Source of the DNA: Bryoerythrophyllum caledonicum
Taxonomy: Eukaryota > Streptophyta > Bryopsida > Pottiales > Pottiaceae
NCBI GenBank assembly: GCA_963971425.1
Contig: OZ020516.1
Location: forward strand, 33,158,199 to 33,222,198
DNA length: 64,000 nt
Direction: 5' to 3'
The first letter of the stretch is position 1; each line of letters starts with the position of its first letter. This document shows, piece by piece, positions 1 to 64,000 of the stretch. Made by a program: the position numbers and the translations under genes. The notes below the pieces were generated by a model. It was given only the letters and a program-made list of their open reading frames with translations. It had not been told where the DNA came from and did not search any database.

Positions 1-3000
1 AAACTCAGCCATTCCGTGCCTTGCCTTCTCTAAAATCTTCACCTGTTACGAGAAGAACTAGAATCATCAATACAAACATGAAGATGAAATGATGTGGTTT
101 TAACCCAATACTATAATGGCTCATCTAACGTCACTAGAACCTTCACCCAATGAAAAGACGCAGAAAGTAAGATCACCCTACAACATGAATACTTTGGATG
201 CGCAGAGAAAGTTCCTATATTTTATCTAGGAATTGGAAAATGACCATATCTTCTTTTAGCTTGAAGTGGGTTCAACGTGAACATACCGGAGCATCGAATT
301 CAAAATCTTGTCCATATTCAGACCTGTCACGCAGAGTTCACAAGTTGTGAGCACCAAAAAAAACTCTAGTGGAAAATGCTGTAGTGATTAATCCAGTATC
401 AGAGCTAATAGTAGGGATTTCGTACTCAAGGTAAGGATTGCAAACAGGCGTGAGCACAAGCCCTGCAACAATCAAGTATGATGGCAACTTTCCTTCAATG
501 TGCACTGGAACCTACAAAAAAACGAACTCCACCTCCGTTAGAACACCAAAAGGCAAGGAGGAATTAAGGGCAGAGCATGCGTTATTTAGGTCCTAGGTCT
601 CTCGTTATTATGGCGGTATTTCTAGATGAGTTTGTAAATACCATTTTGTAGATGCAAAAGGCCGCGTTATAGATTCATCACATGAGCTGGAGAAATTTTA
701 CAAATTCTTCAAAGAGAGATAGCCATAAAACTGAGGTTGGTACAACGAAATGAGATGTGGCGTACCAAACGGACTGGCGTCTTCAGAGTTGTTTGAATGT
801 CAGTGACCTTTCCATCACGTAGCAATCCGAGGGTTGCTGTGTCTCCTGAGAACCTGTTTCAGGTGATATATTTCTTAATAAACCAGGTCAAATCATGCAG
901 GTCTGAAGCAAACGTAGGTTTAGAGGGGTTACTTTTGGCTGATCAGGAACCCGAATGATATTCTCTCGCCTGCCCGGAATGGAACAGTGCCTTCGTTGGC
1001 CACCGGAACATTGTCGAAGCTCAATAACACGTCACCCTGCAAGTGTTGGAAAATGGAAAACAAATATCATACCTGGAAAGAGAAAAATAAAAACGCTTGG
1101 ATTGATAGGTCCATTGATGTACCTCTTTGATAACATGAAAGGCTGGTGATGTGGGCTCAACTTTCCTGACCAGCACACCCTGCTCACATCCCGAAATTCA
1201 GTTCTGGAGGGAAACTTTACAAAAAATGGTTACTCGAGCACGGCAATTTTGAAGCCTAGAATGTAATTGTTAGTGGAAAGATTAATCGAAGGCGCTAAAA
1301 GGGCGGATACATACCTTCTGATCAGGTTGCATTTGGAGGAAAGCCCTTAATGCTGGATTTTCAAGTTTTTGCCACATTACTCCCAAAGATGGGAAACCTG
1401 GAAGCCAAGCAAATTCATCAAGAGACCACGTTTTCCAGAGCTTCGTAATTGGAATTCTTGAATCTGAAAGCACAGATATAATCTACACAAACGTTTCTTT
1501 AGCTTGAGGACTTACCTGTGTACCGTCCATTTGTATCATAATCACTCAAGAAGTGATGAATGACAGTTGTGGGGATAACGTATCCAATATTTTCGGCATC
1601 AACCCCTTTCAAAGACTGCCACACACAAGACACTCAGCTTTATGTCGTGAATGGGAAACAGTGAAAATGATTACCCGTTCTTCTCTTCGGATGACAACCA
1701 GAGGAGTGAAGAAAGACAGACCTGAAAGGCAATTCCAACGCACTCGCCGTTTTTGTGAAACACAGGACCGCCACTGTTACCTGCAAGAGCAGCCACAATG
1801 GTCAACAAAAAAGCCTAAAAAGGGCTGGCACTTGAAAGATGACAGAACTTGTCATACAAGTCAGACCTTTTGGTTTTTCATATTTTAAATCCAGATATGG
1901 TTTCTTCACGTGTAATACCTGCATTGATAGCTGCATCTATCTGAACTCCAAGAAGCTCAGATGCTCCATGTACATATGAGGTAACCTGTTTTCCAACACA
2001 GCCTAATCAGAATCAGATCCTCGCAAAATGCCTCAAATGATGTCCACACCAAATAATACGATGCGAGTAAGATGAGTTCTTTCCAAAGTCACCGAAAATT
2101 TCAATAAGTACCTCTGATTTATAATGCTACTCTTTCCTCACTCTTAAGGTATCTTTGCCTCACTTCACAGATAACTCTATTGTTACCTCAATACGAGAGA
2201 CGACGCCGCTTGTTACGGATATGGACTCTCCTCCAATTGGGTATCCAACAACGGTAACAGCATCCTGCATAGAAAATCAACACTGGTGAATAAATGGTGG
2301 AAAATCTGAAATTAGTGAGAAAAAGATGATTCCAATTCATCTTGTACAGGACAACAACCTGAAGCCGTGGAAGGCTTCCAAACCGCAGCGGCTCCACTCC
2401 TTTCCAGAAGTTCTCATCCTCCACTGAAAGAAGAGCTATGTCACATTCAGGTCCTATCGCTAAAACCTGAAATAAAATGCACAAACTGTGTGAGAAATCT
2501 AGGTAAGATAGTCTAAATGGAGAATAAAATGCCTCATAGCACATAGCCCATCAGTGCAGCCTTGCAAGTGGAAATACTTGTTCAAGAAATCAAGAGCATT
2601 AGTGAGCTAGGTTTACATTTGCTACGAATTTTGTGTCGTCGCCTCGCCTTTTCACCTTCACCTGTTGCCATAAACAAGTGCATGTGAGTAACACGACCTT
2701 AATAAAACCTGAGCTATGCATATCCAAGACATGAACATGAAGCCACCGTCTGATTTTTATTTCACACTAGTTTATCCTATTTCATATCCTAAATCTACTA
2801 TACTTCATATTTAGGTTATTTCCTTGCGGAAAAAGGTAGGATTTCTCATACTAAAAAAAGTACCTGAAAAGACTAGAAATACGCACCTGGGTGTGGTGTT
2901 CCACGCAATGCGCATTTGTTAGCAACCGCCTACCCTGTATCATGAACCCGCTGCACAATGTGGAGAATCAACAATGAACAGATGCAACACATTTGCAGCC

Positions 3001-4605
3001 ACACACACACACAAACTCAAAAACTCTTTCTACAAAGTGGCAGGAAGAATGAGCCCAGCTTGCCTGCCTGTAGAAGAATATTGGCGTCGTTTTTGCCATG
3101 GTAGGGAGAAATTAGGGTCTGTATGTGTGCAATAAACCTGCACCAAAACAAACAGACTCAAGTCAAAACCAAAACAAAGATGGCACATGAAGATGGTTTA
3201 TAAAAGTAGTATATGAAGATGGTGTATTAAGATGGTGTTTGAAGATGGTCTGTGAAACTGGTATTCGAGGAATGATTAAGAACTACTTAGAGCTACTTAA
3301 TTCTATTTGAACTACTTAATTCACTCCAAAATGAAAAAAGGGGGGGGGGGGGGGGGGGGGTTTATCTTGTTCACACTACAAACATCTTACGCACCTTCAC
3401 AACGGCGTCTAGAAATGGAGAATCCGGACCCTCATCAACCTCATCAAGCTGCAACCAAAACAAAGCCAGGTCAAAATCAATAACCAGACATGAACTTACC
3501 TCTAGAAAACACAAGATGCGTGAAGAAAATGTCACAAGCCCTAGAATGTGAAGCATGTTGTTGATAGAGGAGTATTATTTTCCGTTTAGAGAAGTGACAC
3601 ACATGCACACATGTGTGATGGATTTGTGAGAGTGACCTTGTAAAGCCAATCTCCTTCAGGAAAGTCCGACATTTGGAAGCCTGAGGATTCCTCCAAGTTG
3701 CTGCCATTGCTGAATCCTCCGCCGTATTTCTTCTGATCGCGCTCCCTTTCCCGGCCGCGCTTGCTGTTCTGCTGCTCCTCATGTTTCAAACAACTTATCC
3801 TCGTTTGCACATGCCTTGGTTTCCATAAACGCTCCTGCAAATGCATACATGCCAGTAAGACGCGGAACTTTGGCAAATAGAATCAGGTGCTTCGTGACCG
3901 ATTTCTCTGATATCAGTGCAGTTTAACATGTGACATTATGCCAAAGTTTCTGTGATTAGTACCGTTTAGAAAAACATCAGAAAATGCATTACAAGGGTTA
4001 TCTGAGTTTTATGCGTTTGGCACTTGAGAGAACGGCAAAAGTTCCACCTGAGTGACCTAAAACTCAACATTTAACAAACCTTGGAGGAAACTCCAAAACA
4101 TGACTACCGCAATCCACGAACCCTTCTGAGGAAGAAAAACAGTATCTAAACACACATATCTATTTACAAGTCCATTCGACCGGTTGAAGTTCTCTCAAAA
4201 ACAACGTGAATGAAAACAGAGTCTAGACGAAGGATTTGTGTGTGAGCAAGTCAAATTCTCATTCTCTCGATAACCAGCACGTCGACTGAGGCTTTCATAT
4301 CCAAGCTCTCTGAGATGTGCACCAGCTCGAAAAATCCTCCACCAAGGTTTGACGGAAGGGAAAAGGCGACTCACGAGTCTGCAAATCGCGGAGCGCAGCG
4401 TTAAGTCTCCTTGCAATAATCTAGACTCGAGGGAAACACCGCTTCTCTTGTGTGCAGCATTGGCGAGCATGGTGGCGCACGGGCTGCCAGTGGCCGCCGG
4501 AGCAGCCGCGCTCCGCATCATCTCCATCGCCTCAAACTCTCCCACACAAAACCCAAGCACTTCCCTCTCACTCCCCGCCTCCAAACATGTCGACAATGGT
4601 AACAA
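1..4605 (-). CDS. DEG2: DEG2-type plastid serine protease (C-terminus cut by window edge)
   Basis: A DegP/HtrA-family (S1C) ATP-independent serine protease, most like chloroplast DEG2, spread over about fifteen short exons. All three catalytic residues are visible: His in [11 protein letters not shown] (about 2,886-2,955), Asp in [13 protein letters not shown] (about 2,400-2,465) and Ser in [12 protein letters not shown] (about 1,740-1,787, just after a splice site). Other diagnostic pieces are [15 protein letters not shown] near 3,100, [18 protein letters not shown] near 2,230, [15 protein letters not shown] near 1,575, [14 protein letters not shown] near 1,370, and the PDZ-like [14 protein letters not shown] and [15 protein letters not shown] at 950-1,180. 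The C-terminal part continues with [15 protein letters not shown] near 450 and leaves the window at base 1. The N-terminal exon (about 4,320-4,605) is Arg/Ser/Ala rich, as expected of a transit peptide, but the exact start and the first splice junction are not fixed. Family knowledge places DEG2 on the stromal side of thylakoids; that location is inferred here. Confidence 0.9.
3340..3360. repeat. Poly-G tract in a DEG2 intron
   Basis: An uninterrupted run of 21 G lies in an intron of the DEG2 gene. The intron also carries loose AAGATGGT repeats at about 3,181-3,265. The true tract length is uncertain because such runs are error-prone in sequencing. Confidence 0.9.
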
Positions 4606-5137
4606 AAACGTGTCAGGCCTGTGAAGAAAAGAAAAAGCAGCAAACGATGACAGTTTGGCTTCAAGCGGAGAAGAGCCGAGCTTCCAAGTTCTGGATAAGG
4701 TTTCTAACGCAGTTTACTGCTTCAGTGGTTCAATTCCTTGAATCTTTCCGCTGGGCCACAGTAATTCTCTTGTTTGTTTATTCTATGAAAAGGCGCAGCA
4801 TCAGCCTGACGACATTCTTCTCATGTGGGACCCGGATTTCATGACTAGAGGCTGGAACGTTTGCAGACTCCGGTGATTTTCTCACTCCAGATGTAGATTT
4901 GAGGTTTGTTTCTTCTGGAGGTTTTCCTAGATGGGTGACAGAAGTTAGTGAGTGCGCCACGGCGTTGTTTAGGGGAGTTCAATTACGCTGTCGAGATAAG
5001 CACCGCTCGGACTTAGATGTGTGATTGCAGATGCAAGCGAATGACGGAGGGAGTACAATCCTGAGGCTTGTTTCGGATGAGTGTGGCATCTTCTAGTTTT
5101 GAATGGGTAGTTTTGTTGTTTCCATGGTGTGGTGGCG
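4606..5137. promoter_or_regulatory. Shared upstream region of divergent DEG2 and TRMU
   Basis: About 530 bases separate the putative DEG2 start (minus strand) from the TRMU start (plus strand), so this stretch must hold both 5' leaders and both promoters. I see no convincing TATA box. This is an inference from gene orientation only. Confidence 0.4.
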
Positions 5138-8228
<3,091 letters not shown>

Positions 8229-8409
8229 GCTTTCAACGCCGATAACCCGAACCCTGGACATTCTGTTGCATTTATCATCTCCGACCTCAAGAAATTCTTG
8301 TTCGGACAATCTCAAAAAAGAGCATATTGGTCTCTTGTGTACAGAATTGGGAGTTTGGCCGTGAGTTGGGAGTTTGGCGAGAATTTGGCCAATTCTCGCC
8401 AAATGATAT

Positions 8410-11202
8410 CTATTCAATTTTGTACCATGTGCCAGAAGGTAACCGTGTAGTTGCAGTCCCATCTATGCTGTCACTTGCTGCAGATTCCTGTGGTAAATTA
8501 CCTCCAGATCCACCATCATCCTTTTTAGACACTTCCGGAGTGAAAGCCTTGTGCAAATCATCAAATGAGACAGTTGCAGACCCTCTGCGCTTGGGCCGTT
8601 GCTGAGTAACATCCGGACTCCAACCTGCCATGTAAATCACCTGTTTGCAGAAATCCAGATTATTAATTTAGTACCTTGGAATATTGTTTTAAAAGTGAGA
8701 GAAATGGGGTAGTAATAGTAGTACCTGGTATGTAGCTGGAATGGTGCCATCAGACTCGCCGAACATTTCCTGGTAGACTGCAGCAGTTGCCAAAGCTGTG
8801 TCTCGGTTCACGGTCTGCGCCATTTACATAACGATTAGTCTTGCTTTCATAGAATTCCACTCTTCTACTTGCAAACCCTCTTCCTCTACGCATCAGGTTC
8901 ATATCGAGAAAAAGAGGAGAATATTATTGAAACTTTGGGTGAGTTCGGAAAAAACTCAAATGTTAATATTCGAGTACATACCAAAATCCTTTCGCGGACA
9001 GCGTTGGTTTCTCCCATGGACCGCAAATGATCAATCAGTTCAATCGCTGCAAGAGAAAGGGAGGTTTCAGTCTTCAAATTAAACAAAAGATAATAAAAAA
9101 ATTAGTAAAATTTGCACTTCAAGTCTAGAAGCAGGAACTTTATACCACTAGGGTACCGAACAGTGATCTCATCCACATCAACTGTTGGGAGAGCAAAGCC
9201 AGCTCTTGTCAAAAGGTTCCCTGCATCTCGAACCTGGTAAACATGCAATAACGTGTTGTAAACACTACTCATAATGCTACTACATCAATCTCCTTGACTA
9301 GTAAAGAATGTTCAGAATGCTCGTGCATGAACACAAAATTTTCTATTCCAGACCTTATTGCTTTTAGGAAGTGGCAATCTTATCTCTTTGCCTTGAAGTG
9401 TGAAATTTTATAAGTGAATCAGTGAGAGATTCTTGCTTTAGGATAGATGGACGAATTTTACCTGAGCAAGTGGGGAGACTCTGGGACTTACACCTCCTTC
9501 ACGCTCCATTTGTGCTACAGTACATGAAATCCTCAGCTCCCTAACAAGATCAACTTGGATTAACGTCACGAATACCCAAATATTTCTGAACACAACATTA
9601 ACTAGCAGCTACCTTGACCGCCTCAAACAGCAAAGTACTCTTTGAGCAAATTGAAGTTATTTGTGAAGTAAGGGAAGGATACCATGAGTTTTGACCTCTT
9701 TTCTCATTTTGAATGATTGAATTCAGTTCTAAAATGGTTCTTAATTTATTCTAAAGAGGAAAGAGGCGGCTTAGATTCATGGTGCAACAGGACCTCTCCT
9801 CCTTCCTTCTAAAAGATGGCTAAACTAGTTCTAACTTGAGTTTGAAGACCACCAAGCTCTTCCATAGACTTGATTGAAGGGTTCCAGACCACCAAACTCT
9901 ACATATCTATTAAGAGTGAGGAAAGGGTAATATCATCAATAAAAAGAGAGGGATCTCATTGAATGACTAAAACTCAATTAGAAGCATGAGTTGACAATTA
10001 ACTCCAACGGTTCTGCGTGGATCCAAGTAGCTCACCTCAACGTTTCACCTCCAAACATAGTGGCCAAGAATAACCCATCAGGCTTCAACGCAGTCCTGCA
10101 CTTTAGCCAAAAGAAAGTGCAAAGAGCATCAATTGCAATTGATGAATCGAAGCACTCCACTAAACAATGATAATTAGTGTCATGCCATGTTTGGTCAACT
10201 GCAATAGTACTGTCATTGGTCCAATAAGGTACTTCATGACAAACATAAGAATAGTATCGCTAATCCATTAAAAAGTTACTAATTATCAGGTTTAGTATAC
10301 ACCAACTAACACATTACATGAAGCGTACCTGTGACATGGCACCTGGAAGGTCATTGACCCAGTGCAGGCCTAGAGAGCTTATCACCAGGTCCAAGGAGCT
10401 GCCAATGCAACATATTGAGGGCATTTAGTCCTGATGTATGATTAAAAATCCCAAGAAGAAAGTGGTCACCAACAACTTACTTTGGTTGCAATGGCAAGTA
10501 CTCCTCATCACCTACAAAGTGAAAGCTCTGCATTGTGGCTGTCTCGTCTTCAGCAGCTGCTCTAGCCACTGATCTTTTGATCATATCGTGGGACATGTCC
10601 ATGGAAATCAGCTCCTGGATTCCACCTGTAAAACAACCACATCAAAACAGTTTCTGAACTCATCTCTTGCCTCGAAAACACAATTGCTTACCACGTCCTT
10701 GGAGCAACCGGCGTACAGCGTCAAAAGCTCCACCAAGATTTAACGCTGTAGGAAAAGTTCGTTTACAATCCTGAAAAGAAAAACTCACACATCAGGTCCC
10801 CTTCCATCAAAGACCATTATGATCGAAAGCGCCACTTACTTGTAGGCGGTCTAGAAGATTTTCTGTCACAGTGTCCAGAATCGGATCACCATCTCCCATG
10901 AGCCATGCAGCCCTGTCTCTCTGCAAACAAAAAAAACACACATAAACCCTAAAAGAGCTGAACTTCACCGTCATCTACAAAACTACACCAATTCACAAAC
11001 CTAGAATCAGAAATAACCAACCCGAAATCCACACCTGCTTGCTCTTGAGCGCCCGATCGAAAATATCCACATTCCGATCCCCAGTGCCATCGAACTCCAA
11101 ATCAGAAACCGAAGCCAGAAAACGTCGCCCAGATGAACCACACCATTCTCTTCCGCCCCTCAAACCCAATCCCCTCAAAACTATCCCGAAAGACCTCCCC
11201 AT
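8410..11202 (-). CDS. NDUFAF5: NDUFAF5-type mitochondrial methyltransferase (plant At1g22800-like)
   Basis: Class I SAM-methyltransferase-fold protein of the complex I assembly factor NDUFAF5 family, in about eleven exons. Order on the minus strand: presequence and FDRALKSKQ (11,202-11,035), [17 protein letters not shown] (10,921-10,842), [18 protein letters not shown] (10,772-10,691), [15 protein letters not shown] and [14 protein letters not shown] (10,626-10,483), [18 protein letters not shown] (about 10,400-10,331), [17 protein letters not shown] (about 10,095-10,037), [14 protein letters not shown] (about 9,541-9,463), [16 protein letters not shown] (about 9,234-9,147), [15 protein letters not shown] (about 9,050-8,985), [15 protein letters not shown] (about 8,814-8,727) and the last exon to 8,410 with [17 protein letters not shown]. 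The glycine-rich motif I is relaxed ([10 protein letters not shown]), as I recall for plant members. The first ATG in frame is at 11,202. Human NDUFAF5 hydroxylates an arginine of NDUFS7; the plant reaction is inferred from the family. Confidence 0.88.
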
Positions 11203-11585
11203 CGCTCCGAGATTCCTCAACTAGGAAACACTCGCAACAATCTCCGAACAAAAACTCATGTTCAAAGCAACTATTCTGGATGAGCTTCAATTTTGGATGA
11301 ATAAATGATGAAATCATCCAAAGTGAAGCGCAAGTGAATGAATGATGCTCTGTAGGTGGATGAATGATTCTTGGTCGGAGGCGAAAGAGAGCGAGCGAGC
11401 AAGCTTCAGCGAGGTTTGGTGTCGACGCTCATCGCATGGGCGGATCGAAATTGTGAGAGTTGCGAGTAGAGATCGGCTGCGGTTTCGCATCAGAAGCGCG
11501 CACGTCTGAGGTGCGAGATCAGGCGAGGGTGGGCGGGGCCTGGGCGGAGAGAGAGAGAGGGAGGGGATTGCGAGGGAGGGAGGCA
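11203..11585. promoter_or_regulatory. Shared upstream region of divergent NDUFAF5 and DSK2
   Basis: Only about 380 bases separate the two start codons on opposite strands, so the two genes share this interval for their leaders and promoters. A purine-rich (GAGA) stretch at about 11,549-11,566 lies just upstream of the DSK2 ATG. The functional assignment is inferred from orientation. Confidence 0.4.
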
Positions 11586-14269
11586 ATGGGGAGCGAGGCG
11601 GAGGAGAGCAGCGGGTCGGGCGCCGCGGTGGTGCACGTGCGGTGCTCCAACGGCAACAAGTTCACGGTGGAGGTGGACCTGGGCGCGACTGTGGGCGCCC
11701 TGAAGGCGCTGCTGGTGGAGCGCTCGGAGATCCCCGCGGACCAGCAGCGGCTGATATACAAGGGCCGCGTGCTCAAGGACGACCTGGCGCTGAGCAGCTA
11801 CGGTGAGCGCGTGGATTGGCCCGTGAATTGGCGCAGTTAGGGTTTTCGTGAATCGATGCCGTGTTAGGGTTTGTCGCGAATTTTGGGTCTGATCGGGGGT
11901 TGGTTTGAGGGCATTGGATTCGTGGAGGTTCTGATGCGTTTGAAATTTCTGAGATGGGATTGTGTTTTGTGCCTGATTTTTGTATTGATGATGACTAGTG
12001 TTCATCATGCTGTGATGATGAATTACGAGAGCCTGGTTCTGATGTGAATTTGCACAAACCTAATCCAAACAAAACAGAAACAGTGGTTATGGTTGAACTG
12101 CTCATTCTGACTTGTTGTGTTCGGCTGGTCATGTGTCGTATGAGTCCTTTTTTTTCTGATGTGTGTTCGTGCGCGTGGCGTGAGGATCAGGTCTGCAAAC
12201 TGACCACACGGTTCATCTGGTGCGAGGAGCGCCGCCTGCGTCTGCGCCCGCGGCGGCCAGCCCTGCGGCGGCGGCTGCTGCGCCCCCCGCGCCGCAGGCA
12301 GCCAGCCGACGGGGCTGGGCGCGGTGCCTGGGCTGGGCGGGCTTGAATTCCGGGGCTGGGGGTGGGGGCTGGAGCGGGCGCGGCGCCGTTTGGGATGGGC
12401 NNNNNNNNNNNNNNNNNNNNNNNNNNNNNNNNNNNNNNNNNNNNNNNNNNNNNNNNNNNNNNNNNNNNNNNNNNNNNNNNNNNNNNNNNNNNNNNNNNNN
12501 NNNNNNNNNNNNNNNNNNNNNNNNNNNNNNNNNNNNNNNNNNNNNNNNNNNNNNNNNNNNNNNNNNNNNNNNNNNNNNNNNNNNNNNNNNNNNNNNNNNN
12601 TCACTGCTCCTCTTGGCATTGGATAATGCGATACCGGCTAAGTGTATTCTGTGTGATTCCATCAGCGGGAGCAGGAGCTGGAGCTGGGCAGACTGCGCCC
12701 GCTGCGGCTGGAGCAGGGCTTGGGGGTGGTATTCCATCGTTGAGCTCGCTTTTGGCGCAAGACAGTCCAATGATGGACATGACAGGCGGCGGAACAGGGG
12801 GACTTTTGAATCCTTCGGTGATGCAGCAAATGCTGCAGAACCCGCAAATACAGCAGATGATGCAGGGGCTCCTGTCTAATCCTGCTTACATGAATCAGGT
12901 GTGCTTTTACCGCTTGTATGATCTTCACGGAATCGTGATTGCCCGTTTTTTTCTTTAGCGCATGTACTTAATTTAGCCACTGCTAGTTCTGGAAGCGGTG
13001 ACTTCGTATAGCTGCAAGCTTTGATAGAGATTCTACTTTGATTGCATCCGCAGGGACACTAGTTAGAGCGTTTGCGTAATTGTCTAGGTTAGTTTTTGGC
13101 ACTTATTCTGATAGCTGTACTGTGCTTGTTTGCTTCCTTAGAAGATTTGATGGTTGACAGTAGTTGCAAGCTCGAATCACATGAGTCGTTGAATATTGGT
13201 TCTGAACTTGTCGTATTCATTTTTCTTCTCGATCTTGTCCACAGATCATGGAAATGCAGCCCCAGCTTCGGACAATGTTGAATCAGAATCCTCAGTTCAG
13301 AGAGATGATCCAGAGTCCAGACTTCATCCGGCAAATGAGTAGTCCCGAAAGCCTTCAGGTTAGACATCTGCTTCACTCGAGTCAGAACATGCGGCTCATA
13401 TTATAGACGTTCAGATCTACAATTATACAATTGCTGCTACTTGGGTCTACATTTGTTACAGGTCCATGGTAATAATTTCGTCTACATGCATTTACATGAG
13501 TGACTGACTTGGGTTGTTTGCATGTTGTGTGGACTCCTGCAGCAACTAATGCAACTGCAGCAATCAATGATTGGTCAGCGCGGTCGACAAGCTCCGGGCC
13601 AGTAAGTTCATTCAACTCTCTGATGTGCATAATGACGATGCGCCTTTCATTCTGATGCGCCTCTGCGTGGCGAATTCACTCTTCTTCAGTTGTCAATCAC
13701 TAGCCGTCAAGTTTTGTGATCTGTACAGTGATTACGATGTGGAGGAGAATGATTTAGAGAACTTTTTACGTGCCACTCATGAATCCTGCCATCCTTTGCA
13801 CAACTTTAACAGCATGCACTACTTGTCGTGCAGAAATCTGGGCGCGGCGGGAGGCGGTCTTGGTGGAGCCCCGGGGATGAACATGGACGCATTGCTGAGT
13901 ATGTTTGGAGGACTCGGCAGCGCTGCTCCTGACTACGCTAACGGTACGTCGCGAGCACCTTGCAGCAGCATGCTCTTCGAGAAAAGCTAGCCGTGCCAAC
14001 GAAGCGCATCCCTGAGATCAGTGGCGTCCATGGGATCGTGTAGTGCTCCAACGCATGGTGCCTGAGAGCGGTTGGTGCTGTTTGTGGTTTTGTTGCATCT
14101 GACATGTGGTGTGGTTGATGCAGTTCCCCCGGAGCAACTGTACGCGTCGCAGCTGTCGCAGCTGGTGGAGATGGGTTTCATCGACACGCAGGAGAACATC
14201 CGGGCGCTGAATGCCGTAGGTGGAAACGTGCATCTGGCGGTGGAGCGGCTGCTGGGGAACCTGGGTTGA
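11586..14269 (+). CDS. DSK2: Ubiquilin/DSK2 copy A (central part missing in an assembly gap)
   Basis: Ubiquilin, a shuttle that binds the proteasome through an N-terminal UBL and polyubiquitin through a C-terminal UBA. Exon 1 (11,586-11,802) encodes the UBL with [20 protein letters not shown] and [10 protein letters not shown]. Exon 2 begins near 12,190 and runs into 200 N. After the gap come an STI1-type exon with [19 protein letters not shown] (about 12,665-12,898), [20 protein letters not shown] (about 13,245-13,359), [19 protein letters not shown] (about 13,545-13,601), a Gly/Met-rich exon (about 13,835-13,944) and the UBA exon with [20 protein letters not shown] (about 14,124-14,269). 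Relative to copy B, exon 2 shows two one-base deletions just before the gap, which break the frame. These may be sequence errors in GC-rich, poorly covered DNA, or true decay. The UBL and UBA are intact. Confidence 0.85.
12401..12600. other. Assembly gap (200 N)
   Basis: Exactly 200 N replace the first STI1 repeats of DSK2 copy A. In copy B the corresponding interval is longer (several hundred bases), so the gap length is nominal. Confidence 1.
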
Positions 14270-14740
14270 CAGGATTTCAGAGGAGAGCGGGGCTGAGCGT
14301 GGTGTGCGTCAGCCGAATCGTCCTGTGCGCGTGTGGCTGTGCATTGTTGTTCTGCGGTTCCATCCCGGCGGAGGAGTGGCGTGAGAATAGGCAATGCGGC
14401 CGCTAATTTTGAGGGGCCTGAGTGTGCGTATGGTGGTGGTGGTGGTGGTGGTGTCACCGGCCTCCGATTTGGGAGGGGCGGGTGTGTAACTTAGTAGCAG
14501 ATAAGATGGCGTGCCCCACGAATTGGACTGCGCGTGGCGGGCGCAGGAAAAGGTTCACACATACATGTAAGGGGTTGTGTATAGTTCTCTCTATTTTTAC
14601 CTAGACATTGCGATCACTCTCCGATTTGAGAAGAATTGAAGGAGTGCGTGCTGCTGCTCAATGAAGCTTGATTTTGGAGCCTGGATGGTGGCTGTGTGTG
14701 ATGGTGTCTTTGCATATCTTTTATTAACTGCATCTGTTGG
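14270..14740 (+). repeat. 3' flank of DSK2 copy A, inverted match to 17,790-18,252
   Basis: From the stop codon to about 14,715 this flank is the near-identical reverse complement of 17,790-18,252 beyond copy B. Shared landmarks are the GGTGGT run at 14,432-14,452, ACATACATGTAAGGGGTTG near 14,559 and GAAGCTTGATTTTGGAGCC near 14,664. It probably holds the 3' UTR of both genes. With the genes it forms the inner edge of the inverted duplication. Confidence 0.85.
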
Positions 14741-15179
14741 AGACGTCAGGCTAGCCAGGACGTAACCTCTGCTTTTCAACGTCCTTAATAACGCCACAAG
14801 TCCGAAATCTTAAGCAAAACGACAGTTAACTTCACCTAATTCTTTCAATGGACAGCATTGGCGGTGTATTGAACGTTTACTTGACATGCTTGTGCTTAAT
14901 GTTTCCTTGCTGGAAAAAACTAACAAGTCATTAGAAGAGTATGGTGGTCTTACCTTTCAGTGAAAGATTTAAACTCATGTCATTGTAGTTGTCTTTGAGA
15001 GTGATAATAATAGTTTACTTTATTTGCAAATAGTATCTGTCCTTTCATCATGCGAATTCATCATGCGAAGGATATAGTAGTTCCATTTCCATCTATTGGA
15101 GTTTCCTTTAAAATGGGTGTATAATTTTTCTACTTGAAGACCTTATAAATGCTACTATATTTGCAATTCAAGATTGCAA

Positions 15180-15400
15180 ACTTGATGCATTCCAAAACGC
15201 TGCAAGCAATTTCCAATTTGTGTTGCATATGCCATGACTATCAACAAGTCACAAGGACAAACGCTTCCCAAAGTTGGCGTTTATCTAACAAAGACGTTTT
15301 CTTGCATGGACAATTGTAGGTTGCATTATTGCGTGTGATGGCTCCCAAAGATGTTTTGGTGGTTCTGGAAGGAATAGCACATGGAGAGATATAGTAATGG
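15180..15400 (+). pseudogene. Relic of Helitron PIF1-like helicase C-terminus
   Basis: At 15,210 the plus strand reads FPICVAYAMTINKSQGQTLP, followed by KVGVYLTKTFSCMDN and, after degenerate positions, APKDVLVVLEG. This is the conserved C-terminal block of PIF1-family helicases in Helitron Rep/Hel proteins: the AMTINKSQGQ motif, then the AVSRV motif, here degraded to LHYCV. Frame disruption and the absence of the rest of Rep/Hel show it is a dead fragment. A cellular PIF1 origin is possible but less likely for such a short isolated piece. Confidence 0.75.
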
Positions 15401-16566
15401 CCAATGTTTTTTACAATAAAGCACTTTTGTAATTGCATTTTTATCCAATTTAATTCACCAATGACTCTCCAATTTTTTGACAAGTTTTATGTTACCAAGG
15501 ACAACCTTCGCCTTGTTGGGGACCACAGGTTTCTACACTAGTTATTATATAATGCAATTAATATAATAATTTTATTGAAGGATTCCTTAACTATCATATA
15601 CAAAGGTTAGAAATTGTGGCATGAGTTTGTTGAAATTGTCTTGCTAACTAGTAACCAATTTTTGTTTTGATGTAATTTCACCTTGAATGTCTTGGATTCA
15701 TGTTTCGTATACCACTCTATGCAGAAAAATATTGCATATGCCCTTCCACTAGTGAGCTAGTCTTTGCTTAAGGTAGAGGCACCCAATTCCGATGAGTAGA
15801 GTATGCATGGCATGGTGCATGAGAATGGTAAATGCATGAAATGGTGCATGAAGCGACCCAAAACCGATAACTCAAAATCTGAAAACCCCAGTCATTATTG
15901 GCATTGGGTCATGAAGTGTGCAATTTTGGGTTGCTCCACCTCAATTAAGCTCTCATTGGTGGCCTTGCGTTAAAAGTCGAACAAGGCCAATCTGCATTGG
16001 ATATCCTTCATGAGTTGGTTATCCATGGCATGTCTTCTCTCTTTTTACTCACTCTCACTTGTTGGCATTGGGCAAAGGAGGGCACCAAATCTCACCTACT
16101 CTACAGTATAATTATAGGCTCCGATGGTTTTTTGGGCTTTTAAATTCTATATCAATTCCAAACCTTTGAGATTAAATTTGAAAAAATATTTGTTGAGTTT
16201 CATTCCTAATTCCGCATCTTTCTACATAAATTTTTTGACATACAAATGTCATTTGAGTCCCCAACTGGCTTAAATGATCGGAATTGGACGCGTCTACCTT
16301 AGCTAGATTATGAAGAACTTCTTCAGCAATATTTTTATTAAGCCTATACGCAATACATTTGCAAAGTGCACTTAGTGCAACATACTATAGCAATTCATCC
16401 TGAAGCTTCCTAAGGACAATTTATCCTAAAGTTTCCAAAGTACGTGCAATTTGTGAATTAACCACCAAAACTCATGTCGACAATTGTATATCACTCTAAA
16501 TAAAGAGTAATGTCAAATCCACAGGGTTTGAACATGACAAAATGGCCACTGTTAAGTTTGTGCTAT

Positions 16567-16782
16567 CCAATTGCATATGTCTACAAAGGTGATGTTGTAT
16601 TCGAAACAACGTTCCATGAACATAATTGGGATCGTCGCCCATGGGTGTGAAGGTGGAACCTACGCTCACTATATCCAATTGCATATGTCTACAAAGGTGA
16701 TGTTGTATTCGAAACAACGTTCCATGAACATAATTGGGATCGTCGCCCATGGGTGTGAAGGTGGAACCTACGCTCTCTATAT
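16567..16782. repeat. Two tandem copies of a 108-bp unit
   Basis: A unit starting CCAATTGCATATGTCTACAA at 16,567 is repeated almost exactly from 16,675. Because 108 is a multiple of three, reading frames run through both copies on both strands, but no known protein motif is seen. Confidence 0.9.
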
Positions 16783-16969
16783 GCTTTCATTGGACGTCCA
16801 AGTATGGACAAGCAATTTCAAACATGAATCTGAATAAGTTTGTTTGAGCCTCTCCGTTGCCTCTAAACTTGTTCTCTATAATTAGACAACTCTGTCAAAG
16901 ACAAAGAATTAGTACCTCATCTTAGAAGTACACATCATACATAAAGATGATCTTTCGAGTCCTTCTCAC

Positions 16970-17189
16970 TACACTAAAATTGAGAATTAGTGTTAAACAC
17001 AGTAAATGAGCGATGAACGCTATAAGTTTTTACTCTTGATGAATATTTTTACCAACTATGTTTACAATGATTCCCCTATTTGAAAAGTACCAGTAGCTGT
17101 GCTCATAGTAAAAATCTTCATCAAAAGTAAAAACTTATAGCATCTCAAAATTAATTAGTGTGGTTACACTAATTCTCAATTTTAGTGTA
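16970..17189. mobile_element. MITE of about 220 bp with 21-bp inverted ends
   Basis: The ends CACTAAAATTGAGAATTAGTG and its reverse complement lie at about 16,972-16,992 and 17,167-17,187, each flanked by TA. Inside, GCTATAAGTTTTTACTCTTG near 17,020 is inverted again near 17,125-17,140, so the element can fold into a long hairpin. It encodes nothing. A related fragment lies at about 43,130-43,205. Confidence 0.75.
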
Positions 17190-17789
17190 CCCCTTTGATA
17201 ACCCTTTCATATCGCTCAACAACTTTCTCATGGAATGATCGAGTCACTATGACTGCTTTCTGAACTCTAGTAACTTTTATGCACTATTTGATTCAATATA
17301 CTCTACAACTAATACACAAAACTAAAACCCTCTCATGCTTGAGGAGTTGATCATTACAAAGGCCCATCAAATTCCATGAGGGAAGTTGCCTTGTCTCTGA
17401 TAAGATAAGCAATGTATATTTTTGAAGGGTCAGATAATAATAAAGGTCTTTTCTATTGCTCTTCAATTGATTCAAAGAACTAGGTCGTTATCACGAGTAC
17501 GAAAGAACTTGAAGTTTCGTCCATCACTCGAATTCCGCTCAACAATCACTATACAATCATGGTCACTTTCCAACCGACATTTCACAGCAGCTCATCCATG
17601 ACAATCATCTACTGCATACACACCACGAACGTTCTCTTTGGACACTAAAGTATGTCAAACAAAATTCCACCACCCAACGGCTACCAAAAGTATACTCACT
17701 CAAGTCTACCACATCACAGAAACAGAAACAGACCCCGATTCATTATCAAGTGCCCCATCACTGCACATGCCACACACCCGCTTCTCCCT

Positions 17790-18252
17790 ATCACAGAAAC
17801 ACCATCACACACACACACCATCCAGGCTCCAAAATCAAGCTTCATTGAGCAGCAGCACGCACTCCTTCAATTCTTCTCAAATCGGAGAGTGATCGCAATG
17901 TCTAGGTAAAAATAGAGAGAACTATACACAACCCCTTACATGTATGTGTGAACCTTTTCCTGCGCCCGCCACGCGCAGTCCAATTCGTGGGGCACGCCAT
18001 CTTATCTGCTACTAAGTTACACACCTGCCCCTCCCAAATCGGAGGCCGGTGACACCACCACCATACGCACACTCGGGCCCCTCAAAATTAGCGGCCGCAT
18101 TGCCTACTCTCACGCCACTCCTACGCCGGGATGGAACCGCAGAAGAACAATGCACAGCCACACGCGCACAGGAAGATTCGGCTGGCACACACCACGCCCA
18201 GGGTGGATGCACAACCTCGCATGCTCAGCCCCGCTCTCCTCTGAAAAGCCTC
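17790..18252 (-). repeat. 3' flank of DSK2 copy B, inverted match to 14,270-14,740
   Basis: Reverse complement of the copy A flank, with a shorter CCACCA run at 18,055-18,061 than the GGTGGT run of copy A and scattered substitutions. It marks the inner limit of the right arm of the inverted duplication. Confidence 0.85.
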
Positions 18253-21200
18253 TCATCCCAGATTCCCCAGCAGCCGCTCCACCGCCGCATTCACGTTCCC
18301 ACCTACGGCATTCAGCGCCCGGATGTTCTCCTGCGTGTCGATGAAACCCATCTCTGCCAGCTGCGACAGCTGCGACGCGTACAGTTGCTCCGGCGGAACT
18401 GCATCAACCACACCACAAGTCAGATGCAACAAAACCACAAACAGCACCAACCGCTCTCAGGCACCATGCGCTGGAGCACTACACGATCCCCACTGATCCC
18501 AGGGATGCGCTTAATCTGCACAGCTAGCTTTTCTCGAAGAGCATGCTGCTGCAAGGTGCTCGCGACGTACCATCAGGGTTGGCAGGACCAGCGCTGCCAA
18601 GTCCTCCAAACATACTCAGCAACGCGTCCATGTTCATCCCCGGGGCTCCACCAAGACCGCCTCCCGCTGCGCCCGGATTTCTGCACGACAAGTAGTGCAT
18701 GCTGTTAGAGTTGAGCAAAGGATGACAGGATGCATGAGTGGCATGTAACAAGTTCTCTAAATCATTCTCCTTGACAACGTACTCATTGTACAGATCACAA
18801 AACTTGACGGCTGGTAATTGACACTTGAAGCAAAAATATGTTCGCCACACAGAGGCGCATCGGAATAAGAGGTACATCGTCATTATGCACATCAAAGAGG
18901 TGAATGAACTTACTGGCCAGGAGCTTGACGACCACGCTGACCCATTAGTGCTTGTTGAAGTTGCATTAGTTGCTGCAGATGATGCACCAACGAGTTTGTT
19001 TCAATTATGTCGCACAGTAAATAGGAAACAATCAAACACCCGACGACTGCACTTGACCTCGAAGACACAAACCTTACCACAATAGAAAGACGGGTTTCAC
19101 AAAACAAGAAGAATAGAACTAGCACATATTTCAAAATAGTCAGAATGTGGTGCCGGACTCATGCAAACTGGACGATTCGTACCTGTAGGCTTTCGGGACT
19201 GCTTATTTGCCGCATGAAGTCTGGACTTTGCATCATGTCTCTGAACTGAGGGTTCTGATTCAACATCGCTTGTAGCTGGGGATGCATGTTCATGATCTAT
19301 CAACGATACCAGGAGCAAGCATTAGGATGCAAATTAAACAAAAATCTGAATAACTCGAACGACTAAAGATTGTGAGAGCTCGCTGGTCCAATTAAGAATG
19401 ACACGAAAAATATCTACTGCCGTGAGAAGCGAATACATTAACATAACTTGTAAAAAATATTTTTAAAAAAACAGCACATCTCTTTCAGGTGCAAAGATCG
19501 GAGCTCATTATCCACACCTGGTTCATATATGTAGGATTAGACAAGAGCCCCTGCATCATCTGCATGATTTGTGGGTTCTGCAGCATCTGCTGCATCATCG
19601 CGGGATCCATTAGCCCTCCTGCACCACCCATCATTCCAAGATCTCGCATGTCGAGTCCCCCAAGCGCGCTCAGGTCCGGCAGTCCTCCCCCAATCCCCGC
19701 TCCGGGTGCTGCCGAAGGAGCTTGCCCAGCTCCAGGTGCAGCTCCCGCTGCAACCACAAAAATACTGCCAGTGCTCAATTACACATCTCAAAAAACTTCA
19801 TGGACCAGGACGAGGGAGAAAGAAACGCCCTCAGAAAATCCCTTCGTCCCTCAAGCTAAACTATCCTTTAAAGCATGAAAAATGAAACGCTAGAAAATTT
19901 GCACTCTAGACTGGAACCACAAAGAAAAGCTTCCCTTACTCATTCATTAGAGGAGCAGTGAGAAAAAAAACAAAGGAACTCCAAAACGTGCACTAATATC
20001 CAACACTCACCTCTCCAAGCAATCCAATCATAGCAATGCTACTTAAGAGTTCATCTACATTCAAGATTGTACAGCCACTCATGGCTATAAAACCACGCAC
20101 TCACCTGTGGTGTTCCACGGATTCGGCAGAGGAGCCGTATTTGGCACTGTCGTCCCACCGGCTCCCGTCGCAGTCGCAGTCGCCGCGCCATGCCCTTGCC
20201 CCGGGGCGTTCCCGTTCATGCCCATCATTGCGGCAAACGGGTTTGCCGCCATGTTGTCAGTGCCGCCCTCCCCGCCCATCGTCGCCGCGTTCAGCAGCGG
20301 CTCCTGCACTGTCTCGTACATCCGCCGCAGCATGTTAAACCCCTCCGGCGACGCCTCGATGTTGCTCATCGCGCGGTCCGTGTTGCGCATCATCTCGCGC
20401 ATCAGCTCCGGGTTGCGTGCCGCGTCCAGCGTCTGCCGCAGCGTGCCGGGGTCGTTCAGGATGTGCGCCAGGTCCGGGTTGCGGTCGATGATCTCGCGCA
20501 TCTGCGGGTTGCTCATGATCAGCGTCCGCATCAGATCCGGGTTGTTCATCAGGCCCTGCACCGCCGGCATGTTCATCATCTCACGCATCAGGTTCGGGTT
20601 CTGCATCAGCTGCTGCTGCACCTGCTGAAACTCCGAGTCGCCCATCCCAAACGGTGCCGCACCTGCTCCAGCCCCCGCCCCAGGCCCCCAGCCCTCCAGC
20701 CCCGGGAATGCAAGCCCGCCCATCTCAGGCACCACGCCTAGCCCCGCCGGCTGGCTGCCTGCAGGCACGGGGGGCGCAGCGGCAGCCGCAGGGCTGGCAG
20801 CTGCGGGCGCAGACGCAGGCGGCGCTCCTCGCACTAGATGAACTGTGTGGTCAGTTAGCAGACCTGATCCACACGCCACGGGCACAAACACACATTAGAA
20901 AAAAAAACTCACACAGCGCATGACCAGCCGAACACAACAAGTCAGGAAGAGCAGTTCAATTATAACCACAGTTTGGACAAACCTAATCCAAACCACACAG
21001 AACCACACATCAGAACCAGGCTCTCATAATTTACCATCGCGGCAAAATGAACATCAATCACCATATGAAGCACATCAATGAATCAGATCAAGCATGAATA
21101 CAGAGAATCAGATACAGAACTCAACCGTCTCCATCCCAAGCACAGCCGAAATGAAACTCAGACGACACGTAACCAGCTAAACCGATCAAAACAAGCAATT

Positions 21201-21806
21201 CAACAGGAAAGAACTCAAATGAAAACAACTGCTCAAATAAAACCTCCAGACTCGGTTTCCTCCCCATACCTTACATGTCCATCTCCCAGGACCAATTCTA
21301 CAACAAGCATGTCTCTGACAAAACATAAACCTAATCAATTCAAAGAACTCCAATACGAGCACGATGATAATTCTGCGTCCGCGGAAACTGTCCAAGACGT
21401 GACCTAACCACCACCGAACCGATCAATCACACACTTAACCACCAATTACAATCCAACACCAGCAACTCGGAATACATTGCCCTAAAAAGTCCCCCAGATC
21501 AGACCCAAAATTCGCCGCAAACCCTAACGGGACATCAATTTCACGAAAACCCTAACTGCGCCAATCCGCGGGTCAATCCGCGCGCTCACCGTAGCTGCTC
21601 AGCGTCAGGTCGTCCTTGAGCACGCGGCCCTTGTAGATCAGCCGCTGCTGGTCCGCGGGGATCTCCGAGCGCTCCACCAACAGCGCCTTCAGCGCGCCCA
21701 CAGTGGCGCCCAGGTCCACCTCCACCGTGAACTTGTTCCCGTTGGAGCACCGCACGTGCACCATCGCGGCGCGCGCCCCGCTGCTCTCCTCCGGCTCGCC
21801 CCCCAT
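18253..21806 (-). CDS. DSK2: Ubiquilin/DSK2 copy B (complete)
   Basis: Complete ubiquilin gene on the minus strand. The ATG at 21,806 opens the UBL exon ([30 protein letters not shown]). A large exon (about 20,873-20,105) encodes an Ala/Pro-rich linker with [14 protein letters not shown], then STI1 repeats with [40 protein letters not shown] and [11 protein letters not shown]. Further exons carry [14 protein letters not shown] and [20 protein letters not shown] (about 19,747-19,519), [20 protein letters not shown] (about 19,298-19,182), [19 protein letters not shown] (about 18,975-18,915), a Gly/Met-rich exon (about 18,680-18,570) and the UBA (about 18,400-18,253). All frames are open, so this is the likely functional paralog. 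It matches copy A exon by exon in inverted, tail-to-tail orientation. The family role is delivery of ubiquitylated cargo to the proteasome and autophagy. Confidence 0.93.
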
Positions 21807-22138
21807 CGCCTCCCTCTCTCGCAATCCCCTGCCTCTCGCCCCCTCTACTCTCTCTATCTCTCTCTCTTCCTCCTCCCGATCTCACACCTCCGATGCGCGT
21901 ACGTCTGGTGCGGAATTGCAAGTGTAGTGAGCTTGGAGGGGCGAATTGGAGGCGAGCGATGCGGCGATGATTGATGGCCTGCGAACGCAACGACGACGCT
22001 GATGCCGGGCGAGCAAGTTCCAGGCTTCCGGTGTCTGGGTTTGGTCGGACGTTCGTCGTTTGGATGATTTTCATCCTATGGATGGGTGGCGTGAGAGTAC
22101 GAATTTTACTCTCACGCTTGTACTCAAGTCTAGCAAGA

Positions 22139-22683
22139 CTTAGGACCGCTTCACACTTGGTGGCCAAGTCGAGAGGCCATCGATTTCCACCAATGAGATT
22201 GCTAGAATGGCCAAAGTCTGGACTTTGGGCCTTCACACTTGTGCCCAAACTCCAAAGGCCATCGTCCTACATGGCAACACTTTTGGGTTGTTTTGGCGCC
22301 AAAGCGACGGCCTCTCAAGCAAAACTTGGGTTGCCCATTTTAGTCAACCCAAACTATAGTCGAGAGTCCGTCGAATTTTTTTATTAAAATAATCAAAAAC
22401 TGACAAGATCTAGACCATTAGATGAAAGAGACCAAATTATTGGGCTCTTTTATTTTGGCTGATTTTTTTGGCTGATTTTTATTGGCTGATTTTTTTTGGC
22501 GTAATGATATGGGGTTTGGACTTTGGACTTGGCCTTTGGGGCTTCACACCACAACCGGCCAAACCTTCAATCTATATTATTTAATGTATTTTTTTGGCAA
22601 AAAAGTTTGGCCTCTCACCATAGTTTGGCCACTCATTTTGACGGTCGGCCTCTCGACTTGGGCATAGTGTGAAGCGGCCCTTA
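22139..22683. mobile_element. hAT-like MITE/foldback, about 545 bp
   Basis: The left end reads TTAGGACCGCTTCACACTTGG at about 22,140 and the right end is its imperfect inverted copy, GTGTGAAGCGGCCCTTAGG, ending near 22,683. Both inner ends continue with inverted matches (AAGTCGAGAGGCC against GGCCTCTCGACTT). GGGCCG-type termini recall hAT-related MITEs. No coding capacity is seen and no target duplication was established. Confidence 0.6.
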
Positions 22684-22920
22684 GGGCCGGTTTATACTTG
22701 GGGCTGGATTGAGGGCCGGCTGGAACTCTCCAAGTTTCAACCAATAGGGTCTTTCAATCTCTCAAAATCCAACCCAAGAGCTTTATACTTGGGGCCGGCC
22801 AAAACTACATTTCATCCTACGTGTCGCCTTAGGTGGCATAGTTTTAGTGACAAACCTTCCGGCCCCAAGGGAGCAATTGGGACGAGGTTTGGGGTGGCCC
22901 AACTTCCAATCTAGGGCCGG
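22681..22920. mobile_element. Second GGGCCGG-type MITE fragment
   Basis: It directly abuts the previous element and starts TTAGGGCCGGTTTATACTTGG. TTTATACTTGGGGCCGGCC recurs at about 22,783 and AGGGCCGGATTTGG near 22,913. It looks like a related or nested non-autonomous element; the borders are approximate. Confidence 0.45.
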
Positions 22921-22963
22921 ATTTGGTTCCTCCGTTGGATCCTTCAAATCGCTACGGTCAATT

Positions 22964-23003
22964 TTATATATATATATATATATATTATTTATTTATTTAT
23001 TTA
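22964..23003. repeat. AT and ATTT microsatellite
   Basis: A run of TA dinucleotides (about 22,967-22,986) is followed by three to four TTTA units. Confidence 0.85.
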
Positions 23004-23389
23004 AAAAATTGTTTTTATTTTGAAAAAGTAAAAATACCCCTTCCTTTTGGATATGCACCCCAAAAAAGGGATTTGGTCAAATAAAGTAAATAAAACTCTT
23101 TTTTCCAATAGTCAAAATAGGAAGAGGAATTTAAAGTTGCATTGACTACTATACATAGTATATTGAAGAGAATCCTATGTCTCACATGACACTAATTGCT
23201 TACTCAAGGGAAAATTGGGTATGACTTCCACTAAATTTCCTCCTGAATCCCTCTTTAATTGGTTTAGTACATTTGTCTGATATCCTACAAAGCAAATATT
23301 TGTTTGTTGGCGCCGCAAACGATGCCTTTTGCCCTTGGTCTTCCGGTTACGGCAACGGTTCCACTAGTCATACTATTAAAATTATAATC

Positions 23390-23500
23390 TGCGCAGTTAA
23401 CCACGCAGTCATCAATCGTGCAGTCAACCATGCAGTGAACTACATAAACGCTGCAGTCAACCGCACACTCAAGAGCGCAATGAACCATGTTACCTTAATT
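23390..23500 (+). repeat. Degenerate GCAGTCAACCA mini-repeat
   Basis: A motif close to GCAGTNAACCA recurs about five times in 80 bases at irregular spacing. Translated on the plus strand it gives AVNHAV-like repeats, but there is no other sign of coding. Confidence 0.6.
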
Positions 23501-23549
23501 TATTTTTTTAAATTTTGTAATATAAAAACTACATTAAAATGGTTGGACT

Positions 23550-26500
23550 AATGCATTGCAAAGCAAGCGCCAACTGCTAGTAAGTTAGTAAAATAATATA
23601 CCAAGGAGCCTTCAAAGAAACTAGTAGGAGTAATCTTAGGCTTGTTAATATTGCTTGATTAAAGATTGGATTAGATTATAATTGTAACCATGGTGGATAG
23701 CACATCAATCTTCAAGGACTTTAACTCTTTCGGGTAGGTACGTGCAAGATAATCACTATGGTTGGTCAACACAACTCCTAACCAAAAAATTGCTACAAAT
23801 TTGCTCACTATATATTGAATTTAGGCAAACCTTTCAGATACCTCCATGGTTAAATACAAAAAAATAAATGTGGATATGGCGTCAGAGCAAAGCATAATGT
23901 TGTTCTATCAATATGCGAGGCATTTAAACAATTTCATATAATTTAATATCTAAATTGCAACAAAAAAAACTTAAATAAAACTTATAGCATCCATGAGTCT
24001 TCACACGGCCTCCACAATGAAATGGCTAGTCTTTATAGGATCTATATTTAAAGGAAATCAGTGCAAGATAATAAATCTTTGTAGGAGTTGGAATCTATGC
24101 AACAATGACACACTAGAAACAATTGATTTTACTTCAATGGATGCCATTACATAAGACTCACACCAAAAAACTCAATAATTTTTAGTAGTAATCACCTATT
24201 TATATCCAATCCAATGATAGAAATAAACCTTCTATAGATTTATTATTCCTTGCACTTTTAAAGCTTAATTTGACCTTATAAATGTAGTAATAAAGGTACA
24301 CCTTGGCTTTTATTACGCATTTTATGTACTGAGCAAGTATGGTATGGAAAATGTGCATTTGACAAAATTGAAGCACTAGAACATATATGATGAATGTTAT
24401 ATCATGTCTAGAAAACAACAATTTGCATTGAAATTAAGGCATAGAAAGCTTCAAAGATACAAACAATCCAAAAAATCTATTGTACCAGAATCACCTTATT
24501 TTGCATGACTTAGATTGAAAAGGCATCTTTGCAATGAAAGAAAAGAGAAGATCCTACATGTAAGCCACATTCTCCACTAACACTAAATTTCAATAATATT
24601 GCACATCATCAACACTCCGTTTTTTTCCTAATACCTTTGCAATTTGACAGTGCATCAAAATAAGTTTTTGAAAAGCCAAAACAAAACTACGTGACTTCTA
24701 AGAAGAGCAAAAATTGAGGTGATAAAGTTCAAAGAAGAGAAAGAGGTACCAATACAAAATGTAAGCCGGTTCATAGGAGCAACAATAAAAGAAGATGTAT
24801 ACGAAGCTCCCAAGAAATGAAGAGATGCAAAGATCAATGAAAATAAAGAGGGAAGATCAACAAGGCATGCAAAGATTGAAGAAAGAGATAAACTACAACT
24901 CCATTACTCTTCTTAAATTTTACAAGAATAATCATTTTAACATAGCAAACAACATTGCAAAGATTATGCAATGAATATGTTTAACACTAGGCACATAATT
25001 CCACATCTATTCAATAATGGTCACTACAAGCATTGAGGATATAACTCTCTACTACCTTCCAAAAACTTCTATCTATCATGACAAACTTTAAGTAGAAAAT
25101 GGATCAAAAAATAGCATTTAAAGATTGATATATTATGTTGTACATCTTAACTTTTGGTTGAATAAAAAGGTAGAACAGCTAATACTCAAAATTGTAAACT
25201 TAGATTACAAGAGTAGCCTCCAATATAGGGGTTGCTTAAGAAGTTTCTCTCTTCCAAGGTTTTCCTTATTTTATACAAAACTACCAAAGCCTCTTTGGAT
25301 AGATCTTGCCTTTTTGCGGGCAAAGCCCAAATTTTGGAAGATGAGCTCTTTTCAAAAAGAAATCATGACGAAGATGGTAATTTGGCCATGTGTTTTAATA
25401 TTCAATGTGCTCCAAGGCCTATATTCTACACATAACATTCTTTCAAAATAGAATTTAAAACAATATTGTATTGGATTTTATCTATTATTCTATTTGATAG
25501 TATTTAATAGTGAGACAATCTATTTATGAAGGCAATTTCAATACTTGAAAGACATAAGTGTCTCTTAAGTTTTAGATAGTTGATATACATAACTTTATAT
25601 TACAAACACATTTATCTAGTACTATTTCAAGCATAAATATTGTATTTCATATAACCTTTATGACTTGGGTTCTAATTATGTCTTATTTAACATACTTTCT
25701 TTTATTTAAGACTTCTACAATACATATATACATATATATAATATAAATGTGAATTGAAAAAATAAATTGTATGTTTGTAATGGTAAAGAAGCAATGTTTC
25801 CATTCTAGTTTGTAATAATTGTTTGGTTTCGAGTATCTTTTTAATGAGTATAAGATACATGAAGTGTTCAACCAATATCATAGGCCTCTATACATTTAGT
25901 GATATTTTGGCGACACATGCTCTAACATAAAAATATAGATCATATGTTATTGTAAATAGTTTTATTTCTTCATATGTAGCTCTTTTGTGCATGCGGTAAG
26001 TAGAAGTAATATCCATTGTAGAATTAGTCATAACATATCCAATTTTTTTGAACCTCGACCAACACAAAATAAATACATTCAAATCACAATGTTAAGCTCA
26101 TGGCTTGACAATTATTACTTCCATGTCAATTAAATTTATAAAATCAAGCTCTTTATTCGTCTAAAAAAAAATCATCTTGTTATTAGTATTTATTGTTAAT
26201 TAAATAATCATTAAACTTTTGCTAGGTATTAGACATGAAAATACTATTAATAAACCATTAAACTTTGACATCTAAGAAAATCAAAGCCACATTTTTAGAT
26301 GAATTCTTTTTAAATCTTTACATTGTATAACTTTGAATAGAGATTCAAGACAATACACAATCATAATAATCATTTCAATGTACTCTTTTAGTACAACCAC
26401 AACGAACCGGATTTCAAGGCTAAAACATATCAATAATCTTTACAAATTGCAACCCCAAATTTGCTTTTTTTGTTGAGTTATTTGGAGACAAGGTGGCCGT

Positions 26501-27570
26501 TGAAATCATAGCTTTGTCAATTTCATTAGTTGCAAATATATTGCAAAATCAATAGATGTTAAATAAATACAATAATTATTTAAACGATTATGAAATTGAA
26601 TTGTACTTTATTTTATTTTTCAAGATAAAATAATTATTATTAGAAGCCTTCCAAATCACACATGTGGATTTTTTTATCTGCTCAAAAAAAGTACGATTGC
26701 TACATTCATTTGTCTTGCTCCGTTGGATGTACAAAGATAAAATTTTGGCAAGAATCTTTGTCTGAAACCATACCTAAATGAATCAATACATTTCTAATGG
26801 GACTAATGGAACAATTAACTTGTGTTTATGTAGTTACAAAGAGTAGGGCATTTTTGAACACAAATGCATGAGATTAAAAGGAGGACATACCATTTTTAAA
26901 TTATAAATAGATATATAGTAATGATATATATTATTATGAAATGTTTTAATTGTTATTTTTTGATGATTCAATACAACAGTTAGACCCGCAAGTGGTATCG
27001 CTTTGAGACAATCATTTAAAAATATATATAAAAAATCTACTGTTCTTTTACCTATTCACTATGAATCTACACCTCTGATGGTTGCATATCCCAATGCAAG
27101 ATTGGAAGTAACCATATCCTAGAGTTAATCTTGCTACCATTTAATCATTAAGTAGGTGAGATATAATGTTTTAACATAGTTGAACAAAAAAAGTGAAATC
27201 CTTATAAATAAAAAGAATAAAAATGTTGAGTGGACATATATTATGATTGCACTTTTTTTTCTGGTGCTGCAAAACAAATCCTTAAACATAGGCCTTCTCT
27301 CCCTCCACTCCACCTATAGGCCTTTTGAAAGTTGAATGTCTTCTGTTCAAGAAAAAACTCCTCAAGCTCGCAAAAATTGACTTAAGCAAGAACATTGTAT
27401 TATACGCACAGACGTTGATCGTGAAGTAGAAAATGTCCGTTCAAGCGCAGCGGGGCGATCAACCTCCTGCCATCTTCTGCAATGTGGCAAAATCAGGGCA
27501 AAGTCAATACCAAAAAAGATAAAGGATTGGTGCTGACCTTTTGGATTTATCTTTCAACGAAGTTTTGCCC
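23550..27570. other. AT-rich region with no recognised gene
   Basis: About 4 kb of AT-rich sequence. Short reading frames occur on both strands, for example 25,125-25,451, but none shows a family motif, plausible splice signals or a compositional shift. The two short segments at 23,151-23,172 and 23,979-24,003 recur joined together near 27,573-27,618. Confidence 0.6.
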
Positions 27571-27748
27571 TAAACTTATAGCATCCATGAGTCTTCATAC
27601 ATAGTATATTGAAGAGAAGTACGAGTGAGTAATTCACTCATGCATTGACTACTAGCCATACTCGTGACAAGCAAAACCAATTTCACATTTTCAAATACGA
27701 GCTACCGCTAAATACAAATACTATCCAGAAGATACTTTATTGCGATTT

Positions 27749-30700
27749 TCATGCTTGCTCGGCAATATTAGCAAGCTCTAGAATGCGCATGACCTCGTTA
27801 AAGCTGTAGCCTGGGGCATGCATGAATAAGTCCTCCTTGTAGTCCATCTTACATAAATAGCGTAGGATGTAGTACATATGCTGGCAATACTTCCATTGCC
27901 CTTTCTTCCCCAACGCCTCCACTGACATCTTCACGAAATCTGGACATGTACACGCCGGGTAGTCTGTGAAGGTTATGCAATACGACTTCTTTTTCTCCGT
28001 GAGAAGAGTGATAACGCATCCAAATCCCGGATACGGCATTGCGGTGACATTCGTAACGTAGCAATTCTTCATCAAAGCTGCGCTCGACCACTTGTTTCGG
28101 TGCTCAACGGAAGGCACATCTGAACTTTGACGAATCTGGTAGCCGTTGCGGAAAGTATTATACGAGTCCGGATTCTCTGGAAGCGAGAAGTTTGATCGCG
28201 GAAGAGGCATGTTCAAAATTACCTGGAATTGTCTACGAGGCGACAAAGCACCACGTTGCTCTAACTGAAAACCTGCTTCTTCTAACGATAAAACTTCTTT
28301 CATCGTTAGGTTTGTGCCAAGCTTCACTGGCCATGTCATTGGGACTGATGGCCAGTCTACTACAAACGGTTTCTTCGAACCCATCACGCATCGGCTAATA
28401 TCATCAGTACAAAACTAGAACTCGATAGTCGTGTTTCGGGGCGACCTGGATTCCTTTTTCCTGCCAATATATGTTGGGGCAAGTGTTCCCTGACTCCCAC
28501 GCCCAACTCTAGCGTCACATCTCTCACCTATGTGAGCTTGCAATGCCTGACACTTTCGGTGGGAGGTCTTCGGAAGTCGACCAATGTGCCACTTTGACGG
28601 ATCAACCTCCGATTCCAATACTGCCGTTGTGTGACAGACCCTGGAACCTTGTTCATTTAGGGCCTCTTCGATCCATGCCCAAGTCACCTTTCTGCCATCT
28701 CGTGGAATCGAATAGTTTACCGTATCGGATCGGTGGGAGTCGTTGCTGGACCCGGGTGGCATGTCAAGTTTCCGTTTGGTAGACCCAAAAATCTCCGCTC
28801 CTTCGAGCCCGTCCGTCTTTGTCAAGAGATCCTCTGCCCCCGGGAAACTCCGCACAGCTTCTGCAATGAGTCTGGGATCACCAGAACGTTGGATAGATCG
28901 TAATCGAAGCGTACCTTTGACTGGACCTTTTTCGAAGGTCCTTCCATTGATCCATGCCCGGTACGAAGTGATTTGCATGAAAGCCCGAATTAGGTCATCT
29001 ACGGTAGCCGCATATAAACATGTCATGGTATTCCTGGACTGTTGAAGCCAACGATTGTGGACTGTCTCCACAAGATTACATGATGGCATGTCAGCTCGCT
29101 CGTCGAGTGTGAGGTCCTAATATCATACAGCAATGGTCAGTACATCGTTCACATATAACTTTTCAACAATTTAAATATTAATAAACATCATTGCCAAAAC
29201 TTACTAGTTGCATTGCTCCACCCCATTGTCTACATCATAAATGCCAAAAAGTCATCCAATCTTCTAGCGCACGACGCCCGCTTTTGGTAGTGGCTCCAGA
29301 TGAAATCCACCATCCACAAATGACGTTGTACTGTGCTTCAGCCTCTTCTTGTGATCTCGCGTTTTTCCAAATCCTGCAAAGTGCAATGTGTTGATCTTGG
29401 AATCCTGGTAGAATGCTCTTTGTGGTGGCTCGTTGAAGGCACTTGGTCCAATGGGATAAACAAGTCCATTCTTTGTTTTCGATCGGGACGTCCTTGTCGC
29501 CATTGCCATACACTCGCCGAACAGCGTGCCAATTCGCTCCGGCACTATTAGCCATGAATCCTTTGAAGTTCGTGTTCTCCACTCCGTAATTCAACATCGT
29601 ATCATTCACGTTCTTCCAAAACAACTGTTGTGCTTGAGCATCCTCCGATTGCATATCACACATAGCTATCGTCATAACTTTACAATACTTACTGTCGTAT
29701 ACATGGCATGCCATGGTAGTCCAGTCTTTAACCCGCTTGACGCGATCAAACATCAATCAACAATCTTGGAGGTCTCCACCAGGTTGCATCCGCCAAACAA
29801 GATCAACACCGCTACCAGGACAATTAAAAAACATTTTAAATACAAATACCTTACCTTTAGATTGGCCCGGGAACTTGTTGTCGTGGATGAAGACAAACTT
29901 GGACGACTCCTTTAGCTCCATGATGTTGTCCATGACACCCTTTCCACCACTATAGAAGCGCTTGCATGTCGACACCAAATTTCGTATGTTAGGGGATGAT
30001 GGAGTCTGGAACTGATCCAAGACAACATCCATAGATGCTCCTTCAAGGTTTGATGATCCCGATCTGGGACGGATCAAGTAATCGGATAGGTAATTCTTAC
30101 TGGCAGCCATAATGGTTGCAGTATTAGTGGCGTTGGGTGTGCGCTCGACTTCCTTCGCAACGCACTCATGTATCACGTCCATTGCGGTTTGGTCAACTCC
30201 ATTCGAGATGGGATGCTGGTGAATACCAAGATGAATGGCAAGTCGGGTGCATTCCGAATCAATACACGTCACATAATAAATACGTGCATCACAGAGAGCT
30301 AGACAAATAGGCGGGGTTTGACAAACCTTACAAGCCAAGGTTGATTTAGGGTGCGGAGTGCCATTGACGGGCCATGGGAAAATGGCGAGACCACTCCACT
30401 CCGTTTGATTAGTGTGACCTTCATTCCTGCACTTGTAGTCACAATGAAGGTTAGGACATTGAAGATGGCCAGTACAAGATGACTTCCGGTATGTCAGGCC
30501 AAAATTATTCATGATATTTGTAGTCATTGTCCTGCACCATGTGTGACCATCGTGTTGCTTGCTCATACCATCCAGTCCTCCTCCAAATTGAGTTGGTATG
30601 CCTTTTGGAAGTGGAGGCAACTCAAACAACACGTCTCCGTTGTAAGACGAAGGCAAATACTTCACACGTGAAACCTCAACGCTGTCAAAATCCACGTGTG

Positions 30701-31433
30701 TCAAGTCAGAACGGGATCCCTTTCTAGAAGAGGTCCTACGAACATATGGAATGATACTGCAGATACTTTTAGATTTTGGATGGACAGGTGGTTTTCTAAA
30801 GGAAAGAGACGGAGACATGTGCGACCTACTTGGGGTATGGATAGACGCATCGGGACATATAGAGTCCTGTGACTTAAAGGTGTACGAAGATTCTCCCAAA
30901 TTGACATCAGAGAGGTCCTCGTCTGTGTCACTTAGAAGCTGCACACTTGGGTTAGACCGTGTGTCCAAACCGGGCACGAGTATTGTATCACCGGAATCGG
31001 TAGGAGGGATCATCACGGCACACGACGCATTAGCGGACGTTTGAGTATCTCTGACACCATATACTTTAAAAGAACCACGACACATATTCCACAGAAAGCC
31101 TAAGTCGTCTCGATCTTTCACTTCATATATTGAATGTTCTAATACTCCTGAGCTATCAAACACCTCTTGTTCAACATGAACAGTTCCAAGTCTGAACCCG
31201 AAGCGACTACTGAGGACTGCCTCCGGGACATTAACACTGCTATTTTCACCAACGGACACGACAAGCGGAACACCACCATTCTGAGATGTGAGTGACGCCA
31301 TAGTCAAGAGCTCTCTATAACATAGGATATGGAATGCGTGCGGTCTATGATGGCAGTTGTATATTGAAGAAATCAACTGCTTGTCTAAACATCTCAGTCG
31401 AGACGTCCAATTACGGAAACTCATCGTGCTCAT
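27749..31433 (-). pseudogene. MULE-type transposase with SWIM zinc finger, broken by three in-frame stops
   Basis: A transposase-like gene in one continuous minus-strand frame with a single clear 88-bp GT-AG intron (29,204-29,117). The N-terminal part has an acidic/Ser-rich region and then paired cysteines ending in CTRLAIHLGIHQHP, a WRKY-GCM1/FLYWCH-like zinc-binding region. The catalytic core follows: FVFIHDNKFPGQSKG, KVMTIAMCDMQSEDAQAQ, FKGFMANSAGANWHAVRRVY and MPSCNLVETVHNRWLQQS. The last contains the likely catalytic Glu, whereas FMANSA has Asn where an Asp would be expected. The C-terminus has the SWIM finger CTCPDF with QWKYCQH (near 27,890-27,950). In-frame stops lie at 29,757-29,759 (TGA), 29,235-29,237 (TGA) and 28,415-28,417 (TAG), while the frame resumes with conserved sequence after each, so this is a recently inactivated copy. 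The start could be 31,433 or 31,301. It is divergent from the ParB-like gene. Confidence 0.8.
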
Positions 31434-32150
31434 AAGTGGCAAAAATATTTAACGCCTTCTGTCAGATGCCCATGCACGCTCCCTGACGGCGCCTCAATCT
31501 AAATGGAAAAGATTTCAAATTAAGGAAAGAAATTAATAGGTTGATCCTACTAAGGCGGAGTATACCATACAGTTGGTATGCTGTGTGTTCACTTGTTTTA
31601 AGTAAATTGACAGCGAATACCCAATGAGAAGAGAGATGAGAGATGACTAATTGAAAGAGAGTAAAAACCTTTGTTTACTGCGGAATAGTGCATTCTTAGT
31701 CTGCCAATACTACTTGCACACAATCTGACACATCTTTATTGAATACGACATAGTTCTGATTCAAATCTAGATGTCATGATCGAAGTCTCCAATTTACAAA
31801 TAGATAAGCGCTAGTTGTATCCGCTAAGCCACCAAGTCTGCTTAAAGTTAATTATTCCCCGTTGTTGTCGTCATTCACTTAAGATGAATGATAAAATCTA
31901 GTAAAGTGCAATGCTTTTGACAACATAAGCAAATAATAGAGATGCTATAGCCACCACTAACATCGTTTTTGAAATTCAAATTATGGCTGACAACAATTGG
32001 AGGTAGTAGATGCGGATTATGGGCCATCCCATTGGCAACTGCTTGAAATAGTAAAATAGAACTAAGTAGGTGTAATTAAGGTTCAACAATGACTTGCCAT
32101 ATCATAGCAGCCCTACCTTGTGATAATGTTCAATGTGACTCAACCACGAC
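31434..32150. promoter_or_regulatory. Interval between the divergent transposase and ParB-like genes
   Basis: About 700 bases without coding signal, placed where divergent promoters of the two transposon-type genes would be. No terminal inverted repeat or other transposon end was found in it. The assignment rests on orientation only. Confidence 0.35.
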
Positions 32151-33613
32151 GACTTGCAGAGGATGACAAGCAAGGGTGGCCGGAAGAGAAGAACAGCACA
32201 CGGCTCAAATCCAAAGCCGAGTCGGTCCCGAATGCAACGACAATAGCACAAGGCCTTGGCTTCAGAGGAGAGTCGTGAGGACCTGTCATCTTAGGGGCCC
32301 GTGCGATTCAAGAATTTGTCAAGTATACTTCAAGCAGAAGAGGCGCCAGACAATACTGTCGAAGTAAGTGCTTCAGTTTCATATGATTAGTTAGTTTTCA
32401 ATAGTGCAATCCTATATTGGTCCACCTTTTATTCGTAATGTGTAGTCGTACAGCTATGTGATGCAGCTGCCTACAGAAAGAGGGGAACAAGAATCAATAC
32501 AAGTTATCATGACGAGTGATTTCACGGGACCTAATGCGTCAGTAAGCTCGATGCATGGGGGTAAGGGTGCAAATGGTGTTGTTGACGACCTTGACTGTCA
32601 AAGCATGGACTCAAGTATGGACCCTAGGAACCGAGTTAATTCATCACGATCCACAAGGAATAGGAATAGGTCCTCGTCAAGGACAACCAATGGTCGACCA
32701 ATGAACGATCAAGGAAGCACGGGGGAAACTCGGCCAATACTGTTGGGTGCGGAGGGAGCCCAAATGACACATGTACAATATTTTCAGAACGATTTACAAT
32801 ATGCATCGTAACTTTGGTTTCATATTTAGCTCAATGAATTTCCAACTATATTGTGCGGTATGGTTCCTAGACTATGAGGTATTTAGAACCAAATATTAAA
32901 AATTTTTGATTGATTGACCGATTCAATATTTGCGAGTTATAAGGCATCTCGATCATCTGTATAAGCTGAGGGGAAAAATCTTTTTGATTTCAACTCGAGC
33001 ATGAGCCGTCGCCCTTGTGTGGCGTCACTTAACATTTACTTTGCATACCATGTAGTTCGTCAACTTTCAAGTGGGTACTGAAGTTGACTTCTGGTGTGGT
33101 AAATTATTTAAGCTATAGTTTATGCCATAGCATCGCATTTATGAGTCGTCCATGGACATTAGGTTAAATGAAAGGCGGAATTGTTGAACCCTGATATGCA
33201 TAAAATGGAATCCCTTTCTCTTGCAGGCAGGAGGTCGTGATAACAGAGAAGGGAGTGGATAGACGCACGACGACGAGGAGCTACAGCCGCAAGCTGGAGA
33301 GGTAAGTTCAAGACTTTTTCAACTCGCTCGTTTCACTTTAAAATTGGGGATGCTAAGTCCTGTGTCTGCCTTCAAAGTTTGATACTTGTATTCTGGAGTG
33401 GGTTCACAGTTCCACCGCAATATACCCAACACCCATTTCGAAATTTCCATTCCTGTAAACCCTGATCCAATGAGCATAGTTCATAAAATTCAGTAAACCC
33501 TAAATGTGTTGAGACTTCATCAGTTTGGCGCTTCTGAGAGTCGAGTTGAAGCTGGGTTCAAGAGCTTTGGAGCAGACGTTATCGAAGCCGACAAGAACCG
33601 ACTCTCTTTCATG
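32150..33613 (+). other. Possible upstream exons of the ParB-like gene
   Basis: Open segments bounded by plausible splice signals lie at about 32,458-32,811 (Ser/Asn/Arg-rich, low complexity), 33,227-33,301 (preceded by TTGCAG, followed by GTAAGT) and 33,524-33,613. The last reads FGASESRVEAGFKSFGADVI and ends ATG|GTGAGT in phase 0 with the exon at 34,763. The first two do not join in a consistent phase, so their membership in the gene is unproven. Confidence 0.4.
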
Positions 33614-33657
33614 GTGAGTTCACACTCTACTTGGAATTAAACCTTTTTATGCATCTT

Positions 33658-34435
33658 GTCGTGCTTGAGATTCAGGCAGTCTGTGCTTAATTCATTCAAA
33701 ATTCAGTAGAGCTCGGATGACTTGTAGGTCCATATCACCTTAGCTCGTGTCCTTGGTTTATACTTGCATGAATCAGAGTTTAGTCTAGATAGGCAGATGA
33801 TAAAAAAAACACCAAAGTTGGAGGAAGACTCGGGTCCCTCGGATCCGAGGGACTGTATGTAGTGCTCATTGTGATCTTTTTTATTTTTTATTTTGCTTAT
33901 GCTTCGTCGTACTTTAAGCTACACGTTTTGAGTCGTGCTTGAGATTCAGTCAGTCTGTGCTTAATGGATACTTGTAATCAGTAGAGTTAGGATGAGTTCT
34001 AAGTCCACGTCACTTCAGCTCGTGTCCTAAAGGTGTACACTTGCATGAATCAGAGTTTAGTCTAGATAGGTAGATGATAAGAAAAAATCAAATTTGGAGG
34101 AAGACTCGGGTTCCTCGGATCCGAGGGAACTATATGCAGTGTTGATTGTGATTTTTTTTTGTTTTTCGCATATACTTCGTTGTACTTTAAGCTACATGTT
34201 TTGAGTCGTGCTTGAGATTCAATCAGTCTGTACTTAATGGATACTTGTAATCAGTAGAGCTGGGATGAGTTCTAAGTCCATGTCACTTCAGCTTGTGTCC
34301 TAAAGGTGTACACTTGCATGAATCAGAGTTTAGTCTAGATAGGTAGATGATAAGAAAAAATCAAATTTGGAGGAAGACTCGGGTCCCTCGGATCCGAGGG
34401 ACTACATGCAGTGCTGATTTGTGATCTTTTTAAAA
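33658..34435. repeat. Three tandem ~273-bp repeats, each with an 18-bp palindrome
   Basis: Units start with GTCGTGCTTGAGATTCA at 33,658, 33,932 and 34,205, giving periods of 274 and 273. Each ends with AGGAAGACTCGGG and a palindrome, TCCCTCGGATCCGAGGGA, at 33,835-33,852, 34,111-34,128 (one mismatch) and 34,384-34,401. The array sits between a candidate exon and the exon at 34,763 of the ParB-like gene, so probably within an intron. Copies 2 and 3 are closer to each other than to copy 1. Confidence 0.9.
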
Positions 34436-34762
34436 ATTTCTGGTAACACCTTCATCGAAGTTAAAGATTCTTGTTGTTAGTCGTTCAGCTCATTGATTGT
34501 TTAGAGCCCATTTAATTCTGATTTTTTAATTTTGATTCTGCATTGTGGGTCTTCTGCTAACATACTGGATTCGTTTTAAATGACTCGATGTGCGATAAGG
34601 ATACTTACATGCTCAGTTTAACTCATATCTTGCTTGTTAAATTTTGAGTTCTGTTGCTTTCCTCATATTCTGCTGAATAAGTTATTAATGCTTGAGTTTA
34701 GAATAGCACTTGTTCCATGCTCTTGTTTGAAAATCCTTATGATTTACAATGGATGTCATTAG

Positions 34763-37700
34763 ATGGAGACACTGCATGGAGACAAGGTCACGCCAACTGA
34801 GGACTTGGGGATGCCTACTATGGACACGACTTCGGCTCCAGAGGCTTTGGGATCGCCAAATGCTCATTCGAGTTTAGTCCTGCAAGTTATACCGGTGATG
34901 GGAATAGATCCCGGTTTGGACACAACAGAGCTTTCTTTAAGGAAGTCCATTCGTGGGACTTCCTATGGTGTGCTCTAGAAGTCTCATTATCCGTCTATTG
35001 GGGAGTTGCACATCCCCCTCTCCCGAATGTTGCCAATGACGGAGGTGCGTATTCCAATGAAGCCGGACATAAAGAAGCTGAAGAGCGAGTTTGTCAAAGG
35101 CTGCACACCAGGATCTGCATGTTTCTATGTTGCATTGAAAGACTTTTCCATGGTCGAACGGGAAGTTCCGCCTGAAGAGGGCGAGGGATGGTCAGACCTT
35201 TGGCGGGCGGAGGACCAGAAGTTTGAAGCTTTGATTGCGAGTATGCCAGAGTTACAATGCCTTTCTGATCATTATTTTTTTCTGTGGGATGGCAACCACC
35301 GCCATCTTGCATGGATGAATGTCATATCCACCATTCATAGAAACGATTCAGCCTTCCATATACCGGTTCGGGCAGTTTTATTAGAGCCCACAATGGTGAA
35401 CCGCCATATACTACTAAACGCCATGACGGACTGGAACAAGTGAGTTCTTTTCTTTATTTTTATTTTTGGTTTGATTATTTTACATTTGTTTGTATTTATT
35501 TGCTTATTATCGCAATTCTTTGAAGTTCATGAACATTGTCACTTAGGCAGAAAGACTCCGACCATGTGACACAGCAACTGTCACATGATATGAAGAGAGT
35601 TCAACATTTTGGGTTGTTGGACTTCGATCACCTCAAGGGTCTGATTAGTGACGAGGATCACGATGCTAGTGTGGCGGAGTGGGCTAGAAAGGGTACCAGA
35701 AAGTGGTATCATATGACCTCGATTCATTCTTGAAGTTACTTTATGAGGTACGTTGGATTTTTATTTGGTCCAAGTTTGTGTACTCTATCCTGTTATGTTT
35801 GGCCCAGAACTCATGAATGCTTTTTTATTGTATTTTTTTGGAAAATATACTATTACTCTCTTTAATTATGTCTTTGTGTAGCGGGAGTTTATTGCAGCTC
35901 AAGAAGATTGTATTCGAACTTACCGTGACACACTTGTGACTGGTGTTGGGACTGATAGTGTTGGGAGCTCTACGGAGTTGGTCACTCTATGCTCCGAAGC
36001 GGTGCAAAAGAAGAAGACTCAATGTAGCACCTTACTCACCCGACTTCTTGCCATTGCTGACCCTCGTAATGGTGAAGAGTTTTTCAAAGAGGTATTCGTT
36101 TATTCAATTCATTGTACTCGTTCATTCAATATCTTTTAAATGATTTTATATTTTTTATTGACCACTTCTCTGTTATCCTTTGTAATAAGTTCTTCATCAT
36201 TATGATGTTTATCAGAACAAGCCCAAAATCACAACAGAGAAGTTGCAATTGCTTTGCACTTCCAAGGTTTCTGCAAGGTTCAAAGGTAGATGGATGTATT
36301 GGTGGAATTTGTCGAAAGAGGGCAAGGGTGAATACAATTTTCCAAAAGCACCATGTTCGGAGATCAGTCTTAAATCCTGGCTTGACGTGGCTTCATTTTG
36401 GGCAGGGGTAAGTTCAATTTTCTTAAATCGTTTTATGTTTCATTTTTCCATCAGTTGTAAGTTTTGTTTACTAACATTTTGTTTTCATTGTATAGCTTGA
36501 GGAGGAGGCTGAGAAGTTATTTTCCAAGGTCGTGAAGGATGACAACATCACCATTCGGATGGAGGGTCTCTCTAACCCCATTATGGATATTGGCTCATGG
36601 GTTGAGGCCACCTCTCTCACATTTTGGAAGAAGGCGTTCAAGAACCATTTCAGTTGGACGAAGCCGTTCGTGAAGTCTGATGGATTTCTCAAGCAGCCAG
36701 AGACACCTCGAAGTGTCAAGAGAGTAGTGCTCCGACATTTTTGGCGAGAGCTCGTTGCCAACGGAGCTTTGCAGCCTCGGGAGTTGTCAATCCCGCTAAG
36801 GAAGTGGTGTGATACCACAGTCAGCGCTGAGTGCCTCTTCACAGAGTCTCAATTGCGCCGTTTTACTTGGCATCATTTGGCTCAGTGTCCTTGGTACTTG
36901 GAGCTTTGGCATTCAGCTTCAACTCCAGGTGACGAGGTGAAGCTTCGGGAGTCATGTGATGCCTTGGCAACACATTCTGGAGCGGGTCCAGCTTTGCAAG
37001 CTTCAGCTCCATTCCAGATTGAGCCTGAGCCTGAGCTTTCTGAAAAGGCCAAGGAGAGGGCAAAACAGAAGGCGATTAGAATTGCAGTCAGAGGAGCAAA
37101 GCGAGAAGCGGCCCGTTTGGAGAAAGAGACTGTAAGGAAGGAGAGGAAAGAGACTCAAGTGAAGAACAAGGAATTGGCAGCTCTGGTGGCAAAAGAGGGG
37201 CCCAAGAAATTGTTGTCTGGCGTGGGTCTTGGATCGTTCTCACAGCCGGCACATGTATTGACAACATTTGGCGCTTTTCCATCCGCCAGCAGCCGCCCAT
37301 GAGCATTCGTTGCAAAATCAGTACAGACCATCTATTTGATTCCTGTAGTGGAGCAGACAGAGTCCACTGTAGTTGTTGAGGTAATCAATACCAGCGCCTA
37401 CTCTATCTTTACTGAGTATGATTCAGTTACAGCTTAGGATGACGTTCCGCTAGTTTGGAGAGATATAGCACAGTGGTTGATGGCCCATGGCGGATCCAAG
37501 ACGCGGTACATGAAGGGGGAGTTGACTGAGGATGGTTTGGCGGATATGTTCAAATTTGACGTTCCGGAGGACTTGCCACTTCCAGGCATTCAGGGTGGTA
37601 CTGTGATTCCAACATGGAACACACTACCTACAGTGCCGACCTGCAACGGTTGGAAAGAATCATTGTGGATTCGATTTAACTTCGAGTTGGTAGAGTTGTT

Positions 37701-38824
37701 TCTTCGTGATGGAGGAGCTATCATCGTATTCTATCCAGATTCCAGGTTCATTTCAAATGAACTGGTTTCCTGGGCTCAGTGGTCGGGATTCGACGAAGAA
37801 GCGAAGTAGTTTGCCATCAATGGACTTCCCCTTTTCTCTGATGTTCGCCCCGGCCGCGTACACAAGACTTTTATGGTGAAGTGCTTCGTTCGGAAGAGGG
37901 ATCCTCCAATTCCATTTGTCTTCAATGATAGAGTGGAGCTTTTGGCGGATGGAATTGAGCTTTCTTCAGACAGTCATCTGACTAACTACATCACCCAGGA
38001 GTCACTGACGGTCAGAGCCTCCACCGGGATGCCATGGCGAGGAGCCAGAGAGAAGTCGCAGAATCTATTGGAGGCTCTTATTGATCTTTGCACCAAGGAG
38101 GATGAGATCGTCATGGACCTCACCGCTTCTACAAGTATTTGCATTTCATTTAATCATTTTTTTTTATTATCCAACCATGATTCTAATTTATTAGTGTTTG
38201 CAGTCCACACTTTTTCCAGGTGCATCTATCAAGGCTTGCAAAGCCCTCAAGCGTCATATTCTTGCCTTGGAGGCAGACAAGGACTTGGTAGACGAGGTGC
38301 TTCGACCCATGATTCCACAGACGTTGGAGGTTAATTCTGCGATTGTTGAGCCCATGGAGCAAACTTCTCTCAAGCGCCCTTTGGGGCTTGGTGATGATGA
38401 ACCAGAGATTAAGACTGCGCCTAAGAGAACTTGTAAGTAAATTCTTTTCATTCATTTGTTGTTTTCGTTATCTTATTCTATCATTGGTATTTTGCTAATG
38501 AAAATTAGTTGCAAACGGTTCTCGACGTCGTTGATGGTTTCTCTGTCGACACCTCCCGTTGGAGTGCTGGCTCGCTTGGCACGGAAGGTTGTGAGTCCGG
38601 AGCAGCCGCATATATTTCCTCAGTATGCTGAAGCTGCTACCATTGCATCCGTAGCGCAACCGTCGCCTCCACGACGTCCACCGACTGCTCGATCCGGCTC
38701 CGGAGCGTAGGTTTTTGTGGATGGCAAGGCTGAGGAGGCCAGTATTGATTTTGATAGTGGTTCTGATAGCAGTATGTCGTTTATCCATCATGGTAGTGAC
38801 GATGAGTTCACATCTGAGCAGTAG
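34763..38824 (+). pseudogene. Transposon-type gene with ParB-like and DNA-methyltransferase-like domains, broken
   Basis: Seven exons with GT-AG borders: 34,763-35,439; 35,547-35,747; 35,882-36,091; 36,216-36,407; 36,496-38,134; 38,220-38,436; 38,509-38,824. Phases agree throughout if a 2-bp AT insertion near 35,710 is discounted. In-frame stops lie at 34,976 (TAG), 37,300 (TGA), 37,435 (TAG), 37,807 (TAG) and 38,708 (TAG). Exon 1 has FFLWDGNHRHLAW (DGNHR at 35,288-35,302) followed by FHIPVRAVLLEP, matching the GxxR signature and following strand of ParB/sulfiredoxin-fold domains. The middle (about 37,020-37,210) is Lys/Arg/Glu-rich and probably coiled. The C-terminal part has GGAIIVFYPDSRF, REKSQNLLEALIDLCT and, across a splice, DEIVMDLTAST with ACKALKRHILALEAD, resembling motif I and its flanks in beta-class N6/N4 DNA methyltransferases. 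No clear DPPY-type motif IV is seen. Domain names are by eye and need profile searches. The tail is acidic and ends at 38,822-38,824. Confidence 0.6.
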
Positions 38825-38998
38825 TGATTCGTCTATTTTGTATGCCGTATTGACCTGATATGAGGCTTTGGATTTATGGATATATATCACCCTTGCATGT
38901 CTTATTTGATTATTTGTTTCATCCACATAAATGTTTGTACTCTAGTTAGATATTCTAATAGATATTGAATTATCATTCAAGGATGGAATTAAATCTAC

Positions 38999-39778
38999 AG
39001 TGACTCACAAAAGTTGTTGGCCCCCCTAAAAATGGCTCTCATAAATTGAGAAATTAAAATTATAAAGTGAAATTTGGACATGTTATAATACATAAGGGAA
39101 TCTACCTTCATGATGAAATTCACTTTAAATAGACTATTTTAAGACACATTTTTATTTGAATGAAATTTCTATGGAAATAAAAACTTTTTTGTGAGAAGTC
39201 AAAATGTTTCATTTTTTAAATAGGAAGAATGTGCATCTTGACTTGAGTCACATGTTACAAGTTTCATGAATTTGGGATTTTTATTCATTGAGATCTCATT
39301 GACTGAAATTTAACCCTAAAATTTTGAAAACTTTATTTTTTACTCCATAAATTGCAAAAAAATATAATAAAAACACAAAATAACACCAAATAATTATATG
39401 TATTTTTATTATATTTTTTTGTAATTTATGGAGTAAAAAATAAAGTTTTCAAAATTTTAGGGTTAAATTTCAGTCAATAAGATCTCAATGAATAAAAATC
39501 CCAAATTCATGAAACTTGTAACATGTGACTCAAGTCAAGATGCACATTCTTCCTATTTAAAAAATGAAACATTTTGACTTCTCACAAAAAAGTTTTTATT
39601 TCCATAGAAATTTCATTCAAATAAAAATGTGTCTTTAAATAGTCTATTTATAGTGAAATTCATCATGAAGGTATATTCCCTTATGTATTATAACATGTCC
39701 AAATTTCACTTTATAATTTTAATTTCTCAATTTATGAGAGCCATTTTTAGGGCGGCCAACAACTTTTGTGAGTCACTG
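38999..39778. mobile_element. 780-bp foldback element with Tc1-like ends
   Basis: The element begins CAGTGACTCACAAAAGTTG at 38,999 and ends with the reverse complement at 39,778, flanked by TA on both sides. The arms continue as inverted copies almost to the centre near 39,390 with only a handful of mismatches, so the whole element is one long hairpin without coding capacity. CAGTG...AAAAGT ends plus a TA duplication are typical of Tc1-type elements, not of plant Stowaway MITEs (CTCCCTCC). The high arm identity suggests recent origin. It lies 175 bases beyond the ParB-like gene. Confidence 0.88.
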
Positions 39779-39780
39779 TA

Positions 39781-42640
39781 TAGCTGTAATGTGTCTTTGA
39801 TTTTAGAACTATACAATATCACATCATGAATAGTATACAAAGTTTTGAATATTTTTAGATGGTCCATCACTATCATTCTCTCCATTCAGCACCCTAAACC
39901 TTCTTGCAGAAATTTCCTTTAACCTAAACAAACATTATAATAGTACTACATATTTGACTTAATTAGAATAGTAATACACATCCGAGAGAATTCCTCTACT
40001 GCAAGTCACAGAGTTATTCAAGCAATGTTTATTACTTCTCCTCCATTAATCATATATAAAATCGTTATTATTTGGAATAGAAGTTTGCATTGTACATATA
40101 TGTTACATTATCTCTTATCCGTTTACTTTTGGATGTAATTTTTCCCCAAATTTCTAATAAAAGTGCCACGGCTATAGGTGCCTCTATTCAATAAACTATA
40201 AATTAAAGCGATTGCAAGTCAAGAATTTCTCTTATGTTAATTTTTTTTTGAAGCACAATCCACCTACACTCACCGCAATAGGTGTTCTTTTTAATTTCAC
40301 AACAAAAACAATGGTAAAAATTGTCATGAATTCAGTGCTCGCCGCTCACCGCTCACCGCTCACAAGATAGCATTCCTGGATTTGGTGGCTCCACGTATTA
40401 TTAGGAAATTCATCTACAATAACTATTCACCATAAAATATTTTTGAGTACTTTGAAATTATTCTTAATTTTCAATGAAGGAGTCTTCTGAAGTCATAATT
40501 TACAAGGAGTTTTCCAAAGACAAGTAGTTATTATTTAATATCTTAAGAGGAAAAAACAAAAACAAAAAAACTCATCAACGCACTTAATTATCACATATGC
40601 AGGATCTAGATTTTTCAACATCATTTGAAATTTATATACTAGTCAACTCAACATTTTTTTGGACAATTTGTAATTGCCGTTTGTATAGCTATGAAAGATA
40701 CGTATACATTCAAACTTTCATTTCTTACCTAAAAATGCAAATATAAATTGTTCATGTTGCCCATTTTATAACTATTATTTGAATTGTTAGTATTCTATTA
40801 TTTTCTTTTTTTGTATTGGTATATAGTTTGACCATTTTTATAAGAGTTAGTATTGTTCAATGATAATGATAACATCTTCATGAGCATTGTTCATTCTCTT
40901 CATTAAGCCAATGGCCACGAATGTGGAGATTCTTAGGATCTCTTCACACTTGGTGATAGGAGTGGTGTTGACAAATGATTAGAGTCAAAAGTTGCATCTA
41001 AATTCACATTGCTAACACTACTTTTAAGTCTCTTAACCCCAAAATGAAAAAAAGTCTCAAGGTGGGCTTTTGCAAATCTTTGGCATGTTCCCATGGTTGC
41101 AATTTATATTTGCAATTTTTAAAATTTTGTACAGAGATGCAATGTGAAGACAAGAGGTACCTGGGAGTTTATTTTTATTCTCATTGGACTTATAGAAAAA
41201 AAGTTATGCCACCTTAAAGAAAAATTTGTTGAGTGCGGGCACATTGGGCAACTCCAGAAACTTTTGCTTTGACACTCTAGTAAATTTGAGATTTTCTATA
41301 CTAGCGAGTAATATTAATTCCTTTCATATTGTCAATTTTTTTTTGGTCTTTAGCGAATTAATGCATTTTCTCCCAAGCCAAAGACTTTCACACATTGCCA
41401 CGCATTGTCAGGTGAGGAACCAAAAAAAACTTCTACTTTACCACATAACACTTTGAGATCTTCATATTTTTCACTTTTTATATTTTTTGTTACATGAAGT
41501 GGTTTAAACCTCCTTATTGGCTGTTTGGATAATCATTCTAAAAAACATTTTTTTCCCAAAAAATTAAAATGTGAATTGGCACTTTTTGAACCTCCACTCC
41601 TTGCACAATTTTTTTGAATATGCTACACCCCTTCTCTACCTCTCAGAATTGGTGTATAAAGAGTTAATATCATAATCAACATGATGATATAAAATTTAGA
41701 CCTTGGGTAGTGCAAAACTTTGACACTAAATGAAATCGAACTCTATTGATCTACTCAGCACAGGGATGAAAATGAACCATTTGTTCTACTTCAAACACTG
41801 TCAATCCGTGCGGTCAAAGTTGATGAATTTTTGTGAGTATGTCATCTATAAAGTGTTAAATGAGATCCTACGGTTAAAGATAGAAATATGATTTAAAAAA
41901 TTTCCGTCTTTACTCATTGCACTAGAATCAACAGTTTTGAAGTGTTTTTGGTTTAAAATTGTCAAGGAAAATTAGGGGTTAATTATTTCTTACTTTTATA
42001 AAGCCAAATGAATTCATCAAAAACTATGATAATAATGTAAATAGCCACGTATTCCTCGCAATCCACAATAATTGTGCCCATGGAGCTCCAGCCAAAGAAA
42101 AGTACGCTGTTCGCATCTGTACACCTTGCATGCAAAATGCGGCAAGACCCGTATGTGATGTGACAATAGCAATACATCCCCATCCTTCATGGCAGGCAAA
42201 TGCGTCATGACTCAAGGAATCTCCTTCTAATGAAACCATTACTTGCGTAAAATCAACCAGGAATAGCAAAGGAAGGAGAAGATGCCACAATAGCATGGGT
42301 ACCCGCACTTTTTTTTTTTCCTTCGTTTTTGTGGGATAGCCACAGTGGCTGGAGCTGTAGCACTTCTGGCTTGTCTTCCCGAAACCATTCAAAACCAAAT
42401 TTTTTCCATAAATATCCATTTTGAAGAATTCATCTCCATAAACATAGAGTTGTACATCTTTTTGGCAATAGGATGGAGTCCCGGCTGTTCATTAGTGGCA
42501 ATATGACGATATAGCAACGGCAATTGATGAAGTTTTGGCGACATGAAATCATAAATTTCCCACTTTTTTCGGGAATTTTCTTTCGCAAATTGGCTCCAAA
42601 TTGACAAAAAAATAAGGGCTGATGGGTACTACTCCTGCAA
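39781..42640. other. AT-rich region with dispersed repeats, no recognised gene
   Basis: No coding motif is seen. The stretch about 41,100-41,960 is similar in direct orientation to about 61,080-61,860, sharing CCTCCACTCCTTGCACAATTT at 41,593 and 61,488. The stretch about 42,417-42,610 matches about 61,910-62,110 as reverse complement. These are two copies of an older dispersed repeat, rearranged relative to each other. A short GCTCACCGCTCACC run is at about 40,340. Confidence 0.65.
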
Positions 42641-43914
42641 GCTCCTGGATTGATGGCGACGGAACCAACCCACAGGGAACAGTACCCGGATTGATACCCG
42701 CTTCGCCCCGGTCGCAAACACACAAACTCACCCCACGGGAACCCACGGGAACACCGGGAACAGATGCGGTGGAGGGGCTAGAAACCATCGGAGGCGTAAA
42801 ACCGCGTGTTGGTTGAGAGTGTACCCAGAAGGTAGATTCTATCGTCTGGTTTCTTCGACTTTCCTAGATCGCAGTCAGAGTCGGTTGCGACGTATGTGCC
42901 CTTCACTTGCATCCACTTGACTGCGTGTTGATGGGATAGCGACTCACGGGGAACAAGTCATGATCAGTACCTTAAACCGTCATCGTACTGAAAATCAAAT
43001 GGGATCTTACATTCGCTAGATCGTAATCTACCAATTATGGCGGGCTCGTTCACCGTGACGATTTTGAGTTGAGGGTGACTAGGTTTTTTCTAGTAGCTTT
43101 GCTCCTATTTGGTTTATGATTTTAGTATTTAGTGTTATGCAAAGTAAATGACTTGTAAATGCTGTAAGTTTTTACTCTTGATGAGTTTTTTTACCAAGAG
43201 CACAACAATCTATAACAAAAAAAAGCCCAGGATCCCAGTACCCAAAACCGACAGCGGTAAGGATAGAACATCATAACCCAGAACCGTAATATCTACCTCA
43301 TCTCTTGATCGTAAGAAACAAAATCCACCTTCTGGGTAGACCCAGTCCTCTCGCTTGAGATGCACGTCCCAAGCCACCGCTACGGCGACAGCGACGGGAA
43401 CTCACGGGGAACAGACTACCCGTTCGTACCCGGGCGGAGTATCTCCATGGTCAGGGCGTCACTAGAACTCTCCGCCGTGTGGCGAGGTGAGCTAGGAAAG
43501 CAGCGCCTACAACTGTTGCAAGGGATGATTCCTCCTGCGCTTCCGTGCATTTGCTCCCGCATCACCATCCTCGCCATCGCCGTCGCCGAGTGATTGCAGC
43601 CCTCCCACGCTCGATCCTCTCACGCGCCTCGCCTCGCCTCACCGGAATCCCCACTCGCACCTCGAATCCTGCGCTCGCTGGGGTTGCGGTGAGCAGGGAC
43701 CATCCAGAGTCGGAAATTCGGTCTAGATTTGAGGATTTGGTTGTGTGAATTCGTGCGGGAGGGCACCATGAGCGGGGACAACAGGTTAGAGTGATGGGAG
43801 TGGCAGGGGGACGGTGAAGGTGCTCTCGGGAAGGCCGGGGACAGGTTTGGGGGTTGCAGCAGCGGTTGTGTGCGTTTCGCTGTCGAGATCACTGGTGGTG
43901 CAGCGGCTCTCTAA
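42641..43914. other. Upstream region of the CCT gene, with MITE fragment
   Basis: GC-richer than the preceding 3 kb. TACCCAGAAGGTAGATT at about 42,826 and the inverted TCCACCTTCTGGGTA near 43,329 may bound a ~515-bp insertion. GCTGTAAGTTTTTACTCTTG at about 43,159 repeats an internal part of the MITE at 16,970. The last ~350 bases before 43,915 probably hold the leader and promoter of the CCT gene. No separate protein-coding gene is supported. Confidence 0.5.
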
Positions 43915-46900
43915 ATGTCTGGAGAGGAAGATCTGTATCTCAACCAGTCGGAAGCGGATGCGCTGTTCTTCTCAGATGCGCTCCTTGGCAATGCGGATGG
44001 GCTTGACTTTGAGTCATTTGGCGACGCTAGTGGGCTTGATGTGAGTGTCGTTTCCCCGTGACTCTCGTATCTGTCGCTAGAGTCTCTAAGTAGTAGTGGT
44101 TTACCACCTTGAACACTAGAAAAAAAGTGCGGTGAGGAAGGTAATTCTTCGAATTCTCTAGCGCTTGTGTGTTTCTTCTGCTGGAATTTTGCGTAGGAGG
44201 TGATGAATCTAGGAATGTTGTGAAAGAGAGCTGGGACGGCATGGTTTTTCTTAGCAGAACCGGAAATCTGGTATTTTCATGTGTAGGGGGCTCAGTTCTG
44301 GAGCCCTGGTGTATTATGGGCGATAATGTTCGTCTAGCTCCAAGAATCCGACCCGCAGACTGTCCTAGTTGTCGTCAAATTCGAATTTTTTTTCGTTCCA
44401 TGTTGTGAAGTTTCACGCTCAGACCTGGCAACTTTTCACACGGTGCTAAAGGATTAGGATGCGGGACCTAGCTCAGTTCTCGAGTCCTGTACCACATTAC
44501 GAGCGATAATGTTTAAGGCTCCGACCCTGAGACCGTTCTAATTGTTGTTAAATCCGTCCCGTTTCGTGTTTGTCCCGAATTCATGTGTTTTTTGCGGTGT
44601 TTACGTCGCAACTTCTTACACAGGATGCTCGGTTTGGCTCAGTTGTTGAGTCCTGTACATCTGGAGCTACCATATGGGCCATAATGTTCGCCCACGTCCA
44701 GGAATCCGACCTCAAGGCCGTTCTAATCCGTCGTTTTCCGTTTCGCATTTGTAGTCATAATGTTTTCTTTACACCTTGGTTTTGTGCAGGATGGCACGTA
44801 TAACGGCATTACAGGGCCCGGTTTGACGTCGTTCGAGGCGCGCGACGTTTTCAAGCTGAACGTAGACTCGTTCGTAGATGAGATAGAGGCCAAGTGCGAG
44901 ATTACAAACCCCACCGAATTAGCAGCAAACAACGTCCACTCCTTCTCCAATGGAACCTCCTCCCATGACAGCACCTTCATCTTTAACAAGCCGACGCTGG
45001 ACCTGGAGGGCATGGGCATGGCATACGGTATCTCCGGGCTATACCTGCAGCAGCAGGGCAACATGTCGCCTTCCTCCGAGAAGATGAACGGCCTCACCCT
45101 CGGGCAGATGCCTGGATACTCCACCTACGAGACGAAGCAGTTCATGTCGTCTCCGCCGCCCGTGGCCGCGGTGGCCGCGCCTCCTGTTGCGAATGGGATG
45201 TCGCGGTTCGGCAGCCAGGAGATCTTGATGGCGGCCGCGGAGAATGGTGCGCTCAAGGAGAGCACCACCTCGCCTGTGTTGTCCCCCAGCTCCTCAGATG
45301 GGAAAGGTGTGATACGCCAAGACAGCGGCACCGACTTCGATGATCAGGTACCGATCCTTTCTCTATTCACTATGAACGTGTACTACTGCATTTACGTATG
45401 AATCTGCACATGAATCTGTACAGCATACCATTTAGAATGCAGAAATGGTTTTTAAAAAACATTTTAGATTCCTTTTAGTTGTTCAGGAAGAGTTTCAGTT
45501 GCAATTTCCAAGGTGTTTGGTGGAAGATTTGCAGGGTTCCTGAAACGGTTGGAAATTGCAATTGTTCTCAAGTTGTCTAGTGGAAGTTTTCCAGGAAGGT
45601 TTGTAGTTGCTGTTCTCAAGTTGTTTGGTGCCATGTTTTTTTCATCTGACATTAAGATAGGACAGGGTCAGAAATGGTTAAAGACGTTGATTGATTTGTA
45701 AAGCCTGCATTTTAATCTTGAGTTCGACCCTCTTTTCTTAGCCTAATTGTAGACTGCCAAATGTATGAATAATGTAATGGTTTCCCTTTTGGACTGGGGG
45801 AGCGCAAACACGTAAGAATGGGAGAACACGAAGAAGAGTTATGAACAATGAAGATTAGCAATAGGGAAACTTGATGTTGCATTGGGTGATCACAAGTTCT
45901 ATCCTGCTCTTTAAAGAGAGCATAGAACTAGTTTCACCCACCTCTGAACCTCCACATTTCTAACTTCTCTGTTTTCTTCTAGTACAAACTCTAGTATATG
46001 TTCAAAACTCTTTGGTATTGTGTATTCCTTTCATTCCAATCTCTTTGGTGATTTTTTTTAATCTGAGGGATGATGTTTACTCCTCCTTCAGGTGGATGGG
46101 GATGGGGATGGACTGCAACCGCTGCCGCAGATGACGCGCTCCAGCATGCAACGCAGCTTCAGCAGCCACGCGCTGGGCCAGCTCCGCCACATAGGCCCGG
46201 CGACTCACTCCGTCTCCGAGATGCGGCAGTCGCAGCAGGTGGAGCGCGGTGTTGCGGGCGGCGGCGGCGGGTTGACGAGCCCCGGCGCGCGCCTGCATCA
46301 GCCCAGTTTGGCGGAGTTTCAAAACGTGGGCATGCGGCCCATGAGCGTGGGCATGCGCCGCGTTTACAGCGCTGGCGACATCCAGGTAAACACTTCAATC
46401 AGGATACCCGCTTGGTTTGCTACTATCTGCTCGGTCTAGATCGTCAGCAGATCAATTGAAGCTCGTGGTGGTGTTTCAAGTAGAATTTGGATGGACGACC
46501 TTGGAGTGAAAGTAGCTTTTGGAAGAATGTCTCATGAGCATTAGCAGCTTCTCTCGTTAAAGTAGTTTTAGCAGTCTTTGAGACTGAGGAGTATCTCATG
46601 AATGTTAGCAGCCTTTTTCTCCTTTGAGCTGATTTTAGATTATCTGAGACTCACTCGTATTAGATCATTAGAAGAGTTTTGCATGACATACCTTGATGAG
46701 TATCAGCTGCCTTTTTCTAGTTTGAGTTGATTTCAAATGAATTGAGAACTGTTTAGATTTGTTCTGAAACTAAAGACAATAGCATTGCTGGTGGTGTCCA
46801 GACCCTGAATGGCATGCAAGGTGGTCTAGGAGGAGGCGCGTCCCCGAGCTTTGATGATGGCAACTACAGGGTTGGAAAGTACAGCATGGAAGAGCGCAAG

Positions 46901-47601
46901 ATCAGGATCCATAGATACCAGCAGAAGCGTACGCAACGCAACTTCAACAAGAAAATCAAGGTATGTACACTAAGTACTAGCCTCATGCGTATTTCACCTC
47001 ACCAACGCTGCATACAGACATACTTAATTCTCTCTGCAATGTCTTCCTTCAGTATGCCTGCCGCAAAACGTTGGCAGATAGCCGCCCCCGAGTTCGAGGG
47101 CGTTTCGCGAAGAACATGGACGACGACATTCCAGTCGCTGTCTTGGGGCGCAAGCGTGAAGACGATGACGACGACGAGGTTAGTAACATTTTTCATAACG
47201 TCGGTGAGGCATGCAATCATCAGATAGGATGGATAAGGTTGTTTCTGATAATCAAGTTCTTCTTCAACATTAGCATATGTTTCTCTTGTGACCCTTCTCG
47301 TAACAGACCATTGAGGGGAGCTGGATAAGATTTGATCAGTGATGTTATGTCCGGTAATGTGCAAGCAGCCTGTCTTGTCACTCATGTGGTTATTTCTCAT
47401 AATCAGTGCTTCTTGCACGTTTCAGAGAGGCCATAGTTGGTTGTTGCGTGCAAGAGAGTTGTTTCTGATTTCTAGCGTGTGCAGGGGGACGCGCACGTCG
47501 GCGAAGGAGCCAACGGGTTCCACTTCGACAATTCGTCCGGCGAGTACTCGGACATGCTCACATCCATCAAAGTGGAGCATCAAAGGGTCAACAGTATGTA
47601 A
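43915..47601 (+). CDS. CCT-motif transcriptional regulator (CMF family type)
   Basis: Six exons with GT-AG borders give an uninterrupted 459-residue protein: 43,915-44,040; 44,790-45,347; 46,092-46,385; 46,802-46,960; 47,053-47,178; 47,485-47,601. The N-terminus is acidic (SEADALFFSDALLGNADGLD), as in activation regions. The middle is Ser/Gly/Gln-rich and includes RRVYSAGDIQ. The C-terminal part has the CCT motif, split between exons 4 and 5: RKIRIHRYQQKRTQRNFNKK and YACRKTLADSRPRVRGRFAK. This ~43-residue motif in CONSTANS, TOC1 and the CMF proteins mediates nuclear targeting and NF-Y/DNA contact. No B-box or response-regulator domain is present, which points to the CMF group (ASML2-like). 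An Asp/Glu run follows the motif. Sugar, light or clock regulation cannot be read from the sequence. The first in-frame ATG after a stop-rich leader was taken as the start. Confidence 0.9.
44291..44760. repeat. Three degenerate ~170-bp repeats in intron 1 of the CCT gene
   Basis: Units beginning CTCAGTT start at 44,291, 44,472 and 44,638. Each continues with GAGTCCTGT-like, ATAATGTT-like, GAATCCGACC-like and CCGTTCTAAT-like blocks in the same order. Divergence is substantial, so the duplications are old. Confidence 0.8.
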
Positions 47602-48594
47602 AAAGTGGAGAGTTGAAAGGTGTGTGAACAACATCCCAACATTGTCATCTTAGTATTGCTCTTCCACATTCCGAGGCGACGATGTGGTTTTTCGCCTCCG
47701 CCAATCCTAGCACTACTGCTGCTGCTGATGTTTCCAAGTGGTCTGAGCAGAGTTGGATGATTAGTGTGATCTAGTGGTGTGAAGTAGTAGAGGTTAGCAC
47801 ATGCTGTAATTATTTGATTGTCGCCGAAAAAGCAACCCCATTTGTAAAATGTCAGGGAATGTTTTTTGATTGAGTTGTCCGTTTTTTTTCCTCTCTCTGC
47901 CAGAGTTTCACATGCTGCAGTGTTTGGCATGAAGTTAATTCAGCAGACTCAACTTCATCATAATCTGTGCTTGGCCTTTCCTGTGATGTTGAGCTTCTAT
48001 TTTGGATTTAATACAAATTTCGTGATCTGGAACGTGCTTGGCGTTTTTGGCTCAAGTGCACTGTTCCTTTTGGTTCTTGGACGCTGTTTATGATGATTTT
48101 TTGTCTGCTTTTCAGAGGAGGAATCTTCGTCTTTTTGGACTTTTGTCCGATGATGCATAGAAATTTGTCTGGGCATCGTTTGAAGCAAAGTAATTCTTCT
48201 GAGCGTAGCAGCATTTTGTAGAAAATCATAGCGTGTAGGGCCCACGGGCACTCGTTTGCTTCCCAATGGCCCTTGATATGCACGCATGTGCGCTTGATGC
48301 GGATACGTGATAGTGGAGTCCTTGGTTCTTGAGCCATTAATAATTAAGAAGTCTTAGTGGGATCTTTGTAACCTCGGGCTAAGCGTTGAGCGGCTCGGAG
48401 CCTGATATAAACTTTTCTGCAAGGCCAACGCCATTCGGAGAACCCCACTTGTGAAGCTCTACATGGCGGACTAGGGCGCCTTTTTCAACGCGTTAGTGCA
48501 ATGATACGTAAGACGAGCAAGATTGGTGTGCTCACAGGGATGTAGGGGTAGGTGCGGTAGAAGTGTTGGGTGCGCAAGAACATCTTGAACTAAT
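47602..48594. other. 3' flank of CCT gene up to the MULE insertion
   Basis: The first few hundred bases probably hold the CCT gene's 3' UTR (T-rich, with AATGTT-type tracts). No further gene is seen before the transposon. Confidence 0.5.
48587..48594. repeat. Left target-site duplication of the MULE
   Basis: GAACTAAT directly precedes the left inverted repeat. AACTAAT recurs at 57,926-57,932 immediately after the right repeat, preceded by a G that also belongs to the element end. A 7-8 bp duplication is slightly short of the usual 9 for MULEs. Confidence 0.75.
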
Positions 48595-48908
48595 CCCCGC
48601 TCACTAGGTTCAATCCGTGTTCGGGCTGTCAGGCCCTGTTTTGGTCTTCTTTCCGTCTCCCGCGGCCGTCCCCCAAAAGCATCTTTCCGCCCCCTTGTCC
48701 GCGTCTTTTCCTTCCAGCGCCTCTCGCCCTTTCCGAGATCCCTGCCCGATCCATCCCGATAAGCGCCTGCCCGCCCCTGCTATCGGCGCAGACCCCGAGA
48801 CCCGATAACACCATATCGGCTATCGGCCTAGGAACGGATCCACGCCCACGTGTACCGGTGGGACCCATCCACCCGCCCTCCGCCGCCGATAAGCCAGTAT
48901 CATCCGGG
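48595..48908 (+). repeat. Left terminal inverted repeat of the MULE (314 bp)
   Basis: Starts CCCCGCTCACTAGGTTCAAT and ends at CAGTATCATCCGGG. It matches the reverse complement of 57,612-57,925 with no difference that I could see. It contains six CCGATA/TATCGG hexamers at 48,756, 48,781, 48,802, 48,814, 48,821 and 48,886. Confidence 0.95.
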
Positions 48909-49678
48909 GATGGTCACAATCATCCATCGCAGGAGGGTTGCAATCAGCCGGAATCCAAATCGATTGAATCTGAAAGCAATCATTTTTTGCATAGGGTTTC
49001 GATGGAGCTATCGCGGATTGAATGACAGGGCGGTCTCTTGATTTGGTCTAGGCGATGTGCTTTCATGGTAAAGCGTGAGATGGTTTTGATAGCTATAGTT
49101 CTGTGGTTGGCGGCTGGTAGTCTCGACAGGAGAATTAGAGTCTCATCATTGTCGCCATCAATTTCAAATGTTCCGGCGGCGTTGTTCAAATGGCGAAGGG
49201 TGCTGTTGGCTCGTTTTCTCTCTCATTTGCAAACCCGTTTGTTTGTACTCGCTATTATCGTTTGCGCTGTTCTTTTGCGAGCTCGATCTCAGAGAATTCC
49301 TTGACATCTTCCATCTCCGATGACGCCTTCTGGTAAGCATGCAAACCCTCCCGCTCTCATTCAGTTTGTAAACCTATAGGCTCATATCGAGTTGTGAAGT
49401 GGACGCAGGAAGTTGATAGTTAGGGTTTCTGGAACTCGATATTCTCAGTACTATTTTTTCTGGAATCATACTGAAGTTTATCTTCGATTGGAGTACGAAA
49501 GGAGATAACGATTGGAATTCCAAGTGCCGCGCTGATAGGAGTACCAAGGGAGATACCGTTTGGAATACTAAAAGGCTTTAACTTCTCGGTTTTAGTTTAG
49601 GGTTTAGGGTTTCTCATGTACCACGTTTCATAATGAGTTTCATGACTGATTTGCGCTGTATGCTGTAGGTCTGCAAAA

Positions 49679-52600
49679 ATGCCGAGATGCAACTGCGTCA
49701 GTGAGTTACCGAGAGGGGTGGAGGCTGTTCCCACCCACCCGAAGTACAACGATAGGCTGAAGAGGATAGAGCAAGTTTTCAAGGTGGAGGGGCATTACTG
49801 GCAAGACAGTTGGTCTCCTCTCACGGCCAGGAGAATGATTCTGGCGATGCACGGGCCAGACTCGCAGATTTACAAAACCAGTGAACTGTCTCCGGAGAAG
49901 AAAGCTTTTCACTGTCCGTATTGCAAGGAGGTCGGGCAGAAACATAGGATCAATCTGCACCTGAATCACGCGAAGTGCCCTGGGCGACCTAACAGGAAAA
50001 TGCCTGCTTATCCGAACCTCGACATCAAGAATCAACCTCAATTCATACAGAAGATGGTGGATTCTACAACAGTGGACGAAATCATTGCTGCTTTCCAGCA
50101 TATCGTCCCACTCGATAGGGCTAGCAGGAAGCCGAGAGGCGGCGGGAAGAGAGCGGCCGGGACTGGATCTCGGGACACGCGCGCAAGAAAGCGAGGAGCG
50201 TCGTCCTCTCGGGCATCGAGAGAAGTCCGATTGGAAGCCGATGACGAGGAGTCGTCATCGGATGACGACGATCAGTACGAGGCGGGCGAGGATGGCGATA
50301 GGTCTGAGGACCGCGAAGATGTCGATGCTAGGCCCATGGACATCGTCGCCTACAACGTTCCAGCGACATCGGAAAGTGGGCACTTCGTTTCCGGGAATGT
50401 CGCTTCCAGAGCCCCGATAAGCCAGGCGATTGTTACATCAAGTGCTCGTGGTCGGGACATGCACTCGATAAAGCGAGGTGCATCGTCCTCTCGGGCATCG
50501 AGAGTAGTGCATGCACAGGCCCCGTCTGATACGACCACATCGGATGAGGAGGACCAGGACGGGTCGCGAGAGGATAGCGAATCCTCTGAGGCGCGCGAAG
50601 ATACCGATGCGCGTCCCAATGAAGCGATCCCGGTCAGGCATCCAGCGACGGCGAAGGGTGGGCAATGCAGCTCCGGGAACGTCGAGAAGAGGCCTACGAT
50701 AGGCCAGGATGTTGCAACATCCTCTCGGCGTGCGAGGAGCCCCAAACCGAACTTTACTGCGCGTGCGATGTGTCCCTTTGACAGCATCACTGCCCCGAAT
50801 TTCCATGGAGAAGACGATCCATATTCCGTAGGGAATGCACCGGAAGTGCGCGAACAGTACAAGGTGGTGCGGAGGGACGATGGACCTAGCGCGACTCTCG
50901 CCGATATCTCCGACGAGAGGTTAAGTATCAAACAATACCTCGCAGGGGGCGCTAGGCCGAGGTACAGTAACCCGGACAGAGAAGCCAGGGCGCGGGAATT
51001 GGAGGAAATGCGCATTCGCGAAATAGAGCGCATTCGTCTCGACGTGGACGAAAAGTACGCGGCGTCCATCCAAACCGACATACCTCCAGTGAGGCGAACC
51101 CGAACCCCTTTGTGGATTCTCATAAAGAATGGTTTGCTGTCTGAAGAGGAGCGTCGCAGCATATCGTCGGAGGATCATCTACTTCAGATGATGCAGGACG
51201 TTGTGGCGCAAGGGCAGTGGCGTTTTACGTCTGCTATCGGGCAAGCGTTCTGCACGCAAGCCATCTCCACCGACGAGCTAAATGAGTGCAAGCCTATCGT
51301 GGAGCTGGCGCAGTTTCCGTGGAGCGAGAAGCTGAGAATTCGGTGGGTTGCTACTGTGAGGGAGACGTGGCTATTTCTTCAACGAGAGAAGGAGGCGCAA
51401 GAATGGGAGGTCTCGGGAAGAGCTAGGGCCGCCAGGATCCAACAAGACCGCGAGGCGGAACTGGTCTCCCGAATTGCCTCCTACGACAAGGAGCGGTCTG
51501 TGGAATGGGAGGCCTTCGTGTGGGACTACAATCTCCTGTTCCACTTCTGCGCCGATAACCCCTTCATTCGCGAGCTCTTGCCGCCCATGCCATGGAAACA
51601 CAACTCCGAAGAGGCGAGAGTGGTGTTATCGATCTTGAAGGCAGCAAGTATCGATCCCATGCGTCCTCCCCGAGAAGCGAGGCTCCTGAAGTGCTGGTTT
51701 ATCGCCAACGGTTTCAGTAACCGGTTTGTCCCCCCTCTATTATCGTCATCTATTTTACCAGCTATTTTAGGGATTCAATGCTATCGGATTCTCGTTCCAG
51801 TTCAGAGTTTTTTGTCGTTTTAACAACTACTGGATTGGAGGTATCGCTTATGAGTTATCGGCTGACTGTTGTTTGAATTGCAGTGGAACAAATATGTGCC
51901 ATCCCCACGCGCGAATGACGCCGCTGATGGTTGATAGGAACTCCGATAACGCACATTCGCCTTGGGATGGCGCATTATTTCTGTACGAGAAGCTAGGGAG
52001 GTTTCTCTTCGGGCATGTGGAGTACGCGGATGAAGATCCGGAGGTGGTAGAACTCCATCAGATGCTCGTTAACGAAGCGCGTGAATGCGGCAGAGCTGTA
52101 ATACAGTTCACCCATCACGTAAGAGCGCGGACAGTCATCGACATGGCCTGTAGACACGAGGTGCAGTTTGAGCTGAGGTGGTGTCAAACCGATCTGGCGT
52201 CGTACATGCCATGGGAGCTTCTCAAAGAGCAATGCCTGTTTCGGGAAGACATCGACTTACTATATGTCGGCAGTGGATCGAGTAAGCCGTCCGCCACATC
52301 GTTTACGATCTTCACTTACAATTTTATGCATATCGTGTGTGAGTACTTATGTTTATCCACTGTCACGTGTGTACAGATATGGTAGGTGGTCACCTTATCG
52401 GAGTCCATGACGGGCCCGAGATGCAGGCTTGTCTCACGGCGATAACAAGTTTCTGCCGGAAGCAATGCGCAGCATCGGTGTCACGTATTCGATCCGAAGA
52501 CGTCACGGAGGATTCTTCTTGGAATACTCGAGACATCGAGGGTGCCCAGGCTCTTATCGCCGTCCACGACGGAACTCCGATTGGGCTCGGAGAGCGACAA

Positions 52601-54882
52601 GAACCTGCTCAAAGAAGGGAGCACGTAGAGAAGGTCTCTCTCCCGCCGCATATCGTGGTGGAGGACGTCGGCGATAAGAAAGATGAGAGTCCTTCAGAAC
52701 CTGCATCTCGGGAGGGGGAGGAGACGATGGACGTCGACTCCGAGAGGGAGGAGATCTCGGGTAACGAAGGAGATGCCAGTATCCCCGACCCCGGGTTCGA
52801 TGACGTCCCGAATTTAAGCCGTGGGAGCGAGGAGCGAGAAGCCGATGTCACACCTGACAACGCCGAGGTCAGCCAGGAAGCTGAGAACCTAGCGGACCGG
52901 CGCACTACATCTGCAGGCGGTGCTACTGCCGAAGGCGATATGTCAGGCGTCACTTCTTACATGGTCCCGGTTCCTATCGAAGCCGAGAAGGAATGTCGGG
53001 CTAAAGAAAACAACGATCCGCCTATCGTTGAGAGGGATTCGCAGCCATCGGAGCCTAGGCTGTCTGAAGAAGAAGCGGCAATGCCTTCGGAGCCTACCGT
53101 ACCTGAAGAAGGAGCGGCAACGCCATCGGAGCCTGTTGTGGCGGACGACGGGGACGAAACGCCTCTCGGATGGACCCAGGTAATGGCTGACCTCACGCTT
53201 GGAGATGGGTTGCTAAACCTACACGGGAACCGAACCCCCGAGGACTTACGATTATTACACGGGGTAAGAACACAACGTAGTCGTGAAGGTTGCCGAGGGA
53301 ATTAATAGACAAAACCGTCCTTTTAACCTATCGCGATATCCGCCTATGTATGCTATGTTGTTTGCTTCCCCTCGAATCCGTGTCATAGAGACTACGCCCC
53401 TAACGACTATAGATTCTTGGTTTTTGTAGGACGGGTTATCGGAACAATGGAGAGAGCGAACTCTAGCGCAAGTCATCGAGGGCGTGATGGAGAAGAAGGA
53501 GTCCATTGTGTATCATCCAGGACTTCTGGAATCGCTCGCGAAACGCGTCCCTGATAACCCACCCCCGTATGAGTGTATGTTGCCCGAGAACCGCCACATC
53601 TGCACGTCTCGGATGCCCGACTGGAATAGAGAGCCCACTCTATGCTTCAAGGCTGCAAGTCACTCTCCGGAGCTGGTCGAGCAAAGTTTGGGTCTTATCG
53701 TCGAGCTTCTGAAGCACAGGTTTAGTTTTTTTACTCTTATCGTCCGATACTTTCCGATTTGCTTCCTCAAGTATAGTTCATGTTCGATATCTTGTGAACG
53801 ATAACCCCTTAATACGATATGACTTGTACTGTACAAATGCACGTATCGTTTGCTAACTCACAGTGTCATTTCTGTCCCGCAGACCCCCTGGCAAGAAACT
53901 CGATGACATTGTAGACGATATGCTCGTCTTCGGCCCGGACAAGAGGAAAGCTGTGACCATATCGCTCAATCGTGCCGACTGGGGCTGCATTCTCCAGGAC
54001 CGGCGAGAGCTCGACGGCTCTCTTATGGACTTCCTACTCCGGCATATCGTATACCGCGCTGACCCGGAGGTACGACGGCACTACGCGTTGACTCACAACT
54101 GGATGTCCAATTGCATGCAGTCGAAAATCGATGACGCAAGCACATGGGACCAAGTCGTGTATTACATCTATCGTACCGTGCGTACCGTATCTCGACTCGA
54201 GGACACACTAGTGGTGCCCTACCAGAACATGGGTCACTGGAGTATATTTGTCGTGGAGGACTCCCAGACGATACAATTCGACACGTGGAATATGCACCGG
54301 GACGAGCGAGCGGGCAACTTTGCGTTTGTGTTGCACATGGCGTGGGCGATGGCGAGGGGTGTTTCGCCAAAGTCGGCCATGTGGAGGAAGTGGCAAGGAC
54401 GGAAGGTGAAGAGGTTGCCGATTCCAAAGCAAGCGTTGTCGTGGGAGTGCGGTTACGTGTCGTGCTTAGCATTCTGGCAGTACCTCGTCATACGTGGGAG
54501 TAGTCCAGTGTCCGATCCGGATTTGCTGAAGAACCACAAATGGCAGGACTGGGCGGGGTCAAAAGCGCGACTGTGGTTAGTTCAGGCGTTCTATCTCGAG
54601 CTTATTTCCCCACCCAATGGGTTTTCTAAGCCTATAGTTGATGTCTGGAGTCCTGTACAGGCATATGTTCTCGCCAGCGAGAACATGGAGGGCGATGATG
54701 AAACCATGGAGATGAGCCCGGAAACAGGAAGGAGGAATACGACGAGGGCTGCTATCGACTTGGGTATCGAGAAGACGATAGCATTGCAGCTCAAGGGATG
54801 TCGTGTGAGGCAGGCTCTCGGCGAAGCACCTAGGGAAGGGGTGAAGAAGCCGGGCACGAAGAGAAAGCCGAAGAAGAAGTAG
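49679..54882 (+). CDS. MULE-borne 1,539-residue protein with C2HC finger and C-terminal C48/Ulp1 protease
   Basis: Five exons, 49,679-51,723, 51,884-52,281, 52,377-53,263, 53,430-53,719 and 53,883-54,882, all with GT-AG introns, sum to 4,620 bases with no stop. A putative zinc finger has C79, C82, H94/H97 and C100 (FHCPYCKEVGQKHRINLHL). Next is a long Arg/Ser/acidic region with two tandem ~95-residue modules, each starting RGASSSRASR, then an Arg/Glu-rich coiled part and an acidic exon 3 with SEP repeats. Exons 4-5 form the cysteine protease: His1325 in MGHWSIFVVED, Asp1340 in FDTW, Gln1390 and Cys1396 in KQALSWECGYVS, the His-Asp-Gln-Cys order of SUMO/ubiquitin-like proteases. The tail is Lys-rich (KKPGTKRKPKKK), a likely nuclear localisation signal. 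A 5' UTR intron (about 49,331-49,669) is plausible. The role in transposition is unknown; desumoylation or anti-silencing are possibilities by analogy with Kaonashi/VANDAL. Confidence 0.88.
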
Positions 54883-55291
54883 GCTCAGAGCTTCTTCTTC
54901 TTGTATTTTATATGTACGATAGGTTAGGCTCAGACATATCGTCCGACGATAGGTGTGTATACATTCATTTTCCGATCAAATACCGGACGAGTCTGTACTG
55001 TATATTCCATAATGTACAAGAATGTGTTGGTAATGAAATGATCGCGAAGATGTCTTTCTATCCTGGCTATCGTTTATCTATGCATTATAATGTGTATTTG
55101 TCCTACCAATCCTGTTTGTATCCTGTCGAGGACTATACCTCCCGCGATAAGAACTATAGGAGCGAGAGCAGTATACCTCTTCCGATAAGATGAACATATG
55201 TAGGAGAGGACGATGGACCGCAATATGGCAACCCGATAACGCGGTGGCGTTATCGGATCTCTAAATTTAGAATATAGACTACTGGCTATGC

Positions 55292-57479
55292 TTACTGCGT
55301 AAGGTTCTCGGGAGCACGAGCCGAGGAATGTCGGTAACCTCGCGAATCTAAGAAATTGCGCAGTCTTTGAAGCCTCATTCCGAGCCCGTCTCGGTTACAA
55401 GGGAGGGAATGAGCAATCTGCTGCAGTGGATGAAGCATGCCGGCATCAATATCTGCCTCGATTCTGGACAATGTCGCATCCATACTTCGTAACCCGGCGT
55501 CCAAGTGCCGCGCCAGTATCGGTTGCCGATACGCCTTATCGAGGAGCTTCAAAATGAGTTGGTGCATGCGGTCGAAGTCATCTGACCACACACTTCCCAG
55601 TTCTCGTGTTGGCGATGTGTCGAAACATACATCTCGGTCACATGATCTTGAAGGCAAGATATCGTTGGCGTCGATATCGAGAACAGGCCGTAGGATTTCC
55701 GATCTCTGGTCGTTGGAGAGCAGGAGATTTGTCATACCTCCTTGGGCCGTGCCGCGTAGAGAGCCAAGGTATCGGGCAATCTTGCCCGAGGCGAGGTCGG
55801 GTCTCGTTAACTCGAGTACTTTAACTTGATGCTTGCAGATGTTCCCTTTCTGGGAATACACACACTCGCAGACGGCCCACTCTGTGCAGGGATTGTATAC
55901 AGCGTACGCAATGTGACCTCGTTTCGAAGACCTAACCAAAGCCGGTCCTCCAATATACATTGGCAATACGACGTTCTCGTTTGGGATCGAATTGGCTTGA
56001 ATAATGGAGTTTACCATAATCTGCCTCAACTTCTTGTTCTTCACGAACCCGTTCTGTTTACTCCAGTCGGTGTAGTCATATTTCTCAATGACATTCCCAG
56101 TGAGCTCATAGATAAGCCAGTCCATCCGTCGGCCGATAAGCTTCCTTTTCGACTGTCGCAAGACGGATTTCATGTTCGAATGGAATGACTCTATCGCAGC
56201 TGTGGTATCCTGGCCCGCATGAGGGATCTTTCTGTCTCCCACTACCCACATATGGATTTTCGGCATCCATTCCTTGTCAAAATACTTCCAGTACTCCTTT
56301 GCATCTGGAATGCGTGCCTTTGCCTCCATATAGACGTGTTGAACCCACTCTAACAACGTCCAGATCCTCGTAGGAGGTCCTCTCGTAGCAGGGTCATCGC
56401 AATCACTTGGTGTCTCAGACATGTACATAAGATCCCCTACAGTACGCAATGCAGCAGCTCTCGTCTCCATGTCTTTCAACTTCGCACAAGCGTTCTTTTG
56501 CCAGGCTCGACGCACGTGCCACAAGCATAGGAACAAAAACGACCGAGGCCAAACTTCCCTGCGATAAGTAAAAACACGATAACCCATCAGATAACCCGGC
56601 ACGATACGAGAAAGCCGGAACGCCGATATGTCGTATCATCCCGACCTGAACCTGACGTACAAAAGGCAAGATATGAAACCAGAGGGGGTATTCTGTGAGT
56701 CTCTATAGTTTCTTACCGGAGTGAGTTGATCTCGTTATCGGCGTCGTCGAGTACGAATGCTGTAGGTCTCCATCTTGGGTTGATTTGCTCTAGCTTCTCT
56801 TTTAGAGCGTGCATCCAAGGCACTAGATCACTTTGTTTTGATCTCGCGGTGATTATAAAGGCGACGGGCACGCCATTCCTCCAGTCGTCGAACACCATCA
56901 TCGTGAATAGAGGGTACTGTAAACAATAGGAAATATTAGTACTAGAAGATACGAATCGATGTAGCAGAAGTTCGTAGATAGGATGAGTAGACACATTCAG
57001 AGCGAATCGTAAAGGCGCATACCTTCTTGTTGTTTGTAGCGAAGGTCCCGTCTATCGCAATAATGCTATCGTGCCCATAGTTGAGCATCATCCGCAGCTG
57101 AAAGGGGGTCTGAATCACCGGGGTCATGATCAGGAAGACCATGGAGGTCATCAACAGCGGACTTCGTCTCCCTCTCGACCTCAATATTCCACCTCAGATC
57201 TTTCCAAGTTAGCAAACCAGGTGGAGGCTTATGTAATGCATCACGCATCCTAAGAACCTCGTGACCATGCTTCATGAGGTACCGAGCGTGCGGGCCTTCT
57301 CGGATAGCTGTATCTAGATCTTGCACACCCTCCTCACGCACACCAGCAGGCTTCTTTCGACCCTGCCGCCTCCATCCTCTCGCTGCCACCCCGTTATCGG
57401 CTCCACTCCGAACTGGTACCTCACTTGCATCCACACCTGGGAAGACCGGCGGCAGGAGATTCAGATCCAGGAACTCCAT
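55292..57479 (-). CDS. MULE transposase with SWIM zinc finger
   Basis: Transposase of the MULE superfamily. Exons on the minus strand: 57,479-57,180, 57,109-57,023, 56,916-56,717 and 56,558-55,292, giving 617 residues. The core shows TPFQLRMMLNYGHDSIIAID with GTFATNNKK (first Asp), then FTMMVFDDWRNGVPVAFIIT, RPTAFVLDDADNEINSLR (second Asp region) and TTAAIESFHSNMK (Glu). A SWIM finger follows, CEWAVCECVYSQKGNICKHQ-like (C-x-C-x(n)-C-x-H, about 55,835-55,880). The last two introns (57,022-56,917 and 56,716-56,559) are clear. The first, 70 bases at 57,179-57,110, is inferred because the frame shifts by one there; the alternative is a one-base indel, since the skipped DNA reads protein-like (MVFLIMTPVIQTPFQ). 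The gene converges on the Ulp1 gene. Confidence 0.85.
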
Positions 57480-57611
57480 TCCCGCTGCCTATCGGTGACA
57501 CTCTACTCTCCCGCGAGCACAACAAATGGCGCCGCAATGAACACGGGCTGGGGAGACGTTGCAAGCCGAGTCCAACATAAATCATCTACATCATATCCGC
57601 TCCTCGGATTG

Positions 57612-57925
57612 CCCGGATGATACTGGCTTATCGGCGGCGGAGGGCGGGTGGATGGGTCCCACCGGTACACGTGGGCGTGGATCCGTTCCTAGGCCGATAG
57701 CCGATATGGTGTTATCGGGTCTCGGGGTCTGCGCCGATAGCAGGGGCGGGCAGGCGCTTATCGGGATGGATCGGGCAGGGATCTCGGAAAGGGCGAGAGG
57801 CGCTGGAAGGAAAAGACGCGGACAAGGGGGCGGAAAGATGCTTTTGGGGGACGGCCGCGGGAGACGGAAAGAAGACCAAAACAGGGCCTGACAGCCCGAA
57901 CACGGATTGAACCTAGTGAGCGGGG
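57612..57925 (-). repeat. Right terminal inverted repeat of the MULE (314 bp)
   Basis: Reverse complement of 48,595-48,908, the same length and apparently identical. It carries the same six CCGATA/TATCGG hexamers. Confidence 0.95.
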
Positions 57926-57932
57926 AACTAAT
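57926..57932. repeat. Right target-site duplication of the MULE
   Basis: AACTAAT, matching 48,588-48,594. The pre-insertion site would read CTTGAACTAATCCCGCAGG. Confidence 0.75.
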
Positions 57933-60900
57933 CCCGCAGGTTCAAATTTGGCCCCATCGGCGGAGATTTCTGCAAGCCCTTCAATCTCGCCGAGCTGGAA
58001 CATAGACACTTACGGCGCCATGATCCTCTCGAACTGTCATTTACATGTCCTTATGTCCGAGGTTCTCTTTCCAAATCGGCAGGCGATCTCTTGCCACAAT
58101 CAACGACAACAGCAACTCCTCATTGCACTCGTGTATTTATTAGAGACTTGAATTTGTGAACCTAACTCATGCTCCAAATCCATTTACTAACGCTGAATTT
58201 CCCATTTGCCATCTAGAATGTGACGATTAGAAACTATTAACACTCTAGTCATGCAAAGATTGACTCATGTTCGGAAATTCCTCTCCAGTTATCGGCAGCA
58301 ATCCGTCCATGTTGTTATCAAGGTGCATGTCTCTACAAAGGTGAGAAGGCGACATGCTTGTACTTCTAAGCCAAACTTGTAAGCACTAGACATTTTTCCA
58401 AGCCAAACTCGTATGCAAGACGTTGGTGGCATGCATGAACCTTGTTAAGGAGTATGAATCTTCCCAAAAAAAATTATAATTAGTTGGTATATCTCCTCAA
58501 GAGTCTTCATTTTACATTCACTTGTCGTTGAGGAAATAGGTTGCAAAATTGTGGTACTATCTTAGAATCATCAGCAAAAATCTCTAAACCTTGAAAGTGT
58601 TGCTTTGAGGTGAAATCAGTGAACAAGGCTCTTGTCCACACATTTGAAAATGAAACCTTCAAATGAATGAATTGGTGGAGCAAAAATCTTGTAGCAAACC
58701 AATCTTGTATTATGTTTCAAATGGGCGAGTTTCTCCAAGTAATGAATCTCTAAGGTTGGGTGGCATAACGGGAATTGAAGTGAGCTACCTTGACTGCAAA
58801 AATATGGATTTTTGGAAGTCCCCTAAGTCCCCTACGTCCACAATTTGGTGTTCATTAACTCACTTCATTGCAAACTAGGTGGATGATCTTAAATATTTAG
58901 GCTTTAAGATTTACATAAATTATATCATCATATCATGAAATTGATATTTGGTATTGCAGCAAAAAGTGTAGATTCAATGTCAAAATTATTTTGACTCTAG
59001 ATTTATCATTTCATATTGACCCTCAATATAAGGATTTTTCATGAGCTTGGGATCCCTATGTTCGTCAGGTGAAGTTGCACTATCATAAAGTTTCAACACC
59101 TTTCAATCAAATTTTAGACCAAAATCATTTTCCATATGTATGAAATACAAAATAGTGTGTGGTATTGTATATGTCGGTGTTACCACTTTCCATAGTGTCT
59201 ACCCTCGAAAGGGGGCAGTAGTTCCCATCCACTTCTCTTTGTCTTTTTGGGCATTGATATAGTGTTAGGAACTGACAGACACTTTATTCACACCGACCTT
59301 TTTTGAAGGCCGGAGTTCTTACTACTACTACTACAATAACTACTACTATGTCGATGTTCATTGTATGTGAGTGTATTTGGTAAATTTGACAATGTATTCT
59401 ACGGTGTTCCAAGAGTTTTCTCTCCAAATCATGATATAATTTTTAAAAAGTATGTGTAAACTAATTGTGTTTACAATCTAAATTGGACCATTATTGTTGC
59501 AAAACAACGCATTTCATAATGTTTGAAAATGTTATGTTTCATTCCCATTTTGCAATAGCTTCATTCATGTGACAAGTTTTGTGACGAGTCAATACTTTGA
59601 GAGGTTGCGAGACATGCAAATTTAGATTGAGACTCTACTGCAACAAGCCACAGTGAAGCTCTAAGGCGGATGTCACAAGCATTGCCATTGCTGTCCAAAA
59701 TCACAATGTTTTTTTCCTTTTCGATAAAACTTATATTTGAGTGGTGAATAAGAATGAAATATTGTACTAATATACATTGTTTGATGTAGTGATATATGAT
59801 ACAATAAAATGGCTTTTTAAACAATCTCTATTTCATTCAACTTTTTCTAAATGCTTTGAAATGTTTTGAAACACTCGGGTTTTGAAACGGGGCATGCAAC
59901 TATCGGTAGAACCACTCAATACCACCAACTTCTATACCATTCCTAAATTCAGGGATGAAATCTAGGTTGGAATTTACATGACTTATGCATTGATTTAGAA
60001 TTCATAAGTGATGTAATGATAACTTACATTTCTTCTTTTAAATCCATGAAGAGTGTAGAAGTTGGTGATATTGGGTAGTTCTACCTTACCTTTATCATTC
60101 AGATAAGTTATAGCTGAGCATGACGCGAGCGGATAAAGGTTGTACAAACTATGCAAAAGTGATACATCAAGAGATGTTATAAACTTAGGGGCAATTTACA
60201 TCTAGATGGTTAGGGCTAGAGCCCAAAGAATTCCCGAGTTTTGACTGGAATAAAGAATTGGTACCCCGGAAATGGGTTTACATCAAGCAAAATGTGGGTT
60301 GTGGCCCAAAGTTTTTTCCGTGGATGAGAAATCTAGTTGGAATCCTACATGGCAAATTTGAATAGTGTTTTACAGAACTTAAGGAGACTTATTTCCTACA
60401 ACCTCTAGGAGGTTGTATTTCTGGAAGGCCAGTAGAGTATTTTTCAAAACCTATTTCAGCCAATCATTTATAATATTTTAATGCTGACATTCACTGCTAA
60501 CATTCACTGCTCAAGTTTACAGTTACTACTGACATTTACTACTGAAATTACATTTACATTTTTGTAAATTAAATTCATTTGGAAACTTCACAAATTTCTT
60601 TTGAAGATGTAATCTATCCGTACTACAAATTCTTTCACTATGGGGTAGTTCTCAAAAGAGCCCATTTTCATATAACTACTTAGAAATTCAACCCAAGTAC
60701 ACAATGGCCACAACCCTTCTATTTGGGTTTACACCTAAACTTTGGGCCACAACCCACTTAGAACTCCCTTGTTTGGTGGAAGGTACCCCGATTACAATGG
60801 TTTCATCCTTCAAGGGGGTACCACTTGTGTCTACGGGCTCCAACCCAAACCTTCAGGTGTAAACAGCCCCTTAGCAGAGGTTACACATGAGCAAAGGATA

Positions 60901-63563
60901 AAAGTTGATAGAGGTTACACATTCATATTTTAGTGGAAATTATAACTTAAACCCTAGATGGACGTATCTTAGTTTGGGCATGTTCCTATAATTTGAAAAT
61001 AATCACTTTTCAAAGAAATCTTTTATACTAGATTGTCACTAAAAAAATCTTCATGGGGATGTTTTCAAAATATTTTTGGACTCATGCTTGGGTTGGAAAG
61101 TTATTAGCCTTCAAAGTTCAAATGGGGACTTTGGGCAACTCCAAAAAATTTGCTACAAGTTTCTATTGGCATTAAGAGACTTATATTGCAAAAGGTTGTA
61201 CAGATAAATAATAATATTTTCTTAGTTATTTGTAAAAAAACAAACAAATCATGTCTTTTATGTAAGAAAGAGATTTAACCCAAGTCCAACGTACCCACAC
61301 ATTATTGGCCATGGTATCAAAAAAACTTCTTTTTTTCCAAATAAAAATTAGAAATTCTATTGCCTTTACTTTTTTTTCCCTCTACTACAAGATGTGGTGT
61401 AAAGCTTCTTATTGACCATTTGAATTCTAAGCATAATACATAATTAGTTCAGACCAAAGTAAAATGTGTAATGACGATTCTCGAACCTCCACTCCTTGCA
61501 CAATTTTCTTAATACGCTACACCCATTTTCTACCTCTAAAAATTGGTGTCCATGAAACTAATATCATGTTCAATATGATGGTGTGAAATTTAGACCTTTT
61601 GGAGTGCAAATATTTCACACCAAGTGAAGTCAAAGTTTGCTGAACCTCTCATTGCAGGGAAGGAAACAAACATTTTTCTCTACTTCAAACACAATAATTT
61701 ATAAATCCATGCGGTCCAAGTTTGTGAGCATGTTACTTATGAAGTCTTAATGACAATCCTACGATTCAAATTGGAAATAAAAGATTTTTTTAACCTTCTC
61801 CACTCTTTACAAATAAAGTGTTTTAGGAGTGAAATCGTCAAGGAACTTGAGGGGTTGACTGATTATAACTTTTCTAAGAATGAGTGTAGTTCTGAGGGCT
61901 TTTTTTTTTGGCAATTTGGAGCCAAATGACGATTTTTTCCCCAAAAAAATAATATTCCCAAAGAAGTGAGAAAATTATGATTTTATACTGCCAAAATTAC
62001 ATTGATGGCCGTTTCCATATTGCCATATTGCTACTAGTGAATAATTGGGACTCCATCCTGTCACAAAAAAGATGTTCAAATCAATGTTCATGGAGATGGA
62101 TTCTCAAAAAAGACATTTATGGAGAAATTTTGGGTTTGTATGATTCCAGGAGAAACTTTGTGTCGCCACATGTGTGGTCTCTAAAGAATTTGTGTCGCCA
62201 CTCTAGCTAAAACTGTGAAACGAAAAAGAAAGCCCTGGTAAGTTCCTCACAGATTTGGAATTGAGAGTATACACATCCAGAGACTAAAAAGTGGTTGCGT
62301 GGTCACTAATTTCAGGGCTCCACACACAAAGTCCCATAAATTCCAGTCCACAAGCCCCCCAGACCCCATGTGCAACAGTCACAAAAACTCGAAAGCGCTG
62401 CCTAAAAGACCAGACTCGCCGGAACCCAAAATTATTCATCCCCATCCACCACCGATCGTTTTCATCCACTCCCACAACTACACTAATTTTGGTATTTAGT
62501 GTTTGAGACACTAATTACAAACTCTATCATTGTATCTCAACAAAGCTGATAACATAACATCACTAAATGTCAACATAAATACAGAGAATGTAACTTTGGA
62601 CTTTTACTCCCTATATATTTAGTGTTATTAATAAATAAATAGTTTGCAAAAATTTGAGAAATAACAAATATTTCAAAATGTACAAAATAAGATAAAGAAT
62701 TCTTTTGGTTGAAATGTAACACTAATTTTCTAGAGAAATATAACTAGAGTTATGTGGTGAAGAGAGGTTATAACATTAAATGTAGTGTTAACACTAAATC
62801 AGTGTGGTATCTTCATCAGTTCCTTCAACTATACCATTCATCTAGTGTTTTATCAGTTCACCCACGCCTCTTCATCCATTAAACCCCTGAAACTTCATCC
62901 ATTTCTCGGTCACCCTCATCCCACCATCCATTTCCACATTCATCTATTTCACATCGCATCTCCGCCAAACAAACCTCGAAAACAACAAGAGCACTAAACC
63001 GTATGCTTCAAGTCAGGCGGAAATTGGTGGACCACAAAAGGTTAAGCAAACCCCGGATATTCCATTCAACCCCCTCACCAGGAAGTCCGCCTGTATCCCT
63101 CTCAAACTGCCACAGTGTCACCCAGATTTCTCCCCAGTATCACACCAATATCACCCAAGTATCACGTTTTGTTATCCAGGTGCTACCAAGAGTTGGAGTT
63201 TGTACCTGGCTAATTCATCTTCTGCTTCTTTGAGTTTCTGTGGTTTTTGTGTAATTCGGAGGGTTTACGCTGGGTCGCCGTGCTAGTTCGTCCCCTGCCT
63301 CCGCGATTTGTGTGGGTTTGTGAAATCTTTTTGAGTAGTTGTGATGGGGTTTTATTGAGTTGATGCGAGGGTGAAGCCCTCACGGTTTGCGTCTTGCACC
63401 CACTCTTTAGGCTAGGCACTTTGTTTTTCCTCGGTTTGATAGGCTTTTTTGTGGAGTAGAATTTCTGTACATACGCGCACTTGTTTGGATTTCTCTGTGT
63501 TGTTTGTTTGCGAGTATCTTAGTGTGTTTTCATTCTTGTTCTTTTCCTTTTTCTGTCTCCAAT
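57933..63563. other. Repeat-rich intergenic region, no recognised gene
   Basis: No open frame here shows a protein family motif. The region includes a hAT-like MITE (60,184-60,874), a dispersed repeat shared with 41.1-42.6 kb (about 61,080-62,110) and TTTAGTGTT-type short repeats at about 62,470-62,810. The last few hundred bases (from about 63,190) become G/T-rich and probably belong to the leader or promoter of the gene starting at 63,564. Confidence 0.6.
60184..60874. mobile_element. hAT-like MITE, about 690 bp
   Basis: The left end CTTAGGGGCAATTTACATCT is matched inversely by AGGTGTAAACAGCCCCTTAG at 60,855-60,874. Inner parts are also inverted: GTGGGTTGTGGCCCAAAGT near 60,295 against ACTTTGGGCCACAACCCAC near 60,740. 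No coding capacity is visible and the target duplication was not resolved. Confidence 0.65.
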
Positions 63564-64000
63564 ATGCTGCCTGGATATGTTTGTCCTCGTGGCGAGGAGC
63601 CAAGTCTGGTGATTGGCACATCGTTCAGTGGTCCTGGGACCTCTGAACCATGCACAAGCAATCCAGGCAGCAGTGTCTGTCCTGTACGTATCTCACCCCC
63701 GCCGTCGCTTCCATTAATTGTTCCGGAAGCTCAACAATTCCTGCCCGTCTTCGTCCCACACTTGCAGGATGGGCGCATTCCAGACCCGGAGCAGTTTCTG
63801 CTCCACATCGCCGCTGCCCAGCTCGCGTTATCGGCGGAGGATCAGCAGGCGCTTCTGGAGCTTCAAGCGCGCTCCTCCTTCATCAGTCTCAGCCCGGGTG
63901 CGCACCCTACGAATAGGACCGCCGCGCGGCCCAAGCAGGCCGCCGCGCAGCACAAGAAGACCACCGCGCAACGCAAGAAGGCCGTCGCGCAGCGCAAGAT
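63564..64000 (+). CDS. N-terminal part of an unrecognised protein with 7-residue basic repeats
   Basis: From the ATG at 63,564 the frame stays open for 145 codons to the window edge, so this is the 5' part of a longer gene. It begins MLPGYVCPRGEEPSLVIGTS, continues Pro/Ser-rich, then has PEAQQFLPVFVPHLQDGRIP and an Ala/Leu/Gln-rich helix (LLHIAAAQLALSAEDQQALL). It ends in a basic Ala-rich tandem repeat of about seven residues (AAAQHKKTTAQRKKAVAQRK), encoded by a 21-base unit with period visible from about 63,930. The GC-rich codon usage contrasts with the AT-rich flank and supports a real exon. I do not recognise the family. Lys/Arg repeats suggest nucleic-acid binding or nuclear targeting, but that is a guess. 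No splice donor is evident before the edge. Confidence 0.55.
   Translation, partial: MLPGYVCPRGEEPSLVIGTSFSGPGTSEPCTSNPGSSVCPVRISPPPSLPLIVPEAQQFLPVFVPHLQDGRIPDPEQFLLHIAAAQLALSAEDQQALLELQARSSFISLSPGAHPTNRTAARPKQAAAQHKKTTAQRKKAVAQRK

What the first reader, a model, noticed from the sequence alone, without database searches (positions are those of the whole stretch)
34763..38824. Plant transposon-type gene pairing a ParB-like domain with a DNA-methyltransferase-like domain
One multi-exon gene reads DGNHRHLAW plus IPVRAVLL (ParB/sulfiredoxin-like) near its N-terminus, and DEIVMDLTAST with RHILALEAD (motif I-like of N6/N4 methyltransferases) near its C-terminus. ParB-like plus methyltransferase fusions in that order are familiar in bacterial mobile elements and phages, but I know of no described plant transposon with this combination. 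If confirmed, the element may have modified its own DNA or chromatin, possibly after capture from bacteria or phage. The lack of a clear DPPY motif leaves catalytic activity open.
Basis: partly seen in the sequence, partly recalled or inferred. Interest (0 to 1): 0.8.

Follow-up and report, generated by a model that had tools for sequence, protein, structure and literature searches.

The report
Plant transposon gene with palindrome array
The stretch is a decayed copy of an accessory gene carried by a high-copy plant-type DNA transposon; its protein ends in a disabled-looking bacterial DNA-methyltransferase domain, begins with a motif resembling bacterial ParB, and sits beside a tandem array of conserved palindromes, which suggests that the transposon carries its own DNA-recognition, perhaps anti-silencing, system.

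Summary
The gene is real but decayed: seven exons (34763-38824) with six breaks. It belongs to a 12.5-13.4 kb terminal-inverted-repeat transposon with 9-10 bp target duplications (7 of 11 copies checked; no left end found in four). The own genome gave 150 scored matches to its ParB-like exon; one copy was spliced to an intact 1117-residue frame. There the C-terminal part passes the Pfam N6_N4_Mtase cut-off, but motif IV reads DVPE, not DPPY, and motif I TxSxG, so catalysis is doubtful. The ParB-like part (WDGNHR invariant in 10 of 10) is inconclusive: no curated ParB profile hits it. New: just upstream lies a tandem array whose unit length (64-276 bp) and sequence differ between six subfamilies but which centres on the palindrome TCGGATCCGA (mostly TCGGGTCCGA-type in one). 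The core also lies upstream of a copy in another organism's contig. A matching pattern occurs 2129 times genome-wide, 11 times reversed. ParB-like plus methyltransferase proteins in algal transposons are already in print; this case, with array and degenerate methyltransferase, is a new variant that probably works like the VANC anti-silencing proteins of Arabidopsis (inference).

The parts
27596..31579 (-). Transposase gene region of the same element (broken copy); DDE-type and SWIM-like zinc-finger motifs read by eye
   Evidence: 93% identical over 3989 bp to the transposase half of element S5a; same order in S1b of the window's own subfamily; Pfam found nothing in four window pieces nor in the 1180-aa S5a conceptual protein
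33658..34431 (.). Tandem array, 273-bp unit, 2.8 copies, between the two genes
   Evidence: TRF; direct repeats
33834..33853 (.). Perfect 20-bp palindrome GTCCCTCGGATCCGAGGGAC, copy 1
   Evidence: 3 matches in the window with up to 3 mismatches, mean 0.00 in 100 shuffles
34110..34129 (.). Palindrome copy 2 (two differences from copy 1)
34383..34402 (.). Palindrome copy 3 (perfect)
34763..35439 (+). Exon 1, holds the ParB-like domain (about 34979-35437); WDGNHR at 35285-35302; TAG at 34976
   Evidence: alignment A2
35547..35747 (+). Exon 2; frameshift between 35697 and 35730
35882..36091 (+). Exon 3
36216..36407 (+). Exon 4 (S2a and S5a start this exon further upstream)
36496..38134 (+). Exon 5: middle region, then most of the methyltransferase-like domain (about 37320-38134); motif IV FDVPE at 37555-37569; motif I DLTAST from 38116; breaks TGA 37300, TAG 37435, TAG 37807
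38220..38436 (+). Exon 6: end of motif I and motif II region (SASIKACKALKRHILALEAD)
   Evidence: exon end by homology with S2a and S5a
38509..38824 (+). Exon 7, low-complexity tail; TAG at 38708
40337..40378 (+). Right terminal inverted repeat of the element; matching left end not found in the window

Best explanation
The gene is the accessory gene of a terminal-inverted-repeat DNA transposon family that is abundant, and recently active, in this plant-type genome. Its roughly 1100-residue protein has a ParB-like N-terminal domain, a long middle region, and a C-terminal domain of the beta-class amino-methyltransferase kind that has probably lost catalysis. It most likely works as a sequence-specific DNA-binding protein: it recognises the palindromes repeated in the array between the two divergent genes, assembles there in many copies, and keeps the element's promoters open against host silencing or otherwise controls them, in the manner of the VANC proteins of Arabidopsis VANDAL transposons. 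Shown: element, gene, constraint, methyltransferase relation by sequence profile, array and palindrome conservation. Inferred: that this protein binds the palindromes, and the anti-silencing outcome.
For: Element and copies. Intact frame and purifying selection. Methyltransferase profile. Array or repeated sites upstream of the gene in each of six subfamilies and two sites upstream of a copy from another organism; CGGATCCG is the commonest perfect palindromic octamer upstream in 7 of 9 stretches examined, tied first in 1, second in 1. Outer arms change on both sides together (covariation 0.500 against a shuffled mean of 0.183, 0 of 500 as high; sites chosen by me). S2 and S5, the closest pair by dN among the fetched subfamilies, share the arms GACCCT/AGGGT although BLAST (hits of 200 bp or more, E 1e-20) finds no similarity between their array regions. 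YYTCGGATCCGARR has 2129 places against 11 for the reversed pattern. In C1:1-10.04 Mb 5 of 22 listed exon-motif places have a site within 4 kb upstream, 0 of 22 downstream; 6 of 20,000 circular shifts reach 5. VANC proteins bind short motifs in tandem repeats in noncoding parts of their own MULEs, and motif and protein change together between families (passages of PMC5735166; Introduction of PMC10398659).
Against: No binding data. 17 of 22 listed exon-motif places had no such site within 4 kb upstream, and 11 of 16 site clusters had no listed exon motif beside them. The distant family (L043, 7.5 kb) has no site. The ParB assignment is inconclusive. Many array sites are imperfect, with dyads of 12-14 bp in S3 and S1b. 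A control with another palindrome of equal composition did not complete.
Confidence: 0.5

Rival explanations
1. The protein is an active DNA methyltransferase that methylates adenine or N4-cytosine in its own element, with the palindrome core (GGATCC, containing GATC) as target.
For: Methyltransferase profile match; D and P of motif IV, an acidic residue in motif II and the last G of motif I are kept in intact-frame copies; a distant family in the same genome has DQPF; the core contains GATC and GGATCC.
Against: Motif IV is DVPE, without the aromatic residue, in 7 of the 8 copies printed (S3c has DVAE), in the window copy and in both contigs of the other organism; FxGxG of motif I is TxSxG. 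7 of 10 S6 sites have CGGGTCCG or CGGACCCG, which lack GATC.
Confidence: 0.17
2. The palindromes are binding sites of the transposase, and the ParB-like/methyltransferase-like protein is a transposition subunit or nuclease.
For: A bacterial ParB-methylase has reported nicking activity (passage of PMC5512222); the array lies between the two genes of the element.
Against: The sites are not at the element ends: in S5a they lie at 7150-7868 of an element spanning 174-13127.
Confidence: 0.18
3. The array is a hairpin or recombination-prone satellite without a dedicated protein reader; the palindrome is kept by structure.
For: Arms keep complementarity while their sequence changes; most S4 sites have dyads of 26-36 bp.
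Against: Structure alone does not explain why the central TCGGATCCGA stays the same in sequence (8 of 8 aligned sites) between subfamilies whose synonymous sites are near saturation.
Confidence: 0.1
4. The gene is a passenger captured by the transposon, with no use to the element.
For: MULE-type elements are known to capture genes (recalled).
Against: Found in the six subfamilies read and in another organism's contigs with matching open exons; dN/dS 0.06-0.28 where computable.
Confidence: 0.05

Closest known systems
ParB-like plus N4/N6 methyltransferase accessory proteins of algal transposons (Ectocarpus Sola1-1_Ec32; similar proteins stated for green and red algae)
   Different: The Ectocarpus element is 21.5 kb and classed Sola1; here 12.5-13.4 kb with 9-10 bp target duplications. 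The passages seen mention no palindrome array and no loss of catalytic motifs. No sequence comparison was possible; the green- and red-algal works (Iyer 2011, Petroll 2025) were seen only as reference entries.
VANC proteins of Arabidopsis VANDAL (MULE) transposons
   Same: Accessory gene of a transposon; tandem repeats in noncoding element DNA carrying a short motif that differs between related families (PMC5735166 passages; PMC10398659 abstract and Introduction)
   Different: The VANC21 motif YAGTATTAY is not a palindrome; no VANC-type (DUF1985) family appeared in the Pfam scans; no functional data here.
Bacterial ParB-methyltransferase fusions
   Same: ParB part first, methyltransferase part last; examples fetched here (L139, L143, L157)
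   Different: Those match ParB_N and keep DPPY and FxGxG-type motifs; here ParB_N is silent, both methyltransferase motifs are degenerate, and a middle region of about 420 residues intervenes.
Beta-class adenine methyltransferases (DpnA-type 5hfj/5hek, CcrM 6pbd)
   Same: Profile match E 1e-6 over 55 residues and, for CcrM, 0.037 over most of the domain with the DVPE region aligned to DPPY
   Different: Catalytic aromatic residue of motif IV absent.

Membership tests
N6_N4_Mtase (PF01555), beta class | Profile match above curated cut-off | tested here: met
   Intact-frame copy S2a, C-terminal part alone: 28.5 bits, cut-off 26.7, profile 36-217; the whole S2a protein 25.4 and the window copy 22.4 are below; 8 places of a distant family over cut-off
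N6_N4_Mtase (PF01555), beta class | Catalytic motif IV (D/N/S)PP(Y/F/W) | tested here: not met
   DVPE (DVAE in S3c); DQPF in the distant family
N6_N4_Mtase (PF01555), beta class | SAM-binding motif I FxGxG | tested here: not met
   TASTG (window copy TASTS)
ParB/sulfiredoxin superfamily | Profile match to ParB_N (PF02195) or to a ParB structure by sequence | tested here: not met
   0 matches in own genome, control 11 of 14; none in PDB, Pfam or NCBIfam for A2
ParB/sulfiredoxin superfamily | Profile-profile similarity and GxRR-type motif | tested here: inconclusive
   hhalign with 21 combined ParB sequences: score 23.8, 15 columns, probability 9%, 0 of 60 shuffles as high; with single groups 12.9-17.7, below the shuffles' maxima (18.9-20.3 for the three groups so tested); the first half of the domain shows no signal
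ParB/sulfiredoxin superfamily | ParB/Srx fold | tested here: inconclusive
   Single-sequence AlphaFold2 model pLDDT 38.9, unusable
Mutator-like (MULE) superfamily | About 8-11 bp target duplication with terminal inverted repeats (recalled) | tested here: met
   9-10 bp in the 7 of 11 contexts in which both ends were found
Mutator-like (MULE) superfamily | MULE transposase profile | tested here: not met
   No Pfam family in the 1180-aa conceptual transposase; therefore called MULE-like, not filed as MULE
VANC anti-silencing proteins | Sequence relation to VANC | tested here: not met
   No such family in Pfam scans; the claim is analogy only
VANC anti-silencing proteins | Binding to own tandem repeats and loss of DNA methylation | not testable with these tools
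   needs protein and plants
Algal ParB-methyltransferase transposon proteins | Sequence homology to the Ectocarpus or algal proteins | not testable with these tools
   algal genomes not held; known from passages only

The most novel reading that the evidence does not exclude
A eukaryotic transposon carries its own parS-like system: a protein built from a ParB-like clamp and a catalytically dead bacterial DNA methyltransferase reads a palindromic, centromere-like tandem array inside the element and spreads from it to protect the element's DNA from host silencing; protein and palindrome arms co-evolve between subfamilies, so that each lineage frees only its own copies.
Probability: 0.3. Interest if true: 0.9.

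Novelty: new variant of a known kind. Interest (0 to 1): 0.7.

Why it matters
ParB-like plus methyltransferase proteins in eukaryotic transposons have been noted in algae with a suggested but untested function. This family adds what makes the question testable: an intact-frame, constrained gene in a plant-type genome, evidence that the methyltransferase is degenerate, and a cis-acting palindrome array that is the obvious candidate target. It would be a second case, unrelated by sequence to VANC, of a transposon evolving sequence-specific self-recognition.

Tried and rejected
ParB by Pfam, NCBIfam, PDB sequence search and in the whole own genome: nothing. IMG/VR searches with the window exon and with the family alignments A3 and A2: 7, 38 and 37 pattern stretches, none a relative by tblastn. 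Phage tblastn: N part none; C part 17 records, all 17 annotated as methylase or methyltransferase, E 0.02-0.6. ParB_N in 54 records (49 of the 80 viral contigs found, plus 5 phage records): 0 of 54; this search also missed phage P1, whose ParB is annotated, so it is not very sensitive. Plasmid tblastn with the distant N domain: one match, E 4, to a hydratase gene. First alignment of motif IV with DIAQW (A1) was wrong and was replaced by FDVPE after reading intact-frame copies. The element at 48594-57926 was considered as the carrier and rejected: the gene lies outside it, and S1b and S5a show the right carrier. The left end of the window element was not found. A control with a different palindrome of the same composition (YYTGCGATCGCARR) was asked eight times and never answered, so the genome-wide enrichment rests on the reversed-pattern control only.
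Full report
What is there. The window lies in a 437-Mb genome (G000, contig C3) whose genes have introns. Land plant, perhaps a bryophyte, is my inference; the species was not identified. This copy is broken: TAG in exon 1, a frameshift in exon 2, one TGA and two TAG in exon 5, one TAG in exon 7.

The element. A search of the own genome with the second part of exon 1 gave 150 scored matches (of 1754 candidates), several with identical scores. I read 20-kb contexts of ten copies in five further subfamilies (S2-S6) and 16-kb contexts of two copies of the window's own subfamily (S1). Some pairs agree up to sharp ends (S5a and S5b 99.92% over 12,958 bp). The ends are CA(A/G)CGACGCTA... and ...TAGCA(A/T)TCCTG, with GTGAGCG-type repeats just inside. 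In 7 of the 11 contexts checked both ends were found, each with an exact 9-10 bp target duplication; element length 12,518-13,387 bp. In the other four (S2a, S2b, S3b, S1b) no left end of this pattern was found; S1a was not checked. Layout, read in full in S5a: transposase gene on the minus strand at left, tandem array in the middle, the gene of the finding on the plus strand at right. In the window the transposase half is 27596-31579 (93% to S5a), the array 33658-34431 and the right end 40378; the left end was not found. Pfam did not recognise the transposase, so I call the element MULE-like from its target duplication and do not file it in the superfamily.

The protein. S2a splices to an intact frame, scanned as 1117 residues. 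Its C-terminal part matches N6_N4_Mtase at 28.5 bits (cut-off 26.7, E 1.8e-6), profile position 36 to 217; scanned as a whole protein it scores 25.4, below the cut-off, and the window copy 22.4, below it too. A profile of six sequences (four copies, the window copy and the distant family) finds DpnA-type adenine methyltransferases in the PDB (E 1e-6, 55 residues) and, weakly, CcrM (E 0.037, over most of the domain) and an N4-cytosine methyltransferase (E 0.85-0.94). The CcrM alignment puts the DVPE region on DPPY: D and one P of motif IV are kept, the aromatic residue is not. Motif I reads DLTASTGAS instead of DxFxGxG. Of eight copies printed (S2a, S2b, S3a, S3c, S4a, S4b, S5a, S5b) seven have DVPE and S3c has DVAE; L125 and L126 have DVPE and DITASTG; the window copy has DVPE. 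S3b, S6, S1a and S1b could not be read across the exon junction with the same script. A distant family in the same genome (L039-L043) has DQPF and the same motif I. Catalysis is therefore doubtful in this family.

The N-terminal domain. WDGNHR, and 40 columns in all, are invariant across ten sequences including the distant family. The order of motifs resembles ParB (IPL...D...L...G...YFFVWDGNHRhxAW...PVRAVVLEP) by my reading. Tests: no ParB family in Pfam or NCBIfam for any of ten members (a few unrelated families with E 0.03 or worse), no ParB among PDB hits (one hit, ribosomal eL24, E 0.021), no PF02195 match in the genome while the control rings in 11 of 14 genomes. hhalign of eleven element sequences against 21 ParB sequences of three groups gave score 23.8, probability 9%, over 15 columns at the DGNHR motif; 60 column shuffles reached 18.3 at most. 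Against the groups singly the scores were 17.7, 15.5, 12.9 and (fourth group) 13.9, not above the shuffles' maxima for the three so tested (19.7, 18.9, 20.3). ParB groups among themselves score 62-128. The first half of the domain has no signal above shuffles (2, 16 and 21 of 40 as high); the second half exceeds 40 of 40 shuffles against the combined alignment, 39 of 40 against two single groups.

Constraint. NG86 estimates between copies: ParB-like part 0.06-0.17 in the 6 of 21 pairs where dS was not saturated; middle 0.14-0.26 (6 of 6 pairs, four copies); methyltransferase part 0.09-0.28 (10 of 10 pairs, five copies). S6 and S1b gave no middle or methyltransferase segment. The gene is selected as a protein.

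The array. Tandem Repeats Finder on one or two copies per subfamily finds arrays upstream of the gene with units of 273 (window), 274-276 (S1a), 243-244 (S2), 117-118 (S3), 126 (S4), 139 and 221 (S5) and 64 bp (S6). They hold a palindrome around CGGATCCG; in S6 7 of 10 sites have CGGGTCCG or CGGACCCG instead. Counting every perfect palindromic octamer in about 2 kb upstream of exon 1 (512 bp in L125), CGGATCCG is the commonest in 7 of 9 stretches, tied in S1a and second in S6. Of seven S1 loci with 1.5 kb of flank, six hold at least one site and one (L009) none. Array length differs between near-identical copies (5 sites in S2a, 30 in S2b). One site per group (eight in all), aligned without gaps, has ten invariant central positions and four outer pairs each changed on both sides in 3 of 8 sequences; 72 of 72 cells pair if G-T is allowed, 71 of 72 by Watson-Crick rules; covariation score 0.500 against a shuffled mean of 0.183, 0 of 500 as high, lower at every slide, though two other measures (pairs changed on both sides, further pair types) do not exceed shuffles. 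I chose these sites, mostly for clear dyads and a GATC centre, so the paired percentage and the invariant core are biased upward; many other sites, above all in S3 and S1b, have dyads of 12-14 bp. S2 and S5, the closest pair by dN, share the arms GACCCT/AGGGT although BLAST at the setting used finds similarity only in the gene half.

Another organism. The scan of prokaryotic genomes with the methyltransferase alignment found two loci, both in contigs labelled as a Synechococcales metagenome bin. They hold the same gene interrupted by introns and are most likely eukaryotic contamination of that bin (inference). L125 has an open frame for each of the seven exons and two upstream sites, one with a 30-bp dyad; L126 starts inside exon 2 and shows no site. 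The core is thus not private to one genome.

Genome scale. YYTCGGATCCGARR occurs at 2129 places; the pattern read backwards at 11. The exon motif occurs 638 + 622 times with up to one mismatch, control 14 + 18. The place lists are cut; in the part of C1 covered by both (to 10.04 Mb; exon places listed are those without mismatch) 5 of 22 exon motifs have a site within 4 kb upstream, 0 of 22 downstream; circular shifts average 0.17 and reach 5 in 6 of 20,000. 17 of 22 exon motifs have none upstream, and 11 of 16 site clusters (6 of the 10 with several sites) have no listed exon motif beside them; these may be diverged or internally deleted copies, not tested.

Mechanism. A motif kept in sequence at its core, often kept in symmetry at its arms, amplified in tandem next to a constrained gene for a protein with a DNA-methyltransferase-like domain is best read as that protein's target. 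The closest working precedent is VANC: VANC21 binds YAGTATTAY motifs arrayed in noncoding parts of VANDAL21 and causes loss of DNA methylation, and motif and protein change together between families (passages; Introduction).

What is known. Dinatale et al. [quoted passage not shown] its references Iyer 2011 and Petroll 2025 seen only as entries). So the combination is not new. In nine paper searches, of which I saw listings and opened four papers in part, I saw no report of it in a land plant, of a degenerate methyltransferase in it, or of a palindrome array; the library holds only openly licensed papers.

Noticed in passing
window 48594-57926: A separate element with 315-bp terminal inverted repeats that are 100% identical and a 9-bp target duplication (GAACTAATC, read by eye); it carries a Ulp1-like reading frame and a transposase-like one with a SWIM-like motif (motifs by eye; Pfam matches only below cut-off).
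   Followed up: partly
window 38996-39780: A 785-bp near-perfect hairpin (382-nt arms, 98% complementary) with CAGTG...CACTG ends next to TA, between the gene and the right end of the element: a MITE by appearance.
   Followed up: no
window 11555-14707 and 17799-21837: Two inverted copies of a gene region, 86-91% similar in the matching pieces; ubiquilin-like by eye.
   Followed up: no
L130 and L156 (genomes of the phylum of G050): Proteins matching ParB_N whose C-terminal part looks like a degenerate methyltransferase without DPPY or FxGxG (by eye): a possible bacterial parallel.
   Followed up: no
L125, L126 (contigs CADCWO010000058.1 and CADCWO010000134.1): Contigs of a cyanobacterial metagenome bin that carry this intron-bearing transposon gene, most likely eukaryotic contamination.
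   Followed up: partly
L039-L043: A distant family in the same genome with the same two-part gene, motif IV DQPF, and no palindrome site or tandem array in the 7.5 kb read; another transposon family or a host gene.
   Followed up: partly
L027 (S2b context): The 243-bp array runs for 33 units to the start of the stretch, about 8 kb, against 5 units in S2a, whose gene half is 99% identical.
   Followed up: no
window 32446-32811: A short plus-strand reading frame between transposase and array; S5a has a frame in a comparable place at 5686-6018: perhaps a third small gene or an upstream exon.
   Followed up: no
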